Below, piece after piece: positions 1 through 64,000 of a DNA stretch of 64,000 bases. Under the pieces are notes generated by a model. It saw only the letters and a list, made by a program, of their open reading frames with translations, was not told where the DNA came from and searched no databases. A program made the position numbers and the translations under genes. This DNA is from Cladorhizidae sp. MBARI D1340-BT2 (lineage: Eukaryota > Porifera > Demospongiae > Poecilosclerida > Cladorhizidae), in contig JAQNBH010000003.1 in the NCBI GenBank assembly GCA_028752905.1, positions 5,512,204 to 5,576,203 of the forward strand. Reading direction: 5' to 3'. Positions within the stretch are counted from its first letter, which is position 1, and each line of letters starts with the position of its first letter.

Positions 1-670
1 CAAGGGAACATAACTATTCACAAAACAAGGGAGCATTGCTATTCACAAAACAAGGGAGCATAACTATTCACAAAACAAGGGAGCATAACTATTCACAAAA
101 CAAAGGAGCATAACTATTCACAAAACAAGGGAGGATAACTATTCACAAAACAAGGGAGGATAACTGTTCACAAAACAAGGGAACATAACTATTCACAAAA
201 CAAGGGAGGATAACCATTCACAAAACAAGGGAGCATAACTATTCACAAGACAAGGGAGGATAACTATTTACAAAACAAGGGAGGATAACTATTCATAAAA
301 CAAGGGAGGATAACTATTCGCAAAACAAGGGAGCAGAACTATTCACAAAACAAGGGAGCATAACTATTCACAAAACAAGGGAGCATAACTATTCACAAAA
401 CAAGAAGCATAGCTATTCACAAAACAAGGAGCATAGCTATTCACAAAACAAGGGAGCATAACTATTCACAAAACAAGGGAGCATAATTATTCACAAAACA
501 AGAGAGCATAGCTATTCACAAAACAAGGGAACATTACTATTCACAAAATAAGGGAACATAACTATTCACAAAACAAGGGAGCATAACTAGTAAATAACAA
601 GGGAACATAACTATTCACAAAACAAGGGAACATAACTATTCACAAAACAAGGGAACATAACTATTCACAA
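1..670. repeat. 25-bp minisatellite, unit A
   Basis: About 26 tandem copies of a 25-bp unit containing ataactattcacaaaacaag run from the window edge to about base 670, with point variants and occasional 1-2 bp indels. The array ends about 35 bp from the donor of the SET exon at 706-946. By analogy with unit B it is the start of the intron leading to a zinc-finger exon outside the window. Confidence 0.95.
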
Positions 671-705
671 TTATGTCATGAACATGACTGCCTTACATAA
701 CTAAC

Positions 706-946
706 CTTCATTGTCTACACGGATATCTATGCCCAGGTCCTTGGCAAATTTTTCCCCATACCAGATCAGGAGCTCTGACTCTGGGTGTATGGTTTTAATT
801 GTGCGGTAATATATACAGCCGTAGTACTGGTATGCTTGGACATTCTGCTCATCTTCATGCCGGGCACAGTTAACGAATCTCATCCAGTTAGAGTGGGAGG
901 GGTATTGTCCGTCAATTAAAAATGAACTAACCCCATTAGCCCTAAC
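706..946 (-). CDS. PRDM9-like gene, unit A: second PR/SET exon
   Basis: This 241-nt minus-strand exon encodes the C-terminal half of a PR/SET methyltransferase domain. Visible PRDM-family motifs are SHSNWMRFVNCARHEDEQN, the YRT segment and ELLIWYGEKF; they correspond to the PRDM9 residues around the catalytic Cys and Tyr (NCAR, WYG). The acceptor is tatag before GTTAGG at 946, and the donor GTTAGT follows 706. The frame opens in phase 0, matching the end of the upstream SET exon (3813), and closes with one overhanging base. The next exon (zinc fingers) would lie beyond the left edge of the window. The domain is intact, and its residues differ from unit B at only four positions, mostly near the exon start. 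Family membership is strong; assignment to PRDM9 rather than another PRDM rests on the whole-gene layout. Confidence 0.85.
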
Positions 947-1453
947 CTATACAGGTGTTAATATCAACATAGTGACAATACTTGATTAAATACATATCCA
1001 TCCTACACCAGGAGCGTTGCGAGATATTTCCGCTTTATATCTGTACTATTGTGAGACCTTTATCCACAAATGACAGTAACAATGTCAGTAGGTATGGGCC
1101 ATTGGTTCCTTCAAATATTGCCTGAAAGCATTTCAAAGCGTCCTTACATCCACAAAACAGATCTGCTACATGGCATAGAATTGCAGATGTCTGGACTACA
1201 CTGTATTATAAACTAGATCCCATGAATCCTTCCCAGGTGATGTGACGATACGGTGACATAAATCACGATTACTGTTGTTTCCCTAAGTTATGATGACGAT
1301 AACTTCATAACATGAACATCAAGCAGTCAGACTTCATATGCAGTATTCACTCCAATAGAAGTAGCAGCTTTATTGAAACTACCATAGGCTGCAACTACAC
1401 AGCCACACGAGTGTTACAAGTATAATGCTTGTGCAGAAAGAAGAAGAACTTAA

Positions 1454-2773
1454 GGCGGTCCTATGGGTCAGATTTAGATTTTTATTTTTTTTATTTTTAT
1501 TTTTTTAAATCTCAGCCAACTATGCTTCAACATACTGGAAAGGTGGATTCCAAGTTACAGAAGATATGGATGCTCTATTGTGGACTTACAGTGGCTTTTG
1601 CACACACCATCCACCCGGGAAGGCGATCAAGAAGCCTACCTGAATTCAGGGGGGAAAATGGCATTTTTTCTTCTTAAAAATTTTTTTTTTTTTTAGAGCT
1701 CCGTAGATTCTGTAAACTTCATGGTATGGACTTGATATATAGCTCAAAAGATAGGTCTCTTTATGTGCTCTATTTTGATGCTAAAATATGTTTCATAGGT
1801 ATAACTATATAGGCAAGTTACTAGACTATAAAGTGGAGGGACCTCAAAAGCATGAATCGCCTCAACATCCGCCAAGATAACTCCAGATTGCTAAGTGCAA
1901 AAAGAATAAAAATGGTACGAGTGGCCAGAGGAAGCCCGGTTCTATGCAATCACCTTTTTGATTAGGCGTTAAAAATGTATTACCTGGTCAGACATGTGGT
2001 GGAAATTTAAGGTGTTGTAAAAACAACGCCTTCAATTTTCCACCCAAGCGCTTTACCAGGTTATAAATTTTTAACGCCTAATCAAAAAGGTGATTGAATG
2101 CTCTAGGGCTTCCTCTAGCCACTCCTACCAATTTCAATTTTTTGGCACTTAGCAATCTGGAGTTATTCTGGATGGGGACTTTGGGATGCAGGTTTTTGAG
2201 GTCCCTCCTCTTTAGGGTCTAGTAACTTGCCTATAGTTATCATATGCATTGCTATAACTTTTTTTGGGTCAAAAACGTTGATTCCTTGCTTCCCGCCAAC
2301 AATAACTCATTCCAATAAAAAAAATTATGTCTAACATTTTATACCATTTTGTAGCTCTGTCTTTACTCTACCAATTGAATGGTTAAAAAAAAATCATTGC
2401 CTCTTTTGTGAAGTTATTGATGATCTAAGGTAAAATTTTACATTTGAACTCACCATTACTTGAACTCACCATTACTAGTGGATTTTTTTAAAAAAGATTC
2501 TAAACCATTCAATTTGTAGCACTCTGCATGCTCTAGCCACTGAAGAAATTCCAAGCCAATACAAAATACTAGTAAGGGTGGGGAGTGGGCGGCATCTTCC
2601 TCAATGGTGCTTGCTTCTTCGAGTTACCTTGAAGGAGGACAAAAAGAAAGTATATGATATGCATATCATTTGAAAGCATGACAAGTGGGCTAGCAAAATT
2701 ATGTTCATAGGAGTAGAAACCCAAAAATTATGATCAGTTGTATTTTTTTTAAGTACCCCTATATAGCACCCCC
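1454..2773. mobile_element. TTAA-flanked non-autonomous element with fold-back core
   Basis: This segment is absent from unit B and is flanked by TTAA at 1450-1453 and 2774-2777, the piggyBac target signature. The ends look like imperfect inverted repeats (GGCGGTCCTAT on the left, GGGGGTGCTAT read inward from the right). No transposase is visible. The interior holds a long palindrome (1801-2240) and a T-rich stretch (1680-1695). The matching site in unit B reads tcaa rather than ttaa, so either that site has mutated or the TTAA is partly fortuitous. The element sits inside the SET intron of the PRDM9-like gene. Confidence 0.6.
1801..2240. repeat. Long inverted repeat (fold-back)
   Basis: The left arm beginning ataactatataggcaagtta pairs with the right arm ending taacttgcctatagttat. 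The arms are about 210 bp each and the loop is near 2018-2024 (ggtgttgtaaaaacaacgcc). Imperfections are scattered substitutions. Related sequence occurs singly at 35,480-35,640 and in pieces at 54,108-54,250 and 54,980-55,130, so this is a dispersed repeat family in fold-back form. Confidence 0.85.
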
Positions 2774-2916
2774 TTAACTGCTGAAGCAAAGAGCAGCATT
2801 TGATTCAGCAGATCAGAGGCTTTTTGCACTCCGCAAACCTTATACCCACAGCACGTGTGTGGTACATGGTCATAACCTTGCTATGTATAAACACACATAG
2901 TCAGAGCTAGCTGGAA

Positions 2917-3156
2917 TCAGTTATCGAGTTCCTGGTTGCTATTATTGTCAACGAGGAGTTCGTTCAGTTCAATCTCTTGTTCATCCTCCTCCTCCTCCAG
3001 GGAGACAAACAGATCTTCTCCATCACTGTCACTCTCTTCCCAACAGCTGGTATTCGACAGACCAGCTAAAGATGCTACTCCATCATCCTTGAAGCAGTGA
3101 ATCACTCCATCTTCCTTGAAGCAGTGAATCACTCCATCTTCAGATCTTTCCACCAT
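2917..3156 (-). CDS. Conserved acidic ORF inside the SET intron, unit A
   Basis: This 79-codon ATG-initiated ORF is rich in Asp/Glu (EESDSDGEDLFVSLEEEEDE) and ends at a TGA. Unit B keeps the same ORF at 39,464-39,679 with few substitutions. Unit A carries an extra in-frame repeat (two DGVIHCFK blocks against one in B), so length change has respected the frame. It lies on the same strand as, and between, the two SET exons. It could be an alternative terminal exon of the PRDM9-like gene, a separate small gene, or chance. I do not recognise the product. Confidence 0.35.
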   Translation of the reverse strand: MVERSEDGVIHCFKEDGVIHCFKDDGVASLAGLSNTSCWEESDSDGEDLFVSLEEEEDEQEIELNELLVDNNSNQELDN

Positions 3157-3812
3157 CACAGATATTTCTCAAGCAAAGATGCATTTCTTTATCAACTTGG
3201 CAATTTTTATAGTGTAGTGCAAGAGACATACTGACAACATATTGCTAGCACATGGGTGATATAAGCACATGGGTGATATAATCAACTAGGTGTGGTACAA
3301 TTTGATTTTTTTATTTTTGAGAGCAACTTCTATTTATGCAGCGGCTTCTATTCCAGTGATTACAGTGCTAAGGTTAATCCAATACAATTGTATATAAACA
3401 TTTTTCTCGACAAACTTTCAGTTGCCATAGGTAGTAATCACGACTTTCTCAATAAATTTACTTACGCGATGTTTCAGCTAGATGATCTAGCCTTCATCAG
3501 GAATGAAGGCCAGAAGCATCTAGTGGAGATATTGTGTGAGTAAATTTAGGTTGATTATTGAGAGTCTTGGTATTTCTAGAAACATTGTTCTTACTGTATA
3601 TCATAAATATTTCTGTTTCAATGAACAGCCATCGTTTGGCTATCAATATAATACAGCATCGAATAGTTTTCACTAAAGATATAAGTAAAATACAATCCAT
3701 GAAGAAGTAGGGCATTGCATCATCACATGCACCCCTCAAGTGTCACCTTCATGCAATTTGGTGTGCGTTCTGCAATGTATATAAAGAGTTCTGGCTGATG
3801 CACACCACTCAC

Positions 3813-4166
3813 CTCCCATGCATAGGTCATGTCATAAAAGTCTCCAACGTCCTCCCAGGCCACTTTCCTGCCTTCGTAAGGTCCAAACCGCACACCTTTT
3901 TTTAAGAAGGAGACGGCGAAGACACCTAGTCCTGCATCAGGCATTCCCGAGGGTCTGACAGTAAGTTGTGCTGGCACTGGTAGATCTGTGTAGGTTAGAG
4001 AGGACTGGTCATGGCCGGCTGAGGGGTCCAGTTCCGAGAGAGGACCGTGCAGAGGACAGTCTCCATAATACTTATTGTCACAGTCGTCACACACTGTAGG
4101 ATAATTTTCAGAGAACATAGCCAGAGAGTAAAGGCAAGATTCAGAATACTGCAGAAGGTAGTCCAT
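3813..4166 (-). CDS. PRDM9-like gene, unit A: knuckle and first PR/SET exon
   Basis: The exon encodes a CDDCDNKYYGDCPLHGPL knuckle (CxxC...CxxH), as found just before SET in PRDM9. It continues into the N-terminal half of PR/SET: RPSGMPDAGLGVFAV, KKGVRFGPYEGRKV and DMTYAWE. The donor GTGAGT follows base 3813 in phase 0, matching the acceptor at 946, which restores a continuous SET domain. The 5' boundary is uncertain. A TGA lies just upstream of the ATG at 4166 in this frame, and the nearest good acceptor is cttctgcag at about 4150, which unit B has lost (cttccgcaa). Domain call is strong, exon start weak. Confidence 0.8.
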
Positions 4167-4439
4167 TCCATTGTGTGTGTTTCAAATCATTTGCAATGTT
4201 TCATAATAATAATAGGGTACCATATACAATATTGAACTTTGACCTTGATTGCACAATCAATGGAAGCCGTTTCAGCTGGGGGCATATCTATTCATGTGGA
4301 TGAGAACCAGAGATTTGCTAGAGCTAGCTAAGCATATATCCATCAGCTTCTAGAAAAGATAATAATCATTACCAGTTAAGTGGCTATCGCTATGGCTATG
4401 TGACTACATGTAAGTATTTGGCTACTAGCTAATAATTAT

Positions 4440-4700
4440 TAGCCAGCTTAATTAAGCTACCACAGTCACTGAATGGTTATAGTTGCATCTGCCACCACAG
4501 CCACTAGCTATATTAGCACAGCACAGTCACTGAATGGTTCTAGTTGCATCTGCCACCACAACCACTTTAGCTACCACAGTCACTTAATGGTTCTAGTGGC
4601 ATCTGCCACCACAACCACTAGCTATAATTTAGCACAGCTTTAGCTACCACAGTCACTGAATGGTTGCATCTGCCACCACAACCACTAGCTAGCTAAAGAA
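4440..4700. repeat. About 80-bp tandem repeat in the PRDM intron
   Basis: About four imperfect copies of a unit containing ccaccacaaccactagctat and taccacagtcactgaatggt. Unit B has only about one copy (40,965-41,020), so copy number changed after duplication. Confidence 0.85.
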
Positions 4701-5065
4701 CACTGACTTACCATGCCTCCTGGCATTCTTTGCCTGCAGGGGAAGGCTCCTCTAGGAGCTTGTCTACAAACACCATAATGTTTACTGGAACCTAAATAGC
4801 TGATGGTGCAGCATCACTAGATTCTAGCACCTTGATTAGCATGACTTGATTAGTATGACACAAAGGAATTGATGCAAAGTTGAATCAAATCCTGTCTGTT
4901 GCATCTCATAATCATTCTATGCGTAAGCTATCCTGTCTGTTGCGTCTCATAATTACGTAAGCTATCCCATCTGAATATCAATGTGATTGGAACAATTCAA
5001 CACGTGGAATGATTATTTACCATACTGTAAACTGGCAGCGTTAAAACAATTTGCTTTTGACTTAC

Positions 5066-5150
5066 ACAAATATCCATCCTTGACAAAGGTGGCATCCTTA
5101 GTAGTTGCACACTCCGAGGGTCTTCCACAGCTACAGTTGGTACATCACTA
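5066..5150 (-). CDS. Candidate small exon upstream of SET, unit A
   Basis: A well-formed donor (TTGT/GTAAGT, exon end 5066) and possible acceptors at about 5147-5150 define a short exon, conserved in unit B (41,395-41,479). Two frames stay open over most of it. The frame compatible with the phase-2 end of the upstream acidic exon reads DVPTVAVEDPRSVQLLRMPP. The other frame is Cys-rich (CTNCSCGRPSEC). I cannot decide which is used. Product unrecognised; gene membership is inferred from strand and position. Confidence 0.35.
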
Positions 5151-5239
5151 CTCAACCAGCAGTGTACAAACTTGCACCATGGCAACCAAGGTTAACAAAT
5201 AAACAATTTAGCATTGCTAACGATGCAATCACTACTTAC

Positions 5240-5529
5240 ACATCTTGTTCCGTTAGCTGTGCCTGATCATCTAGCGTTTCTTCAAGTATCACAGACTCTG
5301 CATCTTCTCCATCATCACTATCATTACCACCATCACCACCCACCTGACTGGGCATGATGTCATTTTGAGACTTCTCCAACTCGATGCTAAACCCTGCAGA
5401 CTCTTCCTTATCCAAGAGATCCACGCTAAACACATCTGACAATGGGACCTTAACCAGAGATGACGCCCCATGGCATGCCCGAGTAGATTTCCTTCGCCTT
5501 ACTCCAACCTCACATTCTCGCTCCATCAT
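5240..5529 (-). CDS. Acidic N-terminal exon of PRDM9-like gene, unit A
   Basis: An open frame on the minus strand, MMERECEVGVRRRKSTRACH..., has a basic start followed by a Ser/Asp/Glu-rich stretch (GGNDSDDGEDAES) and ends at a GTAAGT donor (exon end 5240, two overhanging bases). Unit B preserves it at 41,569-41,858 with a handful of amino-acid changes and no indels. An acceptor (gtgtgtag) may lie just upstream of the ATG, so the start may not be translational. No KRAB or SSXRD motif is visible. Assignment to the PRDM9-like gene is inference from order, strand and conservation. Confidence 0.45.
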
Positions 5530-5536
5530 GTCCTCC

Positions 5537-5537
5537 T

Positions 5538-5565
<28 letters not shown>
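5537..5565. repeat. (CA)n microsatellite
   Basis: About 14 CA dinucleotides directly abut the acidic exon. Unit B has a shorter run (41,866-41,881). Confidence 0.95.
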
Positions 5566-5568
<3 letters not shown>

Positions 5569-6578
5569 AGGGATGTCAACGGTTGACCTACGAAGATGAA
5601 AGGATGAGCGCCACTTGCATGACTTTATTAGAAAACAAAAACTTTCTTTGAGAAGTATACAGTGCAATAGTAGGGAAAAACATTCTCATAGATACAATCT
5701 ATCCAGTGTCCAATGAAGCTGAATGAATGCTCAAGAAAGTTCTCTGTGATATGTGGCCAACTGTGATGCCAGGCTCTTGCAAGTTTACAAGGGCACGTCC
5801 ATCCTGAGGATGACCTTCATCTTTGGTAGGAGGAAGCCATTCTGGCAACCAAAGAGTGTTATCAATAGGATGGCCTCATACAGGACAGAAATTATACATA
5901 GCCTGCTGTAACTAATTTGGCTATGGAAGACACTATTAACTCGGCCTGTGCGCTATATTTCAAGAGGTTCAAGCTCGGCTATTATTTTGACAGGCTGGTT
6001 ACTTAGTGTGCTTAAACTCTATAGGCCTGTCCACACTGCACCTGAACTGATGTGCATTAATGTGTGTTGGGTCCTAAGGTCTTCCAAGTCAATGTGCGTT
6101 CGTTGCGTCCACAATAGCACAGAAATAAACTGTACAAAGCAAATATAATCATCCTACCAAAGTCAGTAAAAAATCATATTTATGACTGCAGTTGAGATGA
6201 AGTTTGTTTTTGCGCCCTTTTCTTGCTTGTCAGTTACCTACAGATGCGCAGGAAACATTTTCTACAGAGAAGAAAGAGGAGAGAGCTGAGGGAAAGGTAG
6301 AACCGATGAAGGTTGCAACTGCACAAACTTCAGAAGTCCAGATACATGGCATATGAACATAGCAACAGTTCTCTGGCTATGTAGTTGGTCTAGCTAGATA
6401 GTATGCAGCTAGCTCCAAAGTTCCCAACTGTAGCATCGCGAAGACGTGAGTGAATCAAATTCTTTTCAATGCAAACTGCAAACTTATTTGAACGCTTTAA
6501 TTTGTTGCACTGATTCGACTCAAACCACCTATCGAGGTGGACCATAATAATATGCATTATCAAATTCAGTGTGGATGC
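5566..6578. other. Non-coding block shared with unit B
   Basis: This block is collinear with 41,882-42,894 with point differences and small indels. A minus-strand stretch near 5770-5870 stays open and looks coding-like (LWLPEWLPPTKDEGHPQDGR). Unit B keeps it with substitutions and then a stop, so it may be an exon relic of unknown origin. Nothing else identifiable. Confidence 0.5.
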
Positions 6579-6839
6579 TTAACTCTTTGGCTGCGAAGGG
6601 ATTTACCCAGTAATTTCCCCTGCACGGGAGGCTGTTTATTGAATCACCCGTTTTTGAAATCACCTGATTTTTAATTGGTTTTGTTTTGTATTTTTGAGGC
6701 TTGTTTAGGTGAACATACGAGTGATATTCTGACTATCTCCTAACTTTCTACCCAACACCAGGCTAGAAGAACCTTTTGAGATGGCAAGACAAGTGAAGCC
6801 AGACTCCAAGTAAGTATTATTATGTGGATAAGCTAACCA

Positions 6840-7320
6840 GTTTGTTACATAGATGGCTAGCAAATTAGATGGCGCTTGAAGTGTACAGGCAGTTTTAGCT
6901 GATATTTATAGCTAGCAAATTAGCTAGCACTTGAAGTTGGCAGTTTTAGATAGCCAAGTAGCTAGCGCTTGAAGTGTATATGTAGTTTGAGCTGATCTTT
7001 ATAGATGGCAAATTAGCTAGCGCTTGAAGTTGGCAGTTTTAGATGATCATTGTAGCTAGCAAATTAGATGGCGGTTGAAGTGTATAGGCAGTTTGAGCTT
7101 ATCTTTATAGCTAGCAAATTAGCTAGCGCTTGAAGTTGGCAGTTTTAGATAGCCAAGTAGCTAGCGCTTGAAGTGTATAGGCAGTTTGAGCTGATCTTTA
7201 TAGCTGGCAAATTAGCTAGCGCTTGAAGTTGGCAGTTTTAGATGATCATTATAGCTAGCAAATTAGCTAGCGCTTGAAGAAGGCAGTTGTAGCTGATATA
7301 TAGCCAGCAATAGCTAGCAT
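6840..7320. repeat. Tandem repeat inside the piggyBac
   Basis: Several imperfect copies of a segment containing gctagcaaattagctagcgc and ttgaagttggcagttttaga, spaced about 60-120 bp apart. Confidence 0.85.
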
Positions 7321-7399
7321 TGGAGGTAGCTAGTAGACTACCAAGCAAACCAAGTTGTTCTATAGCAGTATGTTTCTCAGCTCAGCTAGCTTTGGATGA

Positions 7400-8331
7400 T
7401 CTACCAACTGTGCTATCATCATGGATAGTACTCAGAATGGTCACAGCTCTCTTGTCCATCCATTTCAAGGCATGGACACCATTTGTACTTACAGATTCCT
7501 TTTCATTTTGTCTTTGGCCGGGATACATGCAGGTCCCCCCCTGTTCACCCGAACTGTACCAAATGCACCAAAGCCACTACTTTTTAGAGATAGTACAAGT
7601 GTATATATCATATTATTGTGTGTATACTAAAGTCTCCTCACCTACATACAGCTTCCAACTATAGGTATATCCTCTAGAGCTGTCTGCCAGGACATAAGCT
7701 TTCGTACCCCACTTTTTGGGCTTCATGGACAAGTGGATGAACCAGACCCTCCCCTTGAATCCAATTGATTCATTGACAGCAATTTCTCTTCCAAGCTGGT
7801 ATGATTGTCCATGCTAATGGCTATAATGAGGGCAATGAACCTCTTTATCTCGCTAACTGTGCCAAGCTTTCCAATCTCTCATTCTAGATTGAGGAGGTAG
7901 GTCTTGATTTGAAGCTATAAATTGGTCTGCTTACAAATTTGTTTCCTCCACAATTCTCCTTAGGATAGTGTTATTGAGAAAAAGCTGAGCAAAGTCAATG
8001 GGCGCTTTTCCTTCCATATCAACTGTGAAACCAGATGTCTGCCTGAATGAGATTACCACTGGAGCTGCTGGTACTGGAGCTGCTGGCCACTGGAGCTGCT
8101 GGCCACTGGAGCTGCTGGCACTGGAGCTGATGGCACTGGAGCTGCTTGAACTGGAGCTGCTTGAACTTTCACTGGAGCTACTCCTACAAACTTCTTCATC
8201 GTTACAGTATCCACAACATTTTCACCATCCTCCACACCCTCTTTACCATCCTCCACACCTTCACAATAATTCTCATCAATATATCCACCAAAATCATCAT
8301 CACTGTCATCTCTTTTTAACATACACAGCAC
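7400..8331 (-). pseudogene. piggyBac transposase (DDE_Tnp_1_7), broken
   Basis: Read on the minus strand, an acidic N-terminus (RDDSDDDFGGYIDENY) is followed by an Ala-Pro-Val-Gln repeat. Next come pieces of the catalytic domain: NESIGFKGR, then MKPKKWGTKAYVLADSSRG with YTYSWKLYV, and ALKWMDKRAVTILST. These are hallmark segments of piggyBac transposases. Stops and frame changes separate the pieces (for example after EETNL), so no full protein can be made. A possible intron (donor after WKLYV) may explain one break. Family call is strong; the exact limits are approximate. Confidence 0.85.
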
Positions 8332-8592
8332 TTCAGCTCTATTATAATAATTATCTATCCATCACTTGTATTCAGCACAATACTTTATCAAGCATCTAGA
8401 GTGAAGGTACATAACCACCTTACATAACCAAGCTTTGTCCAAAGATAGTTGATAATTCCAGGTCAGTACAAGTGAATTAAACACTGTGAGCAGCTGTACC
8501 AATAAGCAGACAATAGGCAGATGCTTCGTGAGTGGCTGTACCGATAAGCAGCACCTTAGTTACTGCGAGTCAATAAAGCATTAGTCCTTTAC

Positions 8593-8652
8593 GGACATAT
8601 ATATATGTCCACCTTACTAGTGCAATTTTTGCCTGGACATATATATATGTCC
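8593..8652. repeat. Paired 18-bp palindromes at the piggyBac right end
   Basis: GGACATATATATATGTCC occurs at 8593-8610 and again at 8635-8652, within 75 bp of the element end. Such subterminal palindromes may be transposase or host-factor sites; this is inference. Confidence 0.9.
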
Positions 8653-8762
8653 ACCACAGTCAAACAGTTAATCTGCATTGACTTGTGCAGTGTGGACAGT
8701 CCTTATGCGGAGTGTTGGTGTGCTAACAATCTACACTGGACATTTGTGTAAGCATTTTAATC

Positions 8763-9053
8763 ATGCTAAATCGTGCGCAATCAGCACAAATTAAAGAAAC
8801 AGTTTTATTTATTGCGCATGCATATCTATTGGCCGTGTGTTGGATGCTGAGGACTCCAAACCTACAGAATGTATTAAGAGGAAGAAAAAGTCCATTCAAA
8901 TTGCTCAGGAAGAAAACCATCATTGCAATGGCTAAACAAACTGGGTGGGAGGAAGGGCAGGCTGAAGAATCTAATAAACGCGTGGAAGTAGTGCTAGATA
9001 GAAATACCAGAGGGTGGAGAAAGAAGGCTATAGCAGCACTCGAAGTAATATGA
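8763..9053 (+). CDS. Weakly supported ORF shared with unit B
   Basis: The ORF starts MLNRAQSAQIKETVLFIAHA. Unit B has the same N-terminus at 42,990-43,199, but the two diverge by frame after about 27 codons because of small indels near 8,840. One or both copies are therefore disrupted. Product unrecognised; it may be a transposon relic. Confidence 0.2.
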   Translation: MLNRAQSAQIKETVLFIAHAYLLAVCWMLRTPNLQNVLRGRKSPFKLLRKKTIIAMAKQTGWEEGQAEESNKRVEVVLDRNTRGWRKKAIAALEVI

Positions 9054-9153
9054 ACCTTTGGATATGTTATTAATTCTCCAATGCATCGAAATAAATCAAA
9101 TAATTGAACCAAATAAGTGTGTGTAATATGTTTGCGCATCATTCTGCATTGGG

Positions 9154-9381
9154 TTAGGTTGCCAGAGAAGTGCACACCCAGTCGGTTTTCATGATGAAAG
9201 GTTGAGTACCCATGGACATTTTGACTCGGGTGCATTCAGACCCAACAGTTCTGCATTCCACACCCCTGTCTTGCTGTCCAACCAGACAAGCAGCACCGAA
9301 TGCCTCACATTTACTTGCTACCTCAACTTTTAAGTAGCAGGCAGTAGCGGCTCCAGCCAGTTCCTTCTTGGCTTTGGTCAT
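9154..9381 (-). CDS. Conserved unrecognised ORF (MTKAKKE...), unit A
   Basis: The minus-strand ORF opens MTKAKKELAGAATACYLKVE and contains VGQQDRGVEC and KMSMGTQPFIMKTDWVCTSL. Unit B has the same ORF at 43,359-43,571. The two copies differ by a 9-bp and a 6-bp indel, both multiples of three, which suggests selection on the frame before or after duplication. It sits upstream of, and on the same strand as, the PRDM9-like exons, so it could be a 5' exon of that gene or an independent gene. I do not recognise the family. Confidence 0.35.
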   Translation of the reverse strand: MTKAKKELAGAATACYLKVEVASKCEAFGAACLVGQQDRGVECRTVGSECTRVKMSMGTQPFIMKTDWVCTSLAT

Positions 9382-9489
9382 CTAAGGACTGTGCTGAATC
9401 ATGGGTCTTCCCCTGCAACCTGGCTAGTAGCTAGCTAGTAGAGATGAGCTCCTTGTACTACTGCAATCCGTGTGACCTTCGCACTCTAG

Positions 9490-9880
9490 CTACTAGCATT
9501 ACATGGCTCCACCTACTCAAAAATGTAAGTGTACAACTAAGTATAGTCACAGGAACTACCGGCTGAATTTATGCAACCACCTCCTAATCAATTTATGCTC
9601 TTTATCAGACTTTGAAGTCCATCAATATATCTGATTTTGACAGTGAACCTCCGTCAGGTTTCACAACTCCATCTAGTGAAACTCCATCTAGAAAGAGAGC
9701 ATGAACTACTGCAGCTGCCAGGACTGGAGGAGAATTTTTTTAAATTCACTATGACCAAGAAATATCCACGTCTTATGAAATGGTCAGATCCTGAAAATGC
9801 CAAATATATCGAATACAGGAATGGTTTTGATATCTTGAAGCTAGGATGGCCATGATGTAAACTGTACTTCAAACGAGAAT
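9490..9880 (+). pseudogene. Unrecognised coding-like relic, shared by both units
   Basis: The plus strand has an ATG (MAPPTQK) before a GTAAGT, then after an AG a stretch SINISDFDSEPPSGFTTPS ending in RKRA and a stop, and later KWSDPENAKYIEYRNGFD. Unit B (43,690-44,030) has the same pieces and the same stop. It looks like a decayed transposase or host gene that died before the duplication. Confidence 0.25.
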
Positions 9881-10062
9881 CAGTGCATTGAAATTAATAG
9901 ATTTGCTGTCCACAGTTGTAGGGGGGGGGGGAAGGAAAAAAATACTATAAGTATTTGATTTCAAATTCCCCCTCCCCAGACCCCCCTAGAAAGTTGCACG
10001 TACATCCATGTGCACACACAGGAATAATAAACATCTTTGTTAATGGTGGCAGTGGAGATTAC

Positions 10063-11538
10063 ATAGTTGCCAACTCTCACAGATTGACCATGAGACTCAC
10101 GGATTTTCCCTCTATCTCATGGTCTCATGGCAACATTGACAATCTCATGGACAAATTGGTAATCTGAATATATAAAGTGCACTGAACCTTAACCACTGAA
10201 ACTACCACAGTTTATTTAGTTATGCCATTGGGTGCAACCAGCTAGCAGAATTTATTTAGAGTCTATGCTGGAGCTAGTGCAAGTGTGAAGGATCTGAATG
10301 CAGTTTATCTCAGTATGTCACAGCTGTCATCAAATGAAGCATGTACTGATAGTGAACTAGAATGTTTGGGTGATTTGGCTGCCCCTGCCACCAAGAAAAG
10401 AAAGTCATCATGCTGCTACATACAAAACATTTGTACAAGTCAGACTAGGAGAAAGAGTTTCCTATATCTTCAATGAATGACAAAAGGTATGCATTTTTTG
10501 GTATTCCTTGCAAAAGAATGTTACCTGTTCTCATATGGGTAAAGCTGACATCAGGCAGCATTGTGAAACATCTAAGATGGAGCATGCTGTTAAATGCTCA
10601 AGATCACTCTGTTCCTTTATGCCATAGATCTGCAACCTCCAGTATCACAGAGAAAACTATCAAAGCTAAAGTGCTACACACCAATTTCCTTATTCAGCAC
10701 AATTTGTCATTTGCCACTGCTGATCATTTGTCTCCATTGTATTCCAAGGTGTTTCCAGGCTCACAGATTGCTCACCATTTCAAATGTAGCAGAACCAAAA
10801 CGACGTGCATACTGCATGAAGCCATGGCTCCGCGATTGCTGGCACAACTAGTATCATACATGAAAGAAAATCCTTTGTCATGAAAAAATTGAATCCTATT
10901 TGTGTCATGATATTTGATGTGAATAATAGTGATCGTGTGGAAAGCAAGTTTTACAATATGTGTGTGACCACTGGTGAAGATTGTGGGAGAGCTGAACAAT
11001 TGTTACAAGCCATCGATACTAACTTTTCACAAGATTGCAGTTGGTTTAGCAACTTATATGGGGAAGAAGAATTCCATAAAAACACGTATATTGGGAAAGA
11101 ACCCAAACACGCAGGCTGTAATTGTCATCTTGCAGCTTTTAAAGGAGCTGATGCTTTTAGTGATGTAGCAGGATTTGATATTGAAGATCATGAGATATAA
11201 TATATAGCTTTTTCAACAAAAGACTAAACGTAAAGGAATATTTCTTTTATTGAAAGAAGCCAAGAAAGCCACAACTAAATACAATAGAGAGCATCTCAAG
11301 AAAGGGATTTGACTAAGATACTGTAATGTATTTCATATCACATTTTTTCAATATTCTTCATTTTCAATATTAAACACATTTACAATCTTACTTTGCACTA
11401 TGCATTATACTAGCAACCAACCAAAAAAAGTTCGGCAAATGTGTAGCTGTAAATACATCCTAGCAAATCATTCATCATTCAACAAACAAAACGCACATCT
11501 CACTTTAAAATTAATGGTTTGAAAAAGTTGGTAACTAT
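10063..11538 (+). mobile_element. hAT transposon, unit A only
   Basis: The element is bounded by 8-bp target duplications GAGATTAC (10,055-10,062 and 11,539-11,546). Unit B shows the single empty site at 44,245-44,252. Short inverted termini ATAGTTGCCAAC / GTTGGTAACTAT are visible. The interior holds broken hAT-type coding sequence on the plus strand. The 8-bp duplication is the hAT signature. Insertion is younger than the A/B duplication. Confidence 0.85.
10285..11200 (+). pseudogene. hAT-family transposase fragments
   Basis: Three overlapping reading frames give hAT-like protein. A nuclear-signal-like start (ATKKRKSS) is followed by a block with LIQHNLSFATADHLSPLYSK and FKCSRTKTTCIL, then a block with MKKLNPICVMIFDVNN, KFYNMCVTTGED and CNCHLAAFKGA. 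These resemble the N-terminal to mid part of hAT transposases with FLxxHN and SRTKTT motifs. Frameshifts near 10,470 and 10,880 break it, and no C-terminal dimerisation block is present before the element ends, so it cannot encode a full transposase. Confidence 0.7.
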
Positions 11539-11546
11539 GAGATTAC

Positions 11547-12737
11547 ATTGGTGATATACAACTCACTGGTCTTGTGCGTGCTCCTGTTGGTCTGTGCGTG
11601 CTTCCTCGGTTTCCAACTACCCGACAGTGACCTTTGTTTCTTCCTCTCTCCATGGCCTGCTCCCCAAGTGGTACTTGCTGGCCCTCTTCTTGTCTAAGTG
11701 ATGCGTATTCCTGTCCTACCAATTTCATGTACTGACGGACCTATCTATGCATGGTAATATATATTATAATACATTCATTAATTATGACAATCAAGTTCCA
11801 ATGACAACTCTGTAGCAGATAAGGTTTGCACAATCAACATGACCGAACATACATTTATGGCTGAATAAGGACACAAAACTACCTATAGCCTGCTATGTAG
11901 ATCATATACCTGGCCTGGTCCATCAAGAGGAGTGAATGACAAGATGTTTAATTGACTTGGTCAAATTTTTAGTCAATTTAATTTAAAATGTTGGTGCCAG
12001 GTGCCAGAAGTACCTAATTCTCATTTCTATACCCATACTTAATTCGTTATTAGATAATGTTCAACATGAACACAATTGTACAGCTCTTTTCCAACTCGCC
12101 ATCTTAAACGTGATCAGCATGCTACAACAAAATCATTGCGGGCACAATAACCAAGCTACACTGTAAAATAGACCACGTAGTCGAACAATAAGTAGGACCT
12201 GGAGTGCGTTACCTGTAAAATATTTGGTTTCAAAGTATGACACAACTACAATACCTAAACTGGTCAATATTTCGTCGTTCTTTTCTTCCATGGGACAATA
12301 GGCACGTCGCGCACACAGGCCTAACCGCGCCCCAGATGACTAACTGACTCGGCGATCCCTTACCTTCCTAAGGGTACCTTTCTGGGCGTAGCCGGTGTAC
12401 TGCGTATCTGGTCAAGTATGCAGGGAATTTGAGATTGGAATCGTAATCATAATATAACCATAGCCAGGGGTGTAACCACCAAATTGACTTTAGTCAGCTA
12501 CTTAGACTCTGAGTGTATATAATTGGTTAATTATGCATTGAGAATAGTCTAACACACTGTTTTGTGCCACATTTTCTAATACTGAATGGCAGATGATATT
12601 GAATGGCAGACGATAAAAAATTTACAGGTGGAAAACAATTCTTAGATCACTTATGTTAACAAAGCCAATAATATAGTTCACTATGCATGTAAAAGTGTCC
12701 AAACAAAGAAAAACGGTTTTCATATCCGGACACAAAA
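11547..12737. other. Non-coding block shared with unit B
   Basis: Collinear with 44,253-45,227 and then the segment after the LINE. Small indels only; no gene or strong repeat seen. Confidence 0.5.
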
Positions 12738-13443
12738 TTATTGGCAACATCTTCGAAGGACACTTTGTCTGTCCTTTCTTTGTGGCTGTAAATAATCAAG
12801 TGACTCAAATGATATTGAGTCAGATGAACGGAGGTAAGATTTCAGCCTTCGTAGTGAACTAAATGATTGCTCACTAGTTGCATTCGTAGCTGGTATTACA
12901 AGTGTCAGTTTCACTAGAATAACCACGTTTGATATATATGTGTAGATGGTGCTGTAGGGACTTTGACAAAATTAACCACTGACTGAAATGTCTTGTCAAT
13001 CGTTGGAACATCACTGAACTGAGTTCCAAGGAGCTCAAGCTGTACCTTAAGGCGAGCAGGAGTAATGTCATATTTATAAAAACAACATACAAATGAATAC
13101 TTGTCCTCATAATTCTAATTTCTTGCAGTTTTGATGAGAAGCTCTTGCAGATTAGAATATGTTTTAAACCCTGGTTAATTAAATCTGTCGGTAATTGAAG
13201 TGACCAATGCTTCATAATATGATGCACGGTAAGTATATATTCTTTTGGGGAATCAGAAAATTGAGATTCAGCAAAGTCCTTCTTGGTATTTTTCGGTCTC
13301 GTGGCAAGCAAGTTTCATCTATATTCAGGTTTTCACCCTTTTTTTTGGCCTTCTGCCAAAAAAGAGCGTACATTTCATAATTTCAAAGAGATTGTAGGGT
13401 CTTGACAGTGAACTTTGCTTGTTCTTCTCCCTCTGCAGCTGTG
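12738..13443 (-). pseudogene. TTF/DUF4371-type hAT transposase, C-terminal part, unit A
   Basis: On the minus strand the segment 12,738-12,926 reads VIPATNATSEQSFSSLRRLK then SYLRSS, the hAT C-terminal dimerisation motif. Upstream fragments up to 13,443 correspond to the middle of the same protein and continue across the LTR element at 19,224-19,500. The longer copy in unit B (47,290-49,220) shows the whole layout. Stops and frameshifts are present in both units, so the gene was already decaying. The gypsy element at 13,449 interrupts it. Confidence 0.7.
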
Positions 13444-13448
13444 AGAGT

Positions 13449-14040
13449 TGTCGGGGAAACAACCTTACCAACTCCAGGAAACCACTAACCAGGAAACCAC
13501 TCAGACACCCCAGGAAACTACTACGTCTTCAAGTCTTCAAAGACCCACAGACCACAGCACGAGGAAGAGTAGTGGCAGACCACGGCACGAGGAAGAGTAG
13601 TGGCAGACCACGGGCACAAGGAAGAGTAGATAGTTATAATTACTTATATCTTTATATGGAATTATTGACCTAATGTATAGATAGTTTTGATGTAATATAT
13701 AAGAACTGGGCCAACGCCTTGATCGAGAGAATGAATCGCTAGAGAGAAAGAGACTGAACACTGTATAGTTATATATGTGTTTACGTGGTATCTAATAATT
13801 GTATATATGTTTAACTGACGTATATATACTTATTCAGAGGCTACTGGAGAAGTGCGCAGGAAAAGCTTACAGCTACTGGGCATCAATAAACTAGGCAGCG
13901 GAGTTAGCCAGTGAGGCTAACGTTCAGACCTAGGTATTTCGGAGACTTTACCCCAGGGCGCTAAGGGATCGGCGACCCTGATTAGGATTATTAGCAGAGG
14001 TAGAAAGACCTTAAAGAGCAGAGGGTAAATTTCCCCGACA
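13449..14040 (+). repeat. 5' LTR of element 1
   Basis: This 592-bp LTR begins TGTCGGGGAAACAACC and ends TTTCCCCGACA. A TATA-like tatataag lies near 13,696. By eye it matches the 3' LTR except for two 4-bp (tata) insertions and three substitutions. Confidence 0.95.
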
Positions 14041-14041
14041 G

Positions 14042-14059
14042 TGGTGGCAGCGGTGGGAT
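14042..14059 (+). promoter_or_regulatory. Primer-binding site, tRNA-Leu type (element 1)
   Basis: TGGTGGCAGCGGTGGGAT starts one base after the LTR. It is complementary to the 3' end (including CCA) of animal tRNA-Leu that ends ...CACCGCTGCCA. The same 18-mer is used by element 2. Confidence 0.8.
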
Positions 14060-14217
14060 CTCAAGCAGAGGAGATCCCGGACCAGCCCTAGCTAGCAGAG
14101 GCAGACTGGTAGCTAGCGGGAGACAACTCGGGCTAGGCCTTGGAGTTTGCAAACCCACCCTTCACTAGTGCGCGAAGAGGAGTGGAATTAGTTATTAAAT
14201 TTTTGTTTTTGGTTTAA

Positions 14218-14898
14218 ATGTCCTATCCCCTTAGATCTGGAGATCGACCTCCCCGAGCATCAATGAGCCAGGCGGAGGACAGGGATGAGGACGAGGAAAC
14301 ACCTCGAGTCAGCCAGTTCGACCGCTTCATGGATCGCTGGACAGACCTCGAACAGGCCCGAGCGCAGCGGGAGGACGACCGACGACAGAGGGACGAAGAA
14401 AACAAGGAACAACAACGTCAGGACGACCATCAACGACGACAAGAGGACTACGAACGACAGCGGGCACAACAGGACCAGCTGGTTCAGCTGCTGGCCGAGG
14501 GCCAGAGACAAAGGACTGAGGCAGAGAGAGCACCTCCACCACCTCAACCACCCAGACTGGCAGTGCAGAAGTTTCAGGAGGGCAAGGATGACATGTCTGC
14601 CTTCCTGGACACGTTCGAAGCGACAGCACAGGCAGGAGCATGGCCCCGAGGCCAGTGGACAATCATCCTCCGTGGCTCTCTGTCTGGTGCAGGATTGACA
14701 GCAGTCGGAGCCATGCCAGCCAGCCAGCAAGGGGACTACGACAGCGTGAAGAAAGAGCTGTTGAGAGAGTACAGGATTTCAACAGAAACCTACCGGAGAC
14801 GAACACTCGACACTCCCTTCGACACCAGCAACCCCGATGCTTGGTTCGCCAGACATAGGCAAAGCTATCACCAATGGCTAGCTTCCTCCCCACTCTAA
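14218..14898 (+). CDS. gag, N-terminal and capsid part (element 1)
   Basis: The ORF starts MSYPLRSGDRPPRASMSQAE and has a long charged Glu/Gln/Arg coiled-coil-like region (about residues 40-100). A capsid-like region follows (FQEGKDDMSAFLDTFEATA, IILRGSLSGAGL, KKELLREYRIS). A TAA at 14,896-14,898 ends it. The frame simply continues on the other side into WLEARMRN and the zinc knuckle. Alignment with element 2 puts the stop exactly where a Ser codon stands, so it looks like a single substitution rather than a designed boundary. Confidence 0.85.
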   Translation: MSYPLRSGDRPPRASMSQAEDRDEDEETPRVSQFDRFMDRWTDLEQARAQREDDRRQRDEENKEQQRQDDHQRRQEDYERQRAQQDQLVQLLAEGQRQRTEAERAPPPPQPPRLAVQKFQEGKDDMSAFLDTFEATAQAGAWPRGQWTIILRGSLSGAGLTAVGAMPASQQGDYDSVKKELLREYRISTETYRRRTLDTPFDTSNPDAWFARHRQSYHQWLASSPL

Positions 14899-14916
14899 AC
14901 AACGGACACGGTACTG

Positions 14917-17889
14917 ATGGAACTTACCCTGGCCCGACTTCCCAAATGGTTGGAGGCCAGGATGAGGAACCAGAATCCCGGAAGCTACGACGAGTTGGCA
15001 GAGGTGGTGACCAGACACCTAGCCAACTTACTGCCAAGAAAGGAGCTGGGCGACCCCCCAGCCAGACGACCTCAACCGATACCAGAAGCCCCGACCAGAC
15101 AGAACCCCCAGAACCGAGGAGAGCACCGAATGCCTCCAGAACGGTACCCACCCCGAGGTGCAGAGCATGGGAGAAATCCCAGGAGAACCAGTCCCATACC
15201 ACTTCACGAGGTCCGATGTTTTCGATGCAACCAGCTCGGACACTACCGTGCGAACTGCCGAGTCAAACAGGAGAACGCGCAGATGAGCGCGGCAGAACCA
15301 ACACTCATACCCCCCAACCCTTGGCTCCGAAAGGCCAAGGTGAATGGACGCTCAGCAACTGTATGGCTCGACACTGGGTGTACTCGCTCTCTCATTCACC
15401 CCCGGTGTCTGAACCAGAACCAGACACTGACTTGGAAGATACCCTATTCAACTGCCAGTACCGAGATGGTATGGTTCCCAGCAGCTCGAGTGGAGCTAGT
15501 GCTGAACGGGACGAAGAATGTACTGATTGTGGGAGTATCTCCCCACCTCACAGTGGACATGCTTGTGGGACAGGATGTTCCCCAACTCAACTACTTGATG
15601 CAGGACGAGAAGGCCTCAGGAGACCGACCAAATCCTGGAGGCATGAGTCCTGAGAAAAGCTATGCCACGACAAGGGCGCAAGCTGAACGACTTGCCCAGC
15701 AAGAGCAAGCGGACCTGGAACAGAGAATCCAGGACGAGGTAACTCTCACAAACCCAGACCTCTCACCAAACCCAGACACTCTCCCCACCACTGGCTCGCC
15801 AAATCCACCTGAGTCAGAGGAGGCTAAGGAGATGCCTTTTAATTTTGAACAAGGGTTCTTCGAACAACCCCCCAAAGAGGAACGGACGACCCCAGAAGAA
15901 GGCACCAACGAATGGTTGCCAGAAGAAGTGAGCCCCGAGCAGCTCAAGGAGCTACAGCAACACGACCCCACCCTCAACCAGGCCAGGGACGAGGCCGACA
16001 AGGACAGCAGCAGATACCTGTGGAGGAATGGAATTCTACTCCGACAGCCACTAACCCAGCAGGGACAACAGCTTATCATGGTTCCTCAGGCCAGCAGGAT
16101 GGAGATCCTGAGACTCGCACACAGCTCCCCCATCGCCGGACACTTTGGCCAGGAGAGAACCATGGACACCATCAGACGCTCCATGGATTGGCCAGGCTTG
16201 CACAGGGACGTAAGAGATTTTGTCAAATCATGTCCTAATTGTCAGCGGGCAAAGCCAGCCGCAAATGTACATGCCCCATTACACCCTCTACCTGTGATAG
16301 GCCCCCCATTCAAGAGACTAGCAATGGATATATTTGGGCCATTGAATAGAACAAAAAAAGGAAACAAGTATGTCCTAGTGGTGGTCGACTATGCCACAAA
16401 ATGGCCAGAGGCCTATGCCATACCTAACACTACCTCTGAGACTATCATTAGTTGTTTGCTAGACCTCACAGCGAGAGTAGGGGTACCAGATGAAGTATTG
16501 TCCGACAATGGCTCAAACTTCATCTCAAATACAATGAAGCAGTTTTGTGCCCTAACCCATATCAAACAGATCAGAACCTCCCCATACCACCCACAAACGG
16601 ATGGAATGGTGGAGAGGTTTAATAGCACCCTTAAACAGCTACTAAGAAAGCTTACCCAGAAGAGAAAAGACGAGAAAGAGTGGGACCAGTATTTGCCCTA
16701 CATCCTGTGGGCATACCGGGCGACAAAGCATAAAAGCACAGGGTATTCCCCCCATGAATTAGTATTTGGGAAACCAATGAATACCCCAATTGACCAGCTA
16801 GCCCTAGCTTGGAAGGAAGAAAGCCTAGGAGGGAAGGTCGAGGTGGTAACTTACCTGAGAAACCTCCGAGAGAAGCTAGATGTAGTAAGGGAGTTAGCAT
16901 TCGCTAATGAAACAAAGGCAAAGGTGGGCCACAAGAGGTACCACAACCAAAAGGCAAAGCAACGGAAGTTTGTGGTGGGAGACCAGGTCTTAGTGTTTAG
17001 GCCTAGGAAACTCAACAAACTAATTAGTGAGTGGCAGGGACCCTTTACCATTACTGAACAGTTAACCGATGTATCCTTCAAAGTGTCTGCAGGTCAGGGT
17101 TCGCGGAGCCTCCGTGTCTACCACGTTAACGGGATGAAGGCATGGCATCCTCCCGTTTCACCAGCGTTGGTGGCCATGGAGTGCTTCTCGACCGTAGGCC
17201 CTGGACCCGAGCAGCAACGAACGATCAACTCACTCACTCACACACAGGAAGAGCAACTCAACCGACTCACGACCGAGTTCGACAACCTCTTCAGCGAAAT
17301 CCCAGGACGAACAGACGTGGTGGAGCATACAGTCCACACAGGGGATGCCTCACCCATCCGTCTATCCCCCTACCGACTACCACACACGTCCCATGAATTC
17401 CTGCGTAAGGAGATTGCTACATTACTAGAACAAGGGTTAATTGTACGGTCTAAGAGCCCCTGGGCGGCACCGGTAGTAATAGTACCAAAGGTTGATGGAA
17501 CGAAAAGACTATGTGTCGATTTTAGAAAGCTCAACCTAGTGACCCAGTCCGACCCTTACCCTATTCCCCGAATTGAGGAGGTCATCGACAATGTGGGAGG
17601 AGCAAGGTGGATATCCACGATCGACCTTACCAAGGGCTACTGGCAAGTACCCATGGAGAAGGCTAGCCAGCCTAAGACTGCTTTTGTCACTCCATGGGGA
17701 AAGTACGAATTCACAACTATGCCCTTCGGCTTGGCTGGAGCCCCCTCAACCTTCCAACGTCTCATGGACGACACACTCTCCGACACGACATCCTACGCGA
17801 TACCGTACCTGGACGACATCGTCATTTTCAGCAACAGCTGGAAGAATCACCTTCAACACCTCCGAGCGGTGTTCGAAAGACACGACTGA
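14917..17889 (+). CDS. gag-pol: nucleocapsid, protease, integrase, RT (element 1)
   Basis: The 990-codon ORF is in frame with the preceding gag part. A CCHC knuckle CFRCNQLGHYRANC is at residues 101-114 and the aspartic protease LDTGCTRSLI (Asp152) follows. The integrase HHCC motif has His402, His409, Cys439 and Cys442. The catalytic triad is D471, D530, E566 (D-x58-D-x35-E; MDIFGP, LSDNGSNF, DGMVERFN). After an integrase C-terminal segment (YHVNGMKAW) comes RT with SPWAAPVVIVPK, LCVDFRKLN, TIDLTKGYWQVP and YLDD at 964-967. A TGA at 17,887-17,889 stops translation inside the RT thumb/connection. The integrase-before-RT order is directly visible and is the notable feature. All catalytic residues seen are intact. 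Confidence 0.92.
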   Translation: MELTLARLPKWLEARMRNQNPGSYDELAEVVTRHLANLLPRKELGDPPARRPQPIPEAPTRQNPQNRGEHRMPPERYPPRGAEHGRNPRRTSPIPLHEVRCFRCNQLGHYRANCRVKQENAQMSAAEPTLIPPNPWLRKAKVNGRSATVWLDTGCTRSLIHPRCLNQNQTLTWKIPYSTASTEMVWFPAARVELVLNGTKNVLIVGVSPHLTVDMLVGQDVPQLNYLMQDEKASGDRPNPGGMSPEKSYATTRAQAERLAQQEQADLEQRIQDEVTLTNPDLSPNPDTLPTTGSPNPPESEEAKEMPFNFEQGFFEQPPKEERTTPEEGTNEWLPEEVSPEQLKELQQHDPTLNQARDEADKDSSRYLWRNGILLRQPLTQQGQQLIMVPQASRMEILRLAHSSPIAGHFGQERTMDTIRRSMDWPGLHRDVRDFVKSCPNCQRAKPAANVHAPLHPLPVIGPPFKRLAMDIFGPLNRTKKGNKYVLVVVDYATKWPEAYAIPNTTSETIISCLLDLTARVGVPDEVLSDNGSNFISNTMKQFCALTHIKQIRTSPYHPQTDGMVERFNSTLKQLLRKLTQKRKDEKEWDQYLPYILWAYRATKHKSTGYSPHELVFGKPMNTPIDQLALAWKEESLGGKVEVVTYLRNLREKLDVVRELAFANETKAKVGHKRYHNQKAKQRKFVVGDQVLVFRPRKLNKLISEWQGPFTITEQLTDVSFKVSAGQGSRSLRVYHVNGMKAWHPPVSPALVAMECFSTVGPGPEQQRTINSLTHTQEEQLNRLTTEFDNLFSEIPGRTDVVEHTVHTGDASPIRLSPYRLPHTSHEFLRKEIATLLEQGLIVRSKSPWAAPVVIVPKVDGTKRLCVDFRKLNLVTQSDPYPIPRIEEVIDNVGGARWISTIDLTKGYWQVPMEKASQPKTAFVTPWGKYEFTTMPFGLAGAPSTFQRLMDDTLSDTTSYAIPYLDDIVIFSNSWKNHLQHLRAVFERHD

Positions 17890-18786
17890 GCCGGACTCAC
17901 AGTGAACAGACGGAAGTGCCAGTTCGGCAAGAATACGTGTACCTACTTGGGCCACCAGATAGGCCATGGACAAGTCAGGCCAGTGGAAGCTAAAATCCAA
18001 GCCATTCAAACATTCTCAACCCCCAGAACAAAGAAGGATATCAGGGCCTTTCTAGGAGTATGTGGTTACTACCGGAAGTTCATCCCAGACTTTTCAGAAA
18101 TTGCCACTCCCCTCTCTGATGCGACCAAGAAGGAGCAACCGAATCACGTCCGGTGGACAACAGATCAGCAGACAGCCTTCGTGAAATTGAAGCACCAACT
18201 CACCCACTACCCTGTGCTAAGGACCCCACAATGGGAGCGGAAATTCTACTTGCAGACAGACGCATCCAACACCGGAATTGGATATGTCCTCTCCCAAATG
18301 GATGATACAGGAGATGACCATCCACTAGCTTACGGATCTCGGAAGCTATTGCCACGAGAGAAGAACTATTCAGCGATAGAACGAGAAGCTTTAGCTATTG
18401 TCGAGGGAGTGAGGCACTTTAGAGTGTACCTGGAGTGTACGCACTTTGAGGTCCAGACCGACCACAACCCTCTCACTTACCTTGACAGGCTGAAGGATGC
18501 GCATGGAAGAATAGCACGATGGAGGATGGAGCTATCCCAATATGACTACACCATCACCCACCGATCTGGTTCTCGGAATGGGAATGCGGACGGTTTAAGC
18601 CGAGAATATGATTCGCGGCTAGAGGAGGGGGAGATGTCGGGGAAACAACCTTACCAACTCCAGGAAACCACTAACCAGGAAACCACTCAGACACCCCAGG
18701 AAACTACTACGTCTTCAAGTCTTCAAAGACCCACAGACCACAGCACGAGGAAGAGTAGTGGCAGACCACGGCACGAGGAAGAGTAG
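17890..18786 (+). CDS. RT end and RNase H (element 1)
   Basis: The same frame resumes after the TGA: GLTVNRRKCQFGKNTCTYLG, then RAFLGVCGYYRKFIPDFSE (RT connection). RNase H follows with acidic positions in LQTDASNTGIGY, IEREALAIVEG and VQTDHNPLTYL, ending THRSGSRNGNADGLSRE. The final 50 or so codons run through the polypurine tract into the 3' LTR (LTR starts 18,635). No integrase follows, confirming the unusual domain order. The first ATG is at 17,902 but independent initiation is unlikely; this is the tail of the gag-pol polyprotein. Confidence 0.88.
   Translation, partial: AGLTVNRRKCQFGKNTCTYLGHQIGHGQVRPVEAKIQAIQTFSTPRTKKDIRAFLGVCGYYRKFIPDFSEIATPLSDATKKEQPNHVRWTTDQQTAFVKLKHQLTHYPVLRTPQWERKFYLQTDASNTGIGYVLSQMDDTGDDHPLAYGSRKLLPREKNYSAIEREALAIVEGVRHFRVYLECTHFEVQTDHNPLTYLDRLKDAHGRIARWRMELSQYDYTITHRSGSRNGNADGLSREYDSRLEEGEMSGKQPYQLQETTNQETTQTPQETTTSSSLQRPTDHSTRKSSGRPRHEEE
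18619..18634 (+). promoter_or_regulatory. Polypurine tract (element 1)
   Basis: AGAGGAGGGGGAGA immediately precedes the 3' LTR and would prime plus-strand synthesis. Element 2 has the same arrangement (AGAGGAGGGGGAAG at 25,569-25,582). Confidence 0.85.
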
Positions 18787-19218
18787 TGGCAGACCACGGG
18801 CACAAAGAAGAGTAGATAGTTATAATTACTTATATCTTTATATGGAATTATTGACCTAATGTATAGATAGTTTTGATGTAATATATAAGAACTGGGCCAA
18901 CGCCTTGATCGAGAGAATGAATCGCTAGAGAGAAAGAGACTGAACACTGTATAGTTATATATGTGTTTACGTGGTATCTAATAATTGTATGTTTAACTGA
19001 CGTATACTTATTCAGAGGCAACTGGAGAAGTGCGCAGGAAAAGCTTACAGCTACTGGGCATCAATAAACTAGGCAGCGGAGTTAGCCAGGGAGGCTAACG
19101 TTCAGACCTAGGTATTTCGGAGACTTTACCCCAGGGCGCTAAGGGATCGGCGACCCTGATTAGGATTATTAGCAGAGGTAGAAAGACCTTAAAGAGCAGA
19201 GGGTAAATTTCCCCGACA
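18635..19218 (+). repeat. 3' LTR of element 1
   Basis: This 584-bp LTR starts TGTCGGGGAAACAACC, ends CCCCGACA, and is followed by the AGAGT target duplication. Confidence 0.95.
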
Positions 19219-19223
19219 AGAGT

Positions 19224-19500
19224 CTTGAGTTGAAGTGACTTGCTGAGGTTATCGGCATGACCCAATAAGAATTCACCCAAAATTACTCCAAAGAGAAAAG
19301 AAAAATGTCTCCATGTAGGCAGAGACTCTTAATATGTCCAATAGTATCAGTATCATTACTACTTGCTTTGCTTCATCCCAAAGTTTAAACAACACTTCAT
19401 AATTGGACAAAATACTATAATATAGCTAATGCTTCTGCTCTAACTGTCCACCATATTGGACAAAGGACTCGAATAATAATACTATCAGTGGCAATCTTTT
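19224..19500 (-). pseudogene. hAT (TTF/DUF4371) transposase, middle part, unit A
   Basis: Continuation of the hAT relic on the far side of element 1, collinear with unit B 48,032-48,290 (ADNLSKSLQLKTL and FGVILGE pieces). Beyond about 19,500 unit A lacks the N-terminal half present in unit B, a deletion or replacement of roughly 1.2 kb. Confidence 0.6.
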
Positions 19501-20590
19501 GCTTGAAATTTTGAACGATTGTATCATGCTGAAGGTAAGATGTTGCAATGGACAAATTAACCTCTATTCTTGCTGAGCATCACGTTGTATAGCTTCAATC
19601 ATCCTGCCACTTAATGCTCTGTTAGTCCTCTTGTGCCAGTAGAGCAACGACTGCTGCAAGCCTCACCCAGATACCTAGTCATTCATTGCTACTCTCATGT
19701 ATATAGCAGTATTCTTGCAATCCCCTTTCCCTGAACGTGCAGCCATATAACACGAGAAGAAATGACTAGGTGCCGAATTGTAGGAAAAATTGGAACAGTT
19801 GGTGATTATACCAAGTGACCTGCAGTGGGCTTGGTGTGTGCTATATGCTAAACAGCTATCCTAGGCTTTTGGTAAAATGCTCTGGTTGACTCCCGTTTCC
19901 TCTCCCGGTATATTATCCCACCACTCTGAAAAAATCCCTTCTTCCACATTCTGACTGCCTGTACTCATGTTCTCATCTCCTGTATTACTGTGACAGTGAT
20001 GTAGTCCTCTAAAAACAAGAGAGCTATAAAATAAATGGGGGGGGTTAGGGTGGGTGGATTATGGGAGGTAAATATGAAGGGAATAAATTGACACCATTGC
20101 TGTCAAGCTAAGAGGCTTTAAAACTTGCAAGGTGCAGCTATTGATATGTTGAAATAGTGAGTTTGAGGAGCCCATATACTTGAAATTCATTTGCAATATA
20201 ATTTAAAAAATATTTGAAACTGCAATGATGGCAACAAAAAAAACTTTTGCAGTTTGGAAGCATGTAGAGGGGAGCTCAGCCTCCCAGTTTAGTGACAAGC
20301 CATCCCAGCACTACATTCCTGCTGCTGCCAAAGTCACATAACTCTTCTGTAGACAGTAAAGCTCCTCGTTACAGAAGTCCATTGAGGCATCCAGACCTTT
20401 TCTCCCATCTTCATTTCCATCCTTGATCCACTCAGGCCTATATTGTAGTCTGTCTCTCATCTTTATGCTCTTACATCATGCTGACGAGCTTCCATTTGCC
20501 GGCCACCATGGAGGCTGTTTCCCCATGATTAACCTGGGGTTGGTCTCTTCATCACTCCTCCTCCACAAATGTGGCTTCTTCTACTCCATG
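19501..20590. other. Shared block, little identifiable
   Basis: From about 19,625 this matches unit B from 49,530. It includes a short G run (20,037-20,044, much longer in B at 49,866-49,890). No gene recognised; the 3' part may be untranslated or pol-derived sequence of the gypsy relic that follows. Confidence 0.4.
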
Positions 20591-20599
20591 CTGCTGCTT

Positions 20600-21740
20600 C
20601 TGTTCTCATGTGGTAACAATCATTGCTTCCTCCACACCCTCTGTACACATTGTCCTCGGGTTAGACTGCAGGAGTGGGCCCAATCCATGTACATCGGTCT
20701 CCAGTCCATCCTGATCTCCACCAAGGAAGATAGCACTGTGTCCATGTGCGCACACCAAACTGCAACCACTTATACCTACAGTATACTCCCCAGTGGTAAG
20801 GCACTATATTTACATGTCACCATTGTTCTGGAGCAGCCTGTATCCAAGAGGATCTCCTTCACTACTCTTCCTTCTACAATTCCCCATGCCGGTGGCTGCT
20901 TTCCCAGACACAGTAATATTGGGACAATGCACTTGCCATATTCTCAGTCTTTCCACAGTTGTAACATTTTATTATTGATGATCTCCGATTCACAGGAGTT
21001 TCCTCTGCTCTGGTCACCCTCTTGGTGCAGCTTCTGGTCAGTTATTCCTCGTTCCCACAGTTATGACATTACCTTTGCATACTTTAACTTGCTAATGCTC
21101 TCTCTCTGGTTGGAAACCTGGTGCTCTACATAGCCGTCATCACCTAATGCCCAAGCTGCACTTTCCCGTCTGTTTTCCCCCCATTAACCAACATTCAGCA
21201 GCTCTGTAGCCATAGGGTTAAAGCTATTTCATAAGTATCTTCTCTGAAACAAACTGTCATCTCTGCATACTCCTTCCTCCTTGTAGACATGAACTTTCAT
21301 CACTCATCAGTATGTCTCCTCTTAGATATTGTAGCAATGCAGTACAGCTGATTTTACTGACCCATAATCTGCTCCATCTTCAGGACTCAAAGCTGCATAG
21401 GCCTGCTGGGCCTTTAGCTGCAGTGCCTGATCGAGAGCCCACCTAGCTTCATCAATCGTATTAACCCCCAACATCATTTAAAAGTCATCAGATATAACTT
21501 TCAACTCTGTTAGTTTTATTCAACTTCAACTGACTTTGGTCTTCCCCTTGCTTCACTCGCTCCTCTTCTCTGGCTTTATTATGCTCCAGCAATGTCCTCA
21601 TCATGTCCATCTGCCTATGCACTAGTTCCACTGCCTATACTCCATTTTTTGCCTCTTTTTCTCTGCTTACAGCACCTCCATGCACCTAACTTCTGGCTCA
21701 TCTGTCCATCTCCCGTCTTATAACAACAGCTGTACCAAAC
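20600..21740 (-). pseudogene. gypsy-type gag-protease relic, unit A
   Basis: On the minus strand, reading from 21,740 downward, capsid-like sequence (ARWALDQALQLK, QQAYAALSPEDGADYGSVKS) precedes a degenerate zinc knuckle (KCYNCGKTEN). An aspartic protease GIVEGRVVKEILLDTGCSRT follows, with its Asp at 20,842-20,844, then a WCAHMDTVLSSL segment. Stops occur (for example after LPLGSIL). Unit B carries the same relic at 50,560-51,690, so the insertion predates the duplication. The long plus-strand ORF over this region is a shadow. Confidence 0.7.
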
Positions 21741-21752
21741 TCTGTCATTACC

Positions 21753-22450
21753 TGTAGATAATAAGGGGATTGCCCTCTTTGGTCGCGATGCCACTGAATA
21801 AGAATTGGTAGTTCACGAATAGCAATGTGTATACAGACTGGCTAGTAATGTGATGCGCATGCGTACATGTAGGACAATGATAATAGGTACGGATCGATTG
21901 TGTGTGAGTGTATGTAGTTAGTATTGTCTATCTCCCCCCAAGTCTTTGGCCAGTAAGGTTGGAGACTGAGTAGTTAGTATGTTCCAGAGTAGTAGTAGTC
22001 TGGTTTCCGATGGGTTCTCTTTGATCTTCTAAGTCCAGGGTCTGGGGTGGCTGTCTGGGTGTAGTGCAGTCTCCTAGGCTGGGCGACAGTGGCTTCTTTG
22101 GGGGTTGTATCCTGGTTCAGGGTCCGGTTTGTTCCAGGCGTGGCGATGGTGGGCGTGGTGTCCATGAGTGTGATAGGTGTTGGGAGGTTTCCTGTCGGGA
22201 TGTGGTCCGAGTGGGTTTGGTCTTCGGTTTTAGTGGGTGTTCGCATCATTGGTGTGGTTATGGTGATTGGTAGTGGAGCTTGGGTGGAGGTCTTGTTTCT
22301 GTGAAGGCTTTGTGCGATATCTTGGGAGGTGGTTAGTTTGGCTGCGGGTTGTTGGTGTGGGGTGTATCTTCTCAAGAACTTCCTGTTCCTGAGGGAGACT
22401 CTCCCTGAGCCGTCCACGGTCCATCTTCACCAGGTACTTCTGGTACTGCC
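21753..22450 (-). pseudogene. gypsy pol 3' end and flank, split by element 2
   Basis: This is the downstream part of the minus-strand pol relic whose upstream part is at 26,190-27,985. The reading frame joins across element 2: DRTGTVIDVRQ on the right continues as YQKYLVKMDGSGRVSLRNRK here, then ends DYYYSGTY and stop at about 21,974. A polypurine tract (ggggggaga, minus strand, 21,931-21,939) lies below it, followed by what may be the start of a 3' LTR down to the junction with shared sequence at about 21,753. Absent from unit B. Confidence 0.7.
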
Positions 22451-23057
22451 TGTCAGGGAAATTAACAGGACCACCCCCTGACTTTTCAAACAGTAACCCA
22501 CCATAACCACAACCCACAGTTAATGGATCACTACTACCACAAGCATTGGATACACCCAAGAGACTAAGATTAACTAAAAGGTAACAGCCACAGTAAATAC
22601 CACAAGTATTGGAGACACCCAAGACTAAAAGGGAACAGCCACAAGGAATACCACAAGAACACCCAAGACCAAGATTACAGATAGAATGAACTATAGTATT
22701 GGATTGGCTATCATTATCATGTGACTGAATGTATGTATATAAGGAGAGTAGAGAGAGAGAGAGAGAGAGAGAAGTTAGACTATACTCTGTATGTGTCTTT
22801 GGCATTGACTTGTATTTAATCAAATACTTATCTACCCAAGTGAAGGGTAGGGAGCCAAAGGGGCAAGACCGTAAAGGGCCTAGAGAGAGAGGCGGAGGTA
22901 CGGCTTGTCCAGTTAGGTCTAGGAGGGGTGATTGGTGGTGTAGCCAGTACCCTGAGCTCCTAGGCGTCGCGGTGGAAATTACCAGCAGTAGTCTCTGCTC
23001 GGACCAGTGTTATTCGTTGAGGCAGGAAGGCCTCAGGAGAGGGTAATTTCCCCGACA
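22451..23057 (+). repeat. 5' LTR of element 2
   Basis: This 607-bp LTR starts TGTCAGGGAAATTAACAGG and ends TTTCCCCGACA. It contains tatataagg near 22,737 and a (GA)n run at 22,750-22,772. I see no difference from the 3' LTR. Confidence 0.95.
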
Positions 23058-23058
23058 T

Positions 23059-23076
23059 TGGTGGCAGCGGTGGGAT
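23059..23076 (+). promoter_or_regulatory. Primer-binding site, tRNA-Leu type (element 2)
   Basis: Same 18-mer as element 1 (TGGTGGCAGCGGTGGGAT), one base after the LTR. Confidence 0.8.
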
Positions 23077-23280
23077 CTCAGCATTGGAGATCCCGGACCA
23101 GCCTTAGCTAGAGCAGAGGAGTTGCCAGCTAGCTAAGGGAAATAGCCTGGGCTAGGCCCTGAGGCTTAAAAACCAAACCCTAACCAGATAGGAAAAGGGA
23201 GAAAGAATTTTGAATTTTAATTTTTCTCAGAATAGTTTATTATTTGATTGATTGATCGTTTGCTTGATTGCTGTCAGTAA

Positions 23281-24276
23281 TTGGACATGGCAACGGGACA
23301 AGCACGGCCAGCAGGACACGACCGACAGCTTCAGAGTGGAGTCTCTTCCTTCGTCACATCGACGCCATACAGGACACCAGCCCCGTCGACCCCTTGTGGA
23401 TACTCCTCGTCGAGGTCTCAGTTACCGGAGGTAGGGGACGAACCTGCTCTTATCATGAATCCACTGTCCCAAGAGGTGGACGAGGAGGGAGACCCTCGAG
23501 CAGACCCCCACACAACCCTGACTGGAGACTTGTTGCAGATGATGGAGCGAATGGAGGAGCGACGAGCTACCCGACAAGAACAGCAGCAGGAACGGTGGAT
23601 GCAGTTGCTCGCAACCGCCCAACAAACAGCACCCCCACCAGCTCCCCCTGCAATAGCCCCTGGATTCACCACCCACAGACTCACCGTCCATAAGTTTGTG
23701 GAAGGAACGGATGACATGAGGGCATACCTCGACACCTTTGAGGCAACGGCCGGAGCAGGAGGTTGGCCACAGCACCAGTGGGCCATCATCCTTAGAGGCT
23801 CTCTATCAGGTGCAGGGCTGACTGCAGTAGCCGCACTCCCAGGGCGAGACCAGAATGATTACCAGACAGTGAAGACCGAGCTACTTCGCGAGTATAGGGT
23901 CACTACGGAGGCATACAGAAGGAAGGTGTTTGACACACCTTTTGACACCTCCAACCCTGGAGCATGGTGTGCCCACCACCGACAAACATTTCATCAGTGG
24001 TTGGATGCCTCCCCTCACTCACATGAGGACACCATGCTAATGGAAACCACCCTCTCTCGTCTACCAAAGTGGCTGGAGGCCAGAATGCGGAATCTTGAAC
24101 TCCACACGTATGACGAGCTGGTAGAGACACTCGGTCGGCACCTTAACAACCAACCGAGAAGGGAGGACGACCACCGAGGAGCTGCAAGGACCCAAAACCC
24201 CAACAGGCAAATCAGATCCGACCCCCCCAGGAATGAGACCCCCAGGGGGAGAGAAACCCCAGCATACCAGAGGTGA
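23281..24276 (+). CDS. gag (element 2)
   Basis: The ORF begins MDMATGQARPAGHDRQ; a second ATG is two codons in. The capsid region parallels element 1 (FVEGTDDMRAYLDTFEATAG, IILRGSLSGAGLTAVAAL, SRLPKWLEARMRN) without the stop found there. A TGA at 24,274-24,276 ends it just before the zinc knuckle. The downstream ORF is in the same frame, and CGA to TGA is the likely change. Confidence 0.85.
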   Translation: MDMATGQARPAGHDRQLQSGVSSFVTSTPYRTPAPSTPCGYSSSRSQLPEVGDEPALIMNPLSQEVDEEGDPRADPHTTLTGDLLQMMERMEERRATRQEQQQERWMQLLATAQQTAPPPAPPAIAPGFTTHRLTVHKFVEGTDDMRAYLDTFEATAGAGGWPQHQWAIILRGSLSGAGLTAVAALPGRDQNDYQTVKTELLREYRVTTEAYRRKVFDTPFDTSNPGAWCAHHRQTFHQWLDASPHSHEDTMLMETTLSRLPKWLEARMRNLELHTYDELVETLGRHLNNQPRREDDHRGAARTQNPNRQIRSDPPRNETPRGRETPAYQR

Positions 24277-25638
24277 CCTCAACCGAGAGGAGGGTATCCA
24301 GCCGAGAGACCCCAAAACACCAACTCAAGACCTCTCGCTCAGGTCCGCTGCTTCAAGTGTAACCAGTTGGGCCACTTCCGAAGAGACTGTGGGGTAAAAG
24401 CTGAAAGAGCCCAGCTGTGCAAAGGAGAACCGGAACCCCCCTCACCAAACAAGTGGATCAGGGAAGCTCGCATTAACGACCGTCGAGCGACAGTGTGGCT
24501 GGATACGGGCTGCACGAGATCGTTGGTCCACCCTCGGGTGGTCCAACCGAACCAAAGGCTGGGATGGAAAATACCATACCACACCGCCAGCACAAATGTT
24601 GTCCGTTTCCCAGCAGCCAGGATTACCCTGGATATTGGAGGAAAAGCCACTGAACTGATAGTGGGGATATCACCCCATCTGCAAACTGATATGCTCGTGG
24701 GACAAGATGTCCCCGAGCTGGAGCAACTATTGAGCGACAAGATGGTCTCGAGGGCCCCGACAACCCTGGGAGGCATGAGTCCAGAACAAGTATATGTGAC
24801 CACTAGGGCACAGGCAGCCAAACTGGCCCTCGACGATCAAGAGGACCAAGAGCAACAGGAAGAAGCGGGAGTAAGACTCTCGTCTCCCGAAGACCCCCCC
24901 ACCCCGAGCCTAAAGAGCATCCCATTTCACCCAGAGGACTCGCCACTTCCACCAGAGTCCCGGGAGGAAGATGATGAGTTTCCCTTTCACTTCCAGGAGG
25001 AAGTGTTTTTGACCCCAAGACAGAGGAAGCCAAGGGAAAAACCGACCACACCATGGTGGCCAGAAAGAGTGAGCCCCGAGGACTTAAGAAAATCCCAACT
25101 CACCGACCCCACACTCAAACCAGCTCGGGAGGACTCCCGGGAGGAAGATGATGAGTTTCCCTTTCACTTCCAGGAGGAAGTGTTTTTGACCCCAAGACAG
25201 AGGAAGCCAAGGGAAAAACCGACCACACCATGGTGGCCAGAAAGAGTGAGCCCCGAGGACTTAAGAAAATCCCAACTCACCGACCCCACACTCAAACCAG
25301 CTCGGGAGGACGCCGATGGAGCAGCTAAGAAGCACCATTGGGAGGAGGGACTCCTCGTACATCGACCACTGGAGCAAGGAGGACCAACCCTCATCACCGT
25401 GCCCGAACCCAACCGACAGGAGGTTTTGGCATTGGCTCACAGCTCCCCCATTGCAGGACATTTCGGCCAGGAGCGCACAATGGCAACCATCTGTCGCTCT
25501 CTCGACTGGCCGGGCCTTCATAAGAATGCAAGTGCTGACGGACTAAGCAGAGAGCAGAGCTCTCGTCTAGAGGAGGGGGAAGTGTCAGGGAAATTAACAG
25601 GACCACCCCCTGACTTTTCAAACAGTAACCCACCATAA
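24277..25638 (+). CDS. Nucleocapsid, protease and truncated integrase start (element 2)
   Basis: This frame continues directly from gag after the TGA; the first ATG is 24,367. The knuckle CFKCNQLGHFRRDC is at 24,349-24,390 and protease LDTGCTRSLV begins at about 24,499. An in-frame perfect 177-bp duplication (24,958-25,311) repeats a 59-residue block starting SREEDDEFPFHFQ. The integrase HH segment (LAHSSPIAGHFGQERT) is kept, then a deletion joins KN to ASADGLSRE, the RNase H tail, followed by read-through into the 3' LTR. No catalytic integrase or RT residues remain. Confidence 0.88.
   Translation, partial: PQPRGGYPAERPQNTNSRPLAQVRCFKCNQLGHFRRDCGVKAERAQLCKGEPEPPSPNKWIREARINDRRATVWLDTGCTRSLVHPRVVQPNQRLGWKIPYHTASTNVVRFPAARITLDIGGKATELIVGISPHLQTDMLVGQDVPELEQLLSDKMVSRAPTTLGGMSPEQVYVTTRAQAAKLALDDQEDQEQQEEAGVRLSSPEDPPTPSLKSIPFHPEDSPLPPESREEDDEFPFHFQEEVFLTPRQRKPREKPTTPWWPERVSPEDLRKSQLTDPTLKPAREDSREEDDEFPFHFQEEVFLTPRQRKPREKPTTPWWPERVSPEDLRKSQLTDPTLKPAREDADGAAKKHHWEEGLLVHRPLEQGGPTLITVPEPNRQEVLALAHSSPIAGHFGQERTMATICRSLDWPGLHKNASADGLSREQSSRLEEGEVSGKLTGPPPDFSNSNPP
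24958..25311 (+). repeat. 177-bp perfect tandem duplication in element 2
   Basis: Copies 24,958-25,134 and 25,135-25,311 appear identical. 177 is 59 codons, so the frame is kept. Element 1 has a single equivalent. Confidence 0.95.
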
Positions 25639-26189
25639 CCACAACCCACAGTTAATGGATCACTACTACCACAAGCATTGGATACACCCAAGAGACTAAG
25701 ATTAACTAAAAGGTAACAGCCACAGTAAATACCACAAGTATTGGAGACACCCAAGACTAAAAGGGAACAGCCACAAGGAATACCACAAGAACACCCAAGA
25801 CCAAGATTACAGATAGAATGAACTATAGTATTGGATTGGCTATCATTATCATGTGACTGAATGTATGTATATAAGGAGAGTAGAGAGAGAGAGAGAGAGA
25901 GAGAAGTTAGACTATACTCTGTATGTGTCTTTGGCATTGACTTGTATTTAATCAAATACTTATCTACCCAAGTGAAGGGTAGGGAGCCAAAGGGGCAAGA
26001 CCGTAAAGGGCCTAGAGAGAGAGGCGGAGGTACGGCTTGTCCAGTTAGGTCTAGGAGGGGTGATTGGTGGTGTAGCCAGTACCCTGAGCTCCTAGGCGTC
26101 GCGGTGGAAATTACCAGCAGTAGTCTCTGCTCGGACCAGTGTTATTCGTTGAGGCAGGAAGGCCTCAGGAGAGGGTAATTTCCCCGACA
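25583..26189 (+). repeat. 3' LTR of element 2
   Basis: This 607-bp LTR is identical by eye to the 5' LTR and is followed by target duplication CTGCC. Confidence 0.95.
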
Positions 26190-27985
26190 CTGCCTCACAT
26201 CGATCACTGTGCCGGTGCGATCCCATTTGTTGGGGTGGTGACCGGTCTGGTTTTGTACCCTGACGTGTCCTGTCTGTAGTTGAGTGAGTGGTTTAGTATG
26301 CTCGCTCCAGCATTCCTGTTTGACGTGATGTCGGTTTCCGAGTGCCTGTTCTCTTAGGTTTAGTGTGTTGCTCCAGGTCTGGTGTGGTATGTATTTCCCG
26401 TGGAGGACTGGTATCAGGTCTCTTGTTGGTCGTCCGAATACGCATTCAGCAGAGATGACTGTTTTGTGGAGGGGTCTGGGCTGTTCTGGCATTGGAGCAT
26501 AGACTTCTGAAATGTCAATTGAGAGGTCTCCGTCTGTGCCTGTGTTCCCAGATATTATTCTCTTGATGGTTTTTACTCCGAATTCCGCCCTGCATTGCTG
26601 TGAGGGTAGGCAACTGAGCTTAGCCTGTCGTTTACCCCCCATGTCTTCAAGAAGTTTGAGGTGATGTGTGACGTGAACTCGGGGCCACCGTCTGTGGCTA
26701 GCTCGTCGGGTATGCCATACGTTGAGAAGGTCTTTCTCAGGACATCGGTGAGGCCCTTTGCAACGTCTCTTGATCTCTCCACAATAGGCCAGTTGGAGTA
26801 TCGGTCAATCACCACTAAGTAGTTTTTCCCTAGATGGTGGAAAAAGTCAGCACATATGTACTGGAAGGGGTACACTGGTAGGGCTGGTGGGATGGGCTGC
26901 CTGGGATGGGGCCATCCCGTTGCAGATCCTGCAATCCGTTCTGGTAGCTGCAATGTCGGCAGTGATCCCTGGCCAGAATATAGATGACTCTGCCTTGGCT
27001 ATCATTGCGGATGTACCTTGGTGAGCTGCATGGAGGGCTGCTAGGCATGTTGGTCGAAGTGCTGGCGGGATGATTAGTCGGTCTTTGTACACCACAATGC
27101 CATCGATGGAGTAGAGGTGGTCCCGATGGGTGTGGTAGTCTCTGATCGCTGGTTGTACTAGGTGGCGTCTGTCCGGGAAGCTGTCTTCGATGGTGTTAAG
27201 GAGAAGCATCATGTCGTCATCTGAAGATGTAGCTGTCTGTACTTGCTCCCAGCTGATAGGCTGTATGGAGTCCATGGTCGATGCGAGTGATTCTTGGATT
27301 GTGGTTTACAAGTGGTCGGATATGTGTGACTGATCTGTGGAGATGCCGGCCATGAGATTCGTTGGGATCGTGGTTGTGGATCTCATTGTTTGGTCCGAGG
27401 CAGAGTGTGCATCGTCCGTTAGGGTCAACTTGTCTGGGTCCTGTGTGCCGGTGAGGTAGGCGTCTGCTGTCTTGTTCTTGACACCTGGGACGTGGATCAT
27501 TTTGAATTTGTAAGGCAGGGTTTTTTGTTTCAGATTGCGGAGTCTTGTGTTGGTTATCTGCTCCAGGCATCTGTCTCCGAATATCTTGACGAGGGGTTTG
27601 TGGTGGACCGCAATGATGAGGTTTGTGCAGCCTAGGATGAGCCTTGTTCAGGGCATCTGCTACCGAGGGCCTCTCCCTCAATTGGAGCATAACGGGACTC
27701 CGCAATGTGTGTGAATCGTGACCCGACTAGGGTGACCTTCCATCCGGTTTGGCAGCAAAAGACGTCGTTGGATGGGCACTGGCAGTGCTACTGGAATAGC
27801 CAGTACCCTATCCCGTTCTTTGACCAGTCGGTTGCTAGACAAGTTGGTTTGGTTTTGTCGTAGATCTTCACACATTCTTGAATTTCCCTGACGATGGCTA
27901 ACTTTGAGTTGTTGAATGCCGATTGGTGTGATTCCTTCCAGGCAAACTTCCAGGCACACTTCTCCGAGTTACATGGTGCCACAGG
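26190..27985 (-). pseudogene. gypsy pol relic: RNase H to integrase (minus strand)
   Basis: Minus strand, 5' to 3': RNase H pieces at 27,985-27,690 (CLATDWSKNGIGYWLFQ; GSRFTHIAESRYAPIEGEAL), then a frame-broken stretch. Integrase follows with the HHCC area near 27,060-26,960 and core ICADFFHHLGKNYLVVIDRY, ELATDGGPEFTSH and AEFGVKTIKRII (26,900-26,560), then a tail VFGRPTRDLIP. Frameshifts (for example near 26,600) and stops break it. Order here is the ordinary gypsy RT-RH-IN, so it belongs to a different clade from elements 1 and 2. Element 2 splits its C-terminus. Confidence 0.8.
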
Positions 27986-28152
27986 ATGGTAATCTGCCAC
28001 AAAAAGAATGGCTCCTTTCGTCGAACCATTGACTTCCAGGCCCTCAACCAACACGCCACAAGGGAGACACACCACACCCAATCCCCATTCCACCAGGCAA
28101 GATCAGTACCAATGAAAACAAAGAAGACTATATTTGATGCCTGGAATGGCTA
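27986..28152 (+). pseudogene. gypsy reverse transcriptase fragment (plus strand)
   Basis: MVICHKKNGSFRRTIDFQAL, then NQHATRETHHTQSPFHQARS and KKTIFDAWNGY, is a conserved RT segment of the same kind of element as the neighbouring relic. It is on the opposite strand and directly abuts it. This head-to-head join shows an inversion or two insertions. It then passes directly into sequence shared with unit B (about 51,800). Confidence 0.75.
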
Positions 28153-28649
28153 CTTGCACAACTTCCCAACAATAACCAGGTGTAGTTATTATAGAGTTGC
28201 AGACAAAATCACAGCACTTGAACAACACAGAAATTCTAAGCTAACAGCACAGCAACCAACATTTTCAGCCTTAAAATCGGCATACTATACCATTTTTCTT
28301 ACATCAATCACAATTACCACATATAGATATTTAATTGCAGAATACATTTGCAACACCGTAGTATAGGAATTCTTTGGTCCAACACTTATACATGAATGCG
28401 AGTAATTCATGATATGGAATGGATTTATATGATACATGAATGTGATATATTTGTAAATTCATACTGCTTATATTTACTAAGAATGCAACCAACCATAATT
28501 ATGTCATAATTATCCAGTGAACCTAGTATGCCACACAATCATGTTAATCGACAATGTTACACCAAAAAATTCCCCACGATTTTTCCCTCGCGGCTATTGC
28601 TGATGTAGTTTGCACAGCCTACAAATATATAGGAAAAAAAATTTGCCAT
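28153..28649. other. Non-coding, shared with unit B
   Basis: Collinear with 51,800-52,250. AT-rich; no gene recognised except that its right end runs into the hydrolase relic. Confidence 0.4.
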
Positions 28650-29440
28650 TCTCAAGGAAGTCTTCCACTATCTTATCGAATTATTTGGGGAACTGGAGAT
28701 GAAGGGTATGTTTTCCTTCTTCCATCACTTCCAATCGACTACCTATCACATGTTCGTGCAAGTAATGTGCATGCAAGGAAGGTATTTGGCCATCCTGTGT
28801 CGTGAATCAAAGTTTGACATTTGATTTTACTGGGTTCACTCATACAAATATCACGTCATTCATTGAATCGCTTGGTGGTTGCATCAATAATTCTTGTCCA
28901 CATAATTATGTTGAAAAGATGACCCGTATATCTTCAAATAGCTATATACCTAGTATTCTAGCATCCCATTTTGATATGTCCCTCACTTTTTCATATGCTA
29001 TATCTTCCTCCCTTACAAAATCCTGGGAACTCCATGTCACCATTATCCTTATATTGTCAGGGAGCATGACTGCCAAATGGATTGCTGCTGGCCCTCCATT
29101 GCACCAGCCCAAGACAGAAAATGTTGGCAGAGACAGCCTCTGCATAAGAGCATTAGCATCCTTTGCATCTGTTACAAAATAGTTTCTATCAATCCTTTCA
29201 GCAGGTCTAGAGGCACCATACCCTCGTGGATCAAATGACAACTTAAGCCCACTTCCTTCTCTTCAAAGTATTCTAGCTGTGGTCCAAAGTTTGTCTTTGC
29301 CATTCCTGAAGCCCCTGAGATGCAGATAACAGGATGCTTACTACTCCCTCTAACTTCATAATAGAATTTCACGCCATTGATAGGCGCTACTCTCCTTTGC
29401 CCCTCTTTAACTATGGACTGCTTTCCGTGCTTGAATTATT
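28650..29440 (-). pseudogene. BPHL-like alpha/beta hydrolase, unit A (broken)
   Basis: The minus-strand protein resembles valacyclovir hydrolase (BPHL). Pieces seen are APINGVKFYYEVRG, MAKTNFGPQLEYFEEKEVGL, then after a one-base frameshift near 29,245 SFDPRGYGASRP, DAKDANALMQRL and VLGWCNGGPAAIHLA. The nucleophile elbow is G-W-C-N-G-G, so Cys stands where BPHL has Ser. KVRDISKWDARIL and a C-terminal HEHVIGSRLEVMEEGKHTL follow; the last carries the catalytic-type His. A stop (TAA) occurs in PK-FDK near 28,680 and another after RILGI. No introns are evident between the pieces, so a processed copy is possible. Confidence 0.75.
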
Positions 29441-29744
29441 CAGTCATACGCATAGGGCATAGTGTACTAGCTTAGAGAGATACACGGGCACAGTACGTGA
29501 CCGCACTTCATTAAGACAATGGTGGGAGAAGAGTAAATACTTATATGTTTAGGTCACATGTTTTTGGCACCTCCTCCACCCAACCATCGTCATCCCCAAA
29601 CAAACTCTTTGTAATGCATTAATTTGCTGTAATTATCATTAAAATAGTTAATTAAAGTGGTTGTTTTCTAGTTATCATTGTTTGTACGTACTTAGTGATG
29701 GCAGATCTAAAGGCAATTAAATTATTAAATATTAGAATACTAAT

Positions 29745-29965
29745 TGTTGATCATAGTCGGTAGTATTAGTGTCATGACCCTTTACCACTTGTTGATCATA
29801 GTCGGTAGTAGTATATTATTAGTTGAGTGTCATGACCCTTTACCATGTGTTCATCATAGGCGGCAGTATATTAGTTTAGTGCCATGACCCTTTACCACTT
29901 GTTGATCATAGTCGGCAGTATATTAGTTTAGTGTCACGACCTTTACCACTTGTTGATCATAGTCT
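29745..29965. repeat. Tandem repeat of about 55-65 bp
   Basis: Four to five copies containing catgaccctttaccacttgt and tgatcatagtcggtagta. Two copies in the opposite orientation occur in unit B at 57,800-57,870. Confidence 0.85.
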
Positions 29966-29974
29966 AATTGTGTG

Positions 29975-30852
29975 AGATGGCATTTTTTCAACACTCTGCG
30001 ATGAGGGGTAACCAAGGTGCTGATAAGAACTCTGCTACGCTGGTGCATGTGTGGGATTATTGCCGAGAAGAACCCGTCACAATTTTTTAGGTGTGCCTAT
30101 TGGTCAGGTAATGCCGAGAGAATATCAATTCATCATTGGCTTCCCAAGTGAGTGCCATAGTCGAATGTCGTCAGGTTCGAATCGCACACTAATGGGAAGG
30201 CACTGCTCTGTTCTGTCCGGAGTGAAACTTAAGCAGCCTGTGGTGTTTAGTCTCGGATGTGTTGGCCACCTACAAAATCTCTGCCTTGTAGCTGGTGTAA
30301 AGGATGTTGCCAATAAATGTGGACGACTTTCTGTTGATCTTTATTACTGTTTTGACAAAAGAGTGCAAAATGCAAGGAACAGTAGCAAGAATTTCAAAAA
30401 CTCCAACGCAAAGGAGGTGAAGATTATCAAACATCGCGAAACGCATTGGCTTATTCTCGATGGAGCAGGGGAACGAGTGCTTGACCAATGGGATGCTCTT
30501 TACGCATACTTCCACAAGGAATCTGAGACTGATAATTCTGTTTGAGTAGCGAGGTAGGACAGTCATCCAAAGAGCCATCTGACCCAAAAAGGTCGTGTTT
30601 CTTCCCCCCCCCCCCCCCCCCCCCGAGTATGCTTTCAGTCTAGTTCACCAATGTTGTCAGTTCTTTGAGGATGAAGTGAAGTGGCTACTGAAAGAGTATT
30701 TTCCTGCAAGGTTCCTGATTATCGAATCTGTCAGGTTAGCTGGCGACAATCTCACCAAAGTTAACCTCAATGGTTCCGGAATACAATTGGATGCAAGTAC
30801 TGGAGACAAGATGTGGACAGTAATTAGCGAAGAGGAAGTTTCCAGTAAAATA

Positions 30853-30855
<3 letters not shown>
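29975..30855 (+). pseudogene. hAT-type transposase fragment, unit A
   Basis: Plus-strand pieces are MGRHCSVLSGVKLKQPVVFS, GCVGHLQNLCLVAGVKDV, VDLYYCFDKRVQNAR, KIIKHRETHWLILDGAGERV and DALYAYFHKESETD. After a poly-C tract (30,605-30,623) come CQFFEDEVKWLLKEYFPARF and LTKVNLNGSGIQLD. This is the mid-section of a ZMYM/hAT-like transposase. Unit B has the same relic at 59,480-60,372. The poly-C run splits the frame, and no N- or C-terminus is found, so it is dead. Confidence 0.65.
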
Positions 30856-30890
<35 letters not shown>

Positions 30891-31020
30891 TTGATGATGA
30901 TGATGATGACGATGACGATGACGACGACGATGATGATAATAATAATAATATTATAATAATAAAAATAAAAATAAAAATAAAAAATTTTTAATTTTTTTAA
31001 TTATTATTATTATTATAATT
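30855..31020. repeat. (AAT)n / (GAT)n microsatellite cluster
   Basis: aat repeats, then gatgatgac repeats, then aaaat repeats. Unit B has a far longer version at 60,381-61,082. Confidence 0.95.
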
Positions 31021-31384
31021 CCATATACATATATGGTGAGAAATAATACAATATTAAATACAATGTCCAATAAACAGAATAACAAACAAACATTAAAACA
31101 ATATATCTTAATAGACTACTTATAAAAAATAATCGTCATTACAACTAAAGCTGGTACCCAGCACAGCTGCAGTATTACCTCGCTGAACGGCTTCTGCAAT
31201 CCGCTGGGAAAGGAAAAAGGAGGAGCGGGGATCATCCGTTTCCCGTTTGAGACGGTTATATACCCAAATCCGAAAAGAATTAACCTGCAGACTTGCCAAA
31301 TGATCTAGCCGTCTCGATCCCGATTGGCACAAAAAAATGGGAGACAGCCAAAGAGGAGTATTTAATCCTCTTACGGTATTCGTA

Positions 31385-31385
<1 letters not shown>

Positions 31386-31440
<55 letters not shown>

Positions 31441-31495
31441 CAACAACAACAACAACAACAATAATAATAATAATAATAATAAACAAATAATAATA
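31386..31495. repeat. (AAT)n with internal (AAC)n
   Basis: aat x about 17, aac x about 8, aat x about 7. Confidence 0.95.
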
Positions 31496-31599
31496 AAAAA
31501 TAAAAATTAACCAAAAAAAAAAATAACAATAAATTTTAAAAAATCAAAATAAACAAAACAAAAAACCAAAAAAATTATTATTATTTTTTATAAACAATT

Positions 31600-32028
31600 A
31601 TTTTTTTTAATGATGTACGAGATTTCTGTTTTCTGGTAGCTGTACCAGCAATGGTCACAAAGAACTTTTCTTTCAGCGATCATGTTCTAGATGATCTAGT
31701 GTTCCCATGCTAGAGAGCCAGCCTAGTCTTTCTGCAGTTCCAGTGCTTGGCTTAGCTGACCATTATACTGCAGCTGTGCCAGAGTATAGCAATTGATCAG
31801 TTCGAAGATGATGTTGGGTTACACACCGATATCACCTGTGACATGCAGCCAACTTGCGCAAAAGCAACCTGGAGAAACAACTAACTAAGAGCGGAGAAGT
31901 ATATACGCGTGTGTGATGAAATGCCAGCTCTCTTAATCCCACTAGTCTGGCAAAATGCTTGCTAGCCTTGCCACACTCCAATGCATACAATATTCAGTGA
32001 CTGGTGTTAGGTGATGGGAAGACTACTT
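31600..32028. other. Shared block without recognised gene
   Basis: Collinear with 61,135-61,555 in unit B; no ORF or motif recognised. Confidence 0.4.
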
Positions 32029-32165
32029 GGTGTGTCCTGTTAGCTTCACTTAGTGTGCCCTGTTAGCTTAACTTAGTGTGTCCTGTTAGCTTAACTTAGT
32101 GTGTCCTGTTAGTTTCACTTAGTGTGTCCTGTTAGTTTCACTTAGTGTGTCCTGTTAGCTTGCAG
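32029..32165. repeat. 21-22 bp minisatellite, unit A
   Basis: About six copies of cttagtgtgtcctgttagct. Unit B has about fourteen (61,555-61,855). Confidence 0.95.
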
Positions 32166-32339
32166 ATTTGATGTGACTTGTATTGCGAGTTTCATACCAC
32201 AGAACTGCTGAAAGATGCCATGCGGGCCACATCAGAGTTCAGCTATATAGCACGCTCTGACACACAAACAATGGTTGTGTGTCACAAACTTGCCACTCTT
32301 TTATTGTGAAAATCACTCTTTCTGTGCTCTATCTGTCCC

Positions 32340-32740
32340 TCTGGATAGGTTGACAGGTGTACTCTCTTCCACCTTCCTTCCTTCTTCTTGCCTCCATCTT
32401 TATCATCATTCTCCTGTCCTCTCTCTTTTCTTACTTTCTCCTCTGCTCCACCTCCCTTCCTTCTTCTTCCTCCAGCTTTATCATCATTCTCCTCTCCTCT
32501 CTCTCCCTCTTTTCTTACTTCTCCACTGTTCCACCTTCCCTTCCTTCTTCTTGCCTCCATCTTCACCATCATTCTCCCCCCCCCCCTTCTCCATTCTTTC
32601 CTTCTCTCTTCCTCCACCTTTCGAAGACACTTCTGCTCTCTCTTCTCCTCTCCACCTTGTCTATCCCGCTCGATTCACCTGTCCTCCCCTCCCTTCCAAT
32701 CTCTCACGATTCCTCTCTCTGGAGATCCTTACCTGGCAAT
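32340..32740. repeat. CT-rich low-complexity tract
   Basis: Pyrimidine-rich imperfect repeats of ccttccttcttcttgcctcc and catcattctcct. The overlapping open frames here are compositional, not genes. Shorter in unit B (62,040-62,180). Confidence 0.85.
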
Positions 32741-33600
32741 CCTTACCTACGAGAAATTGATTAAGTCGGTGCCGAGCATTACTCGTTAAGCAGCCATTTT
32801 TTGACTGATGCTATAGGGACCCAGATCAACCAGTTTCTATGGCAACTAGTAAAAATTCACTATATTCAAGTTTTGTTTGCTTTAGTCAGTTGTTTAATGT
32901 ATGTTGTATGGGTTTTTATTTGATGCATTATGTATGAGGTTATTTGATGTATTATGTATGAGGTTGTTATTTGATGTGTTATGTATGAGGTTATTTTATT
33001 ATTATTATAACATATTATGATACACATATGATAAATAGGCAATATCAGAGTCCATTCACACCTAATTAAGTATAATAATGATAGGATAATAGATTGTTAT
33101 TTGATGTAATATGTATGAGGTTGTTATTTGATGCATTATGTATATATGAGGTTGTTATTATGTATGAGGTTGTTATTTGATGCATTATGCATGAGGTTGT
33201 TATTTGATGTATTATGTATGTGGTTGTTATTTGATGCATTATGTATGAGGTTATTTAAATGATGCATTATGTATGAGGTTGTTCCCTTTTAGATGGAGAT
33301 CCTTACCTGGCAATCCTTATCTATGAGAAATTGATTAAGTCGGTGCCGAGCATTACTCGTTAAGCAGCTGCTCATATTAAGCGGCCATTTTTTGACTGAT
33401 GCTATAGGGACCCAGTTTCTATGGCAACTAGTAAACATTCACTATATTCAAGTTTTGTTTGCTTTAGTCAGTTGTTTAATGTATTATGTATGTGTTTTTA
33501 TTTGATGCATTATGTATGAGGTTATTTGATGTATTATGTATGAGGTTGTTATTTGATGCATTATGTATGAGGTTATTTTATTATTATTATAATTATATGT
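32724..33600. repeat. Local duplication plus 27-bp minisatellite
   Basis: A segment with ggagatccttacctggcaat and taagtcggtgccgagcatta occurs at 32,724-32,880 and again at 33,295-33,480. Each is followed by repeats of atgtattatgtatgaggttg (32,890-33,290 and 33,480-33,590). Unit B has one copy visible (63,487-64,000). Confidence 0.85.
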
Positions 33601-33813
33601 GACCGGATTTTGGAAAACCAGGCTTAACGCTATTATTTCAAAATCTTGTTTTCTTTATTTTTTTAGTATATACCTATGATGCCGAAGGATGAAGTCCTGA
33701 AAGTTTGAAACGGTTTGAATGTGTTACGTTTGAGCTACGACAAGAACAATTGCCATCCTTCCAGACAATAATAAGTCTCTTCCTCCTTCCCCCTAACCTT
33801 TTTCTTGATGTGT

Positions 33814-33844
<31 letters not shown>

Positions 33845-34926
33845 TTCTTCTCGTTTTTTTAAAACATTTTTTTGACATTCCAGTACAGTACTTATTTCCC
33901 TTCTTCCCTTCTTCTCTACAGCTCGACTCATTTTCAGTAAAGTGACTGCATTATATTATCACAAGTGGACTGTTTAGGGTCACCAGGCAACCATCCACAT
34001 CTTGCACTTTGTACTGAACTCGTTTTTATTATTATTATTTTTACCATCTCACTTCTTCCCAGCTGTGATATTATTGCCTAGTTCATAAGAGAAGTACATA
34101 GCTATATACAACCAAGGAGGAAATAGCTACAGCAAACATGCCCAGTTCCTTATGAACAGTTGTTGTTTTGTTTTTTGTGTGCAGTATCTGCTTTCCCTGT
34201 GTACGATCACCCCCCCCCCAACCATTGGACAGGGGAGATATATAGAAACCCGGGGATGCTGCAAAAACCTGCATAAACACCAGTGATGTAAAGGTAGAGG
34301 TCTGTCAGCCAAAATTAGCTGCCAGGTATATATATATATATTATATAGATTAAAGGATGCAGAAACATGACTTTTATACCAGCGAACATAGCTACCATCA
34401 GCAGCTTCACAGCTTCTAAATTATTTGTTTCAGCTGTCAAATTTAAAAACTCCCTTCAAACCGTCTTGAAATTAGGTAAACTGGCAGCACAAAAAAAAAT
34501 GTAAAAGAAAGTGATTTTTATAAGCAGCTGTTTCTCTGCATTTCTCCTATATTGCATACAAAGGACCTCCATAAAAACTTTATTGCCATAATCAATTCAT
34601 GTCTTGAAGAAGGCTGTAGCTGACCCATGTATCAACCATAATAAGTATGGCATGATCTGATGTTTAAAAAAATAATAAAGCTCCGAGTTGGATGTAGTCA
34701 TCATCTCTAGACATTAAACCTCCCCCCCCCCTCCTCGGATTTATAATGACCTCAATAATCGACTCCATGTTTTCACTAGATGCTCTAGCCTTCATTAAGA
34801 ATAATGTTGGATGGACACAAGTGGAAGGACTTAAATGATTGGTGTTCGTGGTCAAGGTACCTCCTTTCAGGTCGTCTAATAGTGTTTGTGTTTAGTTAAA
34901 ACTTTTTAATTGTACACGTGTATTAT

Positions 34927-34959
<33 letters not shown>

Positions 34960-34990
34960 AAGTGATGCATCATCATCACATAATATATAC
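33600..34990. other. Unique intergenic sequence with homopolymers
   Basis: Contains a C run at 33,817-33,844, a shorter C run near 34,210, and (AT)n at 34,931-34,957. No gene supported. Its unit B counterpart would lie beyond 64,000. Confidence 0.5.
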
Positions 34991-35165
34991 CTGTTATCAC
35001 TTTTGTACGGGCACTAACAGAAATACACTGTACATTATTGCATTTATCACACACAAAAATCAAGCCCTCCCTGGTGATTTGGGTCGTCAATCCAAGATTA
35101 CCAAAACTAAAAGTAGTTCCACCATCGCCTCCCACTCCTTCAATCATGAAGTTTTCCTTAGGGTC
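34991..35165 (-). CDS. Candidate single exon, unrecognised
   Basis: A 175-nt minus-strand segment is bounded by an acceptor (gttag before GACCCT) and a donor (ACAG/GTATAT). Its open frame begins DPKENFMIEGVGGDGGTTFS and contains FVCDKCNNVQC (CxxC). The composition looks coding, but no family is recognised and no partner exon was found. Confidence 0.25.
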
Positions 35166-35479
35166 CTAACCTTATTGGACTTGGCCAATGAGTATATAGC
35201 TGCTATAGGAGCTACATCATTATAGGTAGCTAACCAACCCCTAAAAACACACCTTAGCAGTGATACCTGCCTATACAGATCTCCCCCCCCCCCCCAATAG
35301 TTTGGACCAACAATGCAGATTAAAACTTATATCATGACCTATTACCTATTATATTTCAATTATATCACATCACTAATAGATTGCTTCATGGCATGCTCAT
35401 TACGGACAGTTGAAGAAAATCGTAACAGCAGGGGAACCGATACTAGAATAGCTACATAGATTTTGCACACTTCTTCACT

Positions 35480-35880
35480 CAATGGACTTGATATATATAT
35501 ACATGTAGCTATATAGCTCAAAATACTATCCTTTTCATAGGTATAACTATACCCAAGTTACTGGAGCTAAAGTGGGGGCTACCTCAAAACCCAAGTGCCT
35601 GATTTCTCTGTAAGAATAACTCCAGTGTCGAGTGCTATATAGAGAGCTGAAATTAACACCAGTGGATAGAGTATAGAGAGCTGAAATTAGCACCAGTGGA
35701 TAGAGAGCCCTACTGCATGTAATCATTAGGCGCTAAGAATGTGGTCAAGCGCGCGGTTTGAGCTATAGTCCATACCATGACGTGTGCAGAATCTATGCAG
35801 CTATAAAGTGGTAACCATAAGTTGTTGTTATTTAGTGCCTACTAGTTTATGGTATATATCGGTTCCCCTTTAAGAACTTG
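35480..35880. repeat. Dispersed repeat related to the fold-back element
   Basis: atggacttgatatata, tcataggtataactata, aagttactgg and ggagtta-type stretches parallel 1720-1880. Further relatives are at 54,108-54,250 (reverse) and 54,980-55,130. Confidence 0.65.
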
Positions 35881-36041
35881 AATATATTTGCAATGCAACT
35901 GCATTGGTGGAGAAATGACAGGAGATTAAAACATGTAACAAGGTATCCTTCACATGAACCTGAGGAAATAGCATGCACTGTCCTCATAGTCAGACTGCAA
36001 CACTGTCCTCGTTCACCATAAAATGGTCCTGTAGACAGCTA

Positions 36042-36766
36042 CTAGTCCTCAATACTTTCCATAGTCCTCACAGCTGCACGATTTTTTTGGCATATATTTG
36101 TCGTGCTGTGACCCAGTAGGTTGCCATTTGTTCCGAAACACCTTCCACAGACCTGACACTTGTATGGCTTATCTCCTGTATGTATCCTAAAATGATTTTT
36201 TAGAGTGCCATTCTGACGGAAACACCTTCCACAGACCTGACACTTGTATGGCTTGTCTCCTGTATGTATTCTGAAGTGATTTTTTAGACTGTAATTCTGT
36301 CTGAAACACCTTCCACAGACTTGACACTTGTATGGCTTGTCTCCTGTATGTATCCTAAAGTGATTTTTTACACCGTAATTCTGACTGAAACACCTTCCGC
36401 AGACTTGACACTTGTATGGCTTGTCTCCTGTATGTATCCTGAAGTGATTTTTTAGACGGTAATTCTGACTGAAACTCCTTCCACAGACCTGACACTTGTA
36501 TGGCTTGTCTCCTGTACGCGTTCCAAGGTGCCTTTGTAGGCTGTTACTCCCACTGAAGGTTTTTCCACAGTAGGAATGAGCAAGGTTTTCGTGTTTCCCG
36601 ATATGTTGCTGTAAGTACTGCAATCGAGGGAAAACTTGAAGAGAAGTGAAGTTTTGAGGGTGAGCACCAGCACATGTTGAGCTCTGCTTCAAGTGGTCAC
36701 AAAATGAACCTTCTTGTGAGAAACATTCTCCACAGTGACGGCAACCAAACATTGCAGTTGAAGATG
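36042..36766 (-). CDS. PRDM9-like gene, unit B: terminal zinc-finger exon
   Basis: The exon opens after tgtttag at 36,766 with two bases that complete the codon left by the SET exon ending at 38,564, then reads SSTAMFGCRHCGECF. Counting from that Met, a proximal finger spans residues 4-27 (C-x2-C...H...C) and a degenerate finger about 60-80 (first Cys lost). Five fingers follow from 85, each YKCQVCGR(S/C)F... with HFRIHTGDKP linkers; the last is C2HC-like. Helix segments are QNYRLKN, QNYGVKN, QNYSLKN, QNGTLKN and TNGNLLG. The first four fingers are near identical outside helix positions 2-4. SET, a proximal finger and an array in the last exon match the PRDM9 layout. A TAG at 36,042-36,044 ends it. 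Confidence 0.88.
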
Positions 36767-38563
36767 CTAAACAACAAGGGAGGATAATTATTCACAAAAC
36801 AAGGGAGCTATTCACAAAACAAGGGAGCATAACTAGACACAAGACAAGGGAACATAACTATTCACAAAACAAGGGAACATAACTATTCACAAAACAAGGG
36901 AACATAACTATTCACAAAACAAGGGAACATAACTATTCACAAAACAAGAGAGCATAACTATTCACAAAACAGGGAACATAACTATTCACAAAACAAGAGA
37001 ACATAACTATTCACAAAACAAGAGAGCATAACTATTCACAAAACAAGGGAGCATAACTATTCACAAAACAAGGGAAAATAACTATTCACAAAAAAAGGGA
37101 GCATAATTATTCAAGGGAGCATAACTATGCACAAAACAAGGGAACATAACTATTCACAAAACAAGGGAACATAACTATTCACAAAACAAGGGAACATAAC
37201 TATTCACAAAACAAGGAACGTAACTATTCACAAAACAAGGGAACATAACTATTCACAAAACAAGGAACGTAACTATTCACAAAACAAGGGAACATAACTA
37301 TTCACAAAACAATGGAACATAACTATTCACAAAACAAGGGAACATAACTATTCACAAAACAAGGGAACATAACTATTCACAAAACAAGGGAGCATAACTA
37401 TTCACAAAACAAGGGAACATAACTATTCACAAAACAAGGGAACGTAACTATTCACAAAACAAGGGAGCATACTAATTCACAAAACAAGGGAACATAACTA
37501 TTCACACAAAACAAGGGAACATAACTATTCACAAAACAAGGGAACATAACTATTCACAAAACAAGTGAACAACTATTCACAAAACAAGGGAACATATTCA
37601 CAAAACAAGGGAACATAACCATTCACAAAACAAGGGAGCATAACTATTCACAAAACAAGGGAGCATAACTATTCACAAAACAAGGGAACATAACTATTCA
37701 CAAAACAAGGGAACATAACTATTCACAAAACAAGGGAGCATACTAATTCACAAAACAAGGGAACATAACTATTCACACAAAACAAGGGAACATAACTATT
37801 CACAAAACAAGGGAACATAACTATTCACAAAACAAGGGAACAACTATTCACAAAACAAGGGAACATAACTATTCACAAAACAATGGAACATAACTATTCA
37901 CAAAACAAGGGAACATAACTATTCACAAAACAAGGGAGCATAACTATTCACAAAACAAGGGAACATAACTATTCACAAAACAAGGGAACATAACTATTCA
38001 CAAAACAAGGGAACATAACTATTAACAAGCGCATAACTATTCACAAAACAAGGGAACATAATTATTCACAAAACAAGGGAACATAACTATTCACAAAACA
38101 AGGGAGCATACTAATTCACAAAACAAGGGAACATAACTATTCACAAAACAAGGGAGCACAACTATTCACAAAACAAGGGAGCATAACTATTCACAAAACA
38201 AGGGAGCATAACTATTCACAAAACAAGGGAGCACAACTATTCACAAAACAAGGGAGCATAACTATTCACAAAACAACTATTCACAAAACAAGGGAATTCA
38301 CAAAACAAGGGAGCATAACTATCAAAAAAAACAAGGGAACATAACTATTCACAAAACAAGGGAACATAACTATTCACAAAACAAGGGAACATAACTATTC
38401 ACAAAACAAGGGAACATAACTATTCACAAAACAAGGGAACTTAACTATTCACAAAACAGGGAGCATAACTATTCACAAAACAAGGGAACATCGCTATTCA
38501 CAAAATAAGGGAACATAACTATTCACAATTATGTCATGAACATGACTGCCTTACATAACTAAC
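36767..38563 (-). repeat. Minisatellite-filled intron of PRDM9-like gene, unit B
   Basis: About 70 copies of the 25-bp unit (core ataactattcacaaaacaag on the plus strand) occupy nearly all of this 1.8-kb intron. It lies between the SET exon donor (38,563) and the zinc-finger acceptor (36,767). Higher-order repeats are visible (a block with agcatactaattcacaaaac recurs at about 37,470, 37,740 and 38,105). The same array adjoins the SET exon of unit A. Confidence 0.95.
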
Positions 38564-38804
38564 CTTCAGTGTCTACACGGATATCTATGCCCAGGTCCTT
38601 AGCAAATTTTTCCCCATACCAGATCAGGAGCTCAGACTCTGGGTGTATGGTTTTAATTGTGCGGTAATAAATGCAGCCGTAGTACTGGTATGCTTGGACA
38701 TTCTGCTCATCTTCATGCCGGGCACAGTTAACGAATCTCATCCAGTTAGAGTGGGAGGGGTCTTGTCCGTCAATTAAAAATGGACTAACCCCATTATACC
38801 TAAC
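38564..38804 (-). CDS. PRDM9-like gene, unit B: second PR/SET exon
   Basis: This 241-nt exon runs VRYNGVSPFLIDGQDPSHSN then WMRFVNCARHEDEQN, YRTIKTIHPESELLIWYGEK and FAKDLGIDIRVDTEG. The acceptor tatag and donor GTTAGT are identical in position to unit A. Phase 0 entry from TYAWE (40,329) and phase 1 exit into the finger exon are both satisfied. The Asn-Cys and Trp-Tyr-Gly catalytic-region motifs of PRDM9-type SET are present. Confidence 0.88.
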
Positions 38805-40328
38805 CTATAAAGGTATTAATATCAACATATATAGTGACAATACTTGATTAAATACATATCCATCCTACACCAGGAGTGTTGCGAGATATTTCCTCTTTTT
38901 ATCGGTACCATCGTGTGACATTTATCCACAAATGAGAGTAACAATGTCAGTAGGTATGGACTAGGGGTTCCTTGAAATGTTGCCTGAAAGCATTTAAATA
39001 CATCCTTACACCCCACAAAACAGATCTACTACATGGCATAGAATTTATCAACCTGCAGATGTCTAGACTACACTGTATTATAAACTAGAGCCCTTGAATC
39101 CTTCCCAGGTAATGTGACGATACGGTGACATAAATGACGATTACTGTTGTTTCCTTAACTTATGATGACGATAACTTCATAACATGAACATCAAGCAGTC
39201 AGAATTCATATGCAGTATTCACTCCAATAGAAGTCGCAGCTTTATTGAAACTACCATAGGTTGCAACTACACAGCCACACAAGTGTTGCAAGTATAATGC
39301 TTGTGCAGAAAGAAGAAGAACTCAACTGCTGAAGCAAAGAGCAGCATTTGATTCAGCAGATCAGAGGCTTTTTGCACTCCGCAAACCTTATACCCACAGC
39401 ACGTATCTGGTACATGGTCATAACCTTGCTATGTCTAAACACCATAGTCAGAGTTAGCTGGAATCAGTTATCGAGTTCCTGGTTGCTATTATTGTCAACG
39501 AGGAGTTCGTTCAGTTCAATCTCTTGTTCATCCTCCTCCTCCTCCAGGGAGACAAACAGATCTTCTCCATCACTGTCACTCTCTTCCAAACAGCTGGTAT
39601 TGGTCAGACCAGCTAAAGATGCTACTCCATCATCCTTGAAGCAGTGAATCTCTTCATCTTCAGATCTTTCCATCATCACAGATATTTCTCAAGCAAAGAA
39701 GCATTTGTTTATCAACTTGGCAATTTTTTATAGTGTAGTGCAAGAGACATACTGACAACATATTGGTGCTAGCACATGGGTGATATAATCAACTAGGTGT
39801 GCTACAATTGGAATTGTTTATTTTTGAGTGCAACTTCTATTTAGGCAGCGGCTTCTATTCCAGTGAATACAGTGCAAAGGTTAATACAAAAAAACACAAT
39901 TGTATATAAACATTTTTCTCGACAAACTTTCAATTGCCATAGGTAGTAATCACGACTTTCTCAATAAATTTACTTACTCGATGTTTCAGCTAAATGATCT
40001 AGCCTTCATCAGGAATGAAGGCCAGAACCATCTAGTGGAGATATCGTGTGAGTAAATTTAGGTCGATTATTGAGAGTCTTGGTATTTCTAGAAACATTGT
40101 TGTTACTGTATATATATCATAAATATTTCTGTTTCAATGGATAGCCATCGTTTGGCTATGCATATAATACAGCATCGAATAGTTTTCACTAAAGATGTAA
40201 GTAAAATACAATCCATGAAGAAGTAGGTCATTGCATCATCACATGCACCCATCAAGTGTCACCTTCATGCAATTTGGTGTGCGTTCTGCAATGCATATAA
40301 AGAGCTCTGGCTGATGCACACCACTCAC
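38805..40328 (-). other. SET intron, unit B
   Basis: Collinear with unit A apart from lacking the 1,320-bp TTAA element. Contains the conserved acidic ORF. Confidence 0.7.
39464..39679 (-). CDS. Conserved acidic ORF inside the SET intron, unit B
   Basis: About 71 codons, with ERSEDEEIHCFKDDGVASL, TNTSCLEESDSDGEDLFVS and EEEEDEQEIELNELL; the same stop as unit A. Substitutions against A are few and the one length difference is in frame. Unrecognised; see the unit A entry for alternatives. Confidence 0.35.
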   Translation of the reverse strand: MMMERSEDEEIHCFKDDGVASLAGLTNTSCLEESDSDGEDLFVSLEEEEDEQEIELNELLVDNNSNQELDN

Positions 40329-40700
40329 CTCCCATGCATAGGTCATGTCATAAAAGTCTCCAACGTCCTCCCAGGCCACTTTCCTGCCTTCGTAAGGTCC
40401 AAACCGCACACCTTTTTTTAAGAAGGAGACAGCGAAGACGCCTAGTCCTGCATCAGGCACTCCCGAGGGTCTGACAGTAAGTTGTGCTGGCACTGGTAGA
40501 TCTGTGTAGGTTAGAGAGGACTGGTCATCGCCGGCTGAGGGGTCCAGTTCCGAGAGGGGACCGTGCAGAGGACAGTCTCCGTAATACTGCTTGTCACAGT
40601 CATCACACACTGTAGGATAATTTTCAGAGAACATAGCCAGAGAGTAAAGGCAAGATTCAGAATATTGCGGAAGGTAGTCCATTCCATTGTGTTTCGCAAA
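40329..40700 (-). CDS. PRDM9-like gene, unit B: knuckle and first PR/SET exon
   Basis: Encodes CDDCDKQYYGDCPLHGPL, PSGVPDAGLGVFAVSFLKKG and FGPYEGRKVAWEDVGDFYDM, ending TYAWE at a GTGAGT donor (exon end 40,329). Differences from unit A are mainly outside the SET core (LLQY/LPQY, NK/KQ, GH/GD). The ORF stays open upstream to 40,760, through FAKHNG, unlike unit A. The likely acceptor of A (ctgcag) is cgcaat here, so this copy may use another acceptor (gcaaag near 40,712). Start therefore approximate. Confidence 0.8.
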
Positions 40701-41394
40701 TCCTTTGCAATGTTTCATAATATATACAATATTGAACGTTGACCTTGATTGCACAATCAATTGAAGCCGTTTCAGCTGGTGGCATATCTATTCATGTGGA
40801 CGAGAGCCAGAGACTTGCTAGAGCTAGCTAAGCATGTATCCATCAGCTTCTAGAAAACTACCGTTAGCAGTAGATAATAATCATTACCAGCTAAGTGGTT
40901 ATCGCTATGGCTATGTGACTACATGTAAGTATTTGGCTACTAGCTATATTGGCCAGCTTAATTAAGCTATCACAGTCACCAAATGGTTATAGTTGCATCT
41001 GCCACCACAACTACTAGATAGCTAAAGAACACTGACTTACCATGCATCCAGGCATTCTTTGCCCTGCAGAGCAAGGCTCCTCTAGGTTCCAATGAGCTGT
41101 CTACAAACACCATAATGTTTACTGGAACCCAAACAGCTGATGGTGCAGCATCATATACTAGATTCTAGCACCTTTATTAGTCTGACACAACGTAATTGAT
41201 GCAACAGTTAAATCAAATCCTATCTGTTGCGTCTCATAATCATTCCGATGCATAAGCTATCCCGTCTGTTGCGTCTCATAATTAAGTAAGCTATCCTATC
41301 TGAATATCAATGTGATTGGAACAATTCAACACATGGAATGATTATTTGCCATACTGTAAACTGGCAGCGTGAAAACAATTTGCTTTTGACTTAC

Positions 41395-41479
41395 ACAAAT
41401 ATCCATCCTTGACAAAGGTGGCATCCTTAGTAGTTGCACACTCCGAGGGTCTTCCAGAGCTACAGTTGGTACATCACTA
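41395..41479 (-). CDS. Candidate small exon upstream of SET, unit B
   Basis: Same donor and acceptor candidates as unit A 5066-5150; one base change converts the Cys-rich frame's CSCG to CSSG. Frame undecided and product unrecognised. Confidence 0.35.
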
Positions 41480-41568
41480 CTCAACCAGCAGTGTACAAAC
41501 TTGCACCATGGCAACCAAGGTTAACAAATAAACCATTTAGCATTGCTAACGATGCAATCACTACTTAC

Positions 41569-41858
41569 ACATCTTGTTCCGTTAGCTGTGCCTGATCATC
41601 TAGCGTTTCTTCAAGTATCACAGACTCCACATCTTCTCCATCATCACTATCATTGCCACCATCACCACACACCTGACTGGGCACAATGTCATTTTGAGAC
41701 TTCTCCAACTCGATGCTAAACCCTGCAGACTCTTCCTTATCCAAGAGATCCACGCTAAACACATCTGACAATGGGACCTTAACCAGAGATGACGCCCCAT
41801 GACATGCCCGAGTAGATTTCCTTCGCCTTACTCCAACCTCACATCCTCGCTCCATCAT
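41569..41858 (-). CDS. Acidic N-terminal exon of PRDM9-like gene, unit B
   Basis: MMERGCEVGVRRRKSTRACH..., with an acidic Asp/Glu stretch and donor GTAAGT at 41,568. Substitutions against A (for example MPSQVGG/VPSQVCG), no indels. Gene membership inferred. Confidence 0.45.
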
Positions 41859-41881
41859 CTCCTCCTACACACACACACACA

Positions 41882-43358
41882 CTTGAGTGATGTCAACGAT
41901 TGACCTACGAAGATGAAAGGATGAGCGCCACTTGCATGACTTTATTAGAAAACAAAAACTTTCTTTGAGAAGTAATACAGTGCAATAGTAGGGAAAAACA
42001 TTCTCATAGATACAATCTATCCAGTGTCCAATGAAGCTGAAAGAATGCTCAAGAAAGTTCTCCTTTATATGTGGCCAACTGGGATGCCAGGCTCTTGCAA
42101 GTTTACAAGGGCACGTCCATCCTGAGGATGACCTTCATCGTTGGTAGCAGGAAGCCATTCTGGCAACCGAAGAGTGTTATCAATGGGATGGCCTCATACA
42201 TGACAGATATTATATACATAGCCTGCTGTAACTAATTTGGTTGCGGAAGACACTATTAACTCAGCCTGTGCGCTACATTTCAAGAGGTTCAAGCTCGACT
42301 GTTATTTTAACAGACTTGTAGTGTGCTAAACTCTATAGGCATGTCCACACTGCACCTGAACTGATGTGCATTAATGTGTGTTGGGTCCTAAGGGAAAAAC
42401 TCTTCCAAGTCAATGTGCGTTCGTTGCGTCCACACTAGCATAGAAATAAACTGTACAAAGCAAACGTAATCATCCTACCAACGTCAGTCAAATATTTATG
42501 CTGTAGTTGAGATGAAGTTTGTTTTTGCGCCCTTTTCTTGCTGATCAGCTACCTACAGATGCGCAGGAAATATTTTCTGCAGAGAAGAAAGAGGAGAGAG
42601 CTGAGGGAAAGGTAGAACCGATGAAGGTTGCAACTGCACAAACTTCAGAAGTCCAGATACATGGCATTTGAACATAGCAACAGTTCTCTAGCTATGTAGT
42701 TGGTCTAGCTAGATAGTATGCAGCTAGCTCCAAAGTTCCCAACTGTAGCATCGCGAAGACGTGAGTGAATCAAATTCTTTTCAATGCACACTCCCAACCT
42801 TATTTGAACGCTTTAATTTGTTGCACTGATTCGACTCAAACCACCTATCGAGGTGGACCATAATAATCTGCATTATCAAATTCAGTGTGGATGCTTAATC
42901 TGCATTGACTTGTGCAATGTGGACAGGCCTTATGTGGAGTGTTGGTGTGCTAACAATCTATACTGGACATTTGTGTAAGCATTTTAATCATGCTAAATCG
43001 TGCGCAAACAGCACAAATTAAAGAAACAGTTATATTTATTGGGCATGCATATCTATTGGCCGTATGTCATGCTGAAGACTCCAAACTTACAGAATGTATT
43101 AAGAGGAAGAAAAAGTCCATTCAAATTGCTCAGGAAGAAAACCATCATTGCATCATCAGGAAGGGCAGGCTGAAGAAGCTAATAAACGCGTGGAAGTAGT
43201 GACTACCAGAGGCTGGAGAAAGAAGGCTATAGCAGCACTCGAAGCAATATGAACCTTTGGATATGTTATTAATTCTCCAATGCATCGCATGCCTTGAACC
43301 TATTATCAAAATAAGTGCACGTTATATAGAATATGTTTGCGCATCCTTCTGCATTGGG
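41882..43358. other. Shared block, empty piggyBac site
   Basis: Matches unit A 5566-6582 and 8668-9150. The single TTAA at 42,895-42,898 is the pre-insertion site of the unit A piggyBac. Holds the weak ORF 42,990-43,199 (MLNRAQTAQIKETVIFIGHA), which is unrecognised. Confidence 0.6.
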
Positions 43359-43571
43359 TTAGGTTACCAGAGAAGTGCACACCCAGTCGGTTTTCATGAT
43401 GAAAGGTTGAGTGCCCATGGACATTTTGACCCGGGTGCGTTCAGACCTTCTGCATTCCACACCCCTGTCTTGCTGTCCAACCAGACATGCGGAACCAAAT
43501 GCCTCACATTTACTTGCTACATCAACTTTTAAGTAGGCGGCTCTAGGAGGTTCCTTCTTGGCTTTGGTCAT
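43359..43571 (-). CDS. Conserved unrecognised ORF (MTKAKKE...), unit B
   Basis: MTKAKKEPPRAAYLKVDVAS, then ACLVGQQDRGVECRRSERTR and KMSMGTQPFIMKTDW. In-frame indels against unit A support coding. The codon after CTSL is followed by ggtaac (ggcaac in A), a possible but weak donor. Confidence 0.35.
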   Translation of the reverse strand: MTKAKKEPPRAAYLKVDVASKCEAFGSACLVGQQDRGVECRRSERTRVKMSMGTQPFIMKTDWVCTSLVT

Positions 43572-45227
43572 CTAAGGACTGTGCTGAATCATGGGTCTTC
43601 CCCTGCAACCTGGCTAGTAGCTAGCTAGTAGAGATGAGCTCCTTGTACTACTGCAATCAGTGTGACCTTCGCACTCTAGCTACTTGTATATGGCTCCACC
43701 TACTCAAAAATGTAAGTGTAAAACTAAGTATAGTCACAGGAACTACCGGCTGAATTTATGCAACCACCTCCTAATCAATTTATGCTCTTTATCAGACTTT
43801 GAAGTCCATCAATATATCTGATTTTGACAGTGAACCTCTGTCAGGTTTCACAACTCCATCTAGAAAGAGAGCATGAACTACTGCAGCTGCCAGGACTGGA
43901 GGAGAATTTATTTAGATTTACTATAACCAAAGAAGAAACGTCTTGTGAAATGGTCAGATCCTAAAAATGCCAAATATATCGAATACAGGAATGGTTTTGA
44001 TATGTTGAAGCTAGGATGGCTACTTCCACTGCCATGGTGTAAACTGTACTTCAAACAAGAATCAGTGCATTTATTGACCATAAAATTAATAGATTTGCTG
44101 TCCACAGTTGTAGGGTGGGGGAAGGGAAAAAACACTATAAGCATTTGATTTCAAATTCACCCTCCCCAGACCCCCCTAGAAAGGTGCACGTACATCCATG
44201 TGCACACACAGGAATAATAAACATCTTTGTTAATGGTGGCAGTGGAGATTACATTGGTGATGTTGAACTCACTGGTCTTGTGCGTGCTCCTGTTGGTCTG
44301 TGCGTGCTTCCTGGGTTTCCAACTACCCGACATTGACCTTTGTTTCTTCCTCTCTCCATGGCCTGCTCCCCAAGTGGTACTTGCTGGTCCTCTTCTTGTC
44401 TCAAGTGAGGCGTATTCCTGTCCTACCAATTTCATGTACTGATGGACCTATCTATGCATGGTAATATATATTATAATACATTCATAATTTAATTATGACA
44501 ATCAAGTTCCAATGACAACCCTGTAGCAGATAAGGTTTGCACAATCAACATGACCGAACATACACCATTTATGGTTGAATTAGGACACAAAACTAGTCAT
44601 TATTTCCTATAGACATAACCTGCCATGTAGATCATATACCTGGCCTGGTCCATCCAGAGGAGTGAATGACAAGATATTTAATTGAGTTAGTCAAATTTTA
44701 GTCAATACAATTTAAAATGTTGGTGCCAGAAGTACCTAATTCTCATTTCTACACCCATACTTAATTCGCTTTTAGATAATGTTCAACATGAATACAACAG
44801 CTCTTTTCCAACTCGCCATCTTAAACGTGATGAGCATTCAACAACAAAATCATTGCGGGCACAATAACCAAGCTACACTGTAAATAGACCACGTAGTGAA
44901 CAATAAGTTGGACCTGGAGTGCGTTACCTATAAAATGTAAAGTATGACACAACTACGGTACCTGAAGTGGTCTCGTTCTCTTTCAGTCCCTTCTCTTCTT
45001 TACTGGCACGTGATCTCGCACGTGTACAAACGTACACAGGCCATAACCACGCCCCAGATGACTAACTGACTCTGCGATCCTTTACCTTCCTAAGGGTACA
45101 CACCACTTTCGGGCGTAGTTTATTCCGCCAGTGTGTACTGCGCATCTGGTCGAGTACGCAGAGAATTGAGATTGGAATCGTAATCATGATATAACTATAC
45201 AGTATAGCCAGGGGTGATGTAACGTAT
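43572..45227. other. Shared block, empty hAT site
   Basis: Matches unit A 9382-10,062 and 11,539-12,470. The empty hAT target GAGATTAC is at 44,245-44,252. No gene supported beyond the relic noted at 43,690-44,030. Confidence 0.5.
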
Positions 45228-45235
45228 CCACCAAA

Positions 45236-47077
45236 CTCAACTAATATAATATTCCATCAGAATTATATAGCAGCAAAATCAGAGTATGAGAAAAGCCTGA
45301 TTAATGACTTTGCCTATTCCTCCAGCCTAAATATATACAAATACCTTTGTAAAAGTGCTACCATCCCCCCACTTGTTGGTCTAAATTCCACCTTGGCTAC
45401 TTCCGATGAGGAAAAAGCAACCTTATTCAACTCATATTTTCACTCTGTCTTTACCACAAGCTCTTTCCACATGCCACTTCTTGAAGGTAAACAAGATGCT
45501 ACTTCACTCAGTCAATTAAGCATTTATGACTCTGATGTTTACGAAGAACTTGTTTCTCTGGACATCACCAAAGCCATGGGTATTGACGGTATAGGCCCAA
45601 AGATTCTGAAGTTCTGTGCATCTGCCCTTTAGCAACCACTCTGTCACTTGTTCTCTCTATCCAATGAGGTACTTCCCAAAGAGTGGTGTACTCACCTCAT
45701 TATTCCAATCCTCAAATCTGGTGAAAAATCCATGGTTAATAACTATAGACCAATTTCACTTGTGCTCTGTCTCTAAGGTTCTAGAGCGTCTTATATACCG
45801 CAAATCCATCGGCTTTGTAGAGAAGTCCATCTCCAAACATCAGTTTGGATTTCTTCCAAATCGCTCAGCTCTGCAACAGCTTCTCATTATGTTGAATTTC
45901 ATCATAAAAGCCGTTGATTGTAATGATCAAGTAGACTGCCTGTACTTGGATTTTCAGAAGGCATTCGACAGTGTTCCTCACAATGAGTTACTACTGGCAT
46001 TAGAGATAATCTTTGGAGATGGTTTCGTGCGTACCTATCACAGAGAGTATCTCTGCGGATGACACCAAGTGTCTAAAACAGATCAGCTCTCCCCTAGATA
46101 ATATGTCTTAAAATAACCTTGATGCTATCCATGCATGGAGCAAAGAATGGAAACTTTCGTTTAATGAGCCGAAGAATGTACTATATACTTAGTTTCAACA
46201 GACAAGATAATGCTCTACAATCAAACTAACAAGAATATTATTGCAAAAGAGTTTCACCGTGACCTAGGAGTTATCATATCCTCTCATCTGTCCTGGAAAG
46301 AACATTATAACAACTTGAGCAAAAAATCATATAGAACTCTTGGTCTACTAGGTCGGACCATCAGCTGTGGTTCAGTCAAGGCTTGTATATATCTCTAGTG
46401 CGGTCTCAACTAACTTATTGTTCTCCTGTTTGGCACCCCCATCTCATGAAGGATATTCTCCATCTTGAGAAAATACAGAGACGAGCAACAAAGTTCATCC
46501 TTTCAGATTATACCTCAGATTATAAATCTAGGTTAACAACTCTCCATCTCCTGCCTCTAATGATGCAATTTGAACTGATAGAGATCACATTTTTTTCAAA
46601 TCCTTCCAATCTAGTTCTGGTGCCTTCAAAATTTGTGGGCTCTACCAGAGTAGCCAGCTCTTCTAACAAATTGAAACACTGTATTTCTAGAACAAAACTA
46701 TCAAGTAATTTCTATTTCAGAAGATTTTCTCGTTTGTGGAATGCACACTCCCTCCCATCAACTTGGATCTATCTACACAAACCATCATCCATCAGCTCAA
46801 GAAATTCTTGTGGTCTCATTTTGAAAGTCACTTTGAGCCCGACAATCCTTGCTTATTCCACTTCGCTTGTCCCTGTTACAAATGCACCAACATCCCATCC
46901 CCTCCAAACACCTCTACACCTCTCTCAGACTTTGTCTAGCTTGTTTGACCAAATGTTTACTTGTAAGATTACTTTTGTAGCTGATGGCTCAATCCCGCCA
47001 TCAGACCATCAGACCAGCCCTGTCAAGATACAATCATAGTCTCACAACCATGATTACCACAAGTCTAATAATAAAAA
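45236..47077 (+). mobile_element. Non-LTR retrotransposon (LINE), unit B only
   Basis: Flanked by the 8-bp duplication CCACCAAA (45,228-45,235 and 47,078-47,085), with an A-rich aataataaaaa 3' end. Unit A shows the empty site (about 12,473). The plus strand encodes RT of a LINE with the C-terminal segment typical of CR1/L2/Jockey-like elements. It is 5'-truncated (no endonuclease seen) and internally deleted. Confidence 0.85.
45393..47039 (+). pseudogene. LINE reverse transcriptase, broken
   Basis: Pieces in order are DITKAMGIDGIGPKILKFC, NNYRPISLVLCLSKVLERLI, ISKHQFGFLPNRSALQQLL and CLYLDFQKAFDSVPHNELLL. A jump at about 46,015-46,040 deletes the region before the catalytic loop, and SADDTKCLKQISS follows (A-D-D retained). 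Then come AWSKEWKLSFNE, VRSQLTYCSPVWHPHLMKDI, LEKIQRRATKFI and FYFRRFSRLWNAHSLPS. Stops occur after CASAL and DNMS. Coding capacity is lost. Confidence 0.82.
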
Positions 47078-47289
47078 CCACCAAATTGACTTTAGTCAGC
47101 CACTTAGACTCGGAGTGTAATTGGTTAATTATGCATTGAGAGTAGTTTTGTGTCACATTTTGTAATAATATTGAAGGCAGATGATAAAAAATTCACAGGT
47201 GGAAAACAATTCTTAGATCACTTGTGTTAACAAAGACAATAATATAGTTCACTATGTTTGAAAGCATCTAAAAGTGTCCAAACAAAGAA

Positions 47290-49220
47290 AAACGTTTTTC
47301 ATATCCGGACACAAAATTATTGGCAACATTTTTGAGGGACACTTTGTCCTATCTTTGTGGCTGTAATAATCAAGTGACTCAAACGAGATTGAGTCATAGA
47401 TGAACGGAGGTAAGATTTCAGCATTCGTAGTGAACAAAATGATCGCGCTCACTAGTTGCATTTGTAGCTGGTATATATTACAAGTGTCAGTTTCACTAGA
47501 ATAACCACATCCTGATAAAATTAATGTACATGGTGCTGTAGGGCCTTGACAAAATTAACCACTGACTGAAATGTCATGTCAATCGTTGGAACATCACTGA
47601 ACTGAGTTCCAAGGAGCTCAAGCTGTACCTTAAGGCAAGCAGGAGTTAACGTCATCTTTATAAAAACAACATACAAATGAATACGTGTCCTCATAATTCT
47701 GATTTCTTGCAGCTTTGATGAGAAGCTCTTGCAGATTAGAATATGTTTTAAACCCTGGTTGATTAAATCTGTCAGTAATTGAAATGACAATCAAGTCGAA
47801 TGCTTCAAAATATGATGCCGGTTGTATTCTTTTGGAGAATCAGAAAATTCAGATTCAGCAGAGTCATACCTTCTTGGTCTTTTTCGGGCTCGTGGCAAGC
47901 AAGGTTAAAGTTTTCACCCATTTTTTTAACCTTCTGCCAAAAAAGGGCATACATTTCATCATTTCGAAGAGATTGTAGGGTCTTGACAGTGAGCTTTGCT
48001 TGTTCTTCTCCCTCTGCAGCTGTGAGAGTCTTGAGTTGAAGTGACCTGCTGAGGTTATCGGCATAACGCAATAACAATTCACCCAAAATGACTCCAAAGA
48101 GAAAGAAAAATTTCTCCATGTGGGCAGAGACTCCATTAATATGTCCAATAGTCAGTATCATGTACTACTTGCTTTGCTTCATCCCAAACTTTAAACAACA
48201 CTTCATAATTGAACAAAATACTAGCTAATGATTCTGCTCTAACTGTCGTGTTGGACAAAGGACTCGAATACTAATACTATCAGTGGCAATTTCTTGCTAA
48301 CCATTGCATCACAATGGGGAGAATACTTCACCAACTTCATTATTTTGTTGGTAACTTCAAGCGCACTCTTCATCAAAGCACTTCCCTTCATGGCATCATT
48401 AGCAGCTAAGTTTAATGAATGGGTATAGCAGTGTGTAAACTGCAAGTGGTTCGCTAAACTACTTTTTCTACCAGCCATTGCAGCAGCATCGTCATAACAC
48501 TACCCTCGTACATTACTTAGTGAAAGATTTGAACTCGGGAGGACATTTTTAACAACTTTGGCAAGCATTAAAACCTGTGTTGTCTCTACAGCATGTAAGC
48601 CTATAAAATCTTAAATCTTGAGCCACCCACTTCAAAAGAATAAAAACTTACTCAATGTTGGCAACATCATTTGCTTCATCCCATAATAGTGAAGAACTGA
48701 ACACTCTGAATCTCACTTAGGATTGAACGCAGGGCCATTAGCTCTATCAATTCATTTTGAAACATAAAATTGTTCATTCTCTTCGCCATCCAGGAAGCTA
48801 CTCTTTCATCATCAATACTACGAAGTTGAAGGAGCTGTGTGAAATTGTCTTCTCCAACTGAACCACGAAATGGTATATAGACCTTGACGTACAAGAAAAT
48901 GAAGATTTTCATAAGGTTATTAGCCTTTTCTTCTTTCATCTTCATTGAAAGTAACTCATCTTCATTGAAAGTAACTCACCCACATTGGATACTTGAGATT
49001 GAAGTTTAATAGTCAACTCAGTAGCAGCTCGATGGTATTCACTAGTTTAATGTTTTCTGAAAGAGGTTGTAGCATCCTTCCAGTTCCTGTAACCAGTTGA
49101 AACAAATGCTCTACTCATTTTGCTGGCTACTGAAGACGTTTCGTATGCTTGAACAGGTGTGGCCAAAAAACAGAGTCTGTGCCTTCCTCATAATGGAGCC
49201 ATGGCCAAGTACCAAAAGCA
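47290..49220 (-). pseudogene. TTF/DUF4371-type hAT transposase, unit B
   Basis: The minus strand gives the whole layout of a zinc-finger MYM-type-1-like hAT protein. A TTF zinc-finger end (STGYRNWKDAT) near 49,070 is followed by VGEDNFTQLLQLRSIDDERV and NELIELMALRSILSEIQ. Next are CYDDAAAMAGRKSS (the codon before is TAG, where Gln is expected), THCYTHSLNLAANDAMKGS, IRVLCPTR and SAHMEKFFFLFGVILGELLL, then ADNLSRSLQLKTLTAAEGEE. The C-terminal dimerisation motif lies near 47,430-47,290. Several stops and frameshifts. Unit A has the C-terminal half only, cut by element 1. Confidence 0.8.
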
Positions 49221-50555
49221 AGAAGCTTGGAATGGACAAAGTACATGTATTACATGCTTTTTCCCAAAGTTTCTCATTGGGAAGTTAAAAGATAGTTGCT
49301 GATGTGGCTTCTCCATTCTACGTCAACACATTCACTAGAAGCAGTGAAATGCACTCACTGAATTACTATAATCTGTTGGATGCTAATCAAGTGTTAAGAA
49401 ATGATTAGTACTGTATATGTATTCTTGAGGTTAAATCATAATAAAGTGACAATTAACACATTAATGTGTCAGTTATTTTGAAGTCTAACCTTAAAACACA
49501 TTTACCCAAAAAGTAGCCATAATTATTGTTAGTCCTCTTGGGCCAGTAGATCAGCGACAGCTGCAAGCCTCACCCAGAGAGGTAGTCATTTGCTACAACA
49601 TACCGAATTGTAGGAAAAATCGGGACAGTTGGTGATTATACCAAGTGACCTGCAGTAGGCTTGGTGTGTGCTATATGCTAAACAGCTATCCTAGGCTTTT
49701 GGTAAAATGCTCTGGTTGACTCCCATTTCCTCTCCCGGTACAATATCCCACCACTCTGAAAAAATCCCTTCTTCCACATTCTGACTGCCCTGTATTCATG
49801 TCCTCATCTCCTGTATTACTGTGACAGTGATGTTCTCCTCTAAAAACAAAAAGAGAGCAAAAAAAAGGTGGGAGGGGGGGGGGGGGGGGGGTTATGGGAG
49901 GTAAGGAATAAATTGAGACCATTGCTGTCTAGCTAAGAGGCTTTTAAACTTGCAAGGTGTAGCTATTGACATGTCGAAATATATATATAGTAAGTTTCAG
50001 GAGCCCATAAGATATGGCTATTTGAAATTCATTTGCAATATAATAGAATTTTGTTTTGGAAAGCTCAAAATAGTGAATTTTATGTGTTGAGCCCTCCATC
50101 CCTTTTATTCGCTCAGATAAAGGCAAGGCGGTGAAACTTCAATGATGGCAACAAAAAAACCTTTTTGTAGTTTGGAAGCATGTAGAGGGGAGCTCAGCTT
50201 CCCAGTTTAGTGACAAGCCATCCCAGCACTACATTCCTGCTGCTGCCAAAGTCACATAACTCTTCTGTAGATTGCAAAGATCCTCGTTACAGACGTCCAT
50301 TGAGGCATCCAGATCTTTTCTCCCATCTTCAGGTCCATCCTTGATCCACACAGGCCTATATTGTAGTCTCTCTCTCATCTTTAGGCTCGTACATCATGCT
50401 GACCAACTTCCATTGGCCGGCCACCATGGAGGCTGATTCCCCATGACTGACCTGGGTTGGTCTCTTCATCACTCCTCCTTCTCCAGAAATGTGGCTTCTT
50501 CTACTCCATGCTGCTGCTTCTGTGCTCATGTGGTAACAATCATTGCTTCCTCCAC
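49221..50555. other. Shared block with poly-G tract
   Basis: From about 49,530 collinear with unit A 19,625-20,590. A G run lies at 49,866-49,890. No gene recognised. Confidence 0.4.
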
Positions 50556-50559
50556 AACC

Positions 50560-51690
50560 TCTGTACACATTGTCCTCGGGTTAGACTGCAGGAGTGGGCC
50601 CAATCCATGTACATCGGTCTCCAGTCCATCCTCATCTCCACCAAGGAAGATAGCACTGTGTCTATGTGGGCACACCAAACTGCAACCACTTCTACCTACA
50701 GTATACTCCCCAGTGGCATGGCACTATATTTACATTTCACCATTGTTCTGGAGCAGCCTGTATCCAAGAGGATCTCCTTCACTACTCTTCCTTCTACAAT
50801 TCCCCATGCAGGTGGCTGCTTTCCCAGACGCAGTAATATCGGGACAATGCACATTGCCATATGCTCATTCTTTCCACAGTTGTAACATTTTATTCATGAC
50901 CTCCTCCCATTCACAGGAGTTTCCTCTGCTCTGGTCACCCTATTGGTGAAGCTTCTGGTCAGTTATTCCTCGTTCCCACAGTTATGACATTATCTCTGAG
51001 TTTCCTGCATACTTTAACTTGCTATGCTCTTTCTCTCTGGTTGGAAACCTAGTGCTCTACACTTAGCCAGCCAATCGTCATCAGCTAATGCCCAAGCTGC
51101 ACGTTCCTGTCTGCTTTCCCCCATTAACCCAGATTCAGCAGCTCTGTAGACATAGGGTTAAAGCTATTTCATAAGTATCTTCTCTGAAACAAACTGCCAT
51201 CTCTGCATACGCTTCTCTTTCCTTCCTCCTTGTAGACATGAACTTTCATCACTCATCAGTATGTCTCCTCATAGATATTGTAGCAATGCAGTATAGCTGA
51301 TTTTACAGACCCATAATCTGCTCCATCTTCCGGACTCAAAGCTGCATAGGCTTGCTGGACCTTTAGCTGCAGTGCCTGATCTAGAGCCCACCTAGCTTCA
51401 TCAATCATATTAACCCGCAACATCATTTTAAATGTCATCATATATAGCTTTCAACTCTGTTCAACTTCAACTGACTTTGGTCTTCCCCTTGCTTCACTCG
51501 CTCCTCTTCTCTGGCATTATTATGCTCCAACAATATCCTCATCATGTCCATCTGCCCATGCACTAGTTCCACCTTATGCCTATACTCAATTTTTTTGCCT
51601 TTTTTCCCCTGCTTACATCACCTCCATGCACCTAGCTTCTGGCTCATCCTTCCATCTTCCGTCTTCTAACAACAGCTGTACCAAACTCTG
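50560..51690 (-). pseudogene. gypsy-type gag-protease relic, unit B
   Basis: Same relic as unit A 20,600-21,740. It has DEARWALDQALQLKVQQAYA and ALSPEDGADYGSVKSAILHC (51,441-51,256), a degenerate CYNCGK knuckle and a protease with LLDTGCSRTM near 50,760. Stops interrupt it. Confidence 0.7.
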
Positions 51691-52245
51691 TCATTACCTC
51701 TCTGGTAGTTTATTTTTGCACTCCAGTTCCTGACCTTGTAGGCATAAACACTGACTCCTACGGCCTTACCAACATCAGCTACCAGCATGTCCTGGAACAA
51801 CTTGCACAAATTCCCAACAATAACCATGGGTAGTTATTATAGCACTTGAACAACACAGAAATCCTAAGCTAACAGCACTGCAACCAAAAGAAAACAACTT
51901 TTTCGGCCTTAAAATCTGCATTTTTCTAACGTCAATCACAATTACCACACATAGATATTTAATTGCAGAATAGAATTGCAACACCGCAGTGTAGGAATTC
52001 TTTTGTCCAACACTTATACATGAATGTGAGTAATTCATGATATGGAATGGATTTATATGATACATGAATGTGTAAATTCATACTGCTTATATTTACTAAT
52101 GCAACCATCATAATTATCCAGTGAACCTAGTATGCAACACACAATCATGTTAATATCGACAATGTTACTCAAAAAAATTCCCCCACGATTTTTCCCTCAT
52201 GGCTATTGCTGATGTAGTTTGCACTGCCTACAAATAGATAGGAAA
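51691..52245. other. Junction region lacking the unit A gypsy insertions
   Basis: Here unit B runs straight from the gag relic flank into the sequence that follows 28,153 in unit A. About 100 bp (51,695-51,795) have no counterpart in A, so the A side has both an insertion and a small deletion. Confidence 0.5.
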
Positions 52246-52249
52246 AAAA

Positions 52250-52850
52250 TCTTGCCATTCAAGGAAGTCTTCCACTCTCTTATCGAATTCTTTGGAGAAC
52301 TGGAGAGGAAGGGTATGTTTTCCTTCTTCCATCACTTCCAATCAACTACCTATCACATGTTCATGCAAGTAATGTGCATGCAAGAAAGGTATTAGGCCAT
52401 CCTTTGTGTCATGAATCAAAGTTTGACATTTGATTTGACTGAGTTCACCCATACAAATATCACCTCCTTCGTTGAATCTCTTGGTGGTTGCATCAATAAT
52501 TCTTGTCCACATATGTTGAAAAGATGGCCCGTGTATCTTCAAATAGCTATCTAGTATTCTAGCATCCCATTTTGATATGTCCCTCACTTTTTCATAGATT
52601 GCTATATCTTTCTACCTTACAAAATCCTGGGTACTCCTTATCACCATTCTTCTGACTTCCTTCTCTTGCAAAGTATTCTAGCTGTGGTCCAAAGTTTGTC
52701 TTTGCCATTCCTAAAGCCCCTGAGTTGCAGATAACAGGATGCTTACTACTCCCTCTAACTTCATAATAGAATTTCACGTCATTGATAGGAGCTACTCTGC
52801 TTTGCCCCTCTTTAACTATCTTTATCCGCACTTGAATTATTCAGCCATAC
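52250..52850 (-). pseudogene. BPHL-like alpha/beta hydrolase, unit B (deleted)
   Basis: N-terminal APINDVKFYYEVRG and KTNFGPQLEYF jump to GDKEYPGFCKVE. The segment with the DPRGYG and G-W-C-N-G-G elbow is deleted. The later part is better kept than in A (MWTRIIDATTKRFNEGGDIC, CQTLIHDTKDGLIPFLHAHY), but a TGA stands where unit A has Arg, before LEVMEEGKHTLPLQF. Breaks differ from those in unit A. Confidence 0.72.
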
Positions 52851-53520
52851 GCATAGGGCAAAGTGTACTAGCTTAGAGAGACACACGGGTACAATTCGTG
52901 ACTGCACTTCATTAAGACAATGGTGGGAGAAGAGGAAATACTTATATGTTTAGGTCCTATGTTTTTGGCACCCTCCCCCCAACCATCGTCATCCCCAAAG
53001 ATCTTTGTATATAATTCATTATTTTGCTGTAATTATCAGTTAGTTCATGTTTTCCCCCCCAAGTAATCATTGTCATTGTACGTACTTAGTGATGGCCTCT
53101 CTAAAGGCAATTAAATTATTAAATACTAGAATATTGTGTGGCAGGTGAAGGTGCAATAAAAATTGAAATTTATCTCAAGTATTGTCCTACTGCAAGCATA
53201 GATTCAGGCCTAAAACTTATATTGATCTGATGTCAACAGATTGGTTTGTAATAATTATGGAAAAGAGCTAAGAGTTATATATTCCATATTGGCCGTGATG
53301 ATCATTTCCAGTTTAGAAAACGTTCGAGTGTGTTGATGATAATTTTTTTTAAAGTTTTTTAAATCTTTCCAGTACACGTAATACCAGATATGAAGATACA
53401 CAACTGTTTACTGAAGGACAGCTAGCTTTAAGCTGGTAGCCTTAATATGCAGGTTGGTAATGGGGATGTATGCGAATATTTAGAGCAGGGACATTTGGAA
53501 GTGGTAAGAACAGGGATTAC
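52851..53520. other. Intergenic; shared with A only to about 53,130
   Basis: Past 53,130 the sequence has no counterpart in unit A until 59,515. Nothing identifiable. Confidence 0.4.
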
Positions 53521-53522
53521 TA

Positions 53523-54100
53523 TTATATACAAAAGTCAAAGTTGATGATGAAATGATTATAGAAGAGATCTATAAGCTTTACTTTTGTAGTGATAATGGA
53601 TGCTTCTAGGTCAAATGGTGGAAGGGAGTTCCATAAACGAGGTAGTCTGTTGAAGTAGAAGTGTTTTGAGTGATCTGTGATTGAGCGAGTATGCAACATT
53701 TTCGAGTGAGTAGCAGATCTGATGGAGTTGGTATTAAAGGTAATGAAATTGGAAATGGTGAAATGGTTGAAGGGTAACTTGATGCTGCTAAGGCTGAACA
53801 AGATATTGTTAAGTTCAAGTTGGAATTAGTGGCAGGAGATAGAGAGCTATAAGTCTTGACTTATAGTTGGATGTATAATCATATTTACTTGCTCTTCATT
53901 GGATATTCTCTTGCTTCACTATGTCTTTCATGAGTTGAGGGCACCAGATTGGAGAGCAGTAGAGTAAGTGGGAACGGATAAGCGAAGTGTAAAGGATCCT
54001 TTTCCCTTTGACAGAATCAATAGCACCGAATGTCCTACGAAGAAGGCCCAGGGCTCTATAAGGCACTTGCAGCAATGTGGTTGTCGTGAGACTGCCAGGA
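53523..54100 (-). pseudogene. LINE RT C-terminal fragment (minus strand)
   Basis: Minus-strand pieces are LRRTFGAIDSVKGKRILYTS, LIRSHLLYCSPIWCPQLMKD, NYKSRLIALYLLPLI and FYFNRLPRLWNSLPPFDLE. They parallel the end of the LINE at 46,383-46,760 but from a diverged family member. Stops and frameshifts present. Confidence 0.75.
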
Positions 54101-54107
54101 TCTAAAG

Positions 54108-54290
54108 GGTCTAAACTTACCTATAGTTATACATATGAAACATATTTTAGTATCAAAAGAGAGCACACTGAGAGACCTATCTTTTGAGCTATATATCAAG
54201 TCCATACCATGAAGTTTGCAGAATCTACGGAGCTATAAAATTGTAACCACAGGTAAAAATAAATAAAAATACCATCGCCTCCCCTTAAAG
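54108..54290. repeat. Dispersed repeat, reverse orientation
   Basis: Related to 1690-1830 (tttgagctatatatcaagtc, catgaagtttgcagaatct, ggagctataaaattgtaacc). A second related block in forward orientation lies at 54,980-55,130, and a third partial one at 55,610-55,700. Confidence 0.7.
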
Positions 54291-55230
54291 TGCTTTTTCA
54301 CTTGCGATGTCAGAATCCCGAGGGGTGTGTGTCACAAATGCACAAAGCTTGGGGGACCTGTGATACAAAGTGCTGTACGTTCAGTGTTTCAGAAATCTTA
54401 ATTTCCCCACACACCACCCCCCTCCCCCCCCTGAATGTACATAAAAGAGGTAAAGGGTCAACCCACTTTCTATGTACCACAGCTGTTTTCTCAAAGTTAT
54501 GGGCAATTTCTGAGTTGGGAGACTGTCTGGTCTCAGACTGCACAGGTAAGGACGGTTTCACTCCACCTTCAACCACCATCCAGATAAGTTCCAAAGCTTA
54601 TAGTTCTAACCACTTGAGGAATTAGCCGTGCATGGTTTGGGGATCACCAGTCCATACGAGACTCTGCCTACCACTTTCCAGGACTTGCTGTTCATGTGGA
54701 TTATTGTGATCCTCTTTTTGTTAACCGCCCCCCCCCCCCCTCCCCCGTGTCATACGATGATTGCATAGGGAGAGACTCCTCCAGTTAAGAGTTAGTGCAT
54801 GCTAGTGAACACAGTGAGACCTCCCATATGGGGTGGTTTGAGACCAGTGTGTGGCTGCAACTCCTGAAATTTGCTCATTACTTAGAAATTATCCTCTCTC
54901 CACAGTGTGATACTCTGCCACTACTTCACGGGGACCTGGAGAGAGGAGGGACTTTAAAAAACCAGTCGCTTGTGGTTACCACTTTGGAGCTCCATAGATT
55001 GTGCACACTTCACTCTATGGACTTGATATATAGCTGAAATGATGGGTCTCTCTGTGTGCTCTCTTTTGACTTGACACTATAAAAGGTTGAATAGTTATAC
55101 CATGCCAAAGTTGCCTACAGCCTAGCTAGGGAAAAAACCCTGATTGCTTGTGTTTGGAAAGTGCTAGACAGAGTTGAAGTTAGTATCTGTAGCAAGAGGA
55201 AGCCGTACTCGACAGGATGAGTGGTTTCAT
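54291..55230. other. Unassigned sequence
   Basis: Contains C runs (54,728-54,741) and short open frames without recognisable products. Low-complexity boundaries suggest repeat material. Confidence 0.35.
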
Positions 55231-55234
55231 TAGG

Positions 55235-55470
55235 CCCTGGGGTAGGTGCTGAATATCAATTTTCTTCCCTTAGAGGATGTTATCATTAGGTTCTGGGGTG
55301 CTGAAAATCAACTTTCTTCCGTCATACCATAGGCTTAGAGGATGTTTTCATTAGGCTCTGGGGTGGCTGCTGAATATCAATTTTCTTCCATCATACCTTA
55401 GAGGATGTTTTCATTGGGCTCAGGGGTGCTGAAAATCAATTGTTTTCCGTCATTTCTTAGAGAAAGGATC
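55235..55470. repeat. Tandem repeat of about 60-75 bp
   Basis: Four imperfect copies containing tcattaggctctggggtg and gctgaatatcaattttcttc with gaggatgtt. Confidence 0.85.
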
Positions 55471-55754
55471 CTCTTGCGACACATGCTAATATCGTCTGTC
55501 TAGCACTTTCCTATCTGGAGCCACATGTGCAGCTGCTGCAAATTCAAGTAGCAGATTTCGAGGTAACCCCATTTCAGTTGCAGCTAACTTGAGCTTGGTT
55601 GTACACATTTTAGTATATCAAAAGATAGCACACAGAGGGACCTTTGAGCTAAATATCTAGTTCAGTGTGCAGGATTTGTGGAGCTCCAAAGTCGTGTATA
55701 ACCTCATAAAGTTATTTTCTCCATAAAACCATGCAACCTTAATTATACATCGTG

Positions 55755-56412
55755 TGCATTACCAGGCTACAAGTAGGTCATTACCAGGCTATAAGTAGGT
55801 CGTTACCAGGCAACAAGTAGGTCGTTACCAGGCTACAAGTAGGTCGTTACCAGGCTACAAGTAGGTCATTACCAGGCTACAAGTAGGTCATTATCAGGCT
55901 ACAAGTAGGTTGTTACCAGGCTACACGTTACGAGGCTACAAGTAGGTCGTTACCAAGCTACAAGTAGGTCATTACCGGGCTACAAGTAGGTTGTTACCAA
56001 GGTACAAGTAGGTCGTTACCAGGCTACAAGTAGGTTGTTACCAGGCTACAAGTAGGTCACTACCAGGCTACAAGTAGGTCGTTACCAGGCTAAAAGTAGG
56101 TGTTACCAGGCTATAAGTAGGTCGTTACCAGGCTACAAGTAGGTCATTACCAGGCTACAAGTAGGTCATTACCAGGTTACAAGTAGGTCGTTACCAGGCC
56201 ACAAGTAGGTCATTACCAGGCTACAAGTAGGTCATTACCAGGCTACAAGTAGGTCGTTACCAGGCTACAAGTAGTTGTTACCAGGCTACAAGTAGGTCGT
56301 TACCAGGCTACAAGTAGGTCATTACCAGGCTACAAGTAGGTCATTACCAGGCTACAAGTAGGTCATTACCAGGCTACAAGTAGGTGTAAAATCTTATTAC
56401 CAGGCTACAAAC
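55755..56412. repeat. 22-bp minisatellite
   Basis: About 30 copies of ggctacaagtaggtcattac plus ca, with variants (cgttacc, tgttacc) and one deleted block at about 55,925. Confidence 0.95.
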
Positions 56413-56816
56413 AGACATGCCATGAAAGTTTATGTTACACAGAGTAACTAGATAGCTAAATAGCTGACACAATAATCTAAACATGCATAACGTCATGCGA
56501 GTTAGTGTAACACATCCATGCTAAGTGCTTGGTTAGCTTTCACATAAACAACACTGTTAGGTGTGGATGAAGTTAACAAGTGAATTAGTCTGTATATATA
56601 TATTATGATACATGACACTGTACTTGTCAAACAAATCCCATTTCAATAGTTCATTACCAATTAGCACCAAGTGTTTAGTGTCTTTTTAAAGACTTGTATT
56701 GTAGTGGGAACAGTTCCATCCACAGGACTCCATTTTATAATCACATGTCTTGTGACTTTAGGATTTGTTTTGAAAAAAAAAAATCTCTAATGAAACTGCC
56801 TTTGTTTTGTTACGAG

Positions 56817-56902
56817 AGGATACTTTACCGAATTTCAGATCGATTCCCTCTCCGTGGGGAGAACATGTGACAGGACTGCACAGCTCCTCATCTCGCAGCC
56901 CG
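56817..56902 (+). CDS. ITFG2-like exon (internal)
   Basis: Between an AG (tacgag) and GTATGT donor the plus strand reads GYFTEFQIDSLSVGRTCD then RTAQLLISQPG. This resembles the VDSLSV...LMVSQPG segment of ITFG2, the KICSTOR subunit that links GATOR1 to lysosomes in amino-acid sensing by TORC1. It ends with one overhanging base. An exon needed to bridge to 57,154 was not found, so either an exon was missed or this copy is decayed. Confidence 0.5.
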
Positions 56903-57153
56903 GTATGTTCCGCTCACCTGCCGGCAAAAACAAGAGCTGGAGGTGGAGGAAGAAGAACACACTGTAAAGATGTTAAGGTTAGCAAAGCAAAGTTGTTTGT
57001 ACTGCACAGATATTTTCACTAAATATGGAGAGTTTTGTATCATCTGTTGCAGTGGACATCAAAGTAGAGTTATTATCATGTAGCCCATTCGTTGTTGTTT
57101 ATTGTGGCCTATGTGTTGTTGTTGGTGTTTGATACGTGTATATTATTACCTAG

Positions 57154-57326
57154 AAGATGTCCCACTGGACTTTATCTTGGCGATGTGGTTGGTTTCACCC
57201 AGCGCAGGAACCCAACCTCTTCCACAGAAGTGGTAGGTGGGATTATCGACCAATCGGAATGTGCCACCTGTGAAGGTGCAAAGGAACAAACTCCGAGCAA
57301 CATTGTGGCCCTCTGCACAATTGATG
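57154..57326 (+). CDS. ITFG2-like exon ending ALCTIDG
   Basis: An acceptor (ttacctag) and a GTAAGA donor bound a 173-nt exon reading RCPTGLYLGDVVGFTQRRNP, TSSTEVVGGIIDQSE and KEQTPSNIVALCTIDG. The ALCT-DG end is a marker of ITFG2. It leaves one base, which the exon at 58,609 completes to Gly. The longer open frame through 57,823 is intronic repeat read-through. Confidence 0.6.
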
Positions 57327-58608
57327 GTAAGAGTGGGTGTGGCTTCATGGCTTCATATGGTCTCAAGTTTTGTGCGATGATTCCCACTTGTACTAGCCCT
57401 CTTGCTCTCCTATCTTTGCCACCAACCCTAGCCCTAGCTCTTGCCCTCCTATCTCTGCCGCCAATCCTAGCCCTAGCTCTTGCCCTCCTATCTCTGCCGC
57501 CAACGCTAGCCCTAGCTCTTGACTTCCTATCTCTGCCGCCAACCCTAGCCCTAGCTCTTGCTCTCCTCTCGCTGTCGTCAAACCTAGTCCTAGATCTTGC
57601 CCTCCTATGTATCTCTGTTGCCGACCCTAGCCTTCCACCACCTCTTGTCCTATTGCCAACTCTTGCCCTCCTATCTATAACACCAACCCTAGCCTTATCC
57701 TCAAGCCTGGACCTTGCCCTTGCCCTTGCCTTAGCCACCATAACCTATGTAGCCATACAGTCCTTGCAATCAGAAAGAAGACCAGAAACTAATATACTGC
57801 AGACTATGATCAACAAGTGGTAAAGGGTCATGACACTAAACTGCCAATCAACACATGGTAAAGGGTTACGACTGAAAAAACACAAACACCCACGATGCTG
57901 AGGAATGCTAACGTGTTGTATTGCTAGATGTTTCAGGAGTGTGTAGATGGCAGAAAGCACATGTTATGAGGAGGTAAGGTCGTAGAGAAGAGAAAATGGT
58001 ACAATGACAAACCTCTATGAACAGAGTGGGAGGAGTCCAGGCCAGTTGTTTCTTGCCCAGGGAACTCTCTCAGTATGTATTGCATACTATACTTGTCATT
58101 CAAATCATCGCTACCTTATAAATCTAGAATCCTTCGTTGATGATACATTTTCACACTAAAAAATCTGCTGGGTGGGGGGGCCCGATTTTGATTGAACAAC
58201 AGAAAGCAAGAAAGTAAGGGTGTGTACAAGCTATTGCTTGATTGTGCACACCAGAGACTGAGGATAAGAGAATCTAGTGTGGAGAGGTCAACTGGCTGGA
58301 GTAGCAATCCCATACTCTTTGGAACTGCCGTACTACGAGGCCAAGAAATCTGGGGCCCAGTTATATAGCAGGAGTTCATGAACAGCTTCTTCAACTAAAA
58401 AATAATGGCCCACACGGAATAATCTCATGCGGATTACTGGGAACCTTTACACGTGAAGCATTCCAGAAAGAAGGTAAATGTCAGTGTTTCTCCTCCTACT
58501 CTGTCATCCATCTTACCTCCCCTCCCCCTCCTCCCCCCCCCCCCCCCCCCCCCTTCATGTTGTCCACCCTCCTCCCCCCCTCCGTCCCCGTGTCCTGTCT
58601 CCCACCAG
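57327..58608 (+). other. Intron of the ITFG2-like gene
   Basis: Contains the 39-bp repeat, two inverted copies of the repeat seen at 29,745-29,965 (57,800-57,870), and a long C run (58,531-58,552) forming the pyrimidine tract before the next acceptor. Confidence 0.5.
57400..57740. repeat. 39-bp tandem repeat in the ITFG2-like intron
   Basis: Copies of ctagccctagctcttgccct plus cctatctctgccgccaa. Both strands stay open: plus gives Leu/Ala-rich, minus gives GGRDRRARARARV repeats. Taken as a non-coding minisatellite because it lies inside a phase-consistent intron. Confidence 0.8.
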
Positions 58609-58697
58609 GAGTGGTATGCCTACTGAGGGACAGAGAGAAGCAATGGGAGCTGCAGGTGGACCACAGCTTGTTCGCCATGGGCAAACTGGATGTGACT
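58609..58697 (+). CDS. ITFG2-like exon with QVDHSLFA-KLDVT
   Basis: Strong acceptor (cctgtctcccaccag) and GTAAGC donor. The phase set by the previous exon gives GVVCLLRDREKQWELQVDHS then LFAMGKLDVT, closely matching the QVDHQLFA...KLDVTG block of ITFG2. Three exons with consistent similarity support the gene. Downstream exons (the WDGQTYIID-type segment) were not found before 59,500, so the gene may be truncated or its later exons too diverged. Confidence 0.65.
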
Positions 58698-58699
58698 GT

Positions 58700-59475
58700 A
58701 AGCACACATGCACTGGATACCAACAGGTAACACTGCACACTCCATTATGCATGCATATCAATCGTACCAATTTTGGCTTAAAAGTTATAATCTACCAACA
58801 ACTTGAAACCTTGCCTCTTAATGCTAACTCTACTAGGCATGACAGGACCTGAGAAACAATGGTTCATAATGTACATTTCACCTGTCTGACTCCTTCTTGT
58901 CGCAATTTCAACCTCATTCTCAGGACTGTAGGCAAATACCTCTCTGATTCGGTCGAAGGTCATATGAAAAGTTGTACGTCTAGTCACGTGCTAACTGTAT
59001 GCTGCCAGTGGTCGATGTCCTGCTTTGCTAGTTCAGAGTTGAACGAATTCGTAATCGACCACGAGTGATTTCGTTGGCCCAAGCCAACCCAAGAAGCCAA
59101 GTCAAGAAGCCAAGCAGAGAGAGTGTAAGTATGGGAATGAAGAGGCATTGGTTCCAAGAGCAAGAAGGGAACTTGCTTTGCTCACTGAGGCATTTGCAAG
59201 GTTGAGTTCAGCATTGTCCACCACACTGGGCTGGCAACACTTGAGTCCTGATAAGCACCAAGAGAATGTGAACAGTGCTAGTAGCTGCCATTCCCTGGCA
59301 AGATATTTTCTACTGGAGGAGGATCCAATCTCAAGAGCAGAATCCTCTTTGCTAACTTTATTGTTGAGTACAACTAGTCCTTCTCAATGGCCGATCACCT
59401 GAACTCTGTCATGTTTATAGCAGTAAAATTGCCCAAGAATTTTGCTCTGCACGTACTAAAACTACATGTATGCAT
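58700..59475. other. Unassigned sequence
   Basis: Short open frames on both strands (for example minus 58,987-58,778) without recognisable motifs; no feature supported. Confidence 0.35.
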
Positions 59476-59479
59476 AATC

Positions 59480-60372
59480 AAAGGGGATTTGTGTGTACAT
59501 ATTTGTCGGAACCCATTTTTGAATTGTGTGAGATAGCCTTTTTTCAACACTCTGCGATGAGGGGTAACCATAGAACTCTGCTACGCTGGTGTATGTGTGG
59601 AATGATTGCCGAGAAGAACCCGTTACAATTTTTTAGGTGTGCCTATTGGTCAGATAATGCCGAGAGAATATTAATTCATCATTGGCTTTCCAAGAGAGTG
59701 CCATGCTCGAATGTTGTCGGGTTCGAATCGCACACAACCACTGCAGTGATGGGAAGGCACCGCTCTGTTCTGTCCGGAGTGAAACTTAAGCAGCCTTTGG
59801 TGTATTATCTCGGATGTGTTGGCCATCTAGCAAATCTCTGCCTTGTAGCTGGTGTAAAGGATAATGCCAATATATGTGGATGACTTCTCTGTTGATCTTT
59901 ACTACTGTTTTGCAAAGAGTGCAAAACGCAAGGAACAGTACCAAGAATTTCAAGAACTTCAACGCAAAGGAGGTGAAGATTATCAAACATCACAAAACGC
60001 ATTGGCTTATTCTGGATGGAACAGGGGACCGAGTGCATGACTAATGGGATGCTACTTACGCATACTTCCACAAGGAAGCTGAGACTGATAATTCTGTTTG
60101 AGTAGCGAGGTAGCACAGTCATCCAAAGAGCCATCGTCTTTCTTCCCCCCCCCCCCCCCCCGAGTAGCTTTCAGTCTAGTTCACCAATGCTGTCAGTTCT
60201 TTGAGGATGAAGTGAAGTGGCTGCTGAAAGAGTATTTTCCTGCAAGGTTCCTCATTATCAAATCTGTCAGGTTAGCTGGCGACGATCTCACCAAAGTTAA
60301 CCTCGATGGTTCCGGAATACAATTGGATTCAAGTATTGGACACAAGATGTGGACATTAATTAGTGAAGTTCC
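59480..60372 (+). pseudogene. hAT-type transposase fragment, unit B
   Basis: CEIAFFQHSAMRGNHRTLLR, RHRSVLSGVKLKQPLVYYLG, CVGHLANLCLVAGVKD and VDDFSVDLYYCFAK (frame change at about 59,880), then after a C run CQFFEDEVKWLLKEYFPARF and DDLTKVNLDGSGIQLDSS. Collinear with unit A 29,975-30,855. Confidence 0.65.
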
Positions 60373-60380
60373 AGTAAAAT

Positions 60381-61083
<703 letters not shown>

Positions 61084-61134
61084 CTATAAAAAAAAATTAT
61101 AAAAAAATAAAAAAATATATATATTAATTTGTTT

Positions 61135-61554
61135 TAACAATGTACGAGGTTTCTGTTTTCTGTATAGCTGTACCAGCAATGGTCACAAACAACTTCTCTT
61201 TCAGCGATCACGTTCTAGATGATCTAGTGTTTCCATGTTAGAGAACCAGCCTAGTGTTTCTGCAGTTCCAGTGCTTGGCTTAGCCGACCATTATACTGCA
61301 GCTATGCCAGAGTGTAGCAATTGATCAGTTCGAAGATGAAGTGTTGGATTACACACTGATATCACCTGTGACATGCAGCCAACTTGTGCAAAAGCAACCT
61401 GGAGAACCATAAACTAAGAGTGGAGAAGTACGAACACGCGTGTGATGGAAACGCCAGCTCTCTTAATCCCACTAGTCTGGCAAAATGCTTGCTAGCCTTG
61501 CCATACTCCAATGCAGACAATATTCAGTGACTGGTGTTAGGTGATGGGAAGACC
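61135..61554. other. Shared block, no gene
   Basis: Collinear with 31,610-32,028. Confidence 0.4.
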
Positions 61555-61855
61555 ACTTAGTGTGTCCTGTTAGCTTGACTTAGTGTGCCCTGTTAGTTGA
61601 ACTTAGTGTGCCCTGTTAGCTTAACTTAGTGTGTCCTGTTAGTTTCACATAGTGTGTCCTGTTACTTTCACTTAGTGTGTCCTGTTAGCTTCACTTAGTG
61701 TGTCCTGTTAGCTTCATTAGTGTGTCCTGATAGCTTAACTTAGTGTGTCCAGTTATCTTAACTTAGTGTGTCCTGTTAGTTTCACTTAGTGTGTCCTGTT
61801 AGTTTCACTTAGTGTGCCCTGTTAGTTTCACTTAGTGTGTCCTGTTAGCTTGCAG
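61555..61855. repeat. 21-22 bp minisatellite, unit B
   Basis: About fourteen copies of cttagtgtgtcctgttagct. Confidence 0.95.
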
Positions 61856-62039
61856 ATTTGATGTGACTTGTATTGCGATTTTCATACTATAGAAATGCTG
61901 AAAGATGCCAAGCAGGCCACATCAGAGTTCAGCTAGCATGCTCTGACACACAAACAATGGTTGTGTGTCACAAACTTGCTACTCTTTTAATGTGAACATC
62001 ACTCCTTCTGTGCTATATCTGTCCCTCCCTCTGGATAGG

Positions 62040-62180
62040 TTGACAGGTGTACTCTCTTCCACCTTCTCTTGCCTCCATCTTTATCATCATTCTCCTCTCC
62101 TCTCTCTCTTTTCTTATTTCTCCTCTGTTCCACCTTCCCTTCCTTCTTCTTTCCTCCATATTCATCATCATTCTCCCCCC
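62040..62180. repeat. CT-rich tract, unit B
   Basis: Shorter counterpart of 32,340-32,740; open frames here are compositional. Confidence 0.8.
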
Positions 62181-62184
62181 CCTT

Positions 62185-63480
62185 CGTTGAGCCAATTATG
62201 AGTGTCAATTATTTTTAATTTTGCCTGAGGAGAACTCGTACATACAGTAACTGCAGTGTTTGTTTTACGAGTTAATGTCAAGGGGCAAATCAGGGTTCAT
62301 GAAATATTGGGGGGAAGAGAAAAACAGATCCCAGCCAGGGGGGAGGAAGGTGAGTGGATGCCCCCTCCATAATCTCCTCCCTTCTTTCCTTCCCAAGAGA
62401 AACTATCGTATATTAGGTGATAATGATTTTTAAATCCATTATTGTTTGTACGAAGGGCTGTTCTACATGAAAGTGGTTTCCTATGCAGGCTGCTTGTTCA
62501 ATATTGTCTGCAGCGTGTCATGGCTAGGCAGGTGTAGGTGTGTCATATGTGGGTGTGGTAGGTGTGATGGATGTAAGCATGGTAGAGATGATGTGTGAGC
62601 ATGGCGGGTGTTAGCGTAGAGGACTTGGTGAGGGACAACCGTCAGTGTACCATCAAAGCTGGTTGTTGAGCAGGTATGTGAAGCGCATCGGGAATTAAAC
62701 TCCGCATAGGTTGGACCACTTTTCTTTTTAATGGCAGAGTGTAAAACCTCCCCACCTCCTACACACAAGAATAAAAAATAAGAATAATAAAATAAATAAT
62801 AAATAAATAAATAATAAACAATAAACAAATAATAATAAAGAAATAAATAATAAACAACTAAATCTAAATAAATAATATTATTAATAGACTAATGCTGAAG
62901 TTTCTTCTGGCAGCTTCAGGGGGCGGGGCTCGTGCTGGTTTAGCATCATCTTTGGGCTTGCACATAGACAATGACACCGTCAGAGTGGCTACTGGCCTCA
63001 GTCTAGTCGTCTGTGCAGACCACCACTCAGGGGATCGATTAGCTGTCCCTTTGACTTAGCTTGTCAAAAATGAAAGCAAAGAGACTGTACCCATGCAGAC
63101 CACAAACAGTTATACACCCCTTTACCATATTCATCAATCAGCGAGTTCTGTGTTTAGTTTATATGATTCTAAATGGTAAAGTTTTATCTAACTAGATGTG
63201 GTCTACATAGGTACATTCTTCTTCATTATGACAGGTCCATCATATGCAGTTTGCAGTTCTGTTCCTTATAAAGTAAGCATCCCTTACAAACTTTTTAAGA
63301 ATACATTGCTCGTTTTAGCCTCTATTTGTTAAACCTCGGTTGATCGTCACTCCTGTCTCTTCCCCCTCAAAAGTCAGCGTTTCATTCCTTACTGCTCACT
63401 AGACAAATCTATAAATGTGAAGTCCACATATGCCACTCTCCAGACTGGGCTTTGTAATGCTCAATTGTTTGACGTTCCCT
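62185..63480. other. Unit B-specific sequence, no gene recognised
   Basis: A stretch absent from unit A between the CT-rich tract and the ggagatccttacctggcaat segment. Includes AT-rich aataaat runs (62,770-62,880). Nothing recognised. Confidence 0.4.
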
Positions 63481-63486
63481 TTTAGC

Positions 63487-64000
63487 TGGAGATCCTTACC
63501 TGGCAATCCTTACCTATGAGAAATTGATTAAGTCGGTGCCGAGCATTACTCGTTAAGCAGCTGCTCGTATTAAGCGGCCATTTTTTGACTGATGCTATAG
63601 GGACCCAGATCAACCAGTTTCTATGGCAACTAGTAAACATTCACTATATTCAAGTTTTGTTTGCTTTTGTCAGTTGTTTAATGTACTATGTATGGGTTTT
63701 TATTTGATGCATTATGTATGAGGTTATTTGATGTATTATGTATGAGGTTATTTTATTATTATTATAACATATGATACACATGATAAACAGGTACACATGA
63801 TAAACAGGCAGATAAACAGGCAATATCAGAGTCCATTCACACCTAATTAAGTATAATAATAATGATAAATAATAGGTATGCATGAGGTTGTTATTATGCA
63901 TGAGGTTGTTACTTGATGTATTATGTATGACGTTGTTATTTGATGCATTATGTATGAGGTTGTTATTTGATGTATTATGTATGAGTATTATATATGTATG
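63487..64000. repeat. Unit B copy of the 33,295 segment and 27-bp minisatellite
   Basis: ggagatccttacctggcaat then repeats of atgtattatgtatgaggttg, continuing past the window edge. Confidence 0.85.

Follow-up and report, generated by a model that had tools for sequence, protein, structure and literature searches.

PRDM9 chooses recombination sites in many vertebrates. Human PRDM9 has the catalytic tyrosines Y276, Y341 and Y357, and, in the available excerpts of the same source, fast finger evolution in vertebrates accompanies intact PRDM9 and is absent from KRAB-less forms, with one possible exception (PMC5519329). Concerted finger evolution was described in Nematostella by Oliver 2009 (PMC2779102, in part), and a mussel sequence was named as the ancestral KRAB with the deepest root in a 2022 study (PMC8835667, in part). 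Among the matches listed from the open-access literature, no paper dealt with a sponge PRDM9 or with a PRDM9 amplification as large as the one described here. Our data from a demosponge make it likely that this locus belongs to the PRDM9 family, that its products would methylate histones in a DNA-targeted manner, and that the family was amplified to more than 100 copies in this lineage.

The window, which is the whole stretch of 64,000 nucleotides that was analysed, carries two copies of the locus, A and B (Table 1). In copy B, the original prediction had joined two SET exons and a terminal exon in matching phases. The borders of all three exons were found to be GT-AG and exact to the base, and a splice-site and frame check on the window sequence gave phases 0 and 1 for the junctions 40,329/38,804 and 38,564/36,766, respectively. 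Two further 5′ exons fit upstream of the SET exons; the counterpart of exon 2 on contig C15 is 110 nt long. A domain profile search of the window gene returned the PRDM PR domain (133 bits), SET (43 bits) and C2H2 fingers (96 bits), and exon reading with structure alignment placed a zinc knuckle before SET and a proximal finger after it, as had been predicted. A 60-nt candidate exon at 41100-41041 was dropped because its counterpart in copy A is frame-shifted and because it diverges faster than the introns (8/52 vs 82/1811, p=0.003).

Table 1. Features of the two copies of the locus, in window positions.
Feature	Start	End	Strand	Evidence
Copy B, exon 1 (first ATG, acidic region)	41569	41858	-	open frame, donor GTAAGT; homologue of C15/C11 exon 1 (42% aa, E 2e-13)
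Copy B, exon 2: shortened SSXRD-like stretch running into zinc knuckle	41395	41459	-	GT-AG, phases 2 to 1
Copy B, zinc knuckle plus PR/SET first half	40329	40609	-	splice borders, domain profile, structure match
Copy B, second half of PR/SET (NCAR, WYG)	38564	38804	-	splice borders, domain profile, structure match
Copy B, 25-bp minisatellite, ~71 copies, intron before finger exon	36773	38528	.	repeat analysis
Copy B, terminal exon with the proximal zinc finger, a degenerate finger and the C2H2 array (84-bp tandem repeat)	36042	36766	-	repeats, frame, finger reading
Copy B, possible degenerate remnant of upstream 'W' exon	44271	44372	-	tblastn E 0.17, 45% over 42 aa: weak
Copy A, exon 1	5240	5529	-	homology to copy B, splice sites
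Copy A, exon 2	5066	5130	-	homology to copy B, splice sites
Copy A, knuckle and SET first half	3813	4093	-	homology to copy B, splice sites
Copy A, SET second half	706	946	-	homology to copy B, splice sites
Copy A, degenerate 'W' exon with stop	11565	11732	-	tblastn E 0.007, 38% over 65 columns

Several results bear on the placement of the gene in the PRDM9 family. Among solved structures, the PR/SET domain matched PRDM9 best (134.5 and 130 bits), ahead of PRDM12 (100), PRDM14 (95) and PRDM11 (70), and a plain PRDM12/14 identity was dropped on these scores. The tyrosines aligned to the three human catalytic residues, placed by counting along the alignments, are kept as TYAW, YYRT and WYG in the window gene and as AYAW, YYRT and WYG on C15 and C11. 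Eight of 295 candidate proteins passed E 0.001: four carry a PRDM9 or PRDM7 name (two from corals, one from a thrips and one from a fish), three are unnamed or hypothetical (one from a snail) and one is PRDM14-like. In a SET tree with PRDM12/14 as the sole outgroup, the sponge rows form a group of their own, and the deep forks that would join them to PRDM9 are weak (76/85); drawn from the midpoint, the tree puts PRDM12/14 on the sponge and coral side (76/85) and PRDM11 inside vertebrate PRDM9. The COX1 of this genome is demosponge-like, in agreement with the early-branching host that had been supposed.

Copies A and B are part of a ~37-kb tandem duplication, and aligned blocks are 84-95% identical between the halves of the window. 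The finger exon of copy A lies off the left edge (locus L016), where an insertion splits the open frame into a four-finger and a five-finger piece; the minisatellite of copy B is also present in copy A, at window 1-670. Such mutual copies might suggest an assembly artefact in which haplotypes were strung together. We regard this as very improbable and rejected it, since on C12, the window's chromosome, a 3.4-Mb array holds 76 or more second-SET exons, with units in both orientations, contigs measure 40-51 Mb, and separate clusters lie on C15 (13 second-SET exons) and C11 (22). The 857-Mb genome thus has three clusters (76+13+22), and the total of more than 110 second-SET exons includes broken copies, of which there are many. 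All five exons were whole in just 5 of the 20 C12 copies examined, and three of those five are near-identical. For comparison, published counts of PRDM genes of all kinds run from 2 (the sponge Oscarella) to 19 per species, as given second-hand from Vervoort 2016 in the available part of PMC10451705; here one PRDM subfamily exceeds that range.

With the sponge's own KRAB-related exon, a homologue of the ancestral KRAB motif of PRDM9, as query, 38-39 places were found genome-wide, 17 on C15 and 21 on C11, and in 37 of 38 places the aligned portion matches the query at 93-100% identity. The same query found none on C12, where a strongly diverged exon could escape. On C15 the exon lies upstream of all 13 SET exons, at 4.7-14.9 kb. 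On C11, with an upstream limit of 12 kb, it precedes 21 of 22 SET exons, 20 of them at 4.6-7.0 kb and one at 10.5 kb, where it is shared with the neighbouring unit; the nearest to the last SET exon is at 12.3 kb, outside the limit. The exon matches N-termini of PRDM9, with equally good shuffles numbering 0/2000 for a coral, an unnamed protein and a fish, and 9/2000 for a thrips. In C15 and C11, the C-terminal (second) half of KRAB-A alone is recognisable. An empty genome search with another animal's KRAB region is attributed to a lack of sensitivity, as the sponge's own exon matches in so many places. Pfam KRAB and SSXRD gave no match above cut-off genome-wide, with one sub-threshold match each (17.8 and 18.1 bits, E about 3). 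The KRAB profile likewise fails to detect the tested coral N-terminus and is below its cut-off on the fish protein, and the two profiles were therefore discarded as tests of absence. Exon 2 of C15 aligns, by eye, with the pre-knuckle stretch of other PRDM9, and no Pfam SSXRD was found there above cut-off.

One C15 unit (L044/L005) and one C11 unit (L045/L012) were read upstream, and the order KRAB-related exon, W motif, SSXRD-like stretch, knuckle, SET, proximal finger and array is near-complete in both. A single transcript is predicted to unite the KRAB-related exon and SET, through a putative junction between the 'W' exon and exon 1. Of the PRDM9-like gene originally predicted in the window, membership of the family is supported; the complete design is not, because no KRAB-related exon was found for it and its SSXRD-like exon is shortened. 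As the KRAB-related exon is upstream on C15 and C11 and none was found on C12, the window gene is read as a KRAB-less offshoot, near-complete PRDM9 genes being predicted on C15 and C11 of the same genome.

Fingers of the tandem arrays on all three contigs vary mainly at the DNA-contact positions -1, 2, 3 and 6. Contact codons have pN/pS of 2.4 (C15), 1.1 (C11) and 5.5 (C12), compared with 0.44, 0.60 and 0.27 in the 22 other finger codons; the C11 contact value is close to 1. SET dN/dS is 0.04-0.35 in every group comparison when rows with gaps or stops are excluded, which indicates purifying selection. These values bear on the possibility that the clusters are a segmental array of satellite-like character, dead for the most part, whose expansion was neutral and which carries the gene by accident. 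The tandem ~37-kb units, the near-identical but distant copies L017, L025 and L028, and the frameshifts, insertions and stops among copies would fit a dead array; a stop is flagged in 7 of 76 C12 second-SET rows, and in two of these it may be the splice-site TAG. It is nevertheless unlikely, because SET is constrained, pN at contact codons far exceeds pN elsewhere, and the KRAB-related exon is conserved on C15 and C11. Exons also diverge less than introns: between copies A and B, differences number 18/636 in exons and 82/1811 in introns for the first block alone (p=0.06), and 27/877 and 117/2348 when the second-SET block is added (p=0.02). The C12 fingers, fast though KRAB-less, already put the vertebrate rule that links fast fingers to intact KRAB in question. 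As KRAB-bearing and KRAB-less PRDM9-like forms occur in one genome, this rule becomes testable.

The family is most likely a birth-and-death set of DNA-targeted histone methyltransferases. The fingers would let each protein bind its own DNA sequence, and SET would place H3K4me3 and H3K36me3 at the bound sites in the germ line. Slippage and gene conversion among the 84-bp fingers, together with duplication of 16-75 kb units, may generate new specificities, and old copies would die.

Two uses of such a set appear equally likely to us, each at a little under even odds. One is genome defence in the manner of KRAB-ZFPs, in which each paralogue recognises and marks one repeat or transposon family and has no role in recombination. 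KRAB-ZFP clusters likewise combine clustered copies, diverse contact residues and dead members. The make-up of a modern KRAB-ZFP, with KRAB and fingers but no SET, was not found here, since SET is present and Pfam KRAB stays below cut-off genome-wide. SET is kept and constrained, the link between arrays and repeats is putative, and PRDM9 marks accompany open chromatin rather than silencing, all of which count against defence. Defence would suit the KRAB-less C12 branch best, and swordtail fish, whose PRDM9 is without KRAB and SSXRD, resemble knockouts in hotspot placement (PMC5519329, in part).

The other use is meiotic: C15 and C11 would hold genuine orthologues of PRDM9 that determine where breaks form, many loci replacing many alleles, with C12 as a KRAB-less side branch. 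The near-complete domain order in the two units read upstream argues for this, as does the fast contact evolution, which in vertebrates is tied to intact PRDM9 in the available text of PMC5519329, although the KRAB-less C12 branch evolves fast at its contacts too. A ZCWPW1-like partner had been suggested as worth seeking, and a CW+PWWP gene resembling ZCWPW1/2 was found at C13:45.29 Mb; it points the same way, but ZCWPW-like genes are not pathway-specific.

If the KRAB-related PRDM9 genes of the sponge are real, the design would date to near the root of animals, since two clusters would retain most of the vertebrate-style PRDM9. We tentatively propose that the last ancestor shared by sponges and the rest of the animals already had a PRDM9 with an ancestral KRAB, SET and fast fingers. 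The sponge may then have expanded it into an arsenal spread over many loci, in which full-length DNA-targeted histone methyltransferases number in the dozens and KRAB-less ones in the scores, together setting meiotic breaks or policing germ-line repeats. This would be, equally tentatively, a parallel to the KRAB-ZFP explosion built from PRDM9.

Like vertebrate PRDM9 (KRAB-SSXRD-PR/SET-ZnF), the sponge genes have the knuckle, the PR/SET tyrosines, the proximal finger, an 84-bp C2H2 array in one exon and fast contacts, and C15 and C11 additionally share the KRAB-related exon and the W motif. They differ in having more than 100 loci, a window branch in which no KRAB-related exon was found, and a KRAB-A of which half is recognisable on C15 and C11. 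PRDM11 shares the zinc knuckle and PR domain but is a far weaker match and is not known to have a finger array. The N-terminus of coral PRDM9, LSEYELLRLRNIKRNHEFMKSLG, matches the sponge KRAB-related exon, and coral and sea anemone PRDM9 share the knuckle HYGDCPxHGPL with the sponge, but a comparable amplification is not reported in the literature excerpts consulted. Teleost PRDM9-beta and other KRAB-less PRDM9 resemble the window branch, having lost KRAB and SSXRD and retained SET and fingers; KRAB-less vertebrate forms are mostly without fast fingers (PMC5519329, in part), whereas the C12 fingers of the sponge differ chiefly at their contacts. Tetrapod KRAB-ZFPs, which are believed to derive from PRDM9, are also a clustered birth-and-death family with diverse contacts. 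They dropped SET and retained KRAB, whereas the window branch dropped KRAB and retained SET.

The PRDM9-like gene in the window has the three exons of the original prediction, and both junctions (40,329/38,804 and 38,564/36,766) were borne out exactly: the borders are GT-AG and the phases agree. Two additional 5' exons fit the gene, giving a protein of 533 residues with its start at 41858, in which Pfam detects a PRDM PR domain (133 bits), SET and C2H2 fingers. The locus is present a second time in the window, as part of a tandem duplication of ~37 kb. A putative 60-nt exon was rejected because it is frame-shifted in this second copy and diverges faster than introns. In both copies, much of the intron directly before the zinc-finger exon is occupied by a 25-bp minisatellite, which might promote exchange of finger exons.

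Among solved structures, mouse and human PRDM9 were closest to the knuckle-SET region (134.5 and 130 bits), followed by PRDM12 (100), PRDM14 (95) and PRDM11 (70). A search of 5.8 billion proteins gave 295 candidates by shared words, eight of which passed E 0.001; four carry the name PRDM9 or PRDM7 (from two corals, a thrips and a fish), one is PRDM14-like, one is a hypothetical protein of a snail and two are unnamed. In a maximum-likelihood tree of 16 SET rows, four sponge sequences form one group (support 100/100); drawn at midpoint, it has sponge, coral and PRDM12/14 on one side (76/85) and PRDM11 within vertebrate PRDM9. The tree by itself does not prove that the sponge genes are PRDM9 orthologs, and the predicted architecture adds support. 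The genome searched comprises 857 Mb in 325 contigs, with the window on a contig of 43.5 Mb (C12). Its COX1 has an unnamed best match of 94% identity, a cluster labelled Demospongiae at 89% and anthozoans as next named matches at 86% (best 120 of 7999 matches); on this basis the animal was treated as a demosponge. COX1 occurs in dozens of places on several small contigs (C124-C128, L052), in a full form and two recurrent partial forms, and further partial copies sit on large contigs; this may reflect a mitochondrial genome that is multi-copy and recombining, or else a tangle in the assembly.

The family is amplified on three contigs. Copy counts are lower bounds, because 150 of 238 candidates from a PR-domain search of the genome were scored and then sorted by hand. 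C12 carries at least 76 second-SET exons over 3.4 Mb at a median spacing of 37 kb (29 on the minus strand, 47 on the plus strand), C15 at least 13 over 1.2 Mb and C11 at least 22 over 0.36 Mb. At least 10 PR-domain matches lie elsewhere, the one on C7 being another PRDM type; first-SET exons account for 27 of the remaining rows, and the last 2 are additional pieces of C12 exons. The loci examined were 20 from C12, 15 partial ones from C15 and C11, and 6 more, together with the upstream stretches of one unit each on C15 and C11. All five exons are whole and open in 5 of the 20 C12 loci (the window gene, L017, with L025, L026, L028 and L029), three of them near-identical. The other 15 have SET stops (L018, L024, L027), a finger-exon insertion (L016), or one or more exons absent from the fetched stretch, which could sit past its ends. 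A SET stop (L001) and a broken finger frame (L006) were each found once in 10 C15 loci, and broken finger frames twice in five C11 loci (L013, L015).

In the one C15 and one C11 unit whose upstream stretch was read, a same-strand exon (...LCDYEKKRLENIKKNQEMMKALG) aligns to the coral PRDM9 N-terminus (LSEYELLRLRNIKRNHEFMKSLG). Shuffles scored as well in 0/2000 cases for three of four PRDM9s and 9/2000 for the thrips. After this KRAB-related exon comes one containing SESDSDWEPW (W exon), similar to the conserved tryptophan that follows KRAB in PRDM9, and then an exon splicing as ...EEDVLSDEDEYLFCDDC into the knuckle. Pfam KRAB and Pfam SSXRD each gave one sub-threshold match genome-wide; Pfam KRAB also gives no match on the coral PRDM9 N-terminus tested. 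Searching the genome with the sponge's own exon found 38 places on C15 (17) and C11 (21) and none on C12; within the aligned part, 37 of the 38 match the query at 93-100% identity, and the last is 83% identical with two stops. All 13 C15 SET exons have this exon 4.7-14.9 kb upstream. On C11 it lies no more than 12 kb upstream of 21 of the 22 SET exons: 20 have it at 4.6-7.0 kb, and another, at 10.5 kb, shares the one of its neighbour; for the last SET exon, the nearest is at 12.3 kb. Because C12 yielded no KRAB-related exon and only weak traces of the W exon remain in the window, the N-terminus has apparently been lost in the window branch. We infer that the KRAB-related exon and SET belong to a single transcript; no definite junction from the W exon to exon 1 could be placed. 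A diverged copy on C5 (53% over 36 aa, E 0.001) could represent either a relic or another KRAB-related gene; no PR-domain match fell on C5 among the 150 of 238 candidates scored.

Coordinates of accompanying features
Feature	Position	Remark
25-bp minisatellite, window gene	window 36773-38528	about 71 copies
25-bp minisatellite, second copy	window 1-670	
Retroelements inserted in duplicated units	window 14218-18786, 22200-27700, 45195-47039	recognised by eye from Gag-pol-type and reverse-transcriptase-like frames
Open frame, alpha/beta hydrolase exon-like	window 28942-29262	within duplicated unit, by eye
Diverged KRAB-related exon copy (L053)	C5:13341646-13341753	
Divergent PRDM9-like relative L040	C16:7.17 Mb	
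Divergent PRDM9-like relative L041	C9:13.1 Mb	
Divergent PRDM9-like relatives L038/L039	C11:29 Mb	
Divergent PRDM9-like relative L043	C16:33.7 Mb	tryptophan of WYG substituted
CW+PWWP gene (L047)	C13:45290869	CW zinc finger and PWWP by Pfam
CW gene (L046)	C17:44355398	CW finger by Pfam; PWWP-like stretch by eye, without Pfam confirmation

Among distinct fingers fitting a strict 28-residue pattern (62 C15, 24 C11, 33 C12), mean amino-acid diversity at contact positions -1, 2, 3 and 6 was 0.66, 0.65 and 0.62, respectively, and 0.09, 0.12 and 0.06 across the 22 codons that remain when helix positions -1, 1, 2, 3, 5 and 6 are excluded. Contact pN/pS was 2.4, 1.1 (barely above 1) and 5.5, compared with 0.44, 0.60 and 0.27 in other codons; these values are descriptive because gene conversion breaks tree assumptions. 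Contacts held 0.36-0.75 of the diversity per array in the 24 sponge arrays that have four or more fitting fingers (some truncated at locus ends), compared with 0.56 in coral, 0.40 in thrips, 0.22 in snail and 0.19 in an unnamed protein, these four outside arrays being the reference. SET dN/dS was 0.04-0.35 within and between groups, with rows containing gaps or stops excluded, a choice that favours constraint.

Beyond the genes, domains, copy number, KRAB-related exon location and selection pattern observed here, the PRDM9 literature suggests that the sponge proteins would direct H3K4/H3K36 trimethylation by DNA sequence and that the genes may be used in the germline. The ZCWPW1-like partner that the original prediction proposed to look for has a counterpart in the CW+PWWP gene resembling ZCWPW1/2, which is permissive only with respect to a PRDM9 pathway. 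Prdm9 fingers reportedly evolve in concert in Nematostella, a snail and a worm, and there is evidence of positive selection in early-branching metazoans (PMC2779102). No sponge PRDM9 or comparable amplification appeared among the matches listed from the open-access literature searched. In vertebrates, fast finger evolution is described only for complete PRDM9, with one possible exception (PMC5519329). In this sponge, the KRAB-less C12 branch likewise has fingers that differ at contacts, a pattern suggesting either that some other force, for example a conflict with repeats, can drive fast finger evolution or that sponges do not need KRAB.
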